This document shows positions 1 to 64,000 of a stretch of DNA of 64,000 nt, piece after piece. A program made the translations under genes and the position numbers. The stretch lies in NCBI RefSeq assembly GCF_000019665.1, contig NC_010794.1, positions 806,001-870,000 of the forward strand, in the 5' to 3' direction. Numbering within the stretch: the stretch's first letter is position 1; each line of letters starts with the position of its first letter. Under the pieces are notes generated by a model. The model did no database searches, had not been told where the DNA came from, and saw only the letters and a list, made by a program, of their open reading frames with translations. Origin of the DNA: Methylacidiphilum infernorum V4 (GTDB taxonomy: Bacteria; Verrucomicrobiota; Verrucomicrobiia; Methylacidiphilales; Methylacidiphilaceae).

Positions 1-1
1 G

Positions 2-331
2 GAAGTTTTTACCCGGTTCGGGACCAAGCTGGAAGCCTCCCTGGAAAAGAAAATAGCGAGGGGAAGGGTTTTGAGAGAACTCCTCAAGCAAGAAAGACTT
101 TCCCCCATTTCTCCCCAGCAGGAATACTGTTGGCTGATCGCCTTTAACGAAGGGCTCTTTGACGATATCCCCATGGATTGCTTGAGGGAAGTTCAAGAAG
201 AGCTTTTAAAGAAGTTTGAAAAGAGCCCCTTAAGCCTGGATGATCCGAGGGAAAAGTGGCTCAAGGAAATCAAGGAAGCTTTTAGTACCATCCAGGAAAA
301 AACGAACAAAAAACTTCAAAAGGTGGCATGA
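2..331 (+). CDS. atpA: N-type ATP synthase subunit alpha, C-terminal part (5' end outside window)
   Basis: An open frame enters from the left edge (first full codon at 2) and ends in TGA at 329-331. The visible 109 residues are the helical C-terminal domain of an F1 alpha subunit: a segment like FTRFGTKLEASLEKKI, then ARGRVLRELLKQERLSPIS, the usual place where alpha subunits carry an ARG-x-RL-x-ELLKQ-x-x-SP motif. The nucleotide-binding domain lies outside the window. The stop overlaps the start of the gamma subunit gene by four bases (ATGA). Alpha followed directly by gamma, with no delta before and no beta or epsilon after, matches the end of N-ATPase operons, in which beta and epsilon come first. 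N-ATPases are thought to act as ATP-driven ion pumps; the coupling ion cannot be read from this fragment. Confidence 0.85.
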   Translation, partial: EVFTRFGTKLEASLEKKIARGRVLRELLKQERLSPISPQQEYCWLIAFNEGLFDDIPMDCLREVQEELLKKFEKSPLSLDDPREKWLKEIKEAFSTIQEKTNKKLQKVA

Positions 332-1200
332 GCAAGCGCAGGGACCTGATCAAGTACCGGGGAGCCCTCTTGGAAATCGGCGAGATCATGAAAGCCATGA
401 AAAACATGGCCCTTGTCGAGCAGAAGAAAATGGCCAGGTACTACGAAAGCCAAAAAAGGGCGATCGACACCCTGCAAACCATCGCCGAGGATTTTTTCCC
501 CGCTTTTCCCGAGCTTTTACCCCAGCCGCACCGCATAGACCGTCCACTCTACATCTTGATCGGCTCTGAAAGGGGATTTTGTGGCGACTTTAATTCGACA
601 CTGGTGGGTTTTTGGGAAAACCTCGAAAACTCCGGCAATCTTGCCGATCGCTACGGGCTGATCTTGGTCGGGAACAAGCTGGAGAGCCGGGCAAGCCATC
701 TCAAACAAATTATCCAAAGGGTCCCTGGCCCAAGCGTTGCCGAAGAAATTTACCCTTTTATCCTCGATTTTTTAGATACGGTAAGGAAAAGTCTTATCGA
801 AGGGGAGCCTCCTACCTCCATCGCCGTGTTTTTTCACATGGCGGACAGTCTTGAAATCGAGAAAAAAACCCTTTTACCCATTCCCGTATCCGAAGAAAAA
901 ATCCGCTCCGCCAGGAAAAGGTCGGCCGTAAGCCCCTTGCTCCACCTAAGTCCAAGGGAATTTTTCGTGGACCTGGTGGACAGTTTTCTTGTCTCCGGCC
1001 TTTTTTTTGCCTTTTATTCTTCCTTGCTCGCCGAAAGCAAGATCCGGATGCAGCACATGCAATCGGCCTTGGATCAACTCGAAAAAAAGGTTCAAGAACT
1101 AAACAAGCAGGCCAACAGGCTCAGGCAGGAAGAGATCATCGAGGAAATTGAAGTGATCCTCCTGGGAAGCGAAACCTTGATGAAGAAAAGATTGCGCTAA
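328..1200 (+). CDS. atpG: N-type ATP synthase subunit gamma
   Basis: A 290-residue protein, normal length for a gamma subunit, forming the central rotor shaft of F1. It starts with a gamma-type N-terminal helix (a region with IGEIMKAMKNMALVEQKKMA) and ends with a long C-terminal helix (residues about 225-285) that would form the coiled coil with the N-terminus. The middle carries the Rossmann-like segment with SERGFCGDFN (near residues 79-88), which corresponds to the GLCGxxN segment of gamma subunits. The ATG overlaps the alpha stop, so translation is probably coupled. Overall similarity looks low, as is usual for N-ATPase gamma. It is the last gene of the operon here; a hairpin follows at 1212-1236. 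Confidence 0.85.
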   Translation: MSKRRDLIKYRGALLEIGEIMKAMKNMALVEQKKMARYYESQKRAIDTLQTIAEDFFPAFPELLPQPHRIDRPLYILIGSERGFCGDFNSTLVGFWENLENSGNLADRYGLILVGNKLESRASHLKQIIQRVPGPSVAEEIYPFILDFLDTVRKSLIEGEPPTSIAVFFHMADSLEIEKKTLLPIPVSEEKIRSARKRSAVSPLLHLSPREFFVDLVDSFLVSGLFFAFYSSLLAESKIRMQHMQSALDQLEKKVQELNKQANRLRQEEIIEEIEVILLGSETLMKKRLR

Positions 1201-1211
1201 AGAGGAAATCC

Positions 1212-1236
1212 CATGCTTTTTGGTTTCGAAAGCATG
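1212..1236 (+). terminator. Possible hairpin after atpG
   Basis: CATGCTTT (1212-1219) pairs perfectly with AAAGCATG (1229-1236) around a nine-base loop, 11 bases after the atpG stop. Only CTTT follows, not a long T run, so it is a weak candidate for an intrinsic terminator. Confidence 0.3.
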
Positions 1237-2526
1237 CTTTGAAAAGGGTAGGGAAGAAGCACCAGGCCAAGAAAGGGAAAGATCGGTATTTCTTTTGATC
1301 ATCGAGGCAGAAAAAAGGACGGGGATCTTAAACAGCCCTTGCCGGGTAAAACTTTTCTTTCTTGGCTAACAAAAAATTCAATTGCTTTTCAAACTTTCTT
1401 GCCTAGGAAATGCGGATGGGTGCGGCTGCGAAACCAAATCCCGGGTCAGCCCCAATAAAAATATGAACTAACCTATACTCTTTTATTGAAAGGGTTATGT
1501 ATTCGATTGCGGATCCTTTATCAATGCTGAAATCCCTTTAAAAATAAACTGCAAGTTTATATTTCTGACCAAGATAGCCAGGATCACTCAGGTAGGGCAA
1601 GGGATGCTCAAGCCGATCAGATCTTCAAAGCCGAGCTGAACAGCTTAAGCTCAAGACAAAGCCTCCTTGAGCAATGCCTAAAGGACCTGGAAATCGCAAT
1701 TACGGCTAGAACTTGTGAACTTTAAGTCCAAAATCCCATTATAGGCTTACCTGGGTAACTCTCCATCCTGGTTGGTTTGGTTTGGCCGAATATTATATAC
1801 CTTCTCCTTGTTGATTACCGTCCTTTTTCCACGGCCAAAACTGAAGGCTATATAGCTAGTCAAATGAAAAATAACAGGAAGGTAGCTTTTCTTGCCTTAT
1901 TTTCAATTGAAAGGGTAAAGGAGCATTGGTATAAAACTCAAGACAAGCGGGGTTGAGTTCCAAGCCTTTAGCCTCCTCGAAAATACCAGCTCAAAGGCTG
2001 CTCAAGAGAAAGAGCTTTTAGCATTACGAATGAGGCCGTGAAAACCGCAAGAGAACCCTGGAATGAAAGGGGCAGCACCGACAATTCCGGTACTTCCGCC
2101 TGGAAAGCTGGTATTTCCTTCTCTAGGGTAGGGGTTGCGTTAGGCCCTGCAAGGGATTGTCTTCCCGCGGTAGATACTAGAACCACGCCTGTAGTTCCAT
2201 TTGCCTTGCTTATTCCGAAGGGAATACAGAAGGTTCAAAGAAGACCTAGAAATGATCACCACTTGTTCATAGAGTTACATAACCTACCGGATTTCAGGGG
2301 CGATTTGTGGCCTAAGCTTAATTATTCAGGGAGTAGGTATAAAAGCAGCTTTTTTCTTAAAGGTTTGACAGTGAAAGTTCGATCGTCGGGCTTTAACCAT
2401 TTAAAGCGGAAAACGGTTTTCATTCTTGCCAGAGAATTTCTTTTTATAAGGATAGTAAAATTATTAAATTTGTACATAAATTATCACATATAACTATGAA
2501 AGTTTTTAAAAATTAATTTAACAGTA
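1237..2526. other. Gene-poor stretch between the ATPase operon and the defence cassette
   Basis: About 1.3 kb without a convincing gene. Short open frames on both strands (for example 2038-2493 plus and 1968-2186 minus) overlap each other, lack a good ribosome binding site and resemble no family I know. The base composition drops to very AT-rich from about 2430 onward, marking the left edge of the foreign-looking cassette. The stretch may be decayed coding sequence. Confidence 0.5.
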
Positions 2527-3618
2527 ATGGGCATATTCTTTATAGTATTGTATTTGGTATTGGCAGCAATGTTGTTATCTGTATTAAATATATTAAATAT
2601 AAACATAATTATTTTATTATTTATTTTTATATTGATTTTTCTGTTATTATTATTTTTTGCTCCTTCTGTGATTGTTTTATATCTTATACACTTCACTTGG
2701 GATGAAAACTATAAAACATTTGGAAACTTGTATTTCGTCGAGAATCGTTATGCCCAAGCTCAAAAAGCTCTTTTTTCTCTTTTTTCACGGTTAAGCGGTG
2801 TTTTGATTATTCTGGGTTTTTTACCTAGGGCAATCAAGGCTTATGAACACGGGATCTCTTTTGCGCCGTTGAATATCACAGAAGATTTGTCTTTTTCGGC
2901 TGTGTTCTGGAGTACGACGATAATCAATACGGCGGTTATTCTCATTACTTATCTCTTTTATATTCACTATGTTGCAAGACAAATAGTTTTAGCGGAGGAT
3001 TGGATTGAGGAAGAAAAAATAAAAATAAAAAAAATAAAAAAAATGGTGAAGAATATAGCTCAAATGAAATTACCATGGCAAAAATCAATTTTTAAAAAAA
3101 TTATAATAATACCGAAACGTTTTATTAAAAATCATATAATATTAAGGATTACATTACTTGTATTTTTTTTAATAATATTATTTTCTATAACACTTTATAT
3201 AATTATATTACATATCGATATTATATATTATCTTAAAAAAGAACCTATATATGCATATATTCTACTAATAATATTATTAACACCTATATCGATATCTTGT
3301 ATTATATCAATATTGTATTTACCAAGAAGAAGTATTATTGTTTTGGATGGGAGTATATTACTAATATTATGTAGTTTACTCATAATACCTGATATTATTA
3401 ATTCTGTTGATCAATACCCTCAGCAATACGGTGGGTTTCGACCTGAACATTACATAGCAAAATGGAAAGGGGAGGATAAGGAAAAAAGGATAAGCGTTGT
3501 CTATAAAACAGACAAGTTTCTCTTTTGCCAGCCGGAAGATGCCCAAAAGAACCCCAATTGGAAATGTTCCATACTTAGCACCGAGGGATTAGAGCGCTTG
3601 GTTCCCGATACCAAATAA
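2527..3618 (+). CDS. Multi-pass membrane protein of unknown function, first gene of the DruA-NurA-HerA cassette
   Basis: Family not recognised. The 363-residue protein has two closely spaced hydrophobic segments in the first 60 residues, two more near residues 80-100 and 125-150, a strongly basic and acidic linker (about 155-205, with a run of Lys, Ile and Glu), three further membrane segments (about 207-290), and a hydrophilic C-terminal tail of about 60 residues containing two Cys. The nucleotide sequence is extremely AT-rich in the middle, unlike the flanking chromosome, and less so at both ends of the soluble parts. It ends 54 bases before the DruA-like gene on the same strand, so the four genes probably form one transcription unit. 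Possible roles are a membrane effector or anchor for a defence complex; this is inferred from position only. The start codon is uncertain, since no clear Shine-Dalgarno sequence precedes it. Confidence 0.7.
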   Translation: MGIFFIVLYLVLAAMLLSVLNILNINIIILLFIFILIFLLLLFFAPSVIVLYLIHFTWDENYKTFGNLYFVENRYAQAQKALFSLFSRLSGVLIILGFLPRAIKAYEHGISFAPLNITEDLSFSAVFWSTTIINTAVILITYLFYIHYVARQIVLAEDWIEEEKIKIKKIKKMVKNIAQMKLPWQKSIFKKIIIIPKRFIKNHIILRITLLVFFLIILFSITLYIIILHIDIIYYLKKEPIYAYILLIILLTPISISCIISILYLPRRSIIVLDGSILLILCSLLIIPDIINSVDQYPQQYGGFRPEHYIAKWKGEDKEKRISVVYKTDKFLFCQPEDAQKNPNWKCSILSTEGLERLVPDTK

Positions 3619-3672
3619 AATGCTTTAAAATTAAAACCAAATCTAGATAAAAAAATAAAATAAAATTAAAAC

Positions 3673-4821
3673 ATGGATTTAAGTTTGTCTGAACGAATGC
3701 TGCGTGATAAAATAATTCAAGTCTTAAAAGATCAGGGCTTTAGGGTAAATCCGCACATACGCTTACAAGAATACAATAAAACAGCATTTCGTCTAATACA
3801 ACAAAAGTCTCGGTCAGAACAATTGTTGATGCATAAAAATTTTTTAATGAAATACATTTCAAAAGTAAGGAACTACTGCAGAAATGGATGCGAAATAAAT
3901 CCTGAGAAAATATCATTGGAATTAATAGAAATCAGGAAAAAATCTTTCGAGGAAACTTTGTTCAAATGGTGGAACTTGGCATGGTGGAGCATACCCTATC
4001 AACGACCCTACGGTCGACAGATGAGATTTTTATTGTGGGATACAGCCCATGATTCTCCCTTTGGCTTGATAAGTTTGCAAAGCCCGATTTTGAAAATCTC
4101 CGTTCGCGACAAGTTTCTTGATATACCTAGAGAGAATTTAGATTTATGGGTAAACATGTCGATGCAGGCGCAGAGGGTTGGTTCTCTGCCTCCCTACAAT
4201 GAGTTGTTAGGCGGGAAGTTGGTTGCCATTACCCTTACATGCAACGAAATCAGGGAGGCGTACAAAAAAAAATATAAACACTCTGTAACTTTGTTGAGAA
4301 ATAGAAAATTAGAACCGGATCTTTTATTTATTACTACCACTAGCGCATTTGGAAAGAGTAGCTTATACAATCGCTTGAAATATAATGGAGAAAATGTGGC
4401 GTTGTCTCTTGGTTATACGAAAGGTTCTGGAACTTTTCACATTCCAGAACAATTATACCTGGAGATATTACGATACCTATCAAAAAAAGGATATGATGTT
4501 TCTCGCGGATTTGGACATGGTCCATCAAGAAAACTCAAACTAATCAGTCTTGGATTAAGATGCCTAAAACTGCCTAAATTTGATTTCCATGGCATTAAAA
4601 GGGAATTTTTTATATTTCCATTAGTCAAGAACTTGAAGGAAGTTATCCATGAAAGCGAAAATCCAATTTGGGTTGATCGGCCATTCTGCAAGTTGGTTAA
4701 TTATTGGAAGGAAAGATGGGCAATTCCACGGATGGAAAGAATACAAAAATGGAAATATTTTAATTGCAGTGAGTTTTTTGATAATATAGAAAGACAGTTG
4801 AAGGGAATGGAGGATGTATAA
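3673..4821 (+). CDS. DruA-like protein (DUF4338 family)
   Basis: A 382-residue protein carrying the signature blocks of the DUF4338 family, which includes DruA of Druantia type I phage defence: RFLLWDTAHDSPFGLISL (about 118-135), a VPPYN-like block here SLPPYNELLGGKLVA (about 171-185), TTTSAFGKSSLYNRL (about 220-234) and LGYTKGSGTFHIP (about 246-258). The biochemical activity of the family is not established as far as I know. No DruE-type giant helicase, DruB, DruC or DruD gene is present nearby; the downstream partners are NurA- and HerA-like. The gene overlaps the NurA-like gene by eight bases, which argues for coupled translation. AT-rich composition again suggests transfer. DUF4338 proteins also occur alone in many genomes, so a defence role rests on context. 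Confidence 0.8.
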   Translation: MDLSLSERMLRDKIIQVLKDQGFRVNPHIRLQEYNKTAFRLIQQKSRSEQLLMHKNFLMKYISKVRNYCRNGCEINPEKISLELIEIRKKSFEETLFKWWNLAWWSIPYQRPYGRQMRFLLWDTAHDSPFGLISLQSPILKISVRDKFLDIPRENLDLWVNMSMQAQRVGSLPPYNELLGGKLVAITLTCNEIREAYKKKYKHSVTLLRNRKLEPDLLFITTTSAFGKSSLYNRLKYNGENVALSLGYTKGSGTFHIPEQLYLEILRYLSKKGYDVSRGFGHGPSRKLKLISLGLRCLKLPKFDFHGIKREFFIFPLVKNLKEVIHESENPIWVDRPFCKLVNYWKERWAIPRMERIQKWKYFNCSEFFDNIERQLKGMEDV

Positions 4822-5968
4822 GGCAGAAAGAATGGATCAATCACCCTTTGCCGAGCTTCCGGCGGCTTTAGTTGAAGAAATGCTTTCAAAAAGTGAAACG
4901 ATTGGTGACCGGCTTTATGATTCTTTCAAGGAAATTAGAAATAGGAAGTTAGACTATCGACAGCAATTGCAAAATAGAAACTTCTTAAAATTAGAGACTG
5001 AAGTAGGGTATCCGGGAATACCAACGACATGTGGCATTGACGGTTCTTATGGGGTTGAGAAGCTTTTAGCGGCCGATTTTGCCGCTTGTGCGGCAGTCGC
5101 GGTTGAAGGATTAATTCCCCCTTCTGAAAAAAAATACTGGGAAAAACCTCATCACAGGGTGTTTATTCATCCTGAAAAGCATGATCCGGACACCGGTGTG
5201 ATGATTAGGAGCGTAATGATGGAGATGGAAGTGGAACTTGCTGCCAAGGCTCCCCATGACGTGGTTTTTCTAGACGGTTCTCTTACAACTCCACTAATTT
5301 ATTTAAATCAAGCAGTCAACAGACTCTTCGAATTGGAAGATAAAGAAAGTGAAACTGGCGCAAAACTCATAGAAAAATTTGAAGGGTTTCTTAAAGACTA
5401 TAAGACCATACTTGAATCATCAAGAACTGACAAGTTGTGGGTAAGTTTGCCAAAGTATACTTCAAGGAGAGAGCTGGGTAAAATATTCAATTGGCCGTCT
5501 CATTACGACGACCGTGCCATGCTGACTCATGTTTTATCCCCCGGTGAATTTACAGTTCCCGTCCAGCTTGAAAAGCCGAAACAGCCCTGGCACTTAAAAA
5601 CTCCTAATAATGACGGGAAACTTGAAAAACTTAAAGATGAGGTTATATCCGCTGTTCAGAGGATTCATGTCATGTATTATAAGCCTCATCCTTGGACACC
5701 GGTCTTTAGGATAGAAATGAGCTCATCCATTGCCACAAACTCTTCTAGAATAGCGGTATTGCTTCAAGCTATCAAGTTTCAATCTGGAACTCCCGGGATC
5801 ATAGAACCATATCCTATCTACATTGCGGATAGAATTGTCAAACACCTAGGTAAAGCTATCCCAGCGTTTAGACAAATTGCTTCAAGAAGAATGGTAGAAT
5901 TGCATGATGGAGATATTGGAGATATTGTTTTTACCATGCACGGATATAGAACTGAAAGTGAAAAATAA
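4814..5968 (+). CDS. NurA-like 5'-3' nuclease domain protein
   Basis: This 384-residue protein has the NurA arrangement: a first acidic motif in a GIDGSYGVEKLLAADF segment (about 74-89), a second in VVFLDGSLTTPLIYLN (about 149-164), and a C-terminal block with YPIYIADRIVKHLGKAIP (about 335-352), typical of NurA proteins. NurA is an RNase H-like nuclease that partners the HerA ring ATPase, in archaea for DNA end resection. Here a HerA-like gene follows after three bases, so the two products probably form a complex. The start at 4814 overlaps the preceding stop and has AAGGGA upstream; an alternative ATG lies at 4832. A pairing with a DruA-like protein rather than Mre11-Rad50 points to defence and not to housekeeping repair (inference). 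Confidence 0.8.
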   Translation: MYKAERMDQSPFAELPAALVEEMLSKSETIGDRLYDSFKEIRNRKLDYRQQLQNRNFLKLETEVGYPGIPTTCGIDGSYGVEKLLAADFAACAAVAVEGLIPPSEKKYWEKPHHRVFIHPEKHDPDTGVMIRSVMMEMEVELAAKAPHDVVFLDGSLTTPLIYLNQAVNRLFELEDKESETGAKLIEKFEGFLKDYKTILESSRTDKLWVSLPKYTSRRELGKIFNWPSHYDDRAMLTHVLSPGEFTVPVQLEKPKQPWHLKTPNNDGKLEKLKDEVISAVQRIHVMYYKPHPWTPVFRIEMSSSIATNSSRIAVLLQAIKFQSGTPGIIEPYPIYIADRIVKHLGKAIPAFRQIASRRMVELHDGDIGDIVFTMHGYRTESEK

Positions 5969-5971
5969 AAC

Positions 5972-7834
5972 ATGAATGTCGATCAAAATAAAGATATCGA
6001 ACAACTCATCGACAATACCGAGCGTATTGGAACGATAGGTTCCCCTTCTTCCACAAGCGAGCTTTCAATAGATATTCTCGGAACGGCTGTTAGTAAAAAA
6101 TTAGTAGGAGAACTCGCTTGTTTTAGGTTTTCCCAAGATGAGAAATCTCACATTGCCCTGGGTCAAATCACAGAAGTCCAGCTAAAAAACATTTGGCTTG
6201 AAGATCCGACGATGAGATCTCTGGCCAGGCAAAGGGGAAATGTAAACCCGATAAGCGGACAGCAGGACACCCATCTGGGTGAAATGACAGTCAGTGCCGT
6301 ATTTAGTAAAGATGGATATAAGTTTGAACCAAGCATGCTTGGCACTGTTCCTGCAACTGGAACTCCGATTCATCTGGCAACAGATCAAGTCATGAACACT
6401 CTGTTAGCTCAGCATAAAGATGAAATATGGTACTTGGGACACGTGTACGGTTCAAAGCCAAAACTTCCAATGTGGTTCAAGCATTTTGGAAGCGGACCAA
6501 GAGGGGCCGGCGAGGCCTATCATATTGGGATATTTGGAAAAAACGGATCTGGAAAATCAACTCTGGCTGCAATGATGCTTGTAGCTTATGCTAGGCACCC
6601 CGAAATGGCCATATTTATTATTGATCCCCAAGGTCAATTCTCTAAACATGCAAAAGGACAGACTAATACAGAGGGATTTCAGTTGGGGCTAAACACTCTT
6701 CTTCGCAATTTCAATAAAAAAGTAATAATCAAGAGCGTTAAGGAATTGATATTGGATAGATGGGATCTTTTTTGTGAAATTCTTATCGAATCTCGTTTTT
6801 TTGAATTGCTTTCAATATCAGAAGGAGATTACAGAAGAATAGCCGCTGAAAGAATCACAGATGAACTGAAGAAAAAAAATATTAAATTAAAAGATTTATA
6901 TCAACCAAGTTCCTTTGACTCAGCATGGAAGGTTCTTGGCGATCCAAATGTACAGATGCAGATTTATAAAACAAAAGAATCAAGGGAAAGATTTCAAACA
7001 CTTTACAAGGAATCTGACAAAAATGAATTTTACAACAAATATTGGAAGCCCGTGACTGAATTATTTAATAAAGATCGAGAGAATACCATGGCCATTAAGG
7101 ATCTTATAAAATTAGCGTTTAGTGTGGATGGAGGCTTCCCTGCCACAAATAACTGCCGGCCTGTAGTAATTATAGATTTATATTTATCGAAGGAAGAAGC
7201 TAATGTTTCTGGATTATACTGGAATGATACTATCCAGGCGTTAGTGATAAAAAGGCTACTTGATGAAATCATTTACTCGGCTGAGCGGGCTTACCATAAT
7301 AACAAGCTTTTAAATACTCTTGTTGTATTTGATGAAGCTCAAAAATTTGCTCCAAGAGAAGGATTTAACTGGGCCAGTAACAAAGTGATTGAAAAACTGG
7401 AAAGGGTTAGGCAACAACTACTTGATGCAATAAGAACCACGAGAAAATACGGTCTTGGATGGATGTTCATTAGCCAGACGCTATCGAGCTTGCATAAAGA
7501 TATTATTAGCCAAATTAGGATCTTTTTCTTTGGTTTTGGTCTTGCTCTAGGTACAGAATTTATGTCTTTAAAAGAAATCGCTGGCGGCGAATCCAATGCT
7601 CTTAAACTTTATCAATCCTTTCGCGACCCTCACTGTGCATTCGAAGTTAGCTCAAAGCAATATTCTTTTATGACAGTTGGTCCAGTTTCTCCTCTATCCT
7701 TTTCTGGAACACCTCTCTTTTTCACTGCATTTAATAAACCCGAAGAATTTATAAGTGAAAATGGATTAAATCGACAATTTGATCGAGATAAAAATGCATC
7801 TAATGAATTATTTTTAGATTTTAATGTTAATTAA
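5972..7834 (+). CDS. HerA-like hexameric ATPase/translocase
   Basis: A 620-residue P-loop ATPase of the HerA/FtsK superfamily. An N-terminal beta-barrel (HAS-barrel) region lies at about 40-75 (GELACFRF, IALGQITEV). The Walker A motif GKNGSGKS is at about 189-196, followed by IIDPQGQF typical of HerA; Walker B is LVVFDEAQKF at about 450-459. Downstream, RTTRKYGLGWMFISQT and a SQIRIFFFGFGL segment are the usual HerA sensor and arginine-finger regions. A long insertion with many charged residues lies between Walker A and B (about 225-400). It is the last gene of the cassette, three bases after the NurA-like gene. HerA ATPases are known components of several phage-defence systems with varied nuclease or NADase partners. 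Composition is AT-rich throughout. Confidence 0.88.
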   Translation: MNVDQNKDIEQLIDNTERIGTIGSPSSTSELSIDILGTAVSKKLVGELACFRFSQDEKSHIALGQITEVQLKNIWLEDPTMRSLARQRGNVNPISGQQDTHLGEMTVSAVFSKDGYKFEPSMLGTVPATGTPIHLATDQVMNTLLAQHKDEIWYLGHVYGSKPKLPMWFKHFGSGPRGAGEAYHIGIFGKNGSGKSTLAAMMLVAYARHPEMAIFIIDPQGQFSKHAKGQTNTEGFQLGLNTLLRNFNKKVIIKSVKELILDRWDLFCEILIESRFFELLSISEGDYRRIAAERITDELKKKNIKLKDLYQPSSFDSAWKVLGDPNVQMQIYKTKESRERFQTLYKESDKNEFYNKYWKPVTELFNKDRENTMAIKDLIKLAFSVDGGFPATNNCRPVVIIDLYLSKEEANVSGLYWNDTIQALVIKRLLDEIIYSAERAYHNNKLLNTLVVFDEAQKFAPREGFNWASNKVIEKLERVRQQLLDAIRTTRKYGLGWMFISQTLSSLHKDIISQIRIFFFGFGLALGTEFMSLKEIAGGESNALKLYQSFRDPHCAFEVSSKQYSFMTVGPVSPLSFSGTPLFFTAFNKPEEFISENGLNRQFDRDKNASNELFLDFNVN

Positions 7835-10542
7835 CTTTCATTAAATAATAGTTTTATAAATATTCTTCTTATTAGATTTATATTTTTACGGATAATTTTC
7901 TATTGTGCTTGATCAAGTCTGTAGTTTAAGAATATTGAAAAATCGGGCTTAGAGCAAGAGAGATTTACGACCAATATTTCAATTTTAAAAATGCACATGG
8001 ACAAATATAGCCCTGTAAATAGATAATGCATAGTTAGTAAAATGCCAAATGATAGAAATTTTAAAATATAAACACTTCTTGTTTTGACTATAAATTTGCA
8101 AGACAAGCTAAATGTTATATCCTTATCTTTCAATTCATATAGAAAGGAAAAAAAATGTTTAAAAAATAAAACAGATGTGAACTCTGGATTTAAAAAAGGA
8201 ATTTTGCGAGGAGACGGCTTATGATAAGAAAAAGTTTAGTTCTAATTTGAAGGCCCTTGTATTTACATTTAGATAAAGATTCTAAATTTTCGGTATTGTG
8301 GATAAATCAATGACTTGTGGATTTTATCAATCAAGATATTTTTTTCTTTTAGTCTAAACGAAATCAAAACCATTACTGTATCTGCATTCATAACAGTAGC
8401 AAGATTCTGAAATCATTCCAAATGACAAAAATCGTTCTAAATGACGGAAATATAATCGGAAGATTGCGATTTTTTCTATCTCAGAATTTAATACTTTTGG
8501 AATTCCATGTGCTACAATCTTGGGTTTGTGTTTCCAAATACTGTTATCCAAGATGTAAGCTAAAAATCGATTGAGATATCATATATATAATTAATAACAG
8601 GTAAATCTAAAACTATGATTCTGCAATACCATAGAATTAATAACAAAAATAAACCTTGTAGTACAGAAGATTATATTTTTGGATAGCAGATATTATAAAT
8701 CCTTATGATGTTGCATGAAGACCTATTTGTTCTTATCCATGGATTTCTTAATACATGCATTATCTTGGATTTGGAAAGGGTTTAATGTAAATATCTTAAG
8801 CAATGCCTAAAATTATTGATTATTTTGATTTTCTAGAAATAGACTTCAAAAACATGAGATGTTGACAGGGGAATAACCGCTCTTGGCACTGAAACCGATT
8901 GGACTTAAATGGTTTTTCGTTGAAAACCTGGTTAGCGAGGGAAGAGGGATGTTATCCAAGCTGTTAAAAGCTTTAAGGTATTCCTCGAGGTTGAAGGGTT
9001 AACAGCATCCAAAGAGACTAAGGGCTGGCTGGACATTTTCCTTTCAGGATCCTAAATGAACTTTGGGTTGGAAGGTAGGCCTTGGAGATAGCATTTTAAG
9101 AGGTGGAAAACAAGACAAAAAGAGAAAATTCAACCAGTTTTGTAACGGCTAAGGCTCTCTCTATCCTTTTTATAGACAATTGAAAGGGGAGATCTGTTAG
9201 GAAGGAGAAGAGAAAAGGAAAGCTGGTTTTCCTAAACATGATGATTAGGAAGGCAGAAAGTTTAGCAACCGAAAAGTTCTAAATGTGCTCCAAGTTGTTT
9301 ATGGGCTTTTTTATGGTTGTATAAAAAAAATCTTATCTTCTTGCCTTGAGGTTTAATCATACCCGATTTGGAGAGGGTTGCCTTTTCAACATCATGCGGG
9401 GTTGCCAATTTAAAATGAAGGTTGTGACGGAAACAACCGAGCTACTGAAGTGATTTTTTTGGTAAAGGAAAGGAATAAAGGAAAGGAATGGGGAGTTTAC
9501 TGGCTATAGAAGGATTGCTGGCATAATGATGTCAACGGGAAGAATTGGAAAGGGGACCTCAAGAAAACTGGCATTTCTAGAGGGATGAAGATATCTAAAC
9601 TGAATAGGGAATTTTTTCATGCCAAGCGGAGCATTCAAGAGGGCGGAATAAGGTTTTTTTCGTTTAGATTTGACCTGCTGAAGAAGCATAGTTTGCTCTA
9701 AAGATAATTGAGCTTCAAGATGGACTATTGGGACAAGGAGGAATGGAGGAAGTGTATTGTCTTAGCCCTTATTGAATATGAACAGGAAAGGAAATCTAAC
9801 TTTGTAGCCGTTTGCCTTCTAGAGGATAGGAAACAACAAAAAGAAGCTAACCTTAGTCGTTCCTTATTCTGATCTTGGATGGATAGATGAAACAACCAGG
9901 TGCGGGATTGGGAAAGAAACCAGGAGAAGAGGTCACTTTTTTCCGGATGGATAAATACTAAAGTCTCATTTTTCTTTCAATTTATCGGTGCTTTTTGGCA
10001 CCATGTTCGCTTTTTTTGTGAAGTAATCCTTGATGAAGGCAAGAGAAACCTACCTGATCAACATTTCCGTAGGGTAATCCTTGGCTATCCTTTCATCTGT
10101 GCAAAAAAAACTAGCACTTCTCCATTTATTTTAAAATCGATCCGTTACCATTGTAAAGCCAAGGGTTGTGCCGAAAAATTATATCAGGATAGAAGATCTC
10201 CTCCTCCAGGGCAATTCATCCGTGCTCTTTGGCAAAATTGGGGAAGAAAAGAGGTCAGGTTGTCATGAAAGAAAAAAGGCTTCCATATTTAAGCTTGACG
10301 ATCTTCAACTTATCTCTTATTTCTGCAAGTTTGCCCTTAGTTTCCTTCATCTTATCCAATGGATTTTTTCTTTCCCTACCCTGTGGATCACTTCATCGGA
10401 TTGGGATCGAAGTTCTTGAGAGAGAGCAGATCGAATAGGAAAAAAAAGGAAAGATAAAAAGAAAAAGCTTTTCAGTCCTTTGCAGAAGGATTGGGTTTAT
10501 TGCCAAATTCAACAAAAGAAGGAGACACAAGCAAATGGGTGT
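7835..10542. other. Gene-poor, decayed region between the HerA gene and the CRISPR region
   Basis: About 2.7 kb without any frame I would call a gene. Open frames are short and overlap on both strands (for example 9900-10268 plus), with no recognisable motif and no ribosome binding site. The left third is very AT-rich like the cassette; from about 8850 the base composition returns toward the chromosomal average. I see no terminal inverted repeats, transposase remnant or tRNA. Confidence 0.5.
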
Positions 10543-12303
10543 TTAGTTGGAGAGTGGGGAATTGATTAACGAATCCTCCAGTTCCTCGAGCAGGTCTCGA
10601 TAGAGGGTGCCAGGTGGTTTGACAGAATTTTTCAGGAACTTCTTAATGACCTTCTTGATCGGATCACGCCCTAGAAAGCACTCCCCTGGTACTGGGGGAT
10701 TTTCAGGATCCAGCTTGGCATTGACTTTCTCTCCCCAAATTTTTGCCTTTTTGAAGTCTCGAACGGCTTCTTCAATTTCCTTTTGTTTGAGGAGAGCATG
10801 GGTGTTGATATTACGATACTGGGCTAGATTTCGATTTTTGTCGGAATAATTGTAAAACAAATCTTTCAAATATGATAGTTCTTGTATTTTAAAATCCGAT
10901 AGTTCTTGTTTATTAAATAAATCATCCCATAAATTTAAATATTTAATGCCACCAACTCTTACTTTAATTCCATTAGGAGTTGTTTCTAAATTTTCATTTT
11001 TTTCAATTTCTCGAAATTTGGTGCTGTACTCCTTAATATACTCAGGCGTTGACTCGGTGAATTCGATGAAATCTTTTTCAATATTATATTTAATACTATA
11101 TTTAGAGGAGTTTCTTTCAGCCCATTCTTTGATGGCATCGCGGTAGGCAACATCGAGGAAGGTTAAACTTCCATTTATGGCTTCAAGCCAGTGGCCGGTA
11201 AGAAGTGCGGTTTCAACACGGATAGCTACTAGTAGGCAGCTCGCTTTTTTTATGTGTTCTAATAATGCATTGAATGCAGGAAAACCCCGTTCTTTTGTGC
11301 TGGGATTGCCGTTAATGAGCTGTGCTGCCAAGCGTAACCGCTTTACCCAGGATTCGGCCTGTGAATCTATAGGATTCAGCTTGGGGGAGAAAGCAGAAGC
11401 GATGGCGGAGGCATCCAGGAGGGCACCGCGGCGAACCTGTTGCAGACATTCGCGGCGAACCCGAACGACATCGATAGGGCTTGGAGTTTGAACAGGGCCA
11501 ACAAGCTCCCGCTCGGTTTTTTTTAGGATTTGAACACGATCCCCGGCAAGAAGAAAGGCCAACTCTTTGATTAATTCTCTGACCTTGGGAATGCCGCCGG
11601 TATCGCAGACGAACAACTGGCTATTGGTATTGGGTTTGTAAAAATTCCAGATGGACTGTCTGATTCGCTCGGCAACTTGGGGATTAATCTCGCTACTTTC
11701 TTTTTCCAAATTTTCATTATCCTTGAGATAGTTTTCTTGATGGATATTCTCTTCTTTAACTCCTTTTCGAATGAGCCACTGCTTAAAGAAACGGGAAAAG
11801 GCAACAGGCTCTTGGTATTCATTTTTACGATCAGTGCCAAGCAACAAAACGGTTAGCATGCGTGGATCAATCTTTCGGTCTTTTCCCTTAGTTTTAGAAG
11901 TTTCGGAAGAAGGGCTATTTTCCGACCCAGGGACACCACTCGAAAGTAATGGGGCAATGAGTGGAGTGGTCTTTGGTAAAACGATCAAGAGCTGTCCATT
12001 CGTGCCTCTTTTGGGGCGGAGAGAATGGCAATCTTGCATTTTAAAAAGATTTTCTTTTATATCGCTGAAAATTTTTTCATTGATTTCCTTTTCTTTTTTT
12101 TTCAATTCTTCGTCTTCAGGCGGCCAGTCGATCACTTCGACTTGTTGTTGTTCTTTTAAAAAATCGTCGTGGAATAGGCGTGTAAGCTTTTTTTCTGGAT
12201 AACCCCGAAAAAGTTTGCCGGTTTGGGGGTCCTCCAAAAGGATTTGGAGATCTGAAATACCGTAGGTCACAATGAGTAGTGGAGGTGGGGGGGATTGGTT
12301 CAT
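10543..12303 (-). CDS. CARF-HEPN ribonuclease of the Csm6/Csx1 type
   Basis: Probably a CRISPR ancillary RNase activated by cyclic oligoadenylate. I place the start at the ATG of 12301-12303 (MNQSPPPPLLIVTYG), giving 586 residues; the longer frame upstream has no support. The N-terminal half fits a CARF-type Rossmann domain, with hydrophobic strands LLIVTYGISDLQIL, QLLIVLP and MLTVLLLGTDR, and a TGG motif in FVCDTGGIPKVRELI that resembles the ligand-binding strand-turn of CARF domains. The C-terminal half is alpha-helical and contains YRNINTHALL (about residues 496-505), an R-X4-H motif expected of a HEPN ribonuclease. Downstream-of-cas7 order matches the broken copy at 24851-25735: here the preceding cas7 is only a remnant (12560-13285). 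It is the only intact ancillary nuclease seen for the Cas10 at 31829-33391. Confidence 0.8.
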   Translation of the reverse strand: MNQSPPPPLLIVTYGISDLQILLEDPQTGKLFRGYPEKKLTRLFHDDFLKEQQQVEVIDWPPEDEELKKKEKEINEKIFSDIKENLFKMQDCHSLRPKRGTNGQLLIVLPKTTPLIAPLLSSGVPGSENSPSSETSKTKGKDRKIDPRMLTVLLLGTDRKNEYQEPVAFSRFFKQWLIRKGVKEENIHQENYLKDNENLEKESSEINPQVAERIRQSIWNFYKPNTNSQLFVCDTGGIPKVRELIKELAFLLAGDRVQILKKTERELVGPVQTPSPIDVVRVRRECLQQVRRGALLDASAIASAFSPKLNPIDSQAESWVKRLRLAAQLINGNPSTKERGFPAFNALLEHIKKASCLLVAIRVETALLTGHWLEAINGSLTFLDVAYRDAIKEWAERNSSKYSIKYNIEKDFIEFTESTPEYIKEYSTKFREIEKNENLETTPNGIKVRVGGIKYLNLWDDLFNKQELSDFKIQELSYLKDLFYNYSDKNRNLAQYRNINTHALLKQKEIEEAVRDFKKAKIWGEKVNAKLDPENPPVPGECFLGRDPIKKVIKKFLKNSVKPPGTLYRDLLEELEDSLINSPLSN

Positions 12304-12559
12304 AAGTTTATTTAAAGGTTGAGTTCGGAAAAAAAAAAGAAAAATTTGTTGGTTTTGACACGGATCGAATTTTAAAAGTAGCTCCTTCAGCTCCTTGAAA
12401 TTTTTCCCGGTTGACCAGCCCATGTGGCTGTGTAACATTCCCCCACATCGGTAGGGAAGTGCCGGCTCTGATCTTCTCGGTTCTACTGCCCGGAATGGGA
12501 GTTGGTGATCCTCCCGCGTAGGGGGCTATCTCCCCTGACCGCTTACTGACCGCCGCTTG

Positions 12560-13285
12560 GTTTGAAGCCACAATCCCAAGGTGGTTGCGGTATTTTTTGC
12601 CCCAAGTCCTTTCCAGCTTTTTTTAAAGCTTTATGGGCTGCCTCAGCAAATTACTGCTCAATTTCTTCTCCTGGTCGAGCTGTAGGCTACTTCAATTTGT
12701 CTTTTTCCTGCAAGTGGCATCACCGAGCCAAATCCGAGCACTGCCGACTAAACCTTGGGGCTTGCCATAACCGAGTTTATATGAACATATCCAGGGGAAG
12801 AGGGCTAAGATCAATGAATTTTTCAAAAAGTCATGAACCGACTCCGGATAAAGCTCCCCCTAGTTCCCATTTCTTCAAGCTATCAAAGCTCAAGTTCATG
12901 TGCAAACCGCTATCAGCTTTAAAGAGAAAGCTTTTAACGGCGTCCTGTGCTCTTGCGTTGTCCATTTCCTCGATTCCCTTTTAAAGGTCTATGCTTTTTT
13001 TGCACTCGGAGTGGTGAGGGTAGTATTTTCAAGCTATCCATAGCATCGTCCAGTAGCTTCTACGGATATGGTGAGTAGTTGGGAATGGATATCCTGTTTA
13101 ATGGAAAACTCGATGACGCATGGATGCGGATGGTCTAGGATGCGGTGGGGAATACCTTAAATATCCTTATCTTTTTGCTCTTTTTTCACGAAATGTTCTT
13201 CCGAGACTTTTGCCTACAAAGATTCCCCATGCTCAAGATGGGACAAGGGATTTATAGTCAGGATAACTTTACAAGGATACTCCTT
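12560..13285 (-). pseudogene. Remnant of a second cas7-insertion gene
   Basis: On nucleotide inspection this stretch follows the 3' half of the intact gene at 25789-27801. Matching landmarks are TTGGTTTGAAGCCA (12571 on) against CTTGGTTTTGAGCCA (25934 on), GGGGCTTGCCATAACC (12757 on) against GGGGCTTACCATAACC (26139 on), GGTAGTATTTTC (13018 on) against 26393 on, and TCGAGGCTTTTGCC-like sequence near 13205 against 26560 on. A further match near 13228 (CCCATGCTCAAGATG) corresponds to about 26847, so there has been an internal deletion. No long open frame survives. The intact CARF-HEPN gene lies immediately downstream, reproducing the gene order of the main effector operon. Confidence 0.75.
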
Positions 13286-13554
13286 GAGATCGGATACCAG
13301 AAGAACCCGAGGGGAAGGCCTTCCAGGGCAGTGAGCCAAGCTCTCCCTGGCCTGAACAGTGGCCAAAAACCCAATCTTCAGTTGCCGCCTCAGGCTTCAC
13401 TGAGCCAATCTGCACGACCGCTACCGGATCCGCCAAGGCGGACATGACCACGCTACCGCTTGCGTGGCATAGCCTGGCCAGCTCACCTTGCTACTGCGTA
13501 TAACGCTTCGGGTCAACCACGCAGCTATGCTACCCCGTATTGACGAACACCCAT
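13286..13554 (-). pseudogene. cas2: cas2 remnant, copy at the far end of the amplified CRISPR module
   Basis: The sequence matches the two full cas2 copies (19262-19612, 20232-20582), including the start-codon context (ATG at 13552-13554) and the C-terminal part (VMSALADPVAVVQIGSV). About 85 bases are missing between CGCAGC and TATGCTACC, which removes the YDLSD active-site strand and the first helix, so no functional Cas2 can be made. The same deletion occurs in the copy at 18308-18577. Confidence 0.75.
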
Positions 13555-13597
13555 AAAGGGCCTCCATCGTAAAGACCGGCTAGACCTAGTCCTAGGT

Positions 13598-13765
13598 AGC
13601 CTAAGCCCAGTGCACTGGGATACATCATCAACAGTACCAGGTGGGGAACCTGACGGCCACGAGTTTCAAGCCCAGTGCACTGGGATACATCATCAACAGA
13701 TTGGAGAGTAATAAAGACGGATAAGTTTGGGTTTCAAGCCCAGTGCACTGGGATACATCATCAAC
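13598..13765 (-). CRISPR. CRISPR array 5 (3 repeats, 2 spacers)
   Basis: Three 35-base repeats start at 13598 (degenerate at its low-coordinate end), 13663 and 13731; spacers are 30 and 33 bases. The repeat contains a 14-base palindrome CCCAGTGCACTGGG. Read on the minus strand the repeat ends in CTTGAAAC, the type III 5'-tag pattern of crRNAs, so transcription is leftward from the leader at 13766-13900. Confidence 0.95.
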
Positions 13766-13900
13766 TGTATCCCTTGCAATCCATTGCTTGTCAAGGACAT
13801 TTTTTTGCGTTATTGGCAACCTCGGAATGAATCGAGTCGGATTGGTAAAATTGGGGGGAGGTTCTGAATCCAGGGATCGAATTCCCAATAGTTCTTAAGT
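13766..13900 (-). promoter_or_regulatory. CRISPR leader of array 5
   Basis: A 135-base segment between the cas1 3' fragment and the first repeat, nearly identical to the leaders at 17970, 18925, 19895 and 21125. It begins (plus strand) TGTATCCCTTGCAA and contains a run of seven T (ACATTTTTTTGCG). Its leader role follows from its position at the 5' end of the minus-strand repeats. Confidence 0.75.
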
Positions 13901-14089
13901 TTATGGAGGAAAGTCCCCGCCAGCTTCCTTGGTCCAACCCTGTGGAATTGGACGCCAGTCCGAAAGGGTCCCCTCGAGGACAGCTTTTTTGTAGCTATCG
14001 ACCAGCCGTCGTATCCGGGAATGGAGCATGCTACCCCCAATGCCGCGGCAAGCCTTCACAGATCCGGGTCAACGATTGGACGAAAGGCC
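13901..14089 (-). pseudogene. 3' end of cas1 carried in the amplified module
   Basis: Corresponds to the last about 62 codons of the cas1 part at 21260-21447 (CEGLPRHGGSMLHSRIRR region). It lacks the Cas1 catalytic domain and its upstream edge is joined to cas2 sequence, as in the other module copies. Confidence 0.75.
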
Positions 14090-14294
14090 CTCCCAACTCA
14101 GTTTCACCCGGTGTGACCGGGACCCGAGGGGAAGGCTTTCCAGGGCAGTGAGCCAAGCACTCTCAGGCCTGAAAAAAGGCCAAAAACCCAATCTTCAGTC
14201 GCCGCCTCAGACTTCACTGAGCCAATCTGCACGATCGCTACCGGATCCACCAATGCGGCCATCACCACATTGCCGCTTGCAAAGCGTAGCCCGG
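14090..14294 (-). pseudogene. Truncated cas2 remnant
   Basis: Matches the 3' two thirds of cas2 (a segment encoding ALVDPVAIVQIGSV-like sequence), but the sequence jumps from GCGTAGCCCGG (about 14284-14294) to the TAAAGACCGG found upstream of the arrays. The whole 5' end of cas2 is therefore missing. This is the most degraded cas2 copy. Confidence 0.7.
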
Positions 14295-14316
14295 TAAAGA
14301 CCGGCTAGTCCTAGGT

Positions 14317-14351
14317 AGCCTAGGCCCAGTGCACTGGGATATATCACCAAC
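14317..14351 (-). repeat. Isolated CRISPR repeat, trailer end of split array 4
   Basis: A single 35-base repeat with the degenerate AGCCTAGGCCCAGTG 5' side that marks the trailer end of every array here. It is followed at 14352 by unrelated DNA; the expected next repeats appear only at 17737. It is most simply the last repeat of array 4, cut off by an insertion. Confidence 0.85.
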
Positions 14352-15019
14352 TCTTCGTCTTTACAATTAATAAGATGAGAAACTATCTTTGACGCACCTT
14401 TGTAGACCGGAAAGCTGGTGGTGTCTATCATGACCGCGTCTTTTGGCTTAAAAAGATACGACAACTCGTCTCTTTTTTCCACATTGTTGGCCTCGCCGTC
14501 GAGTTTCCTCCTCGACTTTCTTGTCTCAAGATTAGCGTCGAGAAAGAACTTGAACCTTGCTTCGAGGAACATTACTGAGCCGATTTCTCTGCCCTCGACA
14601 ACAATTGGATACTTCGATGCCGGTTCCCTCTATACTGGAAGAAGCAGTATCCTGACCTCGGGGTAGGCCGCGATCGTTGGGACTGCAAAGTTCACCTTGG
14701 GTGACCTCAAGTTGGCCTTGTCTTCAAGGTCGACGCCGTCGATCTCGACATTAAACACCTTGATCGAGTCCTATTTCTTCAGCTTCAAGACAAACTTCAT
14801 ATTCCCGCACGCCTCGATTACGGCCCACTTGTTCCGCCAGTTCACACAGTCATCAAGCAACTTTTGCGTGACCGACCTGTAGAGCAAACTGGTGCTGAAG
14901 TAGGCAAAGCCAGTTATCTTTGCCACTTCCCCCACGACGGTGCTCTTCCCAGATGCCGTGGTCCCGTCGATGGTCACTATTAATTTTGCCACGATTAATA
15001 ATGCGTAGATTAATAACAC
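14352..15019 (-). pseudogene. Cytidylate kinase-like gene with two amber codons, 3' end truncated
   Basis: One continuous reading frame from about 15019 to 14352 spells a (d)CMP kinase-like protein: P-loop TIDGTTASGKSTVVGE near the start, YFSTSLLYRSVT where CMP kinases have the DTGAMYRAVT motif, YPIVVEGREIGSVMFLEA for the EGRDIGTVVFPDA motif, FKFFLDANLETRKSRR, and LFKPKDAVMIDTTSF near the end. Two in-frame TAG codons interrupt it, at about 14771-14773 (after VLKLKK) and about 14630 (within LLLPV-stop-REPASK). In both places Gln would fit the family, so C-to-T changes are likely. The last residues run into the CRISPR repeat at 14351, so the 3' end has been lost. There is no clear ATG start; GTG at 15019 is one option. 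Stop-codon readthrough is not excluded but the truncation favours decay. Confidence 0.7.
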
Positions 15020-15033
15020 CGCAGTAATGAATC

Positions 15034-15312
15034 ATGAAAGAAGTGAAAAAGAACGACGATAAGAATAAGACAAAAGATACGGTTTACAAAGGGAAGACCG
15101 CTAAGAACGGCAAGCCGGTTGTCACGGTGACAGAAAACGGGAAGACAAAGTTCTTCCCTATGTACAACAACGAATTCGACCTGCCGCCAGGCGGGTCATT
15201 CGCCTGGAGATATGGCGGGACCGCTCCCTGGAGGCTGTCTTACTCGATTCTGAGGCACCACACGGACGAGAAGCAGGAAAAGTATGGAAAACTCTGTCTG
15301 GGTTTTCTTTAA
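15034..15312 (+). CDS. Small hypothetical protein, DUF6166-like
   Basis: A 92-residue protein with a Lys-rich N-terminus, then VYKGKTAKNGKPVVTV and a block GGSFAWRYGGTAPWRLSYS (about 56-74). That block resembles the G-x-F-x-W-G-Y-x-G-x-G-P-x-x-L motif of the small DUF6166 family, whose function is unknown. It is divergent from the broken kinase gene with 14 bases between them. No good Shine-Dalgarno sequence is seen. The assignment is tentative; it may also be a remnant. Confidence 0.45.
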   Translation: MKEVKKNDDKNKTKDTVYKGKTAKNGKPVVTVTENGKTKFFPMYNNEFDLPPGGSFAWRYGGTAPWRLSYSILRHHTDEKQEKYGKLCLGFL

Positions 15313-15677
15313 GAAGTTATAGCACACATGGAATTCAACAAGCAATGGACATTTAAAGGATCGCAGGTGAAGGGAAGCAATAGAAAAGATAGAATCTTCC
15401 GGAAAAGAGCTTTAGTTCAAATTCTTGAAAATCGCGTTTTTTTTCTGGCAGGATGAATCTGTTGACTGGGTTCAGACTGCAACAAATGTCGTCTCCTTTG
15501 GAGGCTTTTTTTGTATCTTTTCTTTTTAGGGATCTCAAGTCGGGCGCGAACAAAAGGATAGGGATCTTAAGTCAGACATGAATGCGAGGTTTTCCGAGCA
15601 GGGTAACTGTTTTGCGAAAATTCTGCTACTTCATCGATACTTTTTCCAAGTTCGACAGCTTTTGCCCACTTGGAAGG

Positions 15678-16484
15678 CTAGTGATGGTTTGGATATACCA
15701 TTTTCCGCATCTTTTCCCACTTGTCCGGCTCGTTTTCAACGAAGTGTCGGACAGCCTTGGCGAAGAGCTTGGATCTTCTGTCCGCCATAGTTATGTCGTT
15801 CTTGCCGATGGTAGCGGAAACTTCCACGGCCAGGCACACCAGGTCCCCGGTTTTCTTGTCGAAACCGAAGGCGAATATGTCCGCCTTCCCCACGTCGTTG
15901 CTTTCGGCTTTTGTCAAAACGCCTTTATCTTCCGCAGCCGATATAATATGGCACACAAAGTCTTTGTCTAGGACCTTCAAGTCCAGTATGTCCTCTTTTA
16001 AGGAGAAGGGGAGCTGGTCTTTCGCCTTAGACTCCAGGACGACGTCGTCAATTTCTTCAATTGCTTTCGCAACCAAGTCCAGCTTGCTGTTGCTGGCTCT
16101 CTGGTCAATGCTGATCAGAGTAGCAACGAGATGAACGTCTTCCAGTCTCTTGTCTATCTTCTCCAGTCTCCCGTCTATTCTCTCTGGTCTCATATCTGTC
16201 CTAGCCACATGTTCAGACAGTTCTCTAACAACCCTAGTCAGCTCTCCTATCATCCTGTCGGTATCGGCTTGCCGTTCAGCAAGTTCTCTGACGGCTCCGG
16301 TCAGCTCTCCTAACATTCTGTCGGTATTGGCTTGCCGCTCGGCAAGTTCCCTGACAACCCCAGTCAGCTCCCTGACAACCCTAGTCAGCTCCCCAACAGA
16401 TGCACCCAAGTCTTCGGTCCTGTTTTCTAGTCTTTCTTGCCCGGCGGCAAGTTTGCGAAGCGTCTCTTCAAGTTTCTCTTCCAT
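15678..16484 (-). CDS. Coiled-coil protein with a nuclease-like C-terminal domain (DUF3782-like)
   Basis: The start is placed at the ATG of 16482-16484 (MEEKLEETLRKLA), preceded by a strong GAGGAGG at a proper distance, giving 268 residues. Residues 1 to about 135 are heptad-rich with repeated blocks VRELAERQANTDRMLGELT, predicted to form a coiled coil. The C-terminal part (about 140-268) has a KADIFAFGFDKKTG strand pair followed by LVCLAVEVSATIGKND, the layout of the PD-(D/E)XK-like domain often found behind such coiled coils in DUF3782 proteins; an E-x-K core is not cleanly visible. Function unknown. A truncated paralogue lies at 16965-17381 and the upstream DNA of the two is also duplicated, so the pair arose by local duplication. 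It sits inside the block that split a CRISPR array. Confidence 0.7.
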   Translation of the reverse strand: MEEKLEETLRKLAAGQERLENRTEDLGASVGELTRVVRELTGVVRELAERQANTDRMLGELTGAVRELAERQADTDRMIGELTRVVRELSEHVARTDMRPERIDGRLEKIDKRLEDVHLVATLISIDQRASNSKLDLVAKAIEEIDDVVLESKAKDQLPFSLKEDILDLKVLDKDFVCHIISAAEDKGVLTKAESNDVGKADIFAFGFDKKTGDLVCLAVEVSATIGKNDITMADRRSKLFAKAVRHFVENEPDKWEKMRKMVYPNHH

Positions 16485-16964
16485 GGTTGCCTCCTCTTGA
16501 TCGTGTATCGCTTGCACGCGCTCTCTGCTCTTTATCCGCCTCCGCGTTGAATCCAGGGCTCGCTTCCGAGCATGAATCCGAAACTCATCCTAAAGTCCCG
16601 TTAGTACTCTCGGAGGTAGGCGGCAGTATGTCTTTCTTTTTACGATACGATGAAATGTGTTGATTGTCTACGATGTCGAGCTTAAACCAGAATATAGAAT
16701 CCACTGTATCTATTAAATGCCGGTCTTTTCCTGGTTGAGAGCCGACATGAACGCGCGTTTCGCCGAGCAGGGCAAAAGGATCGAGTTTATAGAAAAGATC
16801 TTGGCCAAGGCGGTCCAGATCGATGTGAAGTCAGCAGAATGATTAAGCCAAAACGGGATACTTAAGTTCCGGCAGAATTTAAGATACCAATTTATTTATT
16901 TTCCCCTGACCCGGGCGGCTTAAACATAGCATGCCACCGGGCCACGCAGTGGGGGAAGATTATC

Positions 16965-17381
16965 TCAAGACAAACGCGAACAAGAGGACAGAGATATTAA
17001 GTCATCAATTGTCTCCACAACCAAGTCCAACTTGCTGTTGCCGGCTCTCTGGTCAATGCTAATCAGAGTAGCAACGAGATGAATGTCTTCCAGTCTTTTT
17101 TCTATTCTCTCTAGTCTCATGTCGGTCCTGGCCGCATGTTCGGACAGTTCTCTAACAACCCTAGTCAGCTCTCCTATCATCCTGTCGGTGTTGGCTTGTC
17201 GTTCGGCAAGTTCTCCGACGGCCCGGGTCAGTTCCCTGACAGCCGACGCCATGTCTTCGAATCTTCTCTCTGTCTTTGCCGACAGCTCTTCGACAGCCGC
17301 AGCCAAGATTTCCGTCTTGTTTTCTAGTCTTTCTTGCCCGGCGGCAAGTTTGCGAAGCGTCTCTTCAAGCTTCTCTTCCAT
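16965..17381 (-). pseudogene. Truncated paralogue of the DUF3782-like gene
   Basis: Same ATG context and first 19 residues (MEEKLEETLRKLAAGQERL) as the gene at 15678-16484, with one coiled-coil block fewer. Similarity stops at about 17003 (LDLVVETIDD), and 12 unrelated residues run to the stop. The whole nuclease-like domain is missing. A short coiled-coil protein could still be made and might act on the full-length one, but this is speculation. Confidence 0.65.
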
Positions 17382-17517
17382 GATTGCCTCTTCTTGCGTG
17401 CTTGGTGCAGACGCGTTCCAGCTTCTTTATCCGCCGCCGCGTCGGCTCCGGGATTCTCTTCCGCGTTTGATTCCGAAGCTCTTCTCCGAGCAGTCTCGGG
17501 CAGTGGCGGGAGTTTGT

Positions 17518-17615
17518 CGTTCTTTTTACGATACAATGAAATGCGTTGATTGTCTACGATGTCGAGTATGAAACCGGAACTTGTCGTCTACTGTATCTAT
17601 TCAAGCCCGGTCTCT
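17518..17615. repeat. Diverged duplicate of 16623-16729
   Basis: Both segments lie just upstream of a DUF3782-like gene copy and share TTTTTACGATAC, GTTGATTGTCTACGATGTCG and ACTGTATCTATT in the same order. A second shared block occurs downstream of the genes (about 15544-15575 and 16974-17003, CGCGAACAA-AGGA-AG-GAT). These mark the limits of a tandem duplication. Confidence 0.6.
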
Positions 17616-17736
17616 TCCTGTGGGCTTCGAAAGTCCGCCGCCAGCAAGGGGCATTATTCCTCATCTCCCAAACCCCGCAGAAACTCTTTTCGTATGTTCC
17701 TGACCATTTTCATCGTGGTTTCGTCATAATTGTGAA

Positions 17737-17969
17737 GTTTCAAGCCCAGTGCACTGGGATACATCATCAACCCAGGTCCAAACCTAGATGAGCAGAATTA
17801 TATGTTTCAAGCCCAGTGCACTGGGATACATCATCAACAGTATACGAAATAGAATACTTAGGAGAAAAAGTTTCAAGCCCAGTGCACTGGGATACATCAT
17901 CAACTTGGAAGAACAGGCGTTTTTACTACAAAAAGTTTCAAGCCCAGTGCACTGGGATACATCATCAAC
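17737..17969 (-). CRISPR. CRISPR array 4 (4 repeats, 3 spacers; trailer repeat displaced to 14317)
   Basis: Repeats start at 17737, 17804, 17870 and 17935; spacers are 32, 31 and 30 bases. All four repeats are near-perfect. Unlike arrays 1, 2, 3 and 5 this one lacks the degenerate trailer repeat at its low-coordinate end; that repeat is found 3.4 kb away at 14317-14351. Confidence 0.95.
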
Positions 17970-18105
17970 TGTATCCCTCGCAACCCATTGCTTGTCAAGG
18001 ACATTTTTTTGCGTTATTGGCAACCTCGGAATGAATCGAGTCGAATTTTGCAAAATTGGGGCGAGGTTCTGAATCCAGGGATCGAATTTCCAATAGTTCT
18101 TGCGT
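17970..18105 (-). promoter_or_regulatory. CRISPR leader of array 4
   Basis: Near-identical copy of the module leader, starting TGTATCCCTCGCAACCC on the plus strand and ending at the stop codon of the cas1 3' fragment. Confidence 0.75.
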
Positions 18106-18293
18106 TCATGGAGGAAAGTCCCCGCCGACTTCCTTGGTCCAACCTTGTGGAATTGGGCGCCAGTCCGAAAGAGTTCCCTCGAGGACAGCTTTTTTGTAGC
18201 TATCGACCAGCCGTCGTATCCGGGAATGGAGCATGCTGCCCCCATGCCGCGGCAAGCCTTCACAGTTCCAGCTAAACGATTGGACGAAATGCC
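18106..18293 (-). pseudogene. 3' end of cas1 in the amplified module
   Basis: Encodes the Cas1 C-terminal tail (CEGLPRHGGSMLHSRIRRL, then SYKKAVLEGTLSDWRPIP), identical in layout to 21260-21447. The upstream edge is fused to cas2 3' sequence. Confidence 0.8.
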
Positions 18294-18307
18294 CTCCCAA
18301 CTCAGTT

Positions 18308-18577
18308 TCACCCGGAGTGACCGGAACCCGAGGGGAAGGCTTTCCAGGGCCGTGAGCCAAGCTCTCCCAGTCCTGAAAAAAGGCCAAAAACCCAATCTTC
18401 AGTTGCCGCCTCAGACTTCACTGAGCCAATCTGCACGATCGCTACCGGATCCGCCAAGGCGGCCATCACCACATTGCCGCTTGCGCAGCGTAGCCCGACC
18501 AGCTCACCTTGCAACTGCGTATAACGCTTCGGGTCAAGCACGCAGCTATGCTATACCACGTATTGACGAACACCCAT
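18308..18577 (-). pseudogene. cas2: cas2 with internal deletion
   Basis: Start context (ATG at 18575-18577, MGVRQY) and the C-terminal part from LDPKRYTQLQGELVGLRC onward are kept, but about 85 bases encoding the YDLSD active-site strand and first helix are missing, with a short AT insertion at the scar. Shares this deletion with 13286-13554. Confidence 0.75.
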
Positions 18578-18621
18578 GAGGGGACCTCTATCTTAAAGAC
18601 CGGCTAGTCCTAGTCCTAGGT

Positions 18622-18924
18622 AGCCTAGGCCCAGTGCACTGGGATACATCATCAACCCAACCCGCCCTCCTGGGCAATTCCTGGGAGTTTCAAGCCCAGT
18701 GCACTGGGATACATCATCAACATCTGGAGAAATCTGAAGCGTTAAGCAGGATAAGTTTCAAGCCCAGTGCACTGGGATATATCATCAACTGAACAGGAAG
18801 AAATTACAATTCCCGCAGAAAGTTTCAAGCCCAGTGCACTGGGATACATCATCAACTGATGCTACAAGGATAATGACACCTCAATTTAGGTTTCAAGCCC
18901 AGTGCACTGGGATATATCATCCAC
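18622..18924 (-). CRISPR. CRISPR array 3 (5 repeats, 4 spacers)
   Basis: Repeats start at 18622 (degenerate trailer form), 18687, 18755, 18822 and 18890; spacers are 30, 33, 32 and 33 bases. Variants GATATATCATCAAC (18755) and CATCCAC (18890, the leader-proximal repeat) occur. Confidence 0.95.
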
Positions 18925-19059
18925 TGTATCCCTTGCAAGCCATTGCTTGTCAAGGACATTTTTTTGCGTTATTGGCAACCTCGGAATGAATCGAGTCGGA
19001 TTTGCAAAATTACGGCGAGGTTCTGAATACGGGGATCGAATTCCCAATAGTTCTTGCGT
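18925..19059 (-). promoter_or_regulatory. CRISPR leader of array 3
   Basis: 135-base copy of the module leader, from TGTATCCCTTGCAAGCC to the stop of the following cas1 3' fragment. Confidence 0.75.
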
Positions 19060-19247
19060 TCATGGAAGAAAGTCCCTGCCGGCTTCCTTGGTCCAACGCT
19101 GTGGAATTGGACGCCAGTCCGAAAGTGTTCCCTCGAGGACAGCTTTTTTGTAGCTATCGACCAGCCATCGTATCCGGGAATGGAGCATGGTACCCCCATG
19201 CCGCGGCAAGCCTTCACAGATCTAGCTAAACGATTGGACAAAACGCC
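19060..19247 (-). pseudogene. 3' end of cas1 in the amplified module
   Basis: Same 188-base fragment of the cas1 3' end as in the other units; homology to 21260-21447 ends at the sequence AACGCC. Confidence 0.8.
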
Positions 19248-19261
19248 ATCCCAACTTAGTT

Positions 19262-19612
19262 TCACCCGGAGTGACCGGGACCCGAGGGGAAGGCTTTCCA
19301 GGGCAGTGAGCCAAGCTCTCCCAGGCCTGAACAGTGGCCAAAAACCCAATCTTCAGTCGCCGCCTTAGGCTTCACTGAGCCAATCTGCACGATCGCTACC
19401 GGATCCGCCAAGGCGGCCATGACCACGTTGCCGCTTGCGCAGCGTAGCCCGGCCAGCTCACCTTGCAACTGCATATAACGCTTAGGGTCAAGAACGCAGC
19501 TAAAAAGGCTTTTCTGCAGGCGTTGGCCGTAGCGGGAAATGCAGCGTTCCACCATAGCCCGCTCCCTATTGTCGCTCAAGTCGTATGCTACCCCGTATTG
19601 ACGAACACCCAT
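19262..19612 (-). CDS. cas2: Cas2, CRISPR adaptation protein (full-length copy)
   Basis: A 116-residue protein. The first 85 residues fit the Cas2 ferredoxin-like fold: first strand with the conserved Asp in VAYDLSDNRERAMVE, helix, then RYGQRLQKSLFSCVLDPKRY (the R-x-Q-x-S-x-F-x-C region) and a last strand VVMAALADPVAIVQIG. Cas2 dimers bridge two Cas1 dimers during spacer integration. Residues about 86-116 are an extra tail, whose end coincides with the recombination junction to the cas1 3' fragment, so the native C-terminus may have been altered. The gene starts 45 bases past the trailer repeat of array 2 and could be read through from that array. Near-identical to the copy at 20232-20582. 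Confidence 0.8.
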   Translation of the reverse strand: MGVRQYGVAYDLSDNRERAMVERCISRYGQRLQKSLFSCVLDPKRYMQLQGELAGLRCASGNVVMAALADPVAIVQIGSVKPKAATEDWVFGHCSGLGELGSLPWKAFPSGPGHSG

Positions 19613-19656
19613 GAGGGGACCTCTATCTTAAAGACCGGCTAGTTTTAGTCCTAGGT

Positions 19657-19894
19657 AGCCTAGGCCCAGTGCACTGGGATATATCACCAACTTCCTGAGC
19701 CAGCCGACGCTTTCGCTTCGTTTTGTTTCAAGCCCAGTGCACTGGGATATATCACCAACCAAAGGCCTGGTAAAAGTAAAAGAAGTAGAAGAGTTTCAAG
19801 CCCAGTGCACTGGGATATATCATCAACTAGAAAAGCTAAAGAAAAATGGGGAACAATTTGTTTCAAGCCCAGTGCACTGGGATATATCATCAAC
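19657..19894 (-). CRISPR. CRISPR array 2 (4 repeats, 3 spacers)
   Basis: Repeats start at 19657 (degenerate trailer), 19725, 19793 and 19860; spacers are 33, 33 and 32 bases. All four carry GATATATCA in place of GATACATCA, and the two trailer-side repeats end in CACCAAC, so this array has drifted from the others. Confidence 0.95.
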
Positions 19895-20029
19895 TGTATC
19901 CCTCGCAAGCCATTGCTTGTCAAGGACATTTTTTTGCGTTATTGGCAACCTCGGAATGAATCGAGTCGGATTGGTAAAATTGGGGGGAGGTTCCGAATAC
20001 GGGGATCGAATTCCCAGTAGTTCTTGCGT
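19895..20029 (-). promoter_or_regulatory. CRISPR leader of array 2
   Basis: 135-base copy of the module leader, containing the seven-T run near 19928-19936 and ending at the stop of the cas1 3' fragment. Confidence 0.75.
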
Positions 20030-20217
20030 TCATGGAGGAAAGTCCCCGTCAGCTTCCTTGGTCCAACCCTGTGGAATTGGACGCCAGCCCCGAAAGTGTT
20101 CGCTCGAGGACAACTTTTTGTAGCTATCGACAAGCCGTCGTATCCGGGAATGGAGCATGCTACCCCCATGCCGCGGCAAGCCTTCACAGATCCAGCTAAA
20201 CGATTGGACGAAACGCC
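20030..20217 (-). pseudogene. 3' end of cas1 in the amplified module
   Basis: 188-base fragment matching 21260-21447. Two compensating small indels change SYKKAVLEGTLSD to SYKKLSSSEHFRG, showing that this copy is no longer under selection as Cas1. Confidence 0.8.
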
Positions 20218-20231
20218 CTATCAACTTAGTT

Positions 20232-20582
20232 TCACCCGGAGTGACCTGGACCCGAGGGGAAGGCTTTCCAGGGCAGTGAGCCAAGCTCTCCCAGTCCTGA
20301 AAAAAGGCCAAAAACCCAATCTTCAGTTACCACCTCAGACTTCACTGAGCCAATCTGTACGATCGCTACCGGATCCGCCAAGGCGGCCATCACCACGCTA
20401 CCGCTTGTGCAGCGTAGCCCGGCCAGCTCACCTTGCAACTGCATATAACGCTTCGGGTCAAGCACGCAGCTAAAAAGGCTTTTCTGCAGACGTTGGCCGT
20501 AGCGGGAAATGCAGCGTTCCACCATAGCCCGCTCCCTATTGTCGCTCAAGTCGTATGCTACCCAGTATTGACGAACACCCAT
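20232..20582 (-). CDS. cas2: Cas2, CRISPR adaptation protein (full-length copy)
   Basis: 116 residues, with the conserved Asp in VAYDLSDNRERAMVE, the RYGQRLQKSLFSC segment and the final VVMAALADPVAIVQIG strand of Cas2. It differs from the copy at 19262-19612 by few residues (for example W for G after VRQY and T for A after LRC). It starts 38 bases beyond the trailer repeat of array 1 on the same strand, in the order cas6-cas1, leader, array, cas2. This copy sits closest to cas6-cas1 and is the likeliest functional partner, if Cas1 is made at all. Confidence 0.8.
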   Translation of the reverse strand: MGVRQYWVAYDLSDNRERAMVERCISRYGQRLQKSLFSCVLDPKRYMQLQGELAGLRCTSGSVVMAALADPVAIVQIGSVKSEVVTEDWVFGLFSGLGELGSLPWKAFPSGPGHSG

Positions 20583-20620
20583 GAGGGGACCTCCATCTTA
20601 AAGACCGGCTAGTCCTAGGT

Positions 20621-21124
20621 AGCCTAGGCTCAGTGCACTGGGATATATTATCAACTCGAGCAACACTCCATTGGTTCGCCTCCGTGGGTTTCAAGCCCAG
20701 TGCACTGGGATATATCATCAACTTCTTGCTCCGGATGAAGAGACCACTTTTTCGGGTTTCAAGCCCAGTGCACTGGGATACATCATCAACTTTTATCCCT
20801 GAGGAAGTGGACTCCGTGGTAGTTTCAAGCCCAGTGCACTGGGATACATCATCAACAAATATATGACGATGAATGCAAATGCAAATGGGGTTTCAAGCCC
20901 AGTGCACTGGGATACATCATCAACTTTTATAGCCTAGTCCCAACCGGAGCTCTCCGTTTCAAGCCCAGTGCACTGGGATACATCATCAACAAATATATGA
21001 CGATGAATGCAAATGCAAATGGGGTTTCAAGCCCAGTGCACTGGGATACATCATCAACTTTTATAGCCTAGTCCCAACCGGAGCTCTCCGTTTCAAGCCC
21101 AGTGCACTGGGATACATCATCAAC
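20621..21124 (-). CRISPR. CRISPR array 1 (8 repeats, 7 spacers, one spacer pair duplicated)
   Basis: Repeats start at 20621 (degenerate trailer, AGCCTAGGCTCAGTG), 20688, 20756, 20822, 20890, 20956, 21024 and 21090, each 35 bases; spacers are 31-33 bases. The spacer at 20857-20889 is identical to 20991-21023 and that at 20925-20955 is identical to 21059-21089. A two-unit block has thus been duplicated at the leader end, leaving five distinct spacers. It lies directly downstream of cas6-cas1. Confidence 0.97.
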
Positions 21125-21259
21125 TGTATCCCTCGCAACCCATTGCTTGTCAAGGACATTTTTTTGCGTTATTGGCAACCTCGGAATGAATAGAGTCGGA
21201 TTTGCAAAATTGCGGCGAGGTTCTGAATCCAGGGATCGAATTTCCAATAGATATTGCGT
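21125..21259 (-). promoter_or_regulatory. CRISPR leader of array 1
   Basis: 135 bases between the cas1 stop (21260-21262) and the leader-proximal repeat, plus strand beginning TGTATCCCTCGCAACCC. It probably holds the array promoter and is the parent of the four other leader copies. Confidence 0.8.
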
Positions 21260-23085
21260 TCATGGAGGAAAGTCCCCGCCGACTTCCTTGGTCCAACCCT
21301 GTGGAATTGGACGCCAGTCCGAAAGTGTTCCCTCGAGGACAGCTTTTTTGTAGCTATCGACCAGCCGTCGTATCCGGGAATGGAGCATGCTACCCCCATG
21401 CCGCGGCAAGCCTTCACAGATCCGGGTAAACGATTGGACGAAACGCCGGCGTGCTTCCGGTCTCAACCACAGAAGACCGTCTTGGAAGACAAAATCTTTT
21501 GGTTGGATCATCTTGAGATGAATCAAACGGATCACCAACCGATCGACCTCGGGCCGGAAGATTTCCACCAGGTCGCTGACGAGCGCTTCGTGCCGCCCGT
21601 TAGCCTCGTGGAGGACACCAAGGTAAGGATCAAGTCCAGCTAAGCGGACGGCAACCCCTAGCCGATGCCGGAGAAGGGCATACCCATAGTTGAGGGCTAG
21701 GTTGACCGGATCCTGGGTTTGCCCGTGCGTGCGACGCTCTTCAAAGCCTCCCAGTTGGTTGACCTGTTGGGCGAACCATCGCCAGTAGTGTCGGCTGGCC
21801 CATCCTTCCCAGCCGCGCACGGCGGGCAGTTGCCGGGCATGAACGAGGCCGACGCAGGCTCTCTTGAACCTGACCAGGAGCTTGTGGTCGTCCGGGCGGT
21901 AACGTTGGCGCACAATGTGGGCATACCGGCCAGCTTGGCGGAAATGAGCCTGGCGGCGAGCTGGACGCGGCCGGGCTCGTCAAGGCTTTGCCATGCGGAG
22001 TGATGGGCGGCGAGGGTGCGATAGCGATTGGCCTCTGCTGAGGGACCGAGGATGTGGATCGGGGTTCGTCCCGGAAGAGCCAAAAGAACGGGGATATCCA
22101 ACTCGGCACAGGCTTGCAACAGTGCGGTGCTGACTTGACAAGCCGAATGGAGCTCAATGTTAGAGATGCGCAAGAGAGGAAGAAGCTTGATGGACTCGTC
22201 TGCGGATGTTTCCACCACCAAGTTGGCATTGGATAGGCTCAGGCGGCAGCCATGGAGATGGACATCGAGCACAAAAGGACGTCGCAGTTGAAGAGGTGCG
22301 GGATCGTTTTGTCCGGGGACCACAACTTCAGCCGATCGTAGCTCCAGTCGTCCATGAGAAAAAGAAAGTCGTTCACCCAGTCCCACGGCAGCAAAGAGTG
22401 CCAGCCAGGGTTTCCATGCTGGAAGCTCAGGCCCGAAAAGGCGCAAAGGGCCAATGCAACCGTGGAGAAACATGGGATTTCCCCGTTGTGAAGAGGAGCG
22501 ATGGGCGGTACGCCAATACTGCCAAGAGGTGGTGTCAAGCTCGGGCGGGGGCGGGAGTTGCCCCTCGGTGCCGAAGAGCTTGCGCAGCCGGCTTTGGCAT
22601 AGGCGCAGAAACCCTTCGCCATCGAGGGCTGTGCGGGGTGTACCCGGGCGGTGTGGAAGGGGGACGGGGGTAAGGAAATCCAAGGCTAAAGCAGGGGAAG
22701 GTTCTTTGGTTGGAGATGGGGGCTTGGCTACTCGCCAGGGGCTTACCTTTAAAAGGTCGAAGTTTTGTCCCCTTTCGGTAAAGCGGGCATAGAGTTGCTC
22801 AATCCATGCTTGAATCGAGGATGTGCCCAGGCCGAAAAGCTGGACGGTTATCGGGATACGGCTACCTGTCTCCCAGCCCATGGCTTCGACCTTGACACCG
22901 GGCCACCACCAGAGTTGCTTGACGGTAGAAGGGTCGAGGTGGGCGGATTCGAATACTCCCTTAAGAAGAGCTTCTAGTACGGCCAAGGGATGTGCTCGGC
23001 GCGGTGGAGAGTGGGCTCGCAGCACAAGATCGATCTCCAACCAAGAGAGCTGATAAAGACGATCGACGCAAAGAGGTTGGATCAT
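21260..23085 (-). pseudogene. Cas6-Cas1 fusion gene, frameshifted inside cas1
   Basis: The first frame (23085 down to about 21920) encodes an N-terminal Cas6-type RAMP domain: GWETGSRIPITVQLFGLG (about 70-87) and, near 205-255, a C-terminal block GCIGPLRLFGPELPAWKPW ending in GERLSFSHGRLEL. A Cas1 N-terminal domain then begins around RPFVLDVHLHGCRLSLSN (about 285) with LLPLLRISNIELHSACQVS. At about 21915-21930 the frame is lost. The second frame (to the TGA at 21260) carries on with HIVRQRYRPDDHKLL and holds the Cas1 catalytic residues: Glu in RGWEGWASRHYW, the DPVNLALNYGYALL motif, His in GVLHEANGRHEAL and Asp/Glu in SDLVEIFRP. A one-base loss in the GGCCGGTATG segment would explain the break. 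I see no strong slippery sequence. Unless frameshifting or a sequencing error is involved, Cas6 activity may survive while Cas1 does not. The ATG overlaps the stop of a broken upstream gene (ATGA). Confidence 0.8.
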
Positions 23086-23455
23086 TCCAGCTTGGTAGGC
23101 TGTATGAAATGTTTTTCGAGTTTTTCGAGTAAATTCCAGTCAAGCTTGGCCGGTTGGGTCGATTCTGCGGGCAAGCCCTGGATGGTGCTCTTGACCGGGA
23201 TGCAGTTAAGGAAGGCAACATTGGCCTGGGGGTAAATGAACACGGAGAACTTTGGTTTTGATTTAAGCCGATGCGATTCTCCCAGGGCTCCATTTCCCGG
23301 TAGAGCCCGAAGGCTTGTTCAATGCCATCCGGGTAAAGGAGAGCATGGATCTTGCAGTTGCGGGAATCAGCCGGCCTTTTAGAAACAAACGGGAATTCCA
23401 AGGATGAAGGTTTATCCTGGTAAAAGTTACACGGCAAAGTAAAGATCGACGGCAT
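23082..23455 (-). pseudogene. Broken gene upstream of and coupled to cas6-cas1
   Basis: Family not recognised. A frame with KIHALLYPDGIEQAFGLYRE and EPWENRIGL (from about 23370 down) must shift near 23258 to continue as KPKFSVFIYPQANVAFLN, then NLLEKLEKHFIQPTKLE and a TGA that overlaps the cas6-cas1 start. The coupling to cas6-cas1 suggests a CRISPR-associated function. A WYL-type regulator of the kind found beside III-D loci is one possibility that I cannot confirm. The 5' end is unclear. Confidence 0.55.
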
Positions 23456-23963
23456 CCCGATTTCATTATTTCAAGCTTTAAGCCGGGACTCCCCACTTGG
23501 ATTTAGCAGGCATGCAAGTTCATCACCCTCTTTTCTCTTCAAGGAGCTGTTTCTCCAGGGTCTTTCAACCTTGTCCACCTGAGGGGAATTGTTGACATGC
23601 AAAGAACCTTCTTTTGGATCATATACGCAAGATCAGCTATTAGCCGACTATTTATGGAATCGTTGAAGGCGGGATCGAAAAGGTCCGGGGTAGCGTTTAT
23701 GGTTTCGAACCGGAGTTGGGTAAGGAGCTCATTTTCAACGGACATGGCTACACAAGAAGGAAGCCTGCGATCCGAAGGTGGTTCAATAAATCTTTTGTGA
23801 GCTGATGCGGTCCAGTCCCAGGATAGCCCTACCCGTGCCGCGGCCGGCGAGGAGACATTTTGAGCCACAAGTTCACTTTCAGCTTCTTTCTTTTGCCGTT
23901 CTCTTCGACATAAACCTAACAAAAACCCTGCTCATAGATACCGCAATACTTTCTCATCGCTCC
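23456..23963 (-). other. Probable further remnant of the gene upstream of cas6-cas1
   Basis: A minus-strand frame at 23539-23922 contains a protein-like stretch (PSCVAMSVENELLTQLRFET, then FNDSINSRLIADLAYMIQKK) but has no credible start and ends in random-looking residues. It may be the N-terminal part of the broken gene at 23082-23455. No other gene is seen in these 500 bases. Confidence 0.35.
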
Positions 23964-24653
23964 TCAAGCCTCCACGGCCTGTTCCGCCTCATGGATTGGT
24001 TCATCCTCCTGGATTGACAAGACGGGGAACGCCCAGCGCAAATACGGCGCTTGGCGCATATGTCCTGCTTGCGTGGAGTCCCAGATGAGAACCCAGCATG
24101 TATTGACTCCAACATTTAAAATGCGCTGACCAAACAACAGCCCCATATACACATAGCCGCCGCCGCGTATTTTGCCTTCGCTTATTTTTTCGCGTATTTT
24201 TCCCAGCACATCGTCAATGAATCGCTCCCAGACGCTTTCTATGTCCTGGTTCTTGTCTTTGCATGTCATACTCCAGCGTTCCCAGCCGCGTTCGGTCTTG
24301 ATTCCCGCCTTGAACACTGCCGCGTCGGACGATTGCCATGCCGATTCATATTCTTCGTCGCTCCACACATTTGACGACCACTCAGGGCGTATACACCACC
24401 ATACATTTCCAGGAGGCTTCCCAACCGGTTTCGGTTCCAGCCACAGGTCCGGGTTTACCAGAACTGATCCATTGGGGAATTTGAAGATTTTTTCAGAATT
24501 CGGTCCCAGCCACTGGTACGGGTTTACCTGCCCCCACCTAGGAGGAATCAACCCAGGAGGAATAGGAGGTATAGGCAGACCAGTCACGCGATGCCAGTTG
24601 TGGCTTTCCGAAGAGATCATTAGATACAGAACGAGTGCAAAGACAATCATCAT
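23964..24653 (-). CDS. Hypothetical exported protein
   Basis: A 229-residue protein of unknown family. It starts with a short hydrophobic segment (MMIVFALVLYLMIS) that could be a signal peptide or membrane anchor. The following about 60 residues are rich in Pro, Gly and Trp (PIPPIPPGLIPPRWG), then WWCIRPEWSSNVWSDEEY and a central helix-forming region DIESVWERFIDDVLGKIREK; two later blocks (GGGYVYMGLLFG, CWVLIWDST) look like beta strands. A good GAGGAG ribosome site precedes the ATG, inside the end of a 53-codon gene that stops two bases upstream. Lying between the broken CARF-HEPN gene and cas6-cas1, it could be a type III ancillary protein or a later insertion; nothing in the sequence decides this. 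Confidence 0.6.
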   Translation of the reverse strand: MMIVFALVLYLMISSESHNWHRVTGLPIPPIPPGLIPPRWGQVNPYQWLGPNSEKIFKFPNGSVLVNPDLWLEPKPVGKPPGNVWWCIRPEWSSNVWSDEEYESAWQSSDAAVFKAGIKTERGWERWSMTCKDKNQDIESVWERFIDDVLGKIREKISEGKIRGGGYVYMGLLFGQRILNVGVNTCWVLIWDSTQAGHMRQAPYLRWAFPVLSIQEDEPIHEAEQAVEA

Positions 24654-24655
24654 TT

Positions 24656-24817
24656 TTACTCCTCGTCAAACGTGTCAGGGTAGTACTTCCATTTCATTTC
24701 GATTTTCGGTTTTTCCAAGACCCATCCCGCCACGCCTCCAGTTATGCCATCGCTTCGCCCCGCTTTAAAAAACCCCGAAGCACCAGCAAAGAAACCCCTT
24801 GACCTAGGGGTTGCCAT
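24656..24817 (-). CDS. Small Gly-rich protein of 53 residues
   Basis: An ATG at 24815-24817 opens a frame beginning MATPRSRGFFAGASGFFKAG, continuing through GITGGVAGWVL, a weakly hydrophobic stretch that could insert in a membrane, and ending KMWKYY-like (MKWKYYPDTFDEE) at TAA 24656-24658. No clear ribosome site precedes the start. The stop is two bases before the start of the exported-protein gene, so the two were probably co-translated. Function unknown. Confidence 0.4.
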   Translation of the reverse strand: MATPRSRGFFAGASGFFKAGRSDGITGGVAGWVLEKPKIEMKWKYYPDTFDEE

Positions 24818-24850
24818 TTATAAGGAGCTGTGCTGACCGGCATTGCGGTT

Positions 24851-25735
24851 CTATCCAGGCTTTGGCCTTGGGTTCAAGACGAAAGGGAGAAGCGATGCGA
24901 GGGCATCGAGGAGGGTTCCGAGGCGGTTCAGTTGTCGGCATTCTCGATGCACCCCCAGGAAGCAAGCGGAGGTGAATTGGATGAGATCAACGGTGCTGAG
25001 CCCTGTTCTAACCAGTTTTTGGACGAGATTCCCGGCAAGGAACAGGGAGATCTCTTTGAAATTGCGAGGAACAACCGGATATCGGGTTTGTAATGTTGAC
25101 AAGAAAATAGGTCGATCCGAATGAATATATGGGGGAGCAATGGGACGAATTGCAATCTTCAACGGATCCTCATCCCTGAGATCGGCCTTTTCATGGACAT
25201 TCTTTTCTTTGGCTTTCTTGCGAATGAGCCGCTGCTTGAAAAAGCGACAGGAGGCAATGGGCTGTTGTGTGTTGTAGTCGCGATGGGTGCTAGGCATCAA
25301 AACGGAGAGCAAGGATGGATCAAACTGTAAGGGCAGGCTACCCCTGTCGGGACTCAAGGGGGAGGGCCTGCTTCCAGGACTAGGCGTACCTTTTGAGGAG
25401 CATTTTGACTATTGCGGGACCGATCTTGGGAAAAACGAGCTGGCAGTGGACTTGCCGCTTACAGTCGGCATTGGCCTGTCCATTCCAGAGCTTCAAGCGG
25501 TTCCCGTCTCGGTCGTTGAAAGTATCCTTCAGTTGAGTGCTAAGCATCTCCCTGGGCGATTCGATGGCTCCGGCCTGCCGTTTAAGCAACCGTGGATAAA
25601 ACGGCACGCTACTTTCTTCTCCGGCAAGGCTTGTCTGTGGCTGCCGGTTTGTGGATCGCGCAAAGGGATTTGCAGGTCGGTAATCCCGAAAAGGAGGATC
25701 TGGTGGTGGCTCACGGTACTATCGTAAGAAGAGAC
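24851..25735 (-). pseudogene. Broken copy of the CARF-HEPN ribonuclease gene
   Basis: Follows the effector operon by about 50 bases and resembles the intact gene at 10543-12303 in two frames. One frame near 25714-25640 reads LLFGITDLQIPLRDPQTGS against VTYGISDLQILLEDPQTGK. Another near 25330-24860 reads CRFFKQRLIRKKAKEKNVHE against FSRFFKQWLIRKGVKEENIH, then FLAGNLVQKLVRTGLSTVD and VHRECRQLNRLGTLLDA. Frames change several times, an internal part is missing, and the HEPN domain with its R-X4-H motif is gone. The order cas7-insertion then CARF-HEPN is the same as at 10.5-13.3 kb. Confidence 0.8.
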
Positions 25736-25788
25736 TCCCGCATAAAAGATAAAAGAGGGGTGGGTGTTTAGCCCATGGATCTCATTTT

Positions 25789-27801
25789 TTAAGTGTAGCC
25801 CTCGAGCAGGTCATTGAAATTTACTCGAGCGCCGCGCCGGGCGGCGGCCTGCCAGCTTCTCAGCTTTGCGTGGAACCGGTAGATCGTGCCATATAGGGTA
25901 GGGTAGCTGGCACGACCGGTTGTGGACCACTGCTTGGTTTTGAGCCAGCATTCCAAGTTGGCAGCGGTATTACTCTGCCATGTCTTTTGCAGCTTTTCTT
26001 TAAGGGCCTTAAGGCTGGTCTCGAGTAGGCGATCCCAAGCCTCTTCACCCGCTCGAGCTTCTTTCCATTCCAATCTGTCGTTTTCCTGCCAGCGGGCGGC
26101 ATCGAGCCGAATGCGAACGCTGCCCAGGCCCAGGGGCTTACCATAACCCAACTTGTGGGCATATCCTTGGGAATAAGGGGTAAGCCCAAAGGTTTTTTCA
26201 AGGAGGCCTGGGTCGAGCACGGCCAAAACTGCACCCAGTTCCCATGGTCGCAGGCTGTCAAAACGCAGGGTGGCACGGAATCTGGTCCCCGGCTTGGACA
26301 GGTAGCACACGACGGTCCCCCGTTCCTTCGAGTTGTCTTTTTCCTCGGTTTTCTTGTAAAGGTCCATGTTTGTTCTCGCATCGGGCTGGTGGCGGTAGTA
26401 TTTTCTGCCGGCAAGCTCTCCTCCGGGATCGTCGGGCAGGTCACCGTAGGTAGTAAGCTTGTTTGGAAGATGAACCTGTTTGAGATAGAACTCGACGGCA
26501 CTTGGACGCGGCTGTCCGAGGATGTGTAGGGCAATCTCCCTACCTCCTTCAACGAAACGTTCTTCGAGGCTTTTGCCCTCTGTTACTTCAATGGCGGTGT
26601 TAAAAGCAATCCGTCCCGCAAGCCTTTGGTAGCTCTCTTTGGCCATCGAAGAAAGTTCCTTCTGTTTATTGTCAATGGAATAGCCAAAAAAGAGCCGGGC
26701 TGCAGTCAGTTGCTTTGGGGCACCCTTTTTGTCAAATGTTTCCTGTGGGTGAAATCCCAGTTCGGGCCTCAATTCCTTATTTTCCCCAATGGAGTTTTTG
26801 TAGCAAACGCTGCTTGTGTAAGCCCAGCGGTAGTAGAAATGATGGCCCATGCTCAAGATGCGAAAGGGGGGATTCCCAGGCTTCCTCTCTAGGTTTTCGA
26901 TCTCGATATAGATAAGCTGCTTTTCCTTTAGCTCGGAGTGATTCTGTATGGCTTCTTTTACTTCTTTTACTTTATCTTTAATCTCGTTTAGCAGCGGATG
27001 GCCTGGGCTTAAATGGCCGGTCTTTTCATCGGCAAGGATTTCCTGGGTTTCGTAGTAATCCTTTAAGACTTTTGAGGGAAGAGATTGGCTATCAGCTCGG
27101 TTAAAATCACTGGTGTGAACCAAGACATAACGATAGATTTCATTACTCGGCCTGAAAGCCTTGGCTAGGAGGCCTTCCCCGTCGATTCCTCCCGAATAGA
27201 AAAAAAGGTAATGATCGAGATTTTTTCCTCCTTCAGAGCTTTTTTCCAGTACCATGCATCGTGAGGTACGGGTAGGGGTAAATTTTATTCCGGGGAAATA
27301 TCCTTGAAGCAGCTTGCCAACCTTTTCATCGGGCTTGGGAATGGCTGAATTCCGAACGAAGGTAACGCGGGTGTCATCCGGCAAAACCTTCAGCTCGATC
27401 TCGGCGTTTTCGTCCTTTCCCTTGACAGAGCTGATTACTGCGGGACGCGATTGGTATTTTTGACCGAAACCGAGGTTGGGCCGGAAGGTATAGCGGTGGT
27501 CGCCAACCCTTTCCATCGGTGCGTGCAAGAGGCTTGAGAGGGCTGCACGGAACATCCCCTTGAGGCTTGTTCCGGCGATGAGAACACGGCCGTCCTCCAG
27601 CATTTGAGGGAAAAGTACGCTTTGCTTTTCATTGATTTTGTACTGTTGGTTACCGACGAGCAGAGGGGTAAGGGCTTCCAAGGTGAGGAGGATTTCACCG
27701 CTCAGGCGATCTTCCCCGCTGCTGCCGTCGCGCCACATGGGAACATCGCAGATCGATTTTTGAACTTCTATGGGTAAGAAACCGTAGGGAAGGGAATTCA
27801 T
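25789..27801 (-). CDS. Cas7 with large insertion, type III-D effector subunit
   Basis: A 670-residue RAMP protein with the layout of the TIGR03986-type/Cas7-insertion subunit. The N-terminal RAMP region has GEILLTLEALTPLLVGN (about 35-51) and VLIAGTSLKGMFRAALSSLL (about 72-91), the glycine/serine loop plus helix of Cas7. A long charged insertion spans roughly residues 120-330. The C-terminal half resumes the RAMP fold (LAGRIAFNTAIEV, GTRFRATLRFDSLRPWELGA) and includes a glycine-rich YAHKLGYGKPLGLGSVRI loop (about 560-577). In III-Dv complexes this protein forms part of the crRNA-bound backbone. Last intact gene of the operon, 15 bases after the Csx19-position gene. A remnant second copy lies at 12560-13285. 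Confidence 0.85.
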   Translation of the reverse strand: MNSLPYGFLPIEVQKSICDVPMWRDGSSGEDRLSGEILLTLEALTPLLVGNQQYKINEKQSVLFPQMLEDGRVLIAGTSLKGMFRAALSSLLHAPMERVGDHRYTFRPNLGFGQKYQSRPAVISSVKGKDENAEIELKVLPDDTRVTFVRNSAIPKPDEKVGKLLQGYFPGIKFTPTRTSRCMVLEKSSEGGKNLDHYLFFYSGGIDGEGLLAKAFRPSNEIYRYVLVHTSDFNRADSQSLPSKVLKDYYETQEILADEKTGHLSPGHPLLNEIKDKVKEVKEAIQNHSELKEKQLIYIEIENLERKPGNPPFRILSMGHHFYYRWAYTSSVCYKNSIGENKELRPELGFHPQETFDKKGAPKQLTAARLFFGYSIDNKQKELSSMAKESYQRLAGRIAFNTAIEVTEGKSLEERFVEGGREIALHILGQPRPSAVEFYLKQVHLPNKLTTYGDLPDDPGGELAGRKYYRHQPDARTNMDLYKKTEEKDNSKERGTVVCYLSKPGTRFRATLRFDSLRPWELGAVLAVLDPGLLEKTFGLTPYSQGYAHKLGYGKPLGLGSVRIRLDAARWQENDRLEWKEARAGEEAWDRLLETSLKALKEKLQKTWQSNTAANLECWLKTKQWSTTGRASYPTLYGTIYRFHAKLRSWQAAARRGARVNFNDLLEGYT

Positions 27802-27816
27802 AGGCTTATCATCGTT

Positions 27817-28317
27817 CTATAAATCCAGTGTCCAAGCCACTCGCCTACCTTTTAGAAAGAAGTGTTTTATGGAAAGGGGTTCGCGTAAGAGATGGTCAGG
27901 CGACAAGCCGAAACGGCCTATGTCTTGCCAGCAATAAACCTCCGTGGTTTTGCACTCCAACCCGTCGATCTGTTGGACATTTTCCGGAGAATCCAATGGA
28001 AGGAGACTCCATGTTATTTTTTGGGCGGGTAACCGGCTCAAGGGTTGAGCATCGTAGAAATGATGCCAGCGATTCGGTTCGTAGAGGGTGGCTGCAAGCA
28101 GCGGCAGATCGTCCAGTCCATCCGGCAGTCTTCGAACGAGGGGGTAAAGCCACCGCAGCCGACCCCAGAGAAAGCTGCCGTCACACTCGAGAAGCCAAGC
28201 ACGGGGTTCGAGAGAGATCCAAGAGGGATCGTTGCCCGAGATATGTTGACGGAGCAAGCCAATGGTCAGCCGCCCGGCAAGGTCTTGACGGAGCAGGTAA
28301 AGCCGCTGTCCATTCAT
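27817..28317 (-). CDS. Csx19-position small subunit of the type III-D effector operon
   Basis: A 166-residue protein rich in Trp, Leu and Arg (for example SWISLEPRAWLLECDGSFLW and RLRWLYPLVRRLPDGLDDLP). I do not recognise motifs strongly, but its place between the double Cas7 and the Cas7-insertion gene and its size fit Csx19 (TIGR03984-type) of III-D loci. Its ATG overlaps the stop of the double Cas7 gene by four bases (ATGA). Assignment rests mainly on context. Confidence 0.6.
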   Translation of the reverse strand: MNGQRLYLLRQDLAGRLTIGLLRQHISGNDPSWISLEPRAWLLECDGSFLWGRLRWLYPLVRRLPDGLDDLPLLAATLYEPNRWHHFYDAQPLSRLPAQKITWSLLPLDSPENVQQIDGLECKTTEVYCWQDIGRFGLSPDHLLREPLSIKHFFLKGRRVAWTLDL

Positions 28318-29765
28318 GGTGTTTTTGGGATAATACGGGTGTTGGTTGAATCCTCATCCCGGTCCAGGGTCCAGCGGATATGACCGTGTCCCCGCCAGGA
28401 CCCTCCTCCGAGAGGCAGGTGGCCATCACCTAAGCACTGGAGCATCTTGACCAAGGGATCAGCCAGTTTTTCCGCCTCTTGTTGTTTTGCTGCGGTGATT
28501 TCGGCCCTCCATCGGAAACGGCCATGGGCGATGCAGAGCCGGTCGAACTTGGATGCACCGTAGACACCACCGCTGAATTCATCTATGGACAGCTGCTGCT
28601 GCCAAAGAAGTTTCCAGTCCTCGTTATCCAAAATCCCATCCGATATACTTAGGGAACCGGCTTGTTGGGTGGTACCAAAGAGTTTCTCGACCAGCTCTTT
28701 CCCTGCGTTCCCTTCTTGCAAGGCTTGGCAGTAACGTTCGAGACCTGCCCTCCAAACGCCCCGGATGCTGGCAGCTGGGATGTAGGGAACAAGACCTCCT
28801 CCAGGGGTGGGCATGGCGGTGATGACGAAGTCCGGATCGAAATCTTCTTTCTTGAAGTGGATCTCCTCTTCTTTCTTGAAGTGGATCTCCGAGGGCGGGA
28901 TTGGCGGGATTACCCGATTAAAAAACTCATTGGCTTGGAGCTGGAGGCGGGCATGCCCCCCGATGGAGAGGGTGTCCAGGCCGTATCCCTTGCCGAAATC
29001 GTCGGCTCGTTCCCCTACCTCGATCGTTCCGGAGAAAACGACATATCCACGCGGAGCTTGCTTCGACACAGGCTGCGTAGTGCGCAAAAAACTGTCCAGA
29101 TCGAGCAAGGGTATATTGTTATCTTGGAAAAATTGTCTCAAGGCCTCTCCTCTTTGCCCCGTCGCAAAGGCATTGGGCCAAAGGCGGACATGCCGACTAT
29201 CGAGTCGGACGATGGCGATCTTTTCCAAATGGGCCCAGCCGTAGCCGTGTCGGCTCCCACGTCCGATACGCGCACCGCCCTTTTTACTCCAAGTCGCCAG
29301 CACTTCCGCGGCCATTCCTTCAAGTTGTGCAAAATCACATTCATCGGAAGGAGCGATCTCAAGCAAGAAATCCCAAGAGGTTCCCTCTGGTAGCGCCTCA
29401 ATGCTAAATAGGCAGTTCTCCCGTGCGGCCAGGGTGCGCCGGTCTATGCTGACATGCTGGAAGAAGACCGTTTGGGCATGCATTTGAAGCAGATGGGCAT
29501 GGGCAAACCTCCAGGCCGAGGCAGTCGCCTTTTGATCGCCTTTGCCGGTGGGTGTTTCGAGGGTGATTGCAGAAGGTAGCTTGGGGAAAAGGGCACGTGC
29601 CTGGGCAATAAAACATCCAGCAAGGGTGCTTCCCCGCAAAATCGGCCGACCGAGACCGTCACGAGCAAGGGGTAGATTTGCAAACCCGTGAGGATTATTC
29701 CCCCCCACCGAGAGAGCACTGTCTTGGACAAGGTGGGCAAAAACCAGGGTTCGATAGGGTTTCAT
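28314..29765 (-). CDS. Double Cas7 (Cas7-2x) RAMP protein, type III-D effector subunit
   Basis: Start at the ATG of 29763-29765 (MKPYRTLVFAHLVQDS), which overlaps the upstream stop (ATGA) and has GGAGG eight bases ahead; 483 residues. Two Cas7 domains are visible in tandem. The first has GRPILRGSTLAGCFIAQAR (about 40-58), the catalytic-type loop HVSIDRRTLAARENCLFSIE (about 103-122) and GGARIGRGSRHGYGWAHL (about 162-179). The second has AASIRGVWRAGLERY (about 330-344), LSIDEFSGGVYGASKFDRL (about 390-408) and LPLGGGSWRGHGHIRW (about 447-462). The Asp in SIDR and SIDE corresponds to the Csm3/Cmr4 residue that cuts target RNA. A repeated EIHFKKEE motif at about 290-305 is a short internal tandem duplication in the linker. 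Confidence 0.88.
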   Translation of the reverse strand: MKPYRTLVFAHLVQDSALSVGGNNPHGFANLPLARDGLGRPILRGSTLAGCFIAQARALFPKLPSAITLETPTGKGDQKATASAWRFAHAHLLQMHAQTVFFQHVSIDRRTLAARENCLFSIEALPEGTSWDFLLEIAPSDECDFAQLEGMAAEVLATWSKKGGARIGRGSRHGYGWAHLEKIAIVRLDSRHVRLWPNAFATGQRGEALRQFFQDNNIPLLDLDSFLRTTQPVSKQAPRGYVVFSGTIEVGERADDFGKGYGLDTLSIGGHARLQLQANEFFNRVIPPIPPSEIHFKKEEEIHFKKEDFDPDFVITAMPTPGGGLVPYIPAASIRGVWRAGLERYCQALQEGNAGKELVEKLFGTTQQAGSLSISDGILDNEDWKLLWQQQLSIDEFSGGVYGASKFDRLCIAHGRFRWRAEITAAKQQEAEKLADPLVKMLQCLGDGHLPLGGGSWRGHGHIRWTLDRDEDSTNTRIIPKTP

Positions 29766-31804
29766 CCGCAAGGCTCCTCCTTCGATTTTTTGCCCGACAA
29801 AAACCAACGGACGAAGTAATCCAGAAAGGTCTTGGCATCGGTCAGCGGCAGACTCGATACCTGGCTTTGCAGCTTAGGAAATTCCCGGTGTTCGACAATC
29901 TCTTTCCACGCCTTGCCTCCGAGACGTTTTGAGGCGTCTTTGAGCGAGTCGAAAATCTTGTCGATTTCCTCTTTGGTGGAGGCTGCCTGGATGGCGGCAC
30001 GAAATTCGCCCCATTGGCTTGGACTGGGTTGGGACTTTATCTTGTCGAACTTATAGTACCATTCTTGGGCTTTCCTGCAGAGCTTCTCTTCGTTGTCATA
30101 GAATGCATGTTCAGGGGCACTGGTAGAGACTTCTGTCTCGGAAGACAGACGGCATTGCGGCTCGGGCAAAAAGTCGATCCGGAAACGGCCGAAACCTTCC
30201 TCAGGACACTCGCCTAGGGCAAGGTACTCGGCAAGTCTCTGCCGAAGTTCAGTTGCTCCTTCTCCTTCGATCCAGACCACCGAGCCGGCTTTAATTGAGA
30301 GTTGGGCAAGGCGTGGAAGTCCCGTGGCGGCGTTGAAGCCCAACAGTTCGCGGCTTTCGCTAAAACTTTTCCTCGTTATGAGCCGATCGGCAGGGAACCC
30401 GACAAGATCGGCAATGGTCTTCGCCTCGAGCCGTTCGACGAAGTTGCCTAGGGAGTCCCGTGCGATGAGGTCGCTTTCCAAAAGTAGCGTAAAACCCTCG
30501 GAAACCAATTTGCTGCCATGCGTTGCCGGGGGTAGCCACGTTGCGGAGACAAGTTCAAGGGGACGACCGCCTCGGCCAACCCGCAGCCAGCAACGGGCCA
30601 CAACTTGGAGTGCTTCTTTGAGGATCTCGATCTGCCGCGGCTCGGTGAGGAGGATGTCCGCCAAAAAGTGTGTCCCTTCGGCGATTTCCTCCATGCTAAA
30701 AAGGGCTTGTTCTGTTTTATTGTACTCGCTGGGCACGCGTGTATGAAGCCTTTCTAGGATTTGGGGCCTGTAGCGTTGCCAACGACTGTCCTTGGGACTC
30801 TTCCTAAAGAGGAATTCCTCTTCCTTGGGACGGTCGAGATTTTCTTGGTCCTGGGGTTGTTGGAGGATCAGGTCTTTTTCCCCCCGGTCGCCTAGAAAAT
30901 CTCCCCGCTGCGATGTGGCCCACCAGGGTAGATCCGAGCTTGGAGCCTTGGCCTTCGGTGTGCCGATGGACAAAGGTATGGGTAAAACCTCAAATTGCTC
31001 GAACCCCTCGCATCCCACCGACTGCGGTAGGGGTAGGGCATCGCCCCAGGACAAGGTGTCAGCGAGGAGTCCCTGTGCCAATTGGGCTTTCCCGTTTTGC
31101 AGGCAATTTGCCACGAAAGCCCCGCGCAAGGTACGGCCGCGGATAAAACTTAAGCTGGCGATGAGATTGCCCGGATGCCCGGTTAGAGGCAAACAGATCG
31201 GATCGAGATTGCGTAGCAGCAAGCGCAAGCGGCAAGGAGTCCCGGATGCCTTTTCTCTTGGAACAGGCGTGGCATGCGGAGCTTGCTCGGTCCAACTCCA
31301 GCGGATTCGACCGTTGCCGCGCTGACGACCGCTACCCAGCGAATCGGTACGGGCGACGATCGCCTTGAAGAGCTCAAGCAATTGCGTTTCCCCATCGGGC
31401 AACATCGCTTCCATCCTGAACCGGCTACCTGCCGGGATATACTCAAAGAAACGGAGAGATCCCTCATCTGCCGTCCCACTACGAGGAGAAATACGGGTGC
31501 TCCCCCAGATAAGAGCTTTGGGCACCTGTTGAGCATCGCAATACGCCCCGGTCAATTGAAGCTTTCCCTGTTTTTTGCCTGCACAGCCAAACAGCTCATC
31601 GATCTGTTGGCACGAGATAGACTGCGGATCGAAACGATGCCATTCCAATGCAGCACTGCGCATCACCCCCTTGATATGGCTAGAGGGTAAAACGGGCCGA
31701 CCAAGCCGGTCTCGGACCTGCAAGGCATCGATATCTCCCCATCCGATCCCTGCTCCGATGTGGAGATCTTCTAAAAGTTCAATCTCTAGCGTAAAACGGC
31801 TCAT
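29762..31804 (-). CDS. Cas7-Cas5-Cas11-like fusion protein, type III-D variant effector
   Basis: A 680-residue multidomain protein. Residues 1 to about 175 form a Csm3/Cas7-type RAMP: FTLEIELLEDLHIGAGIG, GRPVLPSSHIKGVMRSAAL, and GSGRQRGNGRIRWSW at its end. Residues about 190-555 look like a Cas5/Csx10-type RAMP: LTGHPGNLIASLSFIRGRTL with RGAFVANCL, and a C-terminal CPEEGFGRFRIDFLPEP. The last about 110 residues are helical and charged (YDNEEKLCRKAQEWYYKFDK, then FLDYFVRWFLSGKKS) and would be the Cas11-like small subunit. This order is the one described for the III-Dv complex, regarded as an intermediate toward single-protein type III-E effectors. It starts 24 bases after cas10 and overlaps the double Cas7 gene by four bases. 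Confidence 0.85.
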   Translation of the reverse strand: MSRFTLEIELLEDLHIGAGIGWGDIDALQVRDRLGRPVLPSSHIKGVMRSAALEWHRFDPQSISCQQIDELFGCAGKKQGKLQLTGAYCDAQQVPKALIWGSTRISPRSGTADEGSLRFFEYIPAGSRFRMEAMLPDGETQLLELFKAIVARTDSLGSGRQRGNGRIRWSWTEQAPHATPVPREKASGTPCRLRLLLRNLDPICLPLTGHPGNLIASLSFIRGRTLRGAFVANCLQNGKAQLAQGLLADTLSWGDALPLPQSVGCEGFEQFEVLPIPLSIGTPKAKAPSSDLPWWATSQRGDFLGDRGEKDLILQQPQDQENLDRPKEEEFLFRKSPKDSRWQRYRPQILERLHTRVPSEYNKTEQALFSMEEIAEGTHFLADILLTEPRQIEILKEALQVVARCWLRVGRGGRPLELVSATWLPPATHGSKLVSEGFTLLLESDLIARDSLGNFVERLEAKTIADLVGFPADRLITRKSFSESRELLGFNAATGLPRLAQLSIKAGSVVWIEGEGATELRQRLAEYLALGECPEEGFGRFRIDFLPEPQCRLSSETEVSTSAPEHAFYDNEEKLCRKAQEWYYKFDKIKSQPSPSQWGEFRAAIQAASTKEEIDKIFDSLKDASKRLGGKAWKEIVEHREFPKLQSQVSSLPLTDAKTFLDYFVRWFLSGKKSKEEPCG

Positions 31805-31828
31805 GCTTTTTTTCTTTAAGTCATCGGG

Positions 31829-33391
31829 TTACTTCCGTAGGATTTCGTAGATCTCCACTATGTCGGGCACGAAGGAAAAGAGATAGGTTTGGACAAATGG
31901 CCTCAACTCCCCTTCCAAAAGCTTGCCCATTTCTTCAGGTAGCTCCGCCCAGGCTAGCTCGGCTACTGTCCGTCCAATGCGCATTTTCTCAACCAACTGG
32001 CGCAACTGGGAACGGGACAGCTCTTGAGATTCCTTGATCTTATACTTGATCTTATCCACGGACTCAAGCAGCGTGCAAAGGCCTTTTTCACCCAGGATCG
32101 GGTAGGGCTTGTTGCTGAGCACGGTGTTGCCAACGAGGCTATCGGCACGCCTCTCGGCAATCGGGTCATTGACCCAGGAATTGGTAGTCAGGTGCCAATC
32201 CACTACAGAACGTACTTCTGGTTTTGCCCGGTAAAGCCGTTTGGCGCTGTCGGCAAGAGAAACGGCCATCTCATGAAGCCGATAAAAAGGGAATTTCGAC
32301 TTGGCAAATGTCACCCCGGTACCGATGGTTAGGGGTTCTCCATCACAGAGGGGTAAGTCCGAGAGTTTCCGGGCATAAGCAGTAACAAACGGGAGTGCAT
32401 AGGTAGCTGCACAGACCAACAACAGGTCGTCTCCCCCCAACATTAACAGTTGATACTTATTGGGATCCTTATCTGGATCCTTGCCAAAGACCTCGCTAAG
32501 CGACTGGGTCAGTGCTTTCCTGACCGCAACGCGCATGCTAAGAAAAAACTCTTCCCCATGTGCTTCGCTTGCCAGGCTGCCATCCCGGTCGACGTCCCCG
32601 AGATGGCGTTTCCACTGTTGGTAGCGGTTCCCGATTCCGTTGCCGTCTGCGTAGATGAGCGCAATATAACCGCGATTGTCCTCAAGATCCTCAAGACTTT
32701 TCGGCTGTTTATCGGGAGTAGGAGTAGGAATCAACCGCTCCTTTTCCAAGAGGCCGATCAAGTCCGCAGGGTTTTCGCGATAGCTCCTTCCTCTTTCCTC
32801 CAACTCTTTTTCTTCATCGCTGAGAAATTGTTCCTGTTGTTGTTCCTGTTGTTGTTTCTGTTGTACCTTTGGTGCAGCAGGTCGGTTGCCTAGATGGTGA
32901 CTGACCTGGAATGCAGGATGTTGGAAAAGGCTCGTTCCAAGGGATGGCCCCGGTTCCTTTTGCCCCTCGATCCAGGCATCCACCATGATCCCAGGCAATT
33001 TGGTGCCGATAAGATTGTATGCCTTTTCCAAGAAGGAGCGGGCCGTATTTTCCGAAGGGAATGTTGCAATGAAGTGTCCGCCATCACGCACAAGCACACC
33101 GGTCCGCTTGTAGAGAAGCCGTGGGTCATCCGCAAGAAGTTCATCTCTTGAGGATGATTTGTTTAACGGATCGTCGCTTTTCCTTTCGGGAAGTTTTTCG
33201 GCGATTGTTGGGTCCGCCTTGGCCCCGCAGTTTTTGGCTAAATCAGGGAGATGAACCCGGATCGTCTGTCCTAGGATCGAATTTGCCCCCAACATGGCCC
33301 TCAACCGCGGCGAAGCAAACAGGTAGGCCTGGATGCGCTTGAATTCGAGTTCGAGCTTGACTAGTTTAGATGCTGAAGGACAATCACTCAA
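31829..33391 (-). CDS. cas10: Cas10, type III CRISPR effector large subunit, without HD domain
   Basis: A 520-residue, short Cas10. The N-terminus begins directly with a RAMP-like region (LELEFKRIQAYLFASPRLRA, then MLGANSILGQTIR, the usual GAS-x-L helix). No HD nuclease motif precedes it. A Gln-rich linker sits at about 177-188, the first palm aspartate motif YADGNGIGNRYQQW at about 247-260, and the cyclase motif LLMLGGDDLLLVC at about 315-327. The intact GGDD predicts cyclic oligoadenylate synthesis on target RNA binding, matching the CARF-HEPN ribonuclease at 10543-12303. DNA cleavage by Cas10 itself is not expected. First gene of the effector operon; its promoter should lie in 33392-33650. 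Confidence 0.92.
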   Translation of the reverse strand: MSDCPSASKLVKLELEFKRIQAYLFASPRLRAMLGANSILGQTIRVHLPDLAKNCGAKADPTIAEKLPERKSDDPLNKSSSRDELLADDPRLLYKRTGVLVRDGGHFIATFPSENTARSFLEKAYNLIGTKLPGIMVDAWIEGQKEPGPSLGTSLFQHPAFQVSHHLGNRPAAPKVQQKQQQEQQQEQFLSDEEKELEERGRSYRENPADLIGLLEKERLIPTPTPDKQPKSLEDLEDNRGYIALIYADGNGIGNRYQQWKRHLGDVDRDGSLASEAHGEEFFLSMRVAVRKALTQSLSEVFGKDPDKDPNKYQLLMLGGDDLLLVCAATYALPFVTAYARKLSDLPLCDGEPLTIGTGVTFAKSKFPFYRLHEMAVSLADSAKRLYRAKPEVRSVVDWHLTTNSWVNDPIAERRADSLVGNTVLSNKPYPILGEKGLCTLLESVDKIKYKIKESQELSRSQLRQLVEKMRIGRTVAELAWAELPEEMGKLLEGELRPFVQTYLFSFVPDIVEIYEILRK

Positions 33392-35217
33392 GGTTCAAAT
33401 TTCTCAAGGTTGAAGTTTTAAGCCGTTACCACAGTTGGATACCTTCCACTGCCTTCTCCATTCAGGTATAAACGGGTTGTCTTTCCGCAGAAAGCCTAAT
33501 CATCCTAATAATCCTGGAATCATTTGGTCACCATAGCCTGCGAAATGCTAGAATGAAATACAAATCGCCTGTCCGGTTTTTTCCTCGTCCGACCGTGAAT
33601 TATCTTCACTGTTCCTGAAAACGGGCTCATGCATGCATGAGCCTAAGTAAGCCCGTGCTCTTTGCCGTAGTTTTGTTTTCATAATCCGGGTTGGCTTTTC
33701 TTGGTCTATTGAAACGAAAACAATGGGTTACTGCCCTTGTCTTTCGACGCGACACAGCTTTTCATCGATAAAGCATACCCAACAAGGAAAATCCATGCCC
33801 AGGAGGGTTTATTCTGCTTGTTCATATCCACTTTTGTGGGTCGTGACCGGTTGGAGGACTTTCTTTCATTTTCGAAAAATCCCCAATGAAAATGGAGAGC
33901 TTTTAAAATGCAAGCTTCCGCCATTGCTTTATATTAGACCGAATACAAAGCATTTTTAAAAAAGTAAAAAAAGCAATTACTTTAATCTGCAAGCTTAGTA
34001 ATTCTTTAGGTAAAATCAACCAAAATTTTAACAATTCAGTATTCTCTTGGCCATACCAGGTTGTATGAAGCATAAATTTATTATTCTACTCTTAAGATAA
34101 AGATAAGAACAGAGGGCATGGAGCCAGGGAGAGAAGGGATAGGGGATTGGACATAGAATGGCGTGCTCAAAAGATACGGATCCGTTCCGGATTCATCGTT
34201 TTTTGTTCCTTATAGTGCCGTTAAACTGTTTTTCGTAGAAGACAGGCCGGGGATCCCTCCTGGAGTCTTGCTCGATGTCGTCCTGGGGGAGACCTCCATC
34301 CGTGGGCGACAGGGTGAAGACGCGTCGGAGGCAGGGTGACTTCTGGTATTCCCGGCCATCAAGTATCTTCCGGGTTGATCGAATAGGTTGTTCCGGTCTT
34401 GGGGCCTGATGTTTAATTTCGTTGAGCTAGAGAGGAAAGCGGGTTTGTTCCTATAGAAAAGGAACTCATTGTGATGCTTCCCAACGGCAAGCAAGAGGTT
34501 TTTTTTTCAGTTCGATAAAACCCTTAAGGATCACGAAATTTGATCCTGGTCCTGGATTGGGGCATTCCAGGAAGATGGCTCATCCAAAAGTGCCCCATTT
34601 CGGTTCTTGGATATCCGGATAGATACTTTTTGAAGAGGAGCAAGCCGAGGGTTCCAGATGGTCGTTAGCCTGATGCAGAGACGGAGAGGCTTTAGCTTGG
34701 CCGAATAGAAAAGATTTAAGGCTATGCTCGCTTTTACCGAAAAGATAAAAGAAAAGGGAGTTGAGTTGATGTAGGCCGAGGAGTTGCACCGTCTTGGCCT
34801 TTCCCTCCGTTCCTGGCTTTTCGGAATGCTTTCCGAATCCAAAGAAAATTACACAACATTTCCATCTTGTGCAGTGGGCTAAATAGGCAATTTGCACAGG
34901 AAGCAATAGGCGGTTGTACCGGGGTGAAGTTCCTCATCCAAGGAAGCGGTTGAGATAAGGCAAAAAGCTAGGGGAAGGGGCTCGACTGCATTGGCTCTGC
35001 CCCTCTAAGAGCAAGAAAAAGCGGCCGGGATGAGGGTGGTGTTCTGGCAACTTCTCTTTTCTCTAGGCAATAGCCTGGATGAGGAGAGGGAGCCGGCATT
35101 TCGGGAGTCGAGAGTGGTTTCTAGGGGTCTTAAACCGGCCTTCTTTCTGAAAAAGGCTTTCGCTTATGATCGACTTTGGGTTCATTGGCTTAAAAAAACC
35201 CGATGAGAAGGATAGGA
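33392..35217. other. Gene-poor stretch upstream of cas10 and downstream of pckA
   Basis: About 1.8 kb without a supported gene; open frames are short and mutually overlapping (for example 34210-34494, 34580-34906 minus). The first 250 bases must hold the promoter of the cas10 operon but I cannot point to convincing -35/-10 boxes. An AT-rich piece lies at 33950-34110. A strong palindrome at 33621-33656 is listed separately. Confidence 0.5.
33621..33656. promoter_or_regulatory. 20-base perfect palindrome inside a nested inverted repeat
   Basis: GGCTCATGCATGCATGAGCC (33624-33643) is its own reverse complement. In addition ACGGGCT (33621-33627) pairs with AGCCCGT (33650-33656), so two alternative hairpins are possible. 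It lies about 230 bases upstream of the cas10 start. An operator, a terminator stem or chance are all possible. Confidence 0.35.
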
Positions 35218-36768
35218 TTAGACCGATTCGGCTGAGCTCATTTTTAGGAACAGTTCCTTGAGCTGTTGGGCTTTTGCGCCGTAGCTTTCCCTGTCTTTCC
35301 AGCCGAGGTTCGGCCGTAGGATTTCCAGGGGAATGTCTTCCAGGGATTGGGGAACAAGAAGCTCAAAGTATTGTTCCTTGGAAAACTCGGCCTTGGCCAG
35401 CTTTCCATCGAGGATGGAACGGACGATTTGGCGGGTCATCTCAAGGGGAATTCTTCGGCCTATCCCGTATTCGCCGCCTGTCCACCCTGTATTGACAAGC
35501 CAGATATCCGGTTTATGCTTCTTGATTTTTTCCTTGAACAGCCGGGCGTAAACTCGGGGTGCAAGGGGAAGAAAGGGAGAGCCAAAACAGGGGCTGAAAA
35601 CGGCCGTGGGTGTTTTTATCCCCGTTTCGGTCCCGGCGATCTTGGAGGTGTAACCCAACAGGAAATAGGAAACGGCTTGGTCGGTCGTAAGTTTGGCAAC
35701 GGCCGGAAGTAGTCCAAAGGCATCGCAACAGAGCATGATGATGTTTTTGGGATGGCCTGCACACTGGGAAGGCCACGACCGAGGGATATAATCTATGGGG
35801 AAAGCCGCACGGGTATTTTCGGTTAGGGAGCTGTCATTAAAGTCGATCTCCCTTGTCTTGGGATCGATAATGACGTTTTCCAGCAAGGTCCCAAAACGCA
35901 AGGCACTCCTATAAATTTCAGGCTCTCTTTCTTCGCTTATGCCGATAATCTTGGCATAGCATCCTCCTTCAAAGTTAAAAATACCCTTTTCATCCCACCC
36001 ATGCTCGTCATCCCCGATCAGTCTCCTTGTCGGGTCGATCGAGAGGGTGGTTTTACCCGTTCCGGACAGCCCAAAAAAAACGGCCGTATCCTCGGCGTTG
36101 CTTCCGAGATTGGCCGAGCAGTGCATGGGAAATACCCCTTTTTGGGGAAGAAGAAAGTTCAGCAAGCTAAAAACGGATTTCTTGATTTCACCGGCATATC
36201 CCGTTCCCCCGATCAGGATTAATTTTTCGCTGAAGTTAATGATGATGAAAGCACCCGAATGGGTGTGATCAACTTCGGGATCGGCCCTGAAACCGGGGGC
36301 GTGGATGAGAATATAGTCAGCGAGCAAGGGTTCTTTTTTTTCTCCTTTCTTTTCCGTTCGAAACAGCGTTCTTGCAAAAAGGGAATAGACGGGCTGTTCG
36401 GATAGGACCCAGAGGTTGACCCGGTGATGGCTATCCGCGCACACATGGCATCTTTGGACAAAAAGGTCGCGGTTTTGCAAATAGAGGAAGAGTTTTTCCT
36501 TGAGACGGCTGAAGGCAAAAGGATCAAACGGTTTGTTGATTTTGCCCCAGTCCACGGAACCTTCCGTTATTTTATCTTTAACGATGAATTTATCTTCGGG
36601 AGATCTTCCCCTGTATTGGCCGGTGTGGAAAACGAGGGAGCCGGATTGGGAAAGCAAAGCTTCGTGTCTTCGGATGGCATGTTCGTATAGGGCGGCCGGG
36701 GTAAGATCCAAGTAGAGCTGATCGATGTTTTTTAATCCCATTTGTTGAAGGAATCCTTCGATAGTCAT
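35218..36768 (-). CDS. pckA: Phosphoenolpyruvate carboxykinase (ATP)
   Basis: A 516-residue enzyme converting oxaloacetate plus ATP to phosphoenolpyruvate, the entry to gluconeogenesis. Visible motifs are RSPEDKFIVKD near the N-terminus, the P-loop GLSGTGKTTLS (about 233-243), LIGDDEHGWDEKGIFNFEGG with the metal-binding Asp (about 251-270), FNDSSLTENTRAAFPIDYIP (about 312-331) and NTGWTGGEYGIGRRI (about 419-433). These are the ATP-type and not the GTP-type features. Length is slightly below the usual 525-540. It is divergent from the glycosyltransferase gene at 36928. Confidence 0.96.
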   Translation of the reverse strand: MTIEGFLQQMGLKNIDQLYLDLTPAALYEHAIRRHEALLSQSGSLVFHTGQYRGRSPEDKFIVKDKITEGSVDWGKINKPFDPFAFSRLKEKLFLYLQNRDLFVQRCHVCADSHHRVNLWVLSEQPVYSLFARTLFRTEKKGEKKEPLLADYILIHAPGFRADPEVDHTHSGAFIIINFSEKLILIGGTGYAGEIKKSVFSLLNFLLPQKGVFPMHCSANLGSNAEDTAVFFGLSGTGKTTLSIDPTRRLIGDDEHGWDEKGIFNFEGGCYAKIIGISEEREPEIYRSALRFGTLLENVIIDPKTREIDFNDSSLTENTRAAFPIDYIPRSWPSQCAGHPKNIIMLCCDAFGLLPAVAKLTTDQAVSYFLLGYTSKIAGTETGIKTPTAVFSPCFGSPFLPLAPRVYARLFKEKIKKHKPDIWLVNTGWTGGEYGIGRRIPLEMTRQIVRSILDGKLAKAEFSKEQYFELLVPQSLEDIPLEILRPNLGWKDRESYGAKAQQLKELFLKMSSAESV

Positions 36769-36927
36769 GCCTGCATTTTGTAAGAAGAAGGGTTGATTTG
36801 AAAGAGTATTTCTTTTTTTTTATAATAAATAGCGTTCCCTAACGATCTGATCCGGTTTTTTTCGAGGGTGCTTCTTTTTTTGAATTTTTGAATTTCAAGA
36901 GCGGAATTTGAAAAAGGAGGCATTTCT

Positions 36928-37953
36928 TTGAAAATCGCCCAGGTTGCTCCTTTATACGAAAGGGTTCCTCCAAAACTTTATGGAGGGACAGAAAGAGTCA
37001 TTCATTATCTTACCGAGGAGTTGGTTGCCCAAGGCCACGAAGTCACCCTTTTTGCCAGCGGAGATTCCCTGACAAAAGGTAGGCTCATCGCTCCCATAGA
37101 GGAATCGTTGCGACTGCAAAAACAGAAGAAAGATCCCTTGGTTTATCACATCATCATGCTCGAAAAGCTCTTTCAGTGCATGGAACAGTTCGATATCATC
37201 CATTACCACATCGATTTTCTCCATTTCCCCTTTTCAAACCGCTGTACAAGAAAGCACCTGACAACCCTTCATGGAAGGCTCGATCTTCCCGACCTGGACA
37301 TTCTTTACAGGCACTTCGATCGGATCCCCGTTGTTTCGATTTCCTATTCCCAGCGTTCCTATTTGCCCTGGATCAATTGGGTGGGAACGGTTTACCATGG
37401 TGTTCCTGAAGATCTCTACGCCTTTTACCCGGAAAGAGGAAAGTACCTGGCTTTTGTGGGCAGGATTTCCCCGGAAAAAGGGGTGGATAGGGCGATTGAA
37501 ATAGCCAAGTTGACGGGGATGGATCTAAAAATTGCGGCCAAGGTGGACGAAGTGGACAAGGAATATTTTCGGGAAATCATCTTGCCCCTTTTTAAAAAAG
37601 CTCCCGTGGAATTCATAGGAGAGATCGGGGACGAAGAAAAAAAGAGGTTCTTGGGAGAAGCCTATGCCCTTTTATTTCCCGTGAACTGGCCTGAACCCTT
37701 CGGACTTGTTATGATCGAATCGATGGCGTGTGGAACACCCGTCATAGGATGGAGAAAAGGGTCGGTCCCGGAGATTGTTGTTGATGGCAAAACCGGTTAC
37801 ATTATCGATTCAATTGGAGAAGGGGTAAAAAAATTAAGGCAAATCGATCGGATCGACAGAAAAGATTGCCTAAAACATGTGTTAAATCACTTTACAGCGA
37901 GCAAAATGGCACAATCTTACTTATCGATATACAGTAAACTTCTTTATGGATAA
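36928..37953 (+). CDS. Glycosyltransferase, GT4 type
   Basis: A 341-residue GT-B fold enzyme. The N-terminal domain starts MKIAQVAPLYERVPPKLYGG followed by ERVIHYLTEELVAQGHEVTL, as in GT4 transferases; the C-terminal domain has YLAFVGRISPEKGVDRAIEI and the donor-binding E-x7-E motif in PEPFGLVMIESMACGTPVIG. The start is TTG at 36928, supported by AAGGAGG at 36914-36920. It overlaps the debranching-type enzyme gene by eight bases, so a role in glycogen or other glucan metabolism is plausible, although the donor and acceptor cannot be told from the sequence. Confidence 0.9.
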   Translation: MKIAQVAPLYERVPPKLYGGTERVIHYLTEELVAQGHEVTLFASGDSLTKGRLIAPIEESLRLQKQKKDPLVYHIIMLEKLFQCMEQFDIIHYHIDFLHFPFSNRCTRKHLTTLHGRLDLPDLDILYRHFDRIPVVSISYSQRSYLPWINWVGTVYHGVPEDLYAFYPERGKYLAFVGRISPEKGVDRAIEIAKLTGMDLKIAAKVDEVDKEYFREIILPLFKKAPVEFIGEIGDEEKKRFLGEAYALLFPVNWPEPFGLVMIESMACGTPVIGWRKGSVPEIVVDGKTGYIIDSIGEGVKKLRQIDRIDRKDCLKHVLNHFTASKMAQSYLSIYSKLLYG

Positions 37954-40144
37954 GGCTTTAGGTTTAAACGAGGGAAGGGATTTTATCCAAATCGGCGATA
38001 CTTATTACGTAAGGGTCTGTTCGCCTTTTGCGGACGATCGAACGCGTGTTTTAAAACATAATGAGACCTTTGGGGTTTTTGACCGGAGGGGAGATATCCA
38101 ACCCTTGGGATTAGGAGACCAAGGGATTTATTACAGGGGAACAAGGCATCTCAACGAAAGTGTGCTCTTTATTGAAAAAAGCTTGCCCCTTTTCCTCAGT
38201 TCCACGGTTCGAGAAGACAACGGGCTTTTTAGCATCGATCTTACCAACCCGGAAATAGAAAAAGAGGGAAAGATCATCCGCCAGCAGACCCTGCTCATTA
38301 TCCGGTCGAAATTCATTTGGGAATCCTGTCTTTACGAGGAGATTTCCGTTTGCAATTACGGCGAAGGACCTGTCCAGGTTGTCCTTTTATACAAGTTCAA
38401 CGCGGATTTTGTCGATCTTTTTGAAGTCAGGGGAAGCAAGAGAAAAAAAAGGGGAAATTTAATGGAACCCCTTGTCGAAAAGGATGCTGTTCTCTTTCAA
38501 TACCTGGGGTTGGATGGAATACTGAGGAAGACGCGCCTTTTTTTCGATCCTCAACCCTTAAAGATCAGTTCAAATTCCGCTGCCCTTTGCCTTGATCTTG
38601 TACCCAGGAAGGAAAAGATCATCCATCTCTACGTGGAATGTTACCAGAGCGATGAAAAAAGAATGTTTCCCTCGTTTTTAAGCCATGAAGAAGCTTCCCT
38701 GAGATCCACTCACGTTTATATGGAATCGGAAAAGAGATGGGGCAGGATATGGACCTCCAACAGCCAGTTTAATAGTTGGATCAATCGATCAAAATCGGAT
38801 CTTTTGATGCTCATCTCCGAAACCCCCTATGGCCCTTTTCCCTATGCCGGGGTTCCTTGGTTCTGCACCCCTTTTGGCAGGGATGGGATTATAACGACCT
38901 TGGAGTGTTTGTGGCTTGCCCCGGAACTGGGCAAGGGAGTGTTGTCTTTTCTTGCAGCCAACCAAGCCAAGGACTTTTCCGAGGAGGCGGATGCCGAACC
39001 GGGAAAGATTCTCCATGAAAGCAGGGAAGGAGAGATGGCGAACCTTGGGGAAATCCCCTTCAGAAAGTATTACGGGAGCATCGATGCCACCTGTCTTTTC
39101 CTTATTTTGGCCGCCGAATATTACAAGCGGACGGTGGATAGAAAATTCATCGAAGAGATCTGGCCGAATATCGAGCTGGCTCTCCTCTGGATAGATCGTT
39201 ACGGGGATATCGACGGGGATGGTTTTGTGGAATACCGCAGGAAAAGTTCGAGGGGACTGACGAACCAGGGTTGGAAGGATTCCTTTGATTCGATTTTTCA
39301 CAAAGATGGATCCTTCCCCGTCGGTCCCATTGCCCTTTGCGAAGTGCAGGGATTTGTCTTTGCCGCAAAAAAGAAAATTGCCGACCTTGCGGCTGTCCTC
39401 GGTCTTCATTCGCTTCACGACAGGCTTCTCAAAGAGGCCGAAATACTCAAAGAGAAGTTCGAAAAAGAATTTTGGGTGGATGAACTCTCCTCTTATGCCT
39501 TGGCCTTGGACGGAAGAAAAGAAAAATGCAAGGTCCTTGCCTCCAATGCTGGACTTTGTCTTTATACGGGCATTGCCCATCCCCAGAGGGCCGAGCAAAT
39601 CGGCAATCTCCTCATGAGCGAGAAATTTTTTACAGGTTGGGGCATTAGGACGGTGGCAGCGGGGGAGGCTCGTTTTAATCCTATTTCCTATCATAATGGT
39701 TCGGTATGGCCTTTTGACACCGCTTTTATTGCAGCCGGGCTGATGTCTTATGGGATGAAAGAAATGGGGATGAAGCTTTTCAAGGGCCTTTTCGAAGCTT
39801 CCCTTTTTTTCGATCTCCAGCGTCTCCCCGAGCTTTTCGGGGGATTGGCAAGAAGGGGAGATGAAGGTCCAACCTTGTACCCGGTAGCCTGCTCCCCCCA
39901 TGCCTGGTCAAGTGGAGCCGTTTTTATCCTTTTGCAATCGGCCATGGGTTTAAAAATCGATGCGACTAAAAATGAAATTGTATTTGATGAACCCCGTCTG
40001 CCCGATTTCCTGGATAAAGTCGTCATCCAAGACCTGAAGGCAAGGGATTGGAAAATCGACATTGAACTTACCCGTTATCCCCATAATGTCGGAGTTCGAC
40101 TTCTCAAGAAAGAAGGCGATATTAAGTTAATCGTGATCGATTGA
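37946..40144 (+). CDS. Amylo-alpha-1,6-glucosidase-type glycogen debranching enzyme
   Basis: A 732-residue protein with the two-part layout of this family. The N-terminal beta-sandwich begins with FGVFDRRGDIQPLGLGDQGI, followed by YYRGTRHLNESVLFIEKSL. The C-terminal alpha/alpha-barrel has GVPWFCTPFGRDGIITTLEC (about 305-324), GLTNQGWKDSFDSIFH (about 438-453, with a likely catalytic Asp/Glu region), and YHNGSVWPFDTAFIAAGL (about 582-599). Such enzymes hydrolyse or process alpha-1,6-branched glucans in the cytoplasm. Coupled to the upstream glycosyltransferase and followed without a gap by isocitrate lyase, so these four genes may be one transcription unit. Confidence 0.88.
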   Translation: MDKALGLNEGRDFIQIGDTYYVRVCSPFADDRTRVLKHNETFGVFDRRGDIQPLGLGDQGIYYRGTRHLNESVLFIEKSLPLFLSSTVREDNGLFSIDLTNPEIEKEGKIIRQQTLLIIRSKFIWESCLYEEISVCNYGEGPVQVVLLYKFNADFVDLFEVRGSKRKKRGNLMEPLVEKDAVLFQYLGLDGILRKTRLFFDPQPLKISSNSAALCLDLVPRKEKIIHLYVECYQSDEKRMFPSFLSHEEASLRSTHVYMESEKRWGRIWTSNSQFNSWINRSKSDLLMLISETPYGPFPYAGVPWFCTPFGRDGIITTLECLWLAPELGKGVLSFLAANQAKDFSEEADAEPGKILHESREGEMANLGEIPFRKYYGSIDATCLFLILAAEYYKRTVDRKFIEEIWPNIELALLWIDRYGDIDGDGFVEYRRKSSRGLTNQGWKDSFDSIFHKDGSFPVGPIALCEVQGFVFAAKKKIADLAAVLGLHSLHDRLLKEAEILKEKFEKEFWVDELSSYALALDGRKEKCKVLASNAGLCLYTGIAHPQRAEQIGNLLMSEKFFTGWGIRTVAAGEARFNPISYHNGSVWPFDTAFIAAGLMSYGMKEMGMKLFKGLFEASLFFDLQRLPELFGGLARRGDEGPTLYPVACSPHAWSSGAVFILLQSAMGLKIDATKNEIVFDEPRLPDFLDKVVIQDLKARDWKIDIELTRYPHNVGVRLLKKEGDIKLIVID

Positions 40145-40161
40145 TCCTTAAACGATGCAAT

Positions 40162-41391
40162 ATGCTGGATAAAGCACAACAGTTAGCCCGGGAATGGGCC
40201 CATGCGCCGAGGTGGAAGGGGATAATAAGGGAATATTCGCCGGAAGATGTAATCAGGCTATCCGGCTCGATGGCCATCGAACATACCTTGGCTAAGCAGG
40301 GTTCTGTATTGCTTTGGGAGCTGTTGCAGCGGCAAGAGCCGGTTTTTGCCCTTGGAGCCTTGACAGGGATGCAAGCTGTCCAGATGGTCAGGGCCGGTTT
40401 TAAGGCTATTTATTGTTCGGGTTGGCAGGTTGCCGCGGATGCCAACGAAGCGGGGGAAATGTACCCGGATTTTTCCCTTTACCCTTCCAATTCGATGCCC
40501 CTGCTCGTCAAAAGGATCAATGCCTCCCTGCGGAGGGCCGATGCCATAGATTTTGCCGAATCAAAAAGAGCCCTCCATTACTTTGTGCCTATTATCGTGG
40601 ATGGCGAAGCGGGTTTTGGAGGTATACTCAACGTCTTTGAACTGACCAAGTGGTTGATCGAAGCGGGAGTTGCCGGGGTCCATTTTGAAGACCAGCACCC
40701 CTCGGCCAAGAAATGCGGGCATATGCGTGGCAAAGTCTTGCTTTCTATAAAGGAAGCGATCGACAAGCTTAAAGCAGCCCGGCTGGCTGCCGACATATCC
40801 GGGGTGCCTACCCTCATCATAGCCAGGACGGATGCCGATGGGGCATCCTTTTTATCGGCCTTGGAAGAAGACCAAAGGGATAGGCAATTTATCGAGAGAA
40901 GGACAGAGGAGGGACTCTATGCGATAAAGGGAGGAGTAGATCTGGCCATAGCCCGCGCTTTGGCCTATGCTCCCTATGCGGATATAATTTGGTATGAAAG
41001 TTCCAAGCCCGATCTTTCAAGGGCCGGCCGTTTTGCTCAAGCCCTTCATCGGGCTTTTCCGGGAAAGCTTCTTGCTTATAACTGTTCCTCTTCTTTTTAT
41101 TGGAAAGAAGAGATGAAAGAGGAACAGCTGCGTAATTTTCAAAAAGAGCTTTTTTCCCTGGGCTATAAGTTACAGGTTATAAGCTTGGCGGGTTTCCATG
41201 CATTGTGTTATGGTAGCTTTAAATTGGCTCATGCCTGTGCGGAGCAGGGATTGTTGGCTTATGCTGAGTTTCAAGAAAAGGAGAGGGGGGCGGCCACGCA
41301 GGGCTTCAGCGCCTTTAACCATCAACAGGAAGTAGGGGCAGCTTACTTTGAGCGCGTTTATGAAACTATCATGGGAAGAAAAGAGAGATAA
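40162..41391 (+). CDS. aceA: Isocitrate lyase
   Basis: Cleaves isocitrate to glyoxylate and succinate in the glyoxylate shunt. I prefer the ATG at 40162 (MLDKAQQLAREWAHAPRWKG), giving 409 residues; a TTG at 40141 overlapping the previous stop is the alternative. The catalytic signature KKCGHMRGKVL is present, together with the substrate-binding SGWQVAADANEAGEMYPD, DGEAGFGG and TLIIARTDADGASFL. The C-terminal QEVGAAYFERV is the usual end region of the enzyme. Malate synthase follows after three bases, forming a compact aceA-aceB pair. Confidence 0.95.
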   Translation: MLDKAQQLAREWAHAPRWKGIIREYSPEDVIRLSGSMAIEHTLAKQGSVLLWELLQRQEPVFALGALTGMQAVQMVRAGFKAIYCSGWQVAADANEAGEMYPDFSLYPSNSMPLLVKRINASLRRADAIDFAESKRALHYFVPIIVDGEAGFGGILNVFELTKWLIEAGVAGVHFEDQHPSAKKCGHMRGKVLLSIKEAIDKLKAARLAADISGVPTLIIARTDADGASFLSALEEDQRDRQFIERRTEEGLYAIKGGVDLAIARALAYAPYADIIWYESSKPDLSRAGRFAQALHRAFPGKLLAYNCSSSFYWKEEMKEEQLRNFQKELFSLGYKLQVISLAGFHALCYGSFKLAHACAEQGLLAYAEFQEKERGAATQGFSAFNHQQEVGAAYFERVYETIMGRKER

Positions 41392-41394
41392 CCG

Positions 41395-42945
41395 ATGAGC
41401 ATTTATTCAACCCCTTCGGGCATAACGATTATAGGCTCTTATAACAAGGAATGGGAGAAGGTTCTAAGTTACGAGGCTTTACGTTTTATCGGCTCCCTTC
41501 ACCGGCAGTTTAACGGACTTCTTTTGGAACTCTTGGAAAGAAGAAAGAAAACGCAGCGGTCTTTAAACGAAGGCGCCTCTTTAGGATTTCTTTCCGGTAG
41601 CCTGTCTATTCGCGAAGAAAAATGGGAAGTTTCAGCCCCTCCCCCTGTTTTGAGAGAAAGAAAGGTAGAAGTAATCACCGGGGCAGAGGATCAAATCCCT
41701 TCTGGCGGTGATTGGAAAGAGGCTTCAGGGATTATTGTCGATTTAGAAGATGGCCTATCTCCCACCTGGAAAAATGTGATCCAAAGCCAACTCAATTTAT
41801 ACAATCTTTTGAGAGAAGAGAAGGCCGGAGGGGATGGCGATCTTCCTGTCCTTCATTTAAGACCAAGGGGAATCCATCTTTTTGAAAAACATGTTCATGT
41901 CGATGGTGAACCCATCGGGGCATGCTTTTTTGATTTCGGCCTCTATTTTTTTCATAATGCGAAGATCCTTGCGGAAAGACAAGGAGGGCCTTTTTTTTAT
42001 ATTCCAAAAATAGAAAACCAATACGAAGCGGAGTTTTGGAAAACCCTTTTTGCTTTTGCCGAGAATGCCTTTTCTTTACATCCTGGGACGATAAGAGCCA
42101 CGATTATCCTTGAAACGATTACAGCGGCCTTTGAAATAGAGGAGATCCTTTACAACTTGAAGAACTACGTGGCGGCAATGGTCTTCGAGCCCAGGGATTA
42201 CGTCTTTAGCGTGATAAGGAAACTAAGGAACCAGAGGATAGCACTCCTTCCCGATAGGTCTGAAATTACTATTGAAGCGCCTTTCCTGAAAGCTTCCTTG
42301 GATCTTTTGGCACAGAGCTGCCATAAGAGAGGGACCTTGGCCCTCTTTGAACTTGTGCCGCTTATGGCCTCTCTTGATGAGCGGGACAACCTGGAAATTT
42401 TCAATAAAATCAGGGAGGAACAACTCCGAGCCAGTTCCCTGGGTGTCGATGGATACATTGTTGCTCATCCCCGGCTCATTCCCGTTGTCAAGGCCGAAAT
42501 TAAGGACTCGATCGAGCGCCGCCCCGCAGAGGCGCACTCCTACGGAGAGAAATCCATAGATTGTGCCAGGGACTTGCTCAACTTTAAAATCGGTGGAGAA
42601 ATCACCGAATCGGGGGTAAGAAACAATCTGAGTTTAGTTTTGCGTTACCTTTCTTCATGGTTTTCGGGCAAAGGTGCAGTGGAGATCTCCAATGTGAAGG
42701 AGGATGGTTCTTCTGCTGAAGTAGCCCGCAGCCAGCTTTGGCAATGGATTCATCTTGGAGCTGAAATGGATTCGAAGATCCCTCTAGACAAAGAGATTTT
42801 CCTTTCTTGGAAAACGGAAGAAAAAGAACTTCTTAGCCCTCTTCCTTTTTTGGACAAGGCGGACAAGATCCTTGAAGAGGTCGTTTTGAGCAGAGACTTT
42901 ATCGATTTTCTTACCCTTCTAGCCTATGAACAGCTCCAGGATTGA
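41395..42945 (+). CDS. aceB: Malate synthase, divergent A type
   Basis: A 516-residue enzyme joining glyoxylate and acetyl-CoA to malate. Conserved blocks are IIVDLEDGLSPTWKNVIQ (the DFEDS-x-SPTW motif), LHLRPRGIHLFEKH with the catalytic Arg, DFGLYFFHNAKIL, IILETITAAFEIEEIL with the metal-binding Glu, RDYVFSVI with the metal-binding Asp, and GVDGYIVAHPRLIPV with the catalytic-base Asp. Two normally strict motifs differ: GRWDYIFS appears as FEPRDYVFS, and the M-G-G-M segment is replaced by FELVPLMAS. All acid/base and metal ligands appear to be kept. Directly downstream of aceA. Confidence 0.92.
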   Translation: MSIYSTPSGITIIGSYNKEWEKVLSYEALRFIGSLHRQFNGLLLELLERRKKTQRSLNEGASLGFLSGSLSIREEKWEVSAPPPVLRERKVEVITGAEDQIPSGGDWKEASGIIVDLEDGLSPTWKNVIQSQLNLYNLLREEKAGGDGDLPVLHLRPRGIHLFEKHVHVDGEPIGACFFDFGLYFFHNAKILAERQGGPFFYIPKIENQYEAEFWKTLFAFAENAFSLHPGTIRATIILETITAAFEIEEILYNLKNYVAAMVFEPRDYVFSVIRKLRNQRIALLPDRSEITIEAPFLKASLDLLAQSCHKRGTLALFELVPLMASLDERDNLEIFNKIREEQLRASSLGVDGYIVAHPRLIPVVKAEIKDSIERRPAEAHSYGEKSIDCARDLLNFKIGGEITESGVRNNLSLVLRYLSSWFSGKGAVEISNVKEDGSSAEVARSQLWQWIHLGAEMDSKIPLDKEIFLSWKTEEKELLSPLPFLDKADKILEEVVLSRDFIDFLTLLAYEQLQD

Positions 42946-43060
42946 AAGAAGGGGCTTAAAATCTTGGGAGGTGTTGATGGGAGGAGGGGTGGACGGCCGA
43001 CTTTTGCTGCAAAACCATTCCTAAAACGGTATTCGGCATTGGGTGGAAGGAGAAAAATTT

Positions 43061-43546
43061 TTAATCCTTGAGTTCTTTAATTATTCCCAAAGTAAAGAGG
43101 GTAACGAAGAAAACGATCAAAAACTCGATTTTTTCATGAACCAGGTAATGGAGGGTCACGATAGCCGAGGGAACAAGAATAGGAGGCAAGAGTTGGGGAG
43201 GGATGGCTTTTGGGGCAAATTTCTTGGCAAGGAGAAGCAAGAGGGAAACTCCCGCTAAAAGGCCGACCCAACGATAATCTTCAGGCAGGGGTTTCCAGAA
43301 AAGCATGCCTAGAAGACCGCATAGGCCGAAAAAAGAAAATAGGAAAAGGCTGAGGATATCGGGTTTTGTTTTTAGTTTTCTCCATTTGAAAAGGGAAACC
43401 GCGTAGTAAGAAGCCACGGCACTGCCGATCAACAGAAGTACAATGCAGATAAGCCCTTGGAATGTGCTTCTTGTGTATAAATCCTTCTCGGAAGGATTGA
43501 CTACCTGGAGAAAAAAGAGGGCCAACAAATGCATCATCATTTTCAA
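43061..43546 (-). CDS. Hypothetical membrane protein
   Basis: A 161-residue protein with about five hydrophobic segments (residues 3-16, 28-52, 62-85, 92-107, 118-155) and little loop sequence. No family recognised. It lies alone between aceB (convergent) and glcD (divergent). Confidence 0.6.
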   Translation of the reverse strand: MKMMMHLLALFFLQVVNPSEKDLYTRSTFQGLICIVLLLIGSAVASYYAVSLFKWRKLKTKPDILSLFLFSFFGLCGLLGMLFWKPLPEDYRWVGLLAGVSLLLLLAKKFAPKAIPPQLLPPILVPSAIVTLHYLVHEKIEFLIVFFVTLFTLGIIKELKD

Positions 43547-43815
43547 AACCTATAAATTTTCCATTTTGAGCTGAAGGAAGCCTCCATGATCATTTCTAGT
43601 TTAAAAATATCGAAAAAACAAGGGTTCTCAAGATTGTAAGATCGGTTTCTTTGCCATTCCCCCAAAATGAAGCCGCCCGACGGCTGAGGCCCTCCTGCTT
43701 GGCTAAATTCTCCAGAAGTGGATCATTTTCGTTAATTTAGCTTTGAGTAAAAACCACGAATGTATTAGAGAATTTCACTACATTGCTATTAATTAGGGAT
43801 AAGCGGATAAAAAGT

Positions 43816-45273
43816 ATGCCCAAACAAAGCGAGTTGATAAGGTCTCTTTTGGCCCTGTTTGATGAAAAAAAAATGATCTATGATCCAGAGAGGCTTACCG
43901 CCTATGAGTGTGATGGGCTCACCGCTTTTCGAGCTTTGCCCCTGGCCGTCTTGATCCCAGACAGTATCGAGGAGATTCTTGCCGTAGTGGAGGTTTGTAA
44001 CCGCTATCAGGTTCCCCTCGTTGTCAGGGGAGGAGGAACGGGGCTTTCAGGAGGGGCAACCCCGATCGAAGGAGCCTTGGTGCTTAGCCTTGCTAGGCTT
44101 AACCGGGTATTGGAAATCGATCCTCAAAATCGAACGGCAAGGGTAGAGCCGGGGGTGACCAATATTCGGGTCAGCCAAGAAGCAGCTCCTTACGGGCTCT
44201 ATTATTCTCCCGATCCTTCCTCCCAGCTGGCGTGCACGATTGGAGGAAATATTGCCGAGAATGCGGGAGGAATACATTGTTTAAAGTACGGGTTGACGGT
44301 CAACAACGTGCTCGGACTGAAATTGATCACGATGGAAGGAGAAATATTATCCATTGGAGGAAAAGCAGCAGAGAGTCCAGGCTACGATCTTTTGCCCTTG
44401 ATAGTCGGCTCGGAAGGGTTGCTTGGAATAATTGTCGAGGCGACTTTGCGCCTGCTTCCCAAGCCGGAGTCTGCCCGGCTTGTTGTAGGTTGTTTTGACG
44501 CCGTAGCCAAGGCAGCCCAAACCGTCAGCCTTGTCCTTTCTTCGGGAATCATTCCCGCCGGGCTTGAAATGATGGATAAGCTTGTCCTCGATGCGGTTCA
44601 GTCTTTTGTTCCTGAAACTCTCCCGAGTTCAGCTCAAGCCGTCCTTCTTTGCGAGCTCGACGGGATGGTCGAAGAGGTTGAAGAGCAGAGCCTACGGGTT
44701 AAGCATATAATGACTAAGGCGGGAGCCGATGAAATCATTGTTTCTGGAGATGACGCCCAGAGAATGCGCCTTTGGAAGTGCAGGAAATCAGCCTTTCCGG
44801 CAATGGGTAGAATTTCACCCGATTATTATTGCATGGACGGGACAATCCCGAGAAAAAAACTGGGTTACTTGCTGGGAAAGATCGCAGAACTGTCCGATCA
44901 ATATAATCTTAAGGTGGGAAACGTGTTTCATGCGGGCGACGGCAATCTCCATCCCCTTATTCTCTATGATCAGAGCATCCCCGGGGAGCTGGAAAAAGTG
45001 GAGAGTATGGGTGAAAAGATCCTGGAGCTTTGCGTTCAGGTTGGAGGATCCATAACGGGAGAACACGGGGTGGGGTTAGAAAAGCTGGGCCCGATGTGTT
45101 CCCAATTTTCCGCGGAAGAAATTGCACAGTTCCAGAGAGTAAAAAAGGCTTTCGATCCCCATTGCTTGCTGAACCCCGGCAAAGCGATCCCCACCCTTCA
45201 TCGCTGCGCGGAATGGGGAAAGATGCATGTCCATGGGGGAAAAGATCCTTTCCCCGGTTTGGAAAGGTTTTAA
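43816..45273 (+). CDS. glcD: Glycolate oxidase subunit GlcD, FAD-linked
   Basis: A 485-residue FAD-binding oxidoreductase oxidising glycolate to glyoxylate. The start is taken at the ATG of 43816 (MPKQSELIRSLLALFD). FAD-binding PCMH motifs are VPLVVRGGGTGLSGGATP (about 68-85) and GGNIAENAGGIHCLKYGLT (about 140-158). The C-terminal FAD-oxidase domain has GNVFHAGDGNLHPLILYD (about 371-388) and GGSITGEHGVGLEKL (about 416-430). Four bases separate it from glcE. Its product glyoxylate can enter malate synthase encoded just upstream. Confidence 0.94.
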   Translation: MPKQSELIRSLLALFDEKKMIYDPERLTAYECDGLTAFRALPLAVLIPDSIEEILAVVEVCNRYQVPLVVRGGGTGLSGGATPIEGALVLSLARLNRVLEIDPQNRTARVEPGVTNIRVSQEAAPYGLYYSPDPSSQLACTIGGNIAENAGGIHCLKYGLTVNNVLGLKLITMEGEILSIGGKAAESPGYDLLPLIVGSEGLLGIIVEATLRLLPKPESARLVVGCFDAVAKAAQTVSLVLSSGIIPAGLEMMDKLVLDAVQSFVPETLPSSAQAVLLCELDGMVEEVEEQSLRVKHIMTKAGADEIIVSGDDAQRMRLWKCRKSAFPAMGRISPDYYCMDGTIPRKKLGYLLGKIAELSDQYNLKVGNVFHAGDGNLHPLILYDQSIPGELEKVESMGEKILELCVQVGGSITGEHGVGLEKLGPMCSQFSAEEIAQFQRVKKAFDPHCLLNPGKAIPTLHRCAEWGKMHVHGGKDPFPGLERF

Positions 45274-45277
45274 GCCA

Positions 45278-46360
45278 ATGAATAGGATGAATTCTTCCCT
45301 GTTGGTGCCGGAGCCAAGGACGGTAGAGATCGTTGATAAAGCAAGGGAATTGATCGGCTTAAAAAGGAAGATAAAAATCGTCGGGGGAGGGACAAAAGGC
45401 CGGTTGGGCAGAAAAGTGGAGGGCGAACTTCTCGATGTATCCGCTAACAAGGGCATCATTGAATACGATCCTGCTGAACTTTTCGTCACGGTTAAAAACG
45501 GGACTTCCGTGGCCTACCTCGAAGAAGTTCTCAAGCAGCAGGGACAATTTCTGCCTTTTGAACCTCCGCATTTAGGAAAGGAAGCCACGGTGGGCGGAGT
45601 GGTTGCCTGTGGGCTCTCCGGGCCTTCCAGGCCTTACTGGGGATCGCTCAAGGATTATCTTTTAGCAGTTAAAATCATCAATGGATTAGGCCAGGTGTTG
45701 AACTTTGGGAGTAAGGTCATTAAAAATGTAGCCGGTTTTGACCTGTTCAGGCTTATAGCCGGATCCCAAGGAACGCTGGGCATTATCCTGGAACTTACCT
45801 TTAAAGTCCTTCCCTTGCCGGAGAGTTCGATAACCGTTGTCCTGGAAAAAGGGGCAGGGGAAGCGGTAGGTTTTTTTTCCAACCTTTGGGCTCGACCCCT
45901 TCCCCTCTCGGCCGGGTGCTTTCATGAGGGAAAACTCTTTGTTCGATTTTCAGGATATGAAAAGTCGGTCAAAAGGGCGGTAAAAGAAATCGGAGGGGAG
46001 CTTTTAGACAATCCTGATCAATTCTGGCTCTCGGTAAAAGAAAGAACGCATCCTTTTTTTACCTCTTCGGAAAGATTATGGCGGTTTGTTCTTCCTCCCT
46101 CTACGGCCCTGCCTCCTTGGGATGGAGAGTGGTTCATCGATTGGGGAGGGGCCCAGAGATGGTGGAGAGGAAAGGGACAAAAGCCTGAAGAAATGTTTTC
46201 TTGGGCCATCCAATCCGGGGGATTCGGCTGGCTTTACGAGCAAGAGGAACTGGTCAGCTCTCCCTTGCCCTCGGCTCTCATGCACAGGCAAAAAAGACTA
46301 AAAGAAGCTTTTGATCCCCTTGGACTTTTAAATCCCGGAAGGATTTACGGGGAGTTTTGA
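45278..46360 (+). CDS. glcE: Glycolate oxidase subunit GlcE, FAD-binding
   Basis: A 360-residue partner of GlcD. The start is the ATG at 45278, four bases after glcD; a longer frame into glcD is not supported. It has the shorter FAD domain typical of GlcE: IKIVGGGTKGRLGR, LGKEATVGGVVACGLSGPSR, and the strongly conserved GSKVIKNVAGFDLFRLIAGS (a KNVAGYD-LxxLxxGS motif), followed by QGTLGIILELTFKVLPLP. The C-terminus ends in DPLGLLNPGRI, the NPGR flavin-contact motif. Confidence 0.93.
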   Translation: MNRMNSSLLVPEPRTVEIVDKARELIGLKRKIKIVGGGTKGRLGRKVEGELLDVSANKGIIEYDPAELFVTVKNGTSVAYLEEVLKQQGQFLPFEPPHLGKEATVGGVVACGLSGPSRPYWGSLKDYLLAVKIINGLGQVLNFGSKVIKNVAGFDLFRLIAGSQGTLGIILELTFKVLPLPESSITVVLEKGAGEAVGFFSNLWARPLPLSAGCFHEGKLFVRFSGYEKSVKRAVKEIGGELLDNPDQFWLSVKERTHPFFTSSERLWRFVLPPSTALPPWDGEWFIDWGGAQRWWRGKGQKPEEMFSWAIQSGGFGWLYEQEELVSSPLPSALMHRQKRLKEAFDPLGLLNPGRIYGEF

Positions 46361-46382
46361 AAAAAAAGAAAGTTAGGTTTTC

Positions 46383-47633
46383 ATGGACACGCGGTTGGAA
46401 GAAAAGTTTAAAAAAGAGCCTTTGGCCATCGAGGCTCGAAAGCTGATCAAGGCTTGTGTTCATTGCGGTTATTGCAATGCAAGCTGTCCTACCTACCAGC
46501 TTTTAGGTGATGAATTGGATGGACCCCGAGGCCGGATCTATTTAATGAAATCTTTCTTGGAAGGCAGGCTAAGTGCAGAAAAAGTAAAGATGCATTTAGA
46601 CCGCTGCTTGCTTTGCCAAGGTTGTGAAACGGCCTGTCCTTCAAGCGTCGAATATGGAAAGCTCGCGATTTTAGGCAAAGAAATCATTGAACAGAGCCTA
46701 AAACGCTCCTTCTTGGAAAGGCTGCTTTTCAATTTTCTGCTCCATGGCATTGCCGATAGGGAGAAGTTTTATTTTTTTTTAAGGATCTTCAATCTCCTGC
46801 GACCCCTTTTGCCCGGTGCCTTACGCCGTAAGCTTCCCCCCCTTTCAAAAGAAAAGGTGCGCCTTGAAAAATGGGCGAGGAAGGGGAGGGTAAGTCAAAG
46901 ACGGCTGATCCTGTTTAAAGGTTGTGTTGAACCCGTGCTTTATCCTTCCGTGTTGAGGGCTGCGCGACACCTTTTCGGCAGGCTTGATATCGATCTTGTG
47001 GATATACCCAAAGAAGGGTGTTGTGGAGCCTTGGCTTATCATTTACCCAATAGGAAAAAAGCGGTTGCCCAGGCAAAAAAGAATATCGATCTATGGATTA
47101 AGCCCCTGCAGGATGGGGTGGAAGGCATCGTGGTTTGTTCTTCTGCCTGCTGCCAAATGATTAAAGAGTATGGTTCATTGCTTAAGGATGACAAAGAATA
47201 TGGACAGAAGGCTTTGAAAATAGCGAGCAGGACTTTCGATCCTGTTGAAATTTTGGAAAAAGGGGATAGGCGACTTTTTTTGTTAGCCCCCGGCCTTGGA
47301 GCGGTAGCCTATCACAGTCCCTGTACTTCCCAACATGGCTTGAAAGGGCAGGGGAGGGTCGAAGCTTTTTTAAAGGCGCTCAACATTAAGCTATCCCCTA
47401 TTGCCGATAGCCAGATGTGTTGTGGTTCGGCAGGACTGTACTCTTTAGTTCAGAAAGACATTTCCCAGAAGATCCTTGAATTGAAAATGAAAAACCTCCT
47501 GGGTGGAAACCCGTCGGTTATCCTTACGGCTAACGTGGGGTGTCGGTTACAGTTAGAACAACTTTCTCCTATTCCTGTCCTGCACTGGTTGGAGTACGTA
47601 GAGCGATTAATGCAAGAGGACTGCTGCCCGTAA
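46383..47633 (+). CDS. glcF: Glycolate oxidase iron-sulfur subunit GlcF
   Basis: A 416-residue electron-transfer subunit. Two 4Fe-4S motifs are near the N-terminus: CVHCGYCNASCPTY and CLLCQGCETACPS. Two CCG domains follow, each with the Cys-Cys motif: EGCCGALAYHLPN (about residue 217) and DSQMCCGSAGLYSL (about 342). Third gene of glcDEF, 22 bases after glcE. Convergent with the outer-membrane protein gene, five bases between the stops. Confidence 0.94.
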   Translation: MDTRLEEKFKKEPLAIEARKLIKACVHCGYCNASCPTYQLLGDELDGPRGRIYLMKSFLEGRLSAEKVKMHLDRCLLCQGCETACPSSVEYGKLAILGKEIIEQSLKRSFLERLLFNFLLHGIADREKFYFFLRIFNLLRPLLPGALRRKLPPLSKEKVRLEKWARKGRVSQRRLILFKGCVEPVLYPSVLRAARHLFGRLDIDLVDIPKEGCCGALAYHLPNRKKAVAQAKKNIDLWIKPLQDGVEGIVVCSSACCQMIKEYGSLLKDDKEYGQKALKIASRTFDPVEILEKGDRRLFLLAPGLGAVAYHSPCTSQHGLKGQGRVEAFLKALNIKLSPIADSQMCCGSAGLYSLVQKDISQKILELKMKNLLGGNPSVILTANVGCRLQLEQLSPIPVLHWLEYVERLMQEDCCP

Positions 47634-47638
47634 TCTTC

Positions 47639-48517
47639 TTACCAGAATACGTATTTAACACCCGCAACCCCGATGTACTGGAAGAAATTGCTCAAAGCAA
47701 AACTCGCTTTGGCAGCCGAGCTGGTCATGATGTCGAACCTCTCCACATTTTTAAAAATAGAAACGGAACTATCAAAGTAGATGAATTTGCCTTCGATAAA
47801 GATACTGAGATGATCGGTAAGATAATATTCAGCACCCAAGATTTCGGCTAATACAAAGGCTCCCGTTGTGCTTGAGTGGGTGACATCGGCTGCTCCCGCC
47901 GGAGCAAGACCCGTGATATTGGAAGCGGTGACGATTCCTCCTCCAACGCCAAATCCGATGTAAGGGGCAAAACGGTAAGGGGTAATAAGCTTGGTGATGT
48001 CATTGATGGTCATAATCCCTACGTTAAGTTGCATGTCCGGGCTCACGCTCTTCCCGTGAAATACGGGACCTGAGAAAGATCCGATATACCCGTTCATGGG
48101 GTTGGAATAACCCGCATAAAAGCCGTCAAATTCAACAGCTTCGGTAATCCTGTAGGGGGAGCGGCCGATTTTCCATCCCTTGAACTGGTAGCCCGCTTTT
48201 AATCCTCCAATTCCACCCCAGCTTCCTCCATAATTTCCCATGCCGATGTTACCCTGCGTATCGGTATAATTCCAACGGTCTGAATCGAGGTATCCGCCCC
48301 CTCCATAAAGGGCGGCATAAACCCCGCCGTGGTAATGAAAATCTTGATCGAGAGAAAAATTTTTCAATGATTTTGTAAGCTGCTCTTTTGCTCGAGCATC
48401 GGTATTTTCTACGGCTACGCTATCGTCATCCTTGAAATTGGCTGCCGAGTAAGCGGTGGTCCACAGGGGAGCAATAAGGAGGAAGACAAAAGAAAACAAA
48501 ACTCTTTTTTGAATCAT
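47639..48517 (-). CDS. Outer-membrane beta-barrel protein
   Basis: A 292-residue exported protein: signal peptide MIQKRVLFSFVFLLIAPLWT with a cleavage region TAYSA, a short acidic helix-forming segment (about 25-55), then alternating glycine- and aromatic-rich strands (GVYAALYGGGGYLDS, GGIGGLKAGYQFKGW, FAPYIGFGVGGGIVTAS). The final strand GVAGVKYVFW ends in an aromatic residue, as expected for assembly by the BAM complex. Similar to OmpA/porin-family barrels of unknown role. Confidence 0.8.
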   Translation of the reverse strand: MIQKRVLFSFVFLLIAPLWTTAYSAANFKDDDSVAVENTDARAKEQLTKSLKNFSLDQDFHYHGGVYAALYGGGGYLDSDRWNYTDTQGNIGMGNYGGSWGGIGGLKAGYQFKGWKIGRSPYRITEAVEFDGFYAGYSNPMNGYIGSFSGPVFHGKSVSPDMQLNVGIMTINDITKLITPYRFAPYIGFGVGGGIVTASNITGLAPAGAADVTHSSTTGAFVLAEILGAEYYLTDHLSIFIEGKFIYFDSSVSIFKNVERFDIMTSSAAKASFALSNFFQYIGVAGVKYVFW

Positions 48518-48604
48518 CTAAGTACCTTGTTATGAATGAGGATCTCTTTTTTTTGCCAAAAATTGAAATGATAGTCAAAATAAAATATTAAAAAAGTTAA
48601 TGAT

Positions 48605-49900
48605 TTATTCATGATTTTCTTTTCTTTCTAACGGTAGGGGTTGGGGCAGGCGGTTTTTGTAAAGGTTGGCTTCAATGACCTTTTGAATCAACTGGTCGGC
48701 TCCATCAAGTTCCCTTTCATAAACGTGAGCCTCGTATTTTTCTTTGGGAAACTTGACAAGTGAACTCAAAATATGCTCGCCTTTTTTGCCTACATGGGTG
48801 ACGGCTATAACAGAAAGGCCGGGCCTGAGGGGATGTTTTTTTAATTCTTCGCTGGAGAGCCTTATCCTTACGGGGACCCTTTCGACGATATGAATGTAGT
48901 TGCCTGTAGCATTTTCAGGAGGAAGCAGGGCAAAGGCGCTTCCCGTTCCGGGATGCAATCCTTCGACTTGACCGTGGTAGATAAGCCTTCTTCCGTAATA
49001 ATCCACGGTTATGGTAACGGGTTGGCCCGGACGAATTTTTTTCATTTCTCTTTCCCTGTAGTTTGCTTCTACCCAGAGGTAGTCGAGGGGAACAACAGAA
49101 AGCAGGTAAGTATCCGGACGCACTTCATCCCCGGGTTGGACTTTCCTGTTGGCAATATAACCTGTAACGGGAGCATAAACTTCCCTACGGACATAATCAA
49201 GGTAAGCATTTTTTAATTCGCTTGCCGCCTGCTTGACGAGGGGATGATCTTCGATCTTGGTGTTGAATATTTGTGATTCGGCGTCGTTTAAAGAAGCCTG
49301 GTCTTGATTGACTTGGGCTTCCAGTTCCCTGACTTGTTGTTCGGTGTCGTCGACCAGTTGTTCGGAAACAGCTCCATAGGATACAACGCTTTTGTAGCGT
49401 GCCAGATCATGTTTTAGCCTATCTAACCTGGCTATTTCGGCAAGCAGCCGATTCCTGTTCACTTGAACTTGGAAAAAAAGGTCTTCTACCCTTCTCACCG
49501 TTTCTCCCAGGTTGGCTTCGGCTCGTTCCAAGGCAACACGGGAATCCAGCCGATCTAACCTCACCAGGACATCTCCCTGGTGAACGAGCTGGGTGTTTTC
49601 ATAAAGAACCTCGGTCACGACCCCGCTGACTTGTGACTTCAAGGGAACGAGGTTGCCTATAACATAGGCATCGTTGGTAATGACATAGCGGCTAAAGATA
49701 AAAAGCCAGAGAAGAAAATAAAGGGCCCCCAAAAAAAGGATGGCCAGAGACACAAGAACAAGCCTCCTGTTGCGAATGACCCTCCTGCGGTATTTGGGGG
49801 GAGTGGAAGCAACAATAGATCGGTTTAAAAGCCTCACCCATTTTTTCCATTGACTGCCCCTCTTTTCTCTCTTTTCTTCGGATTCATTCAATGGAGTCAT
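48605..49900 (-). CDS. EmrA/HlyD-type periplasmic adaptor of a drug exporter
   Basis: A 431-residue membrane-fusion protein. One transmembrane helix near residues 48-70 (LVLVSLAILFLGALYFLLWL), then YVITNDAYVIGNLVPLKSQV and SGVVTEVLYENTQLVHQGD (lipoyl-type half motif), a long coiled-coil hairpin (about 125-215), and the second half TGYIANRKVQPGDEVRPDTY. This order is that of EmrA. It bridges an inner-membrane MFS pump and an outer-membrane channel. It overlaps the upstream TolC-like gene by 17 bases and belongs to the operon MFS - TolC-like - EmrA on the minus strand. Confidence 0.92.
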   Translation of the reverse strand: MTPLNESEEKREKRGSQWKKWVRLLNRSIVASTPPKYRRRVIRNRRLVLVSLAILFLGALYFLLWLFIFSRYVITNDAYVIGNLVPLKSQVSGVVTEVLYENTQLVHQGDVLVRLDRLDSRVALERAEANLGETVRRVEDLFFQVQVNRNRLLAEIARLDRLKHDLARYKSVVSYGAVSEQLVDDTEQQVRELEAQVNQDQASLNDAESQIFNTKIEDHPLVKQAASELKNAYLDYVRREVYAPVTGYIANRKVQPGDEVRPDTYLLSVVPLDYLWVEANYREREMKKIRPGQPVTITVDYYGRRLIYHGQVEGLHPGTGSAFALLPPENATGNYIHIVERVPVRIRLSSEELKKHPLRPGLSVIAVTHVGKKGEHILSSLVKFPKEKYEAHVYERELDGADQLIQKVIEANLYKNRLPQPLPLERKENHE

Positions 49901-51380
49901 ATCCTCCTCCTAAAGCTAAGAAAAGCCCGACCGCAGCCTCTAAATGTTCGGCCGTTCTACCGCTTAATGTTATTTGAGACTGGATCAATGTATATTGCAA
50001 ATCCAACAGGTCGGTTTTCGTATTGATCCCAGCCGAGAAAAGCCTGGCTGAAAGTTCAGCGTTGGATTTAGCGGCATGGGTTGATTGCTCCTGGGATTCA
50101 AGGTTTTTATCCGTTTCCTTCCAGACGGCTAAGGCATCGGCTACTTGCTGAAAGGCCGATAGAAGGGTGCTATTGTAATTTTCGACGGCGATATTGTATT
50201 CTTCCTGGGCAACGACGAGTTCGGCACTGAGCCTTCCCCCGGTAAAGATCGGTAAGTTCCAGGCAGGACCGGCAATATACAAAAGGGGCAAGGCGGGATT
50301 AAGAAATAGGGTGGCGAAATTCAAGGTTTCGAAACCGACTAAGCTGACCAGGTCAAGGTTAGGATAGAATGCCGTCTTGGTCACTTTAACTTGGTGGGCC
50401 AAGGCTTCGGCCCTCCACTTACTTACAGCCACGTCAGGTCTTCTTCCGAGGAGATCCAGGGGGAGGCTTTGGGGTAAAGGAAACCTTTTGGGAAAGTGGG
50501 GTTCTTTGGCCAAAATCGTTTTACCCCAATCGGGACTTTGGCCTGCAAGCCTGGCAATTTCATCGCGAAGGATCTTTGTCTCTCTTTCCAGGCTATTGAC
50601 TTGCTGGGTGACGGTTTGCAACCTCTGTTCAATAGTATGAACGGGAAGGAGGTTTTCAATACCACTCTTTTTTCTCATCTGCACCAGCTTTAAGAGTTCT
50701 TGCATGATCTGTTGACCGCTGCGGGCAAGCTCTAGCTCTTCTTCAGCCGAAGCCAATCGAATGTAGCGACTTGCCAAGGTCGTGCTTAAAAAGAGCCTGG
50801 ACAGGGCAAATTCGGCCTCTGTTGCCCTGGCCATTCCAATGGCTGCCCGGACTCGGGCTTTATCTTCTCCCCACAGATCGAGATGGTAGTTGGCAAGGGC
50901 GGGAATCACGCTCCAGAAAAAGAAGCTGTTGTCCCCAAAAGGACCAAAAAAGCTGCTTCCCGGAAGTTGAAGAACTCCGAAGGGAACGGGAAAAAGAAAC
51001 TGGGTGGAATAAAAGGAGGGCAGGTAGCGGCTCCGGGCCCCTGCAGCCACTGCCCACGCCTGGTGGATTCTTGCCAAGGAGGCTTTCAAGTCCGGGTTTT
51101 TCCCCAGGGCTATAGTGATAATCCGGTTCATTTCGGGGGAGTGAAACCCTTCCCACCAGTTATTCAAGGGCCATTTTTTGACGATCTTTTCAGAAGAAGG
51201 GTCAAATTCCGTGGAGAGGGTTTGCTTGATTTGGGGTGGTTCTATGGGTGTGGATATGCGGGTGTCCTTAGGCAATGTCGCACACCCGCACAGAAATAGG
51301 GTTACCCCAAGTAGGATTAAAAGAATCCATGAAGAAAAAGCTCTATCCTTTACCGATCTTTCAATGACAAGATAAATCAT
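49884..51380 (-). CDS. NodT/TolC-type outer-membrane efflux lipoprotein
   Basis: A 498-residue protein with a lipoprotein signal (hydrophobic LLILLGVTLFLCGC with lipobox Leu-Cys-Gly-Cys near residue 33). Two OEP domains follow, with DIARL-like coiled-coil segments (REIKILRDEIARLAGQSP-like region around 275-295) and the family motif PLDLLGRRPDVAVSKWRAEA (about 310-329). The motif SAGINTKTDLLDLQYTLIQS (about 447-466) marks the second repeat. Forms the outer-membrane exit duct with the EmrA-type adaptor. Confidence 0.92.
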   Translation of the reverse strand: MIYLVIERSVKDRAFSSWILLILLGVTLFLCGCATLPKDTRISTPIEPPQIKQTLSTEFDPSSEKIVKKWPLNNWWEGFHSPEMNRIITIALGKNPDLKASLARIHQAWAVAAGARSRYLPSFYSTQFLFPVPFGVLQLPGSSFFGPFGDNSFFFWSVIPALANYHLDLWGEDKARVRAAIGMARATEAEFALSRLFLSTTLASRYIRLASAEEELELARSGQQIMQELLKLVQMRKKSGIENLLPVHTIEQRLQTVTQQVNSLERETKILRDEIARLAGQSPDWGKTILAKEPHFPKRFPLPQSLPLDLLGRRPDVAVSKWRAEALAHQVKVTKTAFYPNLDLVSLVGFETLNFATLFLNPALPLLYIAGPAWNLPIFTGGRLSAELVVAQEEYNIAVENYNSTLLSAFQQVADALAVWKETDKNLESQEQSTHAAKSNAELSARLFSAGINTKTDLLDLQYTLIQSQITLSGRTAEHLEAAVGLFLALGGGYDSIE

Positions 51381-51445
51381 TTTATTTTATCAGCTTATAA
51401 AATACTTACATTTTGTTAACTTTTTAGACAGCCATTATAGAAAGG

Positions 51446-53026
51446 TTAAGAAAATTTTTCTTTATTCCTTTTTCCCAGCGAGGGGAACCAAACGAGCAGG
51501 GCCATAAAGAAAAATATCCAACTGCAGAGCCGGTAGGTGTCGTCCAGAGCAAGGATAACGGAATGGTTGGCAGCTTGTTCTACAAGCTTGGATTGGATTT
51601 GTAGATCCGTAAGACCTAGCCCTCTCAAGGAATCAATGAGCTGCATACTTTCAGGGTTTTGCCCGGAAAATGATTCGACGAGTCTTGTCTGTTGAAAATC
51701 TCTCCTGTGTTCCATGACCATTGTCCCTAGCAGTCCCCCGCCCCAGGTAAGAAAATAGGTCCGTAAAAGAATCCCTGTATTGACCGCCGATTCCTGGTTT
51801 TTTCGGGATAGTCTATGGATAGCCATCGCATTTAATGGAGGGATCAGTCCTACATAGGCCCCGTTTAGTACCTGGCTCAGGAGGACGTATTGGTTAAAAA
51901 ACTGGTCAAAAAAAGCCCTTTTTCTAAAAAAATCGTAGTATCCGGTCCAATAGCAAAAAATACCCAGGATGGCTAAGAGAAGAGAAGCAAGCAGCCGAGG
52001 ATCCATTCTAGGAGATAGGAAGACGGAGGCGGGATAAAGAAAGGGCAGGAAAAAAAGGAGGGGGGCCATGGCTAAACCCGCTTGGAAAGAGGAAAAATTG
52101 GTCGCACTTTTTAAAAGTTGCAAGTTAAAAACCAGGGTTGAAAAAAGCCCGTAAACGAGGGCAAAGGAGATAGGAGCCACGATCACGGAAACGACAAAGG
52201 TTGGTTTTAAAAAAAGTTTGACATTCACAAAAGGTTTTTTTTCGCCTGTTTCCCATACGATGAAGTAGACGAGTGAAATGGTCCCAAAAATAAAAAGGAG
52301 GTCAATGAAAGTGGAATTATACCAGTCTTCATCCTGGCCTCGAGTGACGAGGGTTTGAAAACAGAGGGCGGAAAAGAAAAGGAGCATAAATCCAACCCAG
52401 TCAAAGGAGACTTTTTCTCTCTTATGCTCGGGAGGTTTTTCAGGAAGAAAAAGCATAATCCAGCTTGCAATGAGCCCACAGAAAAGATGCAGGGAAAAAC
52501 TCGTAAGGAAATAGGCCCTCCAACCGAAATTTTCATTGATGAAACCTCCTAGTACGGGGCCGAAACCGAAAACAGACACCTGAAGAAAACCGAAGTAGGC
52601 GCTAACAAACGGCCAGCGGTTGATGGGATAGTAGTCAAGGAGATTGAGTTGGCATAGCGTCATGGTGCTTCCTCCTGAAATGCCCAAAAGAAGCCTATAG
52701 AAAAGAGATAGATAGTAGTCAGTGCTTACGGCAACAACAAAATCAAAAAGGGCAAAAAAGCAGATGGCCCAAAGTAGGGATCTAACCCTTCCTAAGGCCC
52801 GATCAAGCCATGGCCCTATAAACAGACCAAAAGCTTGACCCGCAAAATAAATCGTGGATATCCAGGAAGCGTGACTGGGACTTACTCCCAAATCTCCTGC
52901 CGGGTAGAGGTTAAAAGTGGCGTAAGCAGGAGGGCTATAAGTTCCCAGGAGAAATTCGATACTGAGCACCGCTTGTAATAGAATAAGAAAAAAGGGACGG
53001 ACTTTCTTTTGGGGTTCTAAAGGCAT
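51446..53026 (-). CDS. MFS transporter of the DHA2/EmrB type
   Basis: A 526-residue inner-membrane protein with about 14 hydrophobic segments, as in EmrB-type drug:proton antiporters. Recognisable are WISTIYFAGQAFGLFIGPWL (helix 2) followed by the loop RALGRVRSLLWA, corresponding to motif A, and FGFGPVLGGFINENFGWRAY (motif C region, helix 5). First gene of the exporter operon, 65 bases before the TolC-like gene. A paralogue at 53329-54888 is transcribed divergently. Confidence 0.9.
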   Translation of the reverse strand: MPLEPQKKVRPFFLILLQAVLSIEFLLGTYSPPAYATFNLYPAGDLGVSPSHASWISTIYFAGQAFGLFIGPWLDRALGRVRSLLWAICFFALFDFVVAVSTDYYLSLFYRLLLGISGGSTMTLCQLNLLDYYPINRWPFVSAYFGFLQVSVFGFGPVLGGFINENFGWRAYFLTSFSLHLFCGLIASWIMLFLPEKPPEHKREKVSFDWVGFMLLFFSALCFQTLVTRGQDEDWYNSTFIDLLFIFGTISLVYFIVWETGEKKPFVNVKLFLKPTFVVSVIVAPISFALVYGLFSTLVFNLQLLKSATNFSSFQAGLAMAPLLFFLPFLYPASVFLSPRMDPRLLASLLLAILGIFCYWTGYYDFFRKRAFFDQFFNQYVLLSQVLNGAYVGLIPPLNAMAIHRLSRKNQESAVNTGILLRTYFLTWGGGLLGTMVMEHRRDFQQTRLVESFSGQNPESMQLIDSLRGLGLTDLQIQSKLVEQAANHSVILALDDTYRLCSWIFFFMALLVWFPSLGKRNKEKFS

Positions 53027-53328
53027 TTTTCTCTATCACATTCAAATGACAATTTCCCTAAAAACTAAAGCTTATAATTTAGATTATTAATTTTTTTTCA
53101 AAATATAAAGCAATTTATAAGAGAAATTTTATCGTTCCTCTGGAAATACTATTAATAATATCAATGCAAATTTATTTTTTCTTATTTTTTCGATAACAAA
53201 AAAGAGTTGTTTTCAAAAGGATGGAAAATAGGTTTTATCCTTTAGCTTTTTAAATAGGTATAAGGAATATTAATAAAGGGCAACGCGTCATTATATTCAT
53301 ATTTATATTGGAATGATAAATATATTTT
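53027..53328. promoter_or_regulatory. Divergent promoter region between two MFS genes
   Basis: 302 bases, very AT-rich, between two oppositely oriented MFS transporter genes; both promoters must lie here. No clear operator palindrome or regulator gene is seen. Several TATAAT-like hexamers occur but AT-richness makes them uninformative. Confidence 0.45.
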
Positions 53329-54888
53329 ATGAATAAACCTCATGCGGTGGCTTCACGGAGAAATTTGTCGCAAAAGTTTCCTTTTGCCTTTGTCTTGCTG
53401 CATTTTGTCTTGGCTGCTGAATTTTTATTGGCGGTTTACAGCTCTTCAAGCTATGCGGTCATGAACAGGCATGCCGTGGGTGAACTGGGACAAAGTCCGA
53501 GTCATGCCACCTGGACTTCGACGATTTTCTTTGTAGGAAGGGCATTGGGCATGTTTCTAAGCCCATGGCTTTCCCAAGCATGGGGTAGGGTTCGGTCTCT
53601 TTTGAGTGCGGTCGTCGTTCTGATCGTGTGTAATTTTATCCTGGCCTATACGGGGGACTTTTACCTTTTCCTTGGCATGAGGTTGCCCTTGGGATTGGCT
53701 GCAGGAGCCGTAATGATGCTTTGTCAATACGTGCTCATGGATTTCTACCCAGTAAATAAATGGCCTTTTGTGACCACTCTCTTTGGGTTCCTGCTCATGA
53801 CTACTTTTGGTTTGGGACCGACTGTTGGAGGTTTAATGCAGGAACTCCACTGGAACTGGAGAGATTATTTTACCGCCAATTTCGCATTGCATGGGCTGTG
53901 TTTAATGTTCCTCTGGGTTTTCCTCGGGAAAAGAGAGGAAAAAATCAGCCATGTTCATTTCGATGGGGTTGGTTTTTTATTGATCACCCTTTGTTTTTTT
54001 TCCTTTCAAACCCTTGCTTCCCGGGGGCAAGACGAAGACTGGTATAATTCTTTGTTTATAAATGTCCTTTTTTTCTTGGGCGTTGTTTCTTTGATCTTTT
54101 TTTTCATTTGGGAATTAGCAGAAAAAGATCCCTTTTTTAACGTGCGTCTTTTTTTGATTCCTAATTTCTTGATTGCAAACTTAATCGGCCCCCTTTCTTT
54201 TGGAGCTCTTTACGGAGCCTTTTCTATCCTCATTGGGGCTCTTCAACAAGTAGGTTACAGCTCTTTTCTTTCCACCTTAGCTCTGCCTCCGATGCTTTTG
54301 GTTCTTCCCTTTCTTTACCCTTTGTCTATCTACTTGTCGAATCGTTCCGATCCCAGGCCCATAGCAAGCTTTTGTTTTGGATTACTTGCCCTTTTTTGTT
54401 ACATGACGAGCACCTACGATTTTTTTAACCGGCGGTCATTTTTTGTCCAATCCGTTTTGCTTTCCCAGATCTTTTTGGGAGGGATGGTGGGCATCCTTCC
54501 CCCCCTTAACCGCATCTGTATTGAAGGACTTTCGCCTCGCCATCAGCAAATGGCCATTAACTGCGGTATTCTTCTTAGAACTTTTTCTTTTACCGTGGGT
54601 TCTGGACTTCTGGGCACACTTCTTGAACACCGCAGCGTCTTTCAACTGCGCCGATTGGTAGAAACCCGCAGTATGTTCGATCCTCAAGTTGTAGAGTTCC
54701 TGCAAAAACTCAGGGATTTGGGACTGGATTCTTTGCAAGCATTAAAAGTCTATGCAGAGACAGTCATCCAACGAAGCTATATCCTGGCAGTGGATGATAC
54801 CTTTCGGTTCTGTGCGGTTCTTTATTTAATCATAACCTTTTGGATATGGGCTACGAAAATTAAAAAATTAAGAAAGGAAAGCTCATGA
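53329..54888 (+). CDS. Second MFS transporter, EmrB-type paralogue
   Basis: A 519-residue 14-helix transporter that matches the protein at 51446-53026 in many blocks: SPSHATWTSTIFFVGRALGM, AWGRVRSLLSAVV, FGLGPTVGGLMQELHWNWRD, and SRGQDEDWYNSLFINVL. An ancient duplication with inversion seems likely. No adaptor or outer-membrane gene accompanies this copy; it could use those of the divergent operon or work alone. Convergent with the phosphoketolase gene. Confidence 0.9.
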   Translation: MNKPHAVASRRNLSQKFPFAFVLLHFVLAAEFLLAVYSSSSYAVMNRHAVGELGQSPSHATWTSTIFFVGRALGMFLSPWLSQAWGRVRSLLSAVVVLIVCNFILAYTGDFYLFLGMRLPLGLAAGAVMMLCQYVLMDFYPVNKWPFVTTLFGFLLMTTFGLGPTVGGLMQELHWNWRDYFTANFALHGLCLMFLWVFLGKREEKISHVHFDGVGFLLITLCFFSFQTLASRGQDEDWYNSLFINVLFFLGVVSLIFFFIWELAEKDPFFNVRLFLIPNFLIANLIGPLSFGALYGAFSILIGALQQVGYSSFLSTLALPPMLLVLPFLYPLSIYLSNRSDPRPIASFCFGLLALFCYMTSTYDFFNRRSFFVQSVLLSQIFLGGMVGILPPLNRICIEGLSPRHQQMAINCGILLRTFSFTVGSGLLGTLLEHRSVFQLRRLVETRSMFDPQVVEFLQKLRDLGLDSLQALKVYAETVIQRSYILAVDDTFRFCAVLYLIITFWIWATKIKKLRKESS

Positions 54889-54900
54889 AGAGAAGTTTTC

Positions 54901-57273
54901 CTACTGCTCCGCCGCCGGGTTAGACCATGTCCAATTTTTTATCTCGGGCATGTCATCGAGATGCGTCCGGACAAAGGTCGAGTGTTCGACGATCTTCTGT
55001 TCAAAGAAACCGATTAATTCTTCGGCTTTGCTTCGAAGATGGGGAATCCCCTTGAGAGCATACTTGATGGCGTCAATAGCCAAATTGTATCGACTCATCT
55101 TGTTTAATATAACCATGTCGAAAGATGTAGTGGTTGTCCCTTCTTCTTGGTAGCCACGAACGTGAAATCTGCCGGGATTGGGCCTTCCATGAACAAGATC
55201 GTGAACCATCCGGGGATACCCATGAAATGCGAAAAGTACGGGTTGAGAAGCGCTAAAGAGATTAATGAAATTGATATCATCCATTCCATGGGGATGGTAG
55301 GCTGGGGGAGAAAGGGTCATGAGGTCAACGACATTCACGACTCTTACCTTGAGCTCGGGAAAATGCTTTTGCAAAAGCCAAGAAGCAGCAACGGTTTCGA
55401 GGGTAGGGACATCCCCGGCACATCCGAGGATAATGTCTGGATTGCCCCTGTCATTGCTTGCCCACGACCATAGAGAAGCTCCCCGGGCGCAATGGGCCCG
55501 AGCCTCGTTCATGTCTAACCAGTCCAGGGAAGGTTGTTTTTCGGCGATGACCAGGTTAATATAGTTTCTGCTTCTTAGGCAGTGATCCATCACGGCGAGC
55601 AGGGTATTGGTATCGGCAGGGAGATATATCCTGATTACATGGCCCTTTTTGTTGATCAGGGTATCGATAAATCCCGGTCCCTGGTGAGTATAACCATCAT
55701 ATTCCTGCCGCCAAACGTGGGAAGACAAAAGATAGTTTAAGGAAGCTATGGGCTTTCTCCAAGGAATCTCTCGGTAGAGTTTTAGCCATTTGGCATGCTG
55801 GCTGGCCATGGAATCGAGGATCATGGCAAAAGCTTCGTAAGAGACTAACAAGCCATGTCCTCCGCTGAGCAGATAGCCCTCAAGCCATCCTTGACAGCAG
55901 TGTTCACTCAAAATTTCCATTACTCTTCCATCTGGAGAAAGATGGTCATCCTCTGGATACGTCTTGGAAACAAAACAGCGGTTTGTTACCTCGAATACCG
56001 CGGAGAGCCGGTTGGAATCGGTTTCATCGGGACAAAATAGGCGGAAGTTGTTGGGATTTCTCCGCATCACGTCACGAATGTATTTTCCCAAGACATGGGT
56101 GGGTTCAGAAAAGGAGCTCCCCGGTTGCTTGACGGGCACCCTGTATTCGGTGAAATCGGGCAACGCCAAGTCTACGAGCAAGCCACCTCCATTAGCATAG
56201 GGATTTGATCCCATCCGAAGGGTTCCTTTTGGGGCGAGGGCTTGCAGATCCTCTCTGAGCTTTCCTTTTTCATCAAAAAGCTTTTCAGGATGGTAACTTT
56301 TGAGCCAAGATTCGAGAATTTTTAAATGTTCAGGATTTTCTCGCACGTCCATGAGCGGGCTCCTATGAGAACGGTAGGTGCCTTCGATCCGTACTCCATC
56401 TACTTCTTTTGGTCCCGTCCATCCGTCGGGAGTCCTGAATATGATGATGGGCCATTTGGGCTTACCCTTCAGCCTCTTTTCCTTGGCTTCGTTTTGGATT
56501 TGTCGAATGGCCAAGTAAGCTTTATCGAGAACCTGGGCTAGCTCTGTGTGGACCTTGTAGGGATCACTGCCGCAAACAAAGAAAGGCTCGTATCCTAAAC
56601 CGGAAAAATAGAGGGCTATATCTTGATCCTCCATCCTTCCAAAAAGGGTTGGACCCGAGAGTTTACCGTCATTGACGTGGAAAAAGGGAAGGACGGCTCC
56701 ATCCCTGGAAGGATTCAGAAAATTGATCGATTGCCAGCTTGCGGCTAGGGGTCCCGTCTCCGCTTCCCCATCGCTTACCACTGCAGCAACAATAAGCTCT
56801 GGATGATCAAAGGCCGCTCCAAAGGCGTGCAGAAGAGAATAACCCAACTCCCCTCCTTCATGGATCGATCCGGGTGTCATCGCGCTCACGTGGCTGGGAA
56901 CCCCTCCAGGAGACGAGAATTGCCTGCAAAAGAGGGTAAGCCCATCGATATCCTGGGTTATTTCCGGGTAAAATTCCGTATAGGTCCCTTCCAGGTAGAG
57001 ATTGGCGAGTATTGCCGATGAACAATGGCCGGGACCGGTTATGAAAAGGAATTGGGAGTTGGTTTTCTGGATTAACCGGTTGAGCTGGACGTAAATGAGA
57101 TTAAGACCGGGAGCAGATCCCCAATGTCCACGGATCCGGGGTTTAAGGTGTTCGGATTTTAAAGGGACGCGCAAAAGGGGGTTTTCTTTTAAATAAAATT
57201 GGGCTGCTGAAAGATAGTTTGCCGCATTCCAATACTCCACGTAGAGATCGATGTTTTCCAGCTCAGCGCTCAT
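54901..57273 (-). CDS. xfp: Xylulose-5-phosphate/fructose-6-phosphate phosphoketolase
   Basis: A 790-residue thiamine diphosphate enzyme forming acetyl phosphate from ketose phosphates. The start is the ATG at 57271-57273 (MSAELENIDLYVEYWN), with AAGGAGG seven bases ahead; the longer frame upstream is not supported. Signature blocks: LIRGHWGS-like RIRGHWGSAPGLNLIYVQLN, FITGPGHCSSAILANLYLEG, SPGGVPSHVSAMTPGSIHEG with GELGYSLLHAFGAAFD, and VVSDGEAETGPLAASW with the TPP-binding region. The C-terminal part has SYEAFAMILDSMASQHAKW and HQGPGFIDTLINKK. With acetate kinase or phosphotransacetylase (not in this window) it would feed acetyl-CoA to the glyoxylate shunt. Confidence 0.96.
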   Translation of the reverse strand: MSAELENIDLYVEYWNAANYLSAAQFYLKENPLLRVPLKSEHLKPRIRGHWGSAPGLNLIYVQLNRLIQKTNSQFLFITGPGHCSSAILANLYLEGTYTEFYPEITQDIDGLTLFCRQFSSPGGVPSHVSAMTPGSIHEGGELGYSLLHAFGAAFDHPELIVAAVVSDGEAETGPLAASWQSINFLNPSRDGAVLPFFHVNDGKLSGPTLFGRMEDQDIALYFSGLGYEPFFVCGSDPYKVHTELAQVLDKAYLAIRQIQNEAKEKRLKGKPKWPIIIFRTPDGWTGPKEVDGVRIEGTYRSHRSPLMDVRENPEHLKILESWLKSYHPEKLFDEKGKLREDLQALAPKGTLRMGSNPYANGGGLLVDLALPDFTEYRVPVKQPGSSFSEPTHVLGKYIRDVMRRNPNNFRLFCPDETDSNRLSAVFEVTNRCFVSKTYPEDDHLSPDGRVMEILSEHCCQGWLEGYLLSGGHGLLVSYEAFAMILDSMASQHAKWLKLYREIPWRKPIASLNYLLSSHVWRQEYDGYTHQGPGFIDTLINKKGHVIRIYLPADTNTLLAVMDHCLRSRNYINLVIAEKQPSLDWLDMNEARAHCARGASLWSWASNDRGNPDIILGCAGDVPTLETVAASWLLQKHFPELKVRVVNVVDLMTLSPPAYHPHGMDDINFINLFSASQPVLFAFHGYPRMVHDLVHGRPNPGRFHVRGYQEEGTTTTSFDMVILNKMSRYNLAIDAIKYALKGIPHLRSKAEELIGFFEQKIVEHSTFVRTHLDDMPEIKNWTWSNPAAEQ

Positions 57274-57407
57274 GGGATGCCTCCTTGTCTTCGGTGTTCT
57301 TGCCTCGAATTTGTTTTTGAATGTCCCCAAGAAATAAACAGGAAGAAAAAGTCGAAAGTTTCTTGAGGCCAAACCTTAAAGCTGAAGGTCATTTCTCCAG
57401 CCATTTT

Positions 57408-59975
57408 TTATGACTCTCCTTTCTTGGGTGTGGGCTGATTACTTGTTTTTTTTCTTTTAGGCTTTTTCTTGGCAGCTGTTTCTTTCTCTTTCTTTTCCTT
57501 TTGAGTGGAAGAAGAAGTCCTATTCTTGTTGTTTGCCCCGGCAGGGAATTCAAAGCCAAGCTTTCCTTTATCTTTTAAAACGAGATAGGCAGAAAAGTTT
57601 TTTTTCTTTTTTTTGGACCGGAAGTGGGTAAGCAAAGAAGTCTTTTTTTCAAGGAGAAGCTTTTTCATCTCTTCTCTTGAAATCTCCTGTTCTAAAATCT
57701 TTTTGTTTACTTTAAAAGGGCATTTGTGGCTGTTTTGATCGGAAAAATAATTCAAGCAGGCGTAGTATTCCTTGGCTTCGAGAACAGGGGAGTTGTCTAT
57801 GGGGCAAGAACCAAGAGATTCCTCGGAAAGGATCTGTTTATCTTCTCCTTGGGATTCATCTTTTTCAAACTCGAAACGGAGGGTTCCCCTCTCATCTTCC
57901 AGTTTTAGGGTTGCCGTGAAGGGTTGACCTTTTTTGTTATAAAATCCTTTCAAGGGCCCGATCGTTCTTTGACTGATCAATTTTTCCAGTTCATCGGGAA
58001 ATAACGGTCTACCCGCAATGTATTTATTAACATGAAAAGAGCCATCCGGGGCTTGATACTCGTAGAGAGTTTCTTCAATAGCTTTACCTTGGGGGGTAAA
58101 CAAGGGAAGAGCCTTTTTCACGTTGGCGATTGATCCCAAGGCCTTGGCTTTATCCACGATTGAAGCCGTGAGTTGGTAGATCTCCTCCATGAATTTTTCC
58201 TGGGAATATTTCTCTTTTTCCATCATTTGAAGCTTAAATTCCCATTCCCCGGTGAGTTCTGCAGATCTTAGAGTTTGGATTTGGGCTGCAGAAAGCAGTT
58301 CTATAAGGGCAAAGGCCTTAGGAGTGGCAACCAGGGCCTTGCCGTCTTGCCTTCTTATGTAGCCATCTTCTATGAGTCCCTCGATAATTCCGGCTCTTGT
58401 TGCCGGCGTCCCTAACCCTTTCTTGGCCATCGCTTCTCTGAGTGTTTCATCCTCGACGAGCTTGCCTGCACTTTCCATGGCCGAAAGGAGTGTCGCTTCG
58501 GTAAAATGAGCAGGAGGTTTAGTTTCCTTGGCGATTTTTTCCATCGCCAGGTTAAGCACTTTTTCTCCCTGTTCTATGGGACAAAGGACGTCTTCTTCCG
58601 TGTTTTGGGCAGGATTGGAATCCCTGTACACTTTTAACCATCCTGCCGACTTGAGTATTTTGCCTTCAGTCCTAAAGCTTTCCTCTTCGACAACCGTTAT
58701 CCTTTTGGTGATTTCCCACTGGGCTGGAGGATAAAAGGTGGCCAAGAATCTCCGGACGATTAATTGGTAGATTTTTTCCTCGTTAGCATTGAGGGTAGTC
58801 GGCTTGTGCGTCGTAGGAATGATGGCAAAATGATCGGAAACTTTCTGGTTATTGAAAATCTTGTTGGCGGGCTGAACCCAATTTTGGGAAAGAATTTCCC
58901 GGGCGAAAGTCTCGAAGGGACCATGGGAAAGGTTTTTCAGGACTTCCTTGACTCTAGGGACATAGTCCTCGGGGAGAAACTTCGAATCGGTTCGTGGATA
59001 GGTGATCAGTTTGTGATTTTCGTATAAGGATTGTACAATCTGCAAAGTTCTTTGAGCACTGAAACCAAAACGGTTGTTGGCTTCTCTTTGCAAGCTGGTC
59101 AGATCGTAGAGAAGGGGAGGGGATTGCTGGGAAACTTTTTTTTCTTCGGTGACTATCCCTTCTTTGTTCAAGCATTTTTCAATGATACTTTGGCATTGAT
59201 CCTCATTTTCTATCCGTTCGGGATGGTTATCTTCTCCTTCATGTTGGGAATTCCTTGAGAACCACTTCGCCTTGTACTCTCCCTGCTTGGATCTAAAGGT
59301 GGCCAGGATTTCCCAGTATGGTTTTGGTTGGAAAGAGAGGATTTCTTTGTCTCTTTCGACAACGAGTGCCAGTGTTGGAGTTTGAACCCTCCCTACGGAA
59401 GTGAGTCTAAAGCCCTTGGAGTTGGAGTGAAGAGCTGTGAGGGCCCTTGTCCCATTGATCCCGATAAGCCAATCACTTTCAGACCTGGAGACCGCAGCAC
59501 AAGCCAATCCTTCTACTTCTCTAAGCGGTCTTAAATTTTTAAAAGCCTCTATAATGGCATCCTTGGTCATGGATTGTAGCCAGAGTCTTTGGATAGGCTT
59601 ATTGACTTGTGCAAAACGGATGAGATAGCGAAAAACCAGTTCTCCTTCTCTTCCAGCATCACAGGCATTGATAATAAGGTCGACGTCTTCTCTGTGGAGC
59701 AGTGAAAGGAGGAGATTGAGCCTGTCCTTGTGTTTTTGAATAGGTTTTAAAGAAAAGGAAGAAGGCAGTATGGGGAGGTTGGATAAAGACCACTGCCTAT
59801 GACGGCTGTCCATTTCAGCGGGAAGACAGAGCTCGACGACGTGACCTACCGCCGAGCTGATGATCATCCGGTCATTTTCATAAATGTCTTTTCTTCCCTT
59901 AGGAAAACCTCCTAAGGCTTCGGCTATATCTTGAGCTACACTCGGTTTTTCAGCAATCACTAATGTTTTGCCCAT
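57408..59975 (-). CDS. topB: DNA topoisomerase III (type IA)
   Basis: An 855-residue type IA topoisomerase. The Toprim domain starts GKTLVIAEKPSVAQDIAEAL and carries the acidic motif INACDAGREGELVFRYLI (DxD-type, about 106-123). The active-site Tyr lies in LITYPRTDSKFLPEDY (about 317-332); other core motifs are GRVQTPTLALVVERD and KLVEDETLREAMAKKGLGTP, followed by ATRAGIIEGLI. The region 590-790 holds repeated short domains, with two Cys blocks that may be degenerate zinc ribbons. The last about 45 residues are Lys-rich with many Thr and Pro (a KKKPKRKKTSNQPTPKK tail), probably contacting DNA. It is in line with dprA, 120 bases downstream of it. Confidence 0.93.
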   Translation of the reverse strand: MGKTLVIAEKPSVAQDIAEALGGFPKGRKDIYENDRMIISSAVGHVVELCLPAEMDSRHRQWSLSNLPILPSSFSLKPIQKHKDRLNLLLSLLHREDVDLIINACDAGREGELVFRYLIRFAQVNKPIQRLWLQSMTKDAIIEAFKNLRPLREVEGLACAAVSRSESDWLIGINGTRALTALHSNSKGFRLTSVGRVQTPTLALVVERDKEILSFQPKPYWEILATFRSKQGEYKAKWFSRNSQHEGEDNHPERIENEDQCQSIIEKCLNKEGIVTEEKKVSQQSPPLLYDLTSLQREANNRFGFSAQRTLQIVQSLYENHKLITYPRTDSKFLPEDYVPRVKEVLKNLSHGPFETFAREILSQNWVQPANKIFNNQKVSDHFAIIPTTHKPTTLNANEEKIYQLIVRRFLATFYPPAQWEITKRITVVEEESFRTEGKILKSAGWLKVYRDSNPAQNTEEDVLCPIEQGEKVLNLAMEKIAKETKPPAHFTEATLLSAMESAGKLVEDETLREAMAKKGLGTPATRAGIIEGLIEDGYIRRQDGKALVATPKAFALIELLSAAQIQTLRSAELTGEWEFKLQMMEKEKYSQEKFMEEIYQLTASIVDKAKALGSIANVKKALPLFTPQGKAIEETLYEYQAPDGSFHVNKYIAGRPLFPDELEKLISQRTIGPLKGFYNKKGQPFTATLKLEDERGTLRFEFEKDESQGEDKQILSEESLGSCPIDNSPVLEAKEYYACLNYFSDQNSHKCPFKVNKKILEQEISREEMKKLLLEKKTSLLTHFRSKKKKKNFSAYLVLKDKGKLGFEFPAGANNKNRTSSSTQKEKKEKETAAKKKPKRKKTSNQPTPKKGES

Positions 59976-60096
59976 GGAGAATTACACCATTATCATCTAT
60001 GTTTATGCTACTGTTGATTGCAAAAGTATTTTTATCAAGTTGATCCATCGACCCCAAGGCCTCTGGCAATCTCGTGTTGATTTTTTTTTAAGTTTT

Positions 60097-61239
60097 CTAG
60101 ATCTTGGCATAACGGTTTCCGGGAAGCTGTTGGACGATTTTTTTCATCTCTAAGCGAATGAGAAGGGGACAAAGCACAGAGACGGCCAAATCCGTTTTTT
60201 CTGCAAGTTCATCTAACGACATTTCTTGGTCATTTAAAGCTTCATAAACCAAACGCTCATCCTTGGAAAGCTCTATCGCTATTGGGGTTTGATCCTTTCT
60301 GTTCATCTTTTTTGAGTCAACTTTGACCTTGGGATGCAAGTAGTGGATTTCTTCTAGGATGTCCTGCAACTGGTCAACGAGCTTTGCCCCTTGTTTAATG
60401 AGCTGATTGGGGCCAAAGGAACAGGGATTATCGATTCTTCCGGGAACGGCAAAAACAAGCCTTCCTTGTTCAAGGGCCAGTTGAGCCGTCAAAAGAGCTC
60501 CACTTCCTTGAGCTGCTTCTACAATAACCACTCCGACAGACAGTCCGCTTATTATTCTATTTCTCAGCGGAAAAGTAAAACGGGTTGGAGCTGTTCCCAT
60601 TGGAAATTCACTTATAAGAAGGCCTTGGGCCGATATTCTTTCTGAAAGTTCATAATTTTGCGCAGGATAACAGTGGTCGATACCCGATCCCAGGACAGCC
60701 CATGTGGTTCCATTGGCGGCAAGGGCTCCGAGATGGGCTTGGGTATCTATGCCTAGGGCAAAGCCGGAAATAACGGGAAACCCGGCATAGGCTATCTGGT
60801 AAGCCAGTTTTCTTGCCGTTTGTATTCCATAAGGGGTAGGATTTCTCGTCCCGACTAGAGCAATGGCATTTTGCCAATGTTTCGGAATTTTTCCTTTTAT
60901 AAAAAGCAAGAGGGGAGGAGAGTCGATTTCCCGGAGTAAAGGAGGATAAAACTCCTCTTCATAACAAACGATATCGATTTGCTGCTTGAGACAAAGATTA
61001 ATCTGCTGGTCGATCCAGGTTTTCTCTTCTGGCTTGAAGATTTTCTCGATCATTTTTGTGGGTAGCCCACATCGTTCAGATATGTTCCTTGGGGAAGACT
61101 GGAAAACATTTTCGATGTTTCCCAAGGCCTTGATCATTTTTAGGGCTGTTTTTGATCCTATGCTTGCTGCCTGTAAAAGCCGGAGGTATAATCGTATTTT
61201 TGATACGTCCATAAAGGCCGATAGTTCTAGGTTAGGCAA
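60097..61239 (-). CDS. dprA: DNA processing protein DprA
   Basis: A 380-residue protein that loads RecA on incoming single-stranded DNA in natural transformation. The central Rossmann-like DprA domain has IALVGTRNPTPYGIQTARKL (about 128-147), VISGFALGIDTQAHLGALAA (about 153-172), GSGIDHCYPAQNYEL (about 182-196), and PLRNRIISGLSVGVVIVEA (about 222-240). A C-terminal winged-helix domain follows (about 315-378, LDELAEKTDLAVSVLCPLLI). The TTG start at 61239 overlaps the aroB stop and has AAGAGG ahead; an ATG at 61212 is the alternative. Confidence 0.94.
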   Translation of the reverse strand: MPNLELSAFMDVSKIRLYLRLLQAASIGSKTALKMIKALGNIENVFQSSPRNISERCGLPTKMIEKIFKPEEKTWIDQQINLCLKQQIDIVCYEEEFYPPLLREIDSPPLLLFIKGKIPKHWQNAIALVGTRNPTPYGIQTARKLAYQIAYAGFPVISGFALGIDTQAHLGALAANGTTWAVLGSGIDHCYPAQNYELSERISAQGLLISEFPMGTAPTRFTFPLRNRIISGLSVGVVIVEAAQGSGALLTAQLALEQGRLVFAVPGRIDNPCSFGPNQLIKQGAKLVDQLQDILEEIHYLHPKVKVDSKKMNRKDQTPIAIELSKDERLVYEALNDQEMSLDELAEKTDLAVSVLCPLLIRLEMKKIVQQLPGNRYAKI

Positions 61240-62308
61240 GAACCTCTTTCAAGATCCAATCGATATCCTCTTTTGTTATGTCCTTACTGGTTATAGGTAG
61301 GCCGATTTTTTGAAGAAGTATCCAACTGATTGTTCCCCTCTCTCTTTTTTTGTCCAATTGAAGGGCTTCGAGCACATCTTTTTTGGAGAGACCCCTGGCT
61401 TTGAGCGGAAGAGAATAGAGTTGTAAAATTTTTTTCAATCTTTGGGTGGATTCATCGGGGAAAGACAGCAGGCGGTTAGAAAGCAGGCAGCTGGCGTGCA
61501 TCCCAATAGCTACGGCTTCTCCATGGAGGAGATCTTTGTAACCGTTGGCTGCCTCAAGAGCGTGACCAAGGGTATGACCAAAATTGAGAATAGCCCTTCG
61601 GCCGGTCTGTTCCCGTTCATCTTCGCCTACGACCTCCGCTTTTATCTCGACGCTCCTTTTTATGAGGTAGAGCAAGTCGGATTGCTCTTTTTTTTCAATT
61701 TCGTCCAGCAGCTTTTGATCGCTGATCATGCCATACTTGATGATTTCGGCCATGCCTGCACTGATGAGCCTAGGGGAAAGGGTAGCTAAAACTTCCGGAT
61801 CGATCCATACTTCAAGAGGTTGATAGAAAGAACCGACGAGATTTTTCCCTTGGGGGAGATTGATTCCCGTTTTGCCCCCGATGGAACTATCAACCATGGA
61901 CAGGAGGGTGGTGGGAACGAGAACATAAGATATACCTCTTAGAAAGATCGAAGCGGCGAATCCGGCTACATCCCCCAAGACACCTCCGCCTACGGCGATA
62001 ATCGTACTTTTCCGATCGAGTTTCATTTCGGCTAGGGCCGTAACGATTGTTTCAAGAGTTTTGAAGCTTTTTGAGCCCTCTCCAGAGGGTATAGCTAAAG
62101 CTTGGGGTTCGAAATCATGGGCTTTTAAAGAATCGATCAGTGTCGTGGCGTAAGTTTCAACGGCTTGATCAAACAAAAGAGCTATTTTTTTTTCTAGCTT
62201 GAGTTGTCGGGCAAGACTTCCGCCTTCCTGCAATAATCCTTTGCCTATACGTACAAAGTAATTTCTGCTTGGTGTAGAAACTTTTATGTTCATTCTTGCA
62301 GCGTTCAT
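61232..62308 (-). CDS. aroB: 3-dehydroquinate synthase
   Basis: A 358-residue enzyme of the shikimate pathway, converting DAHP to 3-dehydroquinate with NAD and a divalent metal. Motifs: TIIAVGGGVLGDVAGFAASI (NAD-binding, about 100-119), RGISYVLVPTTLLSMVDSSI with GGKTGINLPQGKNLVGSFYQ, and the metal ligands Glu (ISAGMAEIIKYGMI) and two His (RAILNFGHTLGHALEA, and LLHGEAVAIGMH). It overlaps dnaE by four bases (ATGA) and dprA by eight, so dnaE-aroB-dprA is a tightly coupled run. Confidence 0.96.
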   Translation of the reverse strand: MNAARMNIKVSTPSRNYFVRIGKGLLQEGGSLARQLKLEKKIALLFDQAVETYATTLIDSLKAHDFEPQALAIPSGEGSKSFKTLETIVTALAEMKLDRKSTIIAVGGGVLGDVAGFAASIFLRGISYVLVPTTLLSMVDSSIGGKTGINLPQGKNLVGSFYQPLEVWIDPEVLATLSPRLISAGMAEIIKYGMISDQKLLDEIEKKEQSDLLYLIKRSVEIKAEVVGEDEREQTGRRAILNFGHTLGHALEAANGYKDLLHGEAVAIGMHASCLLSNRLLSFPDESTQRLKKILQLYSLPLKARGLSKKDVLEALQLDKKRERGTISWILLQKIGLPITSKDITKEDIDWILKEVLA

Positions 62309-63999
62309 GATGAGCGTTCGTTTTTTCTCCTCGAGTAGGAGTTGTATTGTGGTTTCTTTAATTCCAGGTTTATCGATCCGGGGGTAAACAGGGAGAAAAG
62401 CTTTTCCATAAAAGGAATGGAAAGCTTGACAAAAAATTCTCTACCCACTTCGATGTTGCAAATGATCCCCTCGTTTTTAACGTAGCGAAAAACGACAGGG
62501 ATGTCGCCACGGTTTTCCAGGAAAAGCTCGTAGAGTTTTTTCCATGGATCAGCTCCCCCCTGTCCTTCTTTTACGGTTATAACAAGAGATGTCGGTAAGC
62601 TTTGCAGGGCTTCTTCAATGGTGTAAAGATGTTCAGATCGGATCGAAACCGCATTTTCCCTACAGCTGAGTTGTCCATCCACGACAAAGGCTGTTGTTGT
62701 CCAGTGATCGATCAAGGAACTCGACAGATTATCCTTAAAAAGGATGACTTCGATGTGACCCGTTTGGTCTTCGAGAATCAGTTTAAAATACGGCTTTTTG
62801 GATTTCTGGGATGTTTTCTTTTCAATATGGGTGATCATCCCGGGGACATAAAGCCGGCTATTATCGGCAAGCTCTTTTAAGGAGGAGATAGGCTCGTTTT
62901 GAAAAAGCCTTATCCACGACATCCATTCATCCAAGGGATGACTGCTGAGGTAAGTTCCTAAGAGTTCTTTTTCCCAGTGAAGACGGATGTTCAATGGGTA
63001 GTCTTCACCTTTTGCGCTGGACTGCCGATCGGTAGGATCAATGAAATTATGCTCTTCAAAAAGGTTTTGTTGACCGCTTAATCTTTCCTTTGAGGTTATG
63101 CTTCCTGCGGATAAAGCTGCAGGCAAACTCTCTAACAATTCCTTTCGACTTCTCCCGAGGCTGTCACAAGCCCCCGACTTAATTAAACTCTCTAGGATTT
63201 TTTTGTTTAAAGTTCGACCGCTTATCCTTAAGCATAAATCAAAGAGAGAATGGTAGGAGCCCCTTTTTTTCCTCGATTCAACTATGGCCTCAGCGGCTGC
63301 TTCTCCGACATTTTTGATAGCCGATAGTCCCCACCGGATGGAGCCGCCTTCGACCGAAAAACGGACTTCACTTTTGGAAATATCCGGAGGCAATACCCCG
63401 ATGCCCATTCTCCGGCATTCGGATACAAGCAGTTCTATTTTTTCCGTGTCCCCGGATTCATAGGAAAGAAGTGTACACAGGTAAAAAACCGGGTAATTGG
63501 CTTTTAAATAGGCGGTAACATAAGCAAGATAGCCGTAACAGGCGCTATGGGCTTTATTAAAACCGTAGCCAGCAAACTTTTCTAGGGTTTCAAAAATCTG
63601 AATCGCTTTTTCTTCGGGAATATTGTTTTTTTCCTTGCAACCTTTGATAAACTGGTCCCTTTGCTTGCGCATCTCTTCAGGCTTTTTCTTCCCCATAGCT
63701 CTCCTGAGCAGGTCGGATTCTCCCAGGGAATACCCTGCAAGAACGTTGGCTGCTTGCATAACCTGTTCTTGGTAAATCATCACCCCGTACGTATCTTTGA
63801 GAATGGGTTCTAGAAGAGGATGATCATAGGTAATGGGCACTTTTCCTAGTTTCCTATCCGCATAGGCCGGGATGTTTTCCATTGGTCCCGGTCTGTAAAG
63901 GGCTACTAAAGCGATAATGTCTTCAATGTTCCCGGGCTTGAGCTTTTTGACGAGCTCCACCATGCCCGAAGATTCCAGTTGAAATACTCCAATGGTTTG
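62305..63999 (-). CDS. dnaE: DNA polymerase III subunit alpha, C-terminal part (5' end outside window)
   Basis: The frame continues through the right window edge (codons upstream of 63963 read TIGVFQLESSGM, part of a conserved DnaE palm motif). Visible are IIALVALYRPGPMENIPAYA, GVMIYQEQVMQAANVLAGYS with LGESDLLRRAMGKK, and FNKAHSACYGYLAYVTAYLK, all from the polymerase fingers region. After the helix-hairpin-helix region comes a C-terminal OB fold (YVPGMITHIEKKTSQKSKKP, then YFKLILEDQTGHIEVILFKD) and a short tail. Catalytic replicative polymerase subunit, leading the dnaE-aroB-dprA run here. The PHP domain and catalytic aspartates lie outside the window. Confidence 0.95.
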   Translation of the reverse strand, partial: QTIGVFQLESSGMVELVKKLKPGNIEDIIALVALYRPGPMENIPAYADRKLGKVPITYDHPLLEPILKDTYGVMIYQEQVMQAANVLAGYSLGESDLLRRAMGKKKPEEMRKQRDQFIKGCKEKNNIPEEKAIQIFETLEKFAGYGFNKAHSACYGYLAYVTAYLKANYPVFYLCTLLSYESGDTEKIELLVSECRRMGIGVLPPDISKSEVRFSVEGGSIRWGLSAIKNVGEAAAEAIVESRKKRGSYHSLFDLCLRISGRTLNKKILESLIKSGACDSLGRSRKELLESLPAALSAGSITSKERLSGQQNLFEEHNFIDPTDRQSSAKGEDYPLNIRLHWEKELLGTYLSSHPLDEWMSWIRLFQNEPISSLKELADNSRLYVPGMITHIEKKTSQKSKKPYFKLILEDQTGHIEVILFKDNLSSSLIDHWTTTAFVVDGQLSCRENAVSIRSEHLYTIEEALQSLPTSLVITVKEGQGGADPWKKLYELFLENRGDIPVVFRYVKNEGIICNIEVGREFFVKLSIPFMEKLFSLFTPGSINLELKKPQYNSYSRRKNERSS

Positions 64000-64000
64000 T

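Follow-up and report, generated by a model that had tools for sequence, protein, structure and literature searches.

Fusions of Cas6, a reverse transcriptase (RT) and Cas1 are thought to couple the capture of spacers from RNA with crRNA processing. They are known mainly from type III CRISPR systems, which is also the setting of the locus described here, and those that we compared (Marinomonas MMB-1, Thiomicrospira 7KFT/7KFU and Vibrio aerogenes) share with it the order of the parts, Cas6 first and Cas1 last, and a similar predicted Cas6 fold. They differ from it in carrying the RT between Cas6 and Cas1, in proteins of about 1,000 aa, and in having cas2 directly after cas1. In RT-Cas1 and Cas4-Cas1 fusions, Cas1 likewise stands behind another CRISPR protein, the partner there being RT or Cas4 and not Cas6. 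Among the Cas6-RT-Cas1, RT-Cas1 and type I loci compared, cas2 directly follows cas1, except in Allochromatium where it precedes cas1. The literature searched, which took in a minority of subscription papers, yielded no account of Cas6 fused directly to Cas1.

Methylacidiphilum infernorum V4 is a methane-eating bacterium that likes heat and acid. Its genome is a single contig of 2,287,145 bp encoding one cas1 and two intact cas2 genes; the stretch analyzed here, called the window, comprises 64,000 nucleotides (genome positions 806001-870000) and supplies the coordinates used below (Table 1). The genome paper gives cas1 (Minf_0870) as truncated and counts 25 repeats in 6 clusters (PMC2474590), and a comparison from 2019 restates the truncated cas1 and mentions two Cas2 proteins (PMC6688271). 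The truncation has therefore been known since 2008; neither the Cas6 fusion nor the repeat architecture is described in the available text of these two papers.

Table 1. Coordinates of the fusion gene, the five downstream units (U1-U5) and the effector genes in the M. infernorum V4 window.
Feature	Position	Strand	Basis or remark
Cas6 (crRNA endonuclease) domain, fusion start, intact	22336..23085	-	PADLOC Cas6, homologue alignment, model
Cas1 N-terminal (beta) domain, same frame as Cas6	21931..22272	-	PF01867 positions 5-123, E 1.7e-10
Net -1 frameshift site	21925..21935 (about)	-	both frames aligned to intact Hydrogenophilus fusion
Out-of-frame tail and stop of 462-aa product	21697..21930	-	
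Cas1 catalytic domain, other frame, open	21260..21930	-	PF01867 positions 129-282, E 1.8e-40; invariant columns
Leader of array U1	21125..21259	-	51-bp block identical in all five copies, with TTGACA
CRISPR array U1, 8 repeats (35 nt), duplicated spacer pair, degenerate last repeat	20621..21124	-	
cas2 copy 1, intact, 116 aa	20232..20582	-	PF09827, E 5.8e-11
cas1 3' end copy, U2, two frame lesions	20030..20217	-	
CRISPR array U2, 4 repeats	19657..19894	-	
cas2 copy 2, intact, 116 aa	19262..19612	-	
cas1 3' end copy, U3, TAG stop	19060..19247	-	
CRISPR array U3, 5 repeats	18622..18924	-	
cas2 remnant, U3, internal deletion of about 120 bp	18308..18600	-	
cas1 3' end copy, U4	18106..18293	-	
CRISPR array U4, 4 repeats; last repeat (14317-14351) separated by insert	17737..17969	-	
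Insert of about 3.4 kb in array U4, two related coiled-coil reading frames	14352..17736		
cas1 3' end copy, U5, one frame lesion	13901..14088	-	
CRISPR array U5, 3 repeats	13598..13765	-	
cas2 remnant, U5, tandem end	13170..13590	-	continues into different flanking DNA
Type III-D effector genes: TIGR03986 protein, Csx19, Cas7-like fusion, Cas5/Csx10-like	25789..31804	-	
Cas10, GGDD motif	31829..33391	-	PADLOC Cas10, E 1e-89
CARF-HEPN accessory ribonuclease, R-x4-H kept	10543..12438	-	PADLOC, E 6.7e-126

A direct Cas6-Cas1 fusion and its relatives

Cas6, the N-terminal domain of Cas1 and its catalytic domain occupy 1,826 bp of the minus strand (23085-21260) and are divided between two reading frames. 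Frame A runs from an ATG at 23085 to a stop at 21697 and encodes 462 aa. Its residues 85-250 match Cas6 (PADLOC PDLC01477, E 5e-10; PADLOC Cas6 also at E 1.4e-7) and the glycine-rich C-terminal motif GLGERLSFSHGR is present, consistent with membership of this sequence family; the Pfam and NCBIfam Cas6 models gave no match to this part of the fusion. PF01867 positions 5-123 fall on residues 277-399 of the same frame. Frame B (21979-21260) contains all the invariant catalytic residues of Cas1 (E, H and D/E) and is open for 224 codons, a length expected by chance at about 6e-4 given the base composition. Both Cas1 halves score above the PF01867 cut-off. No RT family match was found between Cas6 and Cas1 in the V4 fusion or in its homologues; the Vibrio aerogenes protein, the positive control for this search, gave RVT_1 at 1.2e-36.

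An intact Cas6-Cas1 protein of 575 aa is encoded on plasmid pTH1 of Hydrogenophilus thermoluteolus (WP_119336250.1), and a second intact copy is found in H. thiooxidans. As in V4, Cas6 sits directly on Cas1 with no RT, and both halves are 34-38% identical to those of V4 (38% for the Cas6 domain). Frames A and B both align to the pTH1 protein, end to end. Given these intact relatives, the direct fusion without RT is genuine as judged from sequence; a first-pass annotation of this DNA had read a Cas6-type domain joined directly to Cas1, in agreement with the profile matches, the lack of RT and the relatives reported here. The repeats are related as well (GTCGACACTGTTATCCCAACCGGTTGGGCTTGTGAC versus GTTGATGATGTATCCCAGTGCACTGGGCTTGAAAC), with the common core TATCCCA-N6-TGGGCTTG, and pTH1 has the same unusual order of cas6-cas1, leader, array and cas2. 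Unlike in V4, the Hydrogenophilus frame is intact, no tandem cassettes with cas1 ends were seen, cas2 on pTH1 is cut off after its start by an Rpn-type gene, and no type III effector is present among the annotated pTH1 genes viewed. The H. thiooxidans contig stops within the array. Two Piwi-domain genes are also found on pTH1 (18187-20478 of our locus L037 and 9595-11045 of locus L017), and the genes listed for this plasmid include no CRISPR effector.

Across 1,854 bp the two Hydrogenophilus modules share 99.3% identity, yet their 3 and 11 spacers have none in common, so that intact RT-free fusions probably acquire spacers. Rapid turnover of spacers beside a nearly unchanged gene is good indirect evidence for acquisition.

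Further relatives were sparse. A scan of 84,980 species with two short peptide patterns, which may miss distant relatives, returned H. thiooxidans only. In 387 Verrucomicrobiota genomes the Cas6 part had no close homologue and one weak match with internal stops (genome G256, E 6e-4), and no homologue was found in viral contigs. Long Cas1 reading frames in Methylacidimicrobium and other relatives (loci L004, L010 and L015) were considered as candidate fusions and rejected, their N-terminal sequence being that of Cas4-Cas1; the same applied to a Rhodothermus candidate.

Did the direct fusion arise from a Cas6-RT-Cas1 ancestor by loss of the RT, rather than by independent fusion? The V4 Cas6 domain modelled alone was too poor for use (pLDDT 43.8). 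With respect to the two RRM-like (RAMP) folds typical of Cas6, modelling of the intact homologue gave low confidence (pLDDT 49.7 overall), and the model's best match among Cas6 structures is the Cas6 of the MMB-1 Cas6-RT-Cas1 protein (6dd5; E 5e-5, Z 8.4). The Cas6 domains of the two fusion types also match each other at the profile level. The direct fusion and the Vibrio Cas6-RT-Cas1 share a gap of one residue behind the catalytic region, but the RT-free Allochromatium Cas1 has an identical gap. In the Cas1 tree the Cas6-Cas1 proteins group together in a single clade (98/93). A single clade with Cas6-RT-Cas1 was not rejected (AU p 0.07) and grouping with I-C/I-D/Cas4-type Cas1 was disfavoured (p 0.025), but the best tree leaves the two fusion types apart, with weak deep branches. 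We regard descent by RT loss as a tentative proposal, somewhat short of an even chance.

Tandem leader-array-cas2 units

The segment made up of the 3' end of cas1, a leader, a short array and cas2 occurs five times downstream of cas1. Two of the five cas2 copies are intact and three are damaged. The 51-bp leader block is the same in every copy; whole copies differ by 4-8%. There are 17 spacers in total and none is common to any two arrays, which indicates that the arrays were filled, or turned over, after copying. One junction is common to the four copied cas1 ends, pointing to a single first duplication that was multiplied later, and the fifth cas2 gives way to other DNA, where the tandem ends. 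As far as our literature search went, these five units are unreported so far; they are the larger feature of the locus, and the first-pass annotation had overlooked them, just as it lacked the truncation published in 2008.

The five units span 13170-21447, a stretch that holds all 25 repeats of the genome; a copied cas1 3' end stands before four of the five. Within array U1, a spacer pair and its repeats are exactly duplicated (20822-21089). The two reading frames of the U4 insert (15678-16517 and 16965-17381) are themselves a duplication, 85-89% identical. On pTH1, the array end and the DNA that follows it are duplicated (about 93-98%; 2387-2569 and 3843-4024 of locus L017) around the Rpn/Transposase_31 gene interrupting cas2, another such event among Cas6-Cas1 modules. 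The leaders were not flagged by a simple promoter scan. A search for spacer targets within the window gave none that was convincing, and one 20-nt match at 95%, to a spacer of low complexity, was put down to chance.

The break in the cas1 reading frame

The V4 sequence does not provide one continuous Cas1 reading frame. The first-pass annotation had placed the loss of frame near 21915-21930; on the intact Hydrogenophilus protein frames A and B adjoin without a missing codon, which places a net -1 shift close by, at about 21925-21935. Every Cas1 catalytic residue lies downstream. The PF01867 matches and the invariant columns bear out the earlier description of a break after the N-terminal domain with the catalytic residues whole in the other frame.

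Regulated frameshifting, also suggested in that annotation, would yield a Cas6-only protein alongside the full Cas6-Cas1. Both frames are open, the net shift of -1 has the sign usual for such events and both products would be meaningful, but the possible shift window contains neither a slippery -1 heptamer (X XXY YYZ) nor a homopolymer of at least four, and neither intact relative needs a shift. We consider programmed frameshifting very improbable. Equally improbable are two independent genes, one for Cas6 with the Cas1 N-terminal domain and one for a free Cas1 catalytic domain with its own start: frame B does offer a GTG at 21913, but this codon has no Shine-Dalgarno sequence upstream, the resulting Cas1 would be without its N-terminal domain, and the relatives have a single continuous frame.

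The most fitting reading of the break is a one-base loss at a late stage, or else a base-calling error made in 2008. When aligned, the copied cas1 ends show four frame lesions over 748 bp; the parent gene has one in 1,826 bp versus 9.8 expected (P of one or fewer about 6e-4, in a test that has four events only and assumes independence and no gene conversion). Fewer lesions in the parent than in the copies suggest that cas1 was under selection after the duplications, which would make the break, if real, a late one. That the lesion is the sole one in 1,826 bp of a gene seemingly constrained until recently would suit a sequence error, in which case the living strain would have an intact fusion and active adaptation; the site is GC-rich (GGCCGG) and the Sanger reads came from plasmid clones, so a base-calling error is possible. 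Against this, the 43,008 reads obtained for 2.29 Mb, together with finishing reads, suggest deep coverage (estimated about 13x), the shift site is outside the tandem repeats, and the genome authors, in the available text, accepted the truncation (PMC2474590). On balance a sequence error appears unlikely, if the most serious of the competing explanations of the break.

The effector genes and the meaning of the locus

The locus has the proteins of type III-D systems (Cas10, Csx10/Cas5-III-D, Csx19 and Cas7-III-D). The type III-D systems compared similarly have Cas10, Csx10/Cas5-like, Csx19 and TIGR03986-type Cas7 proteins nearby; V4 differs from them in its adaptation module, with a direct Cas6-Cas1 and an array between cas1 and cas2. 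An HD motif was looked for in Cas10 and not found. Two models found no further Cas6 in the V4 genome. The Cas6 half of the fusion and the type III-D effector set look intact from their sequences. A minus-strand frame at 24851-25357 resembles an incomplete and decayed duplicate of the CARF-HEPN gene (common stretch SRFFKQ.LIRK).

The account that we favor, and consider probable, is that of a copied module followed by late inactivation of cas1 with Cas6 kept. A compact module for adaptation and processing, composed of Cas6-Cas1 without RT, a leader, a short array and cas2, would serve the type III-D effector and its CARF-HEPN accessory ribonuclease. The segment from the cas1 3' end through cas2 would have been copied in tandem at an earlier time, leaving five units, each array then being filled with its own spacers. 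A later net loss of one base would have put the whole Cas1 catalytic domain out of frame. As the whole Cas6 domain is present in the 462-aa product, pre-crRNA processing and interference could probably go on with spacer acquisition dead; loss of adaptation with retained crRNA processing, one of the readings offered at first pass, is now the leading one. V4 would then likely hold a frozen memory, in which old guides are made and used and new ones are not added.

For the family, we put forward, with less assurance than the account for V4, that the direct Cas6-Cas1 fusion represents a distinct kind of module, mobile and free of RT, that unites integrase and maturase and has its array between cas1 and cas2; in M. 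infernorum it may have grown by copying of the whole cassette, one protein feeding five arrays before its Cas1 half was lost. An RT-free fusion that probably acquires spacers would allow a direct test of the role of the Cas6 link for Cas1 alone. If the break is real, the V4 copy would be a case in nature where the use of memories is uncoupled from their writing. The tandem cassettes show one route to many short arrays from a single adaptation gene.
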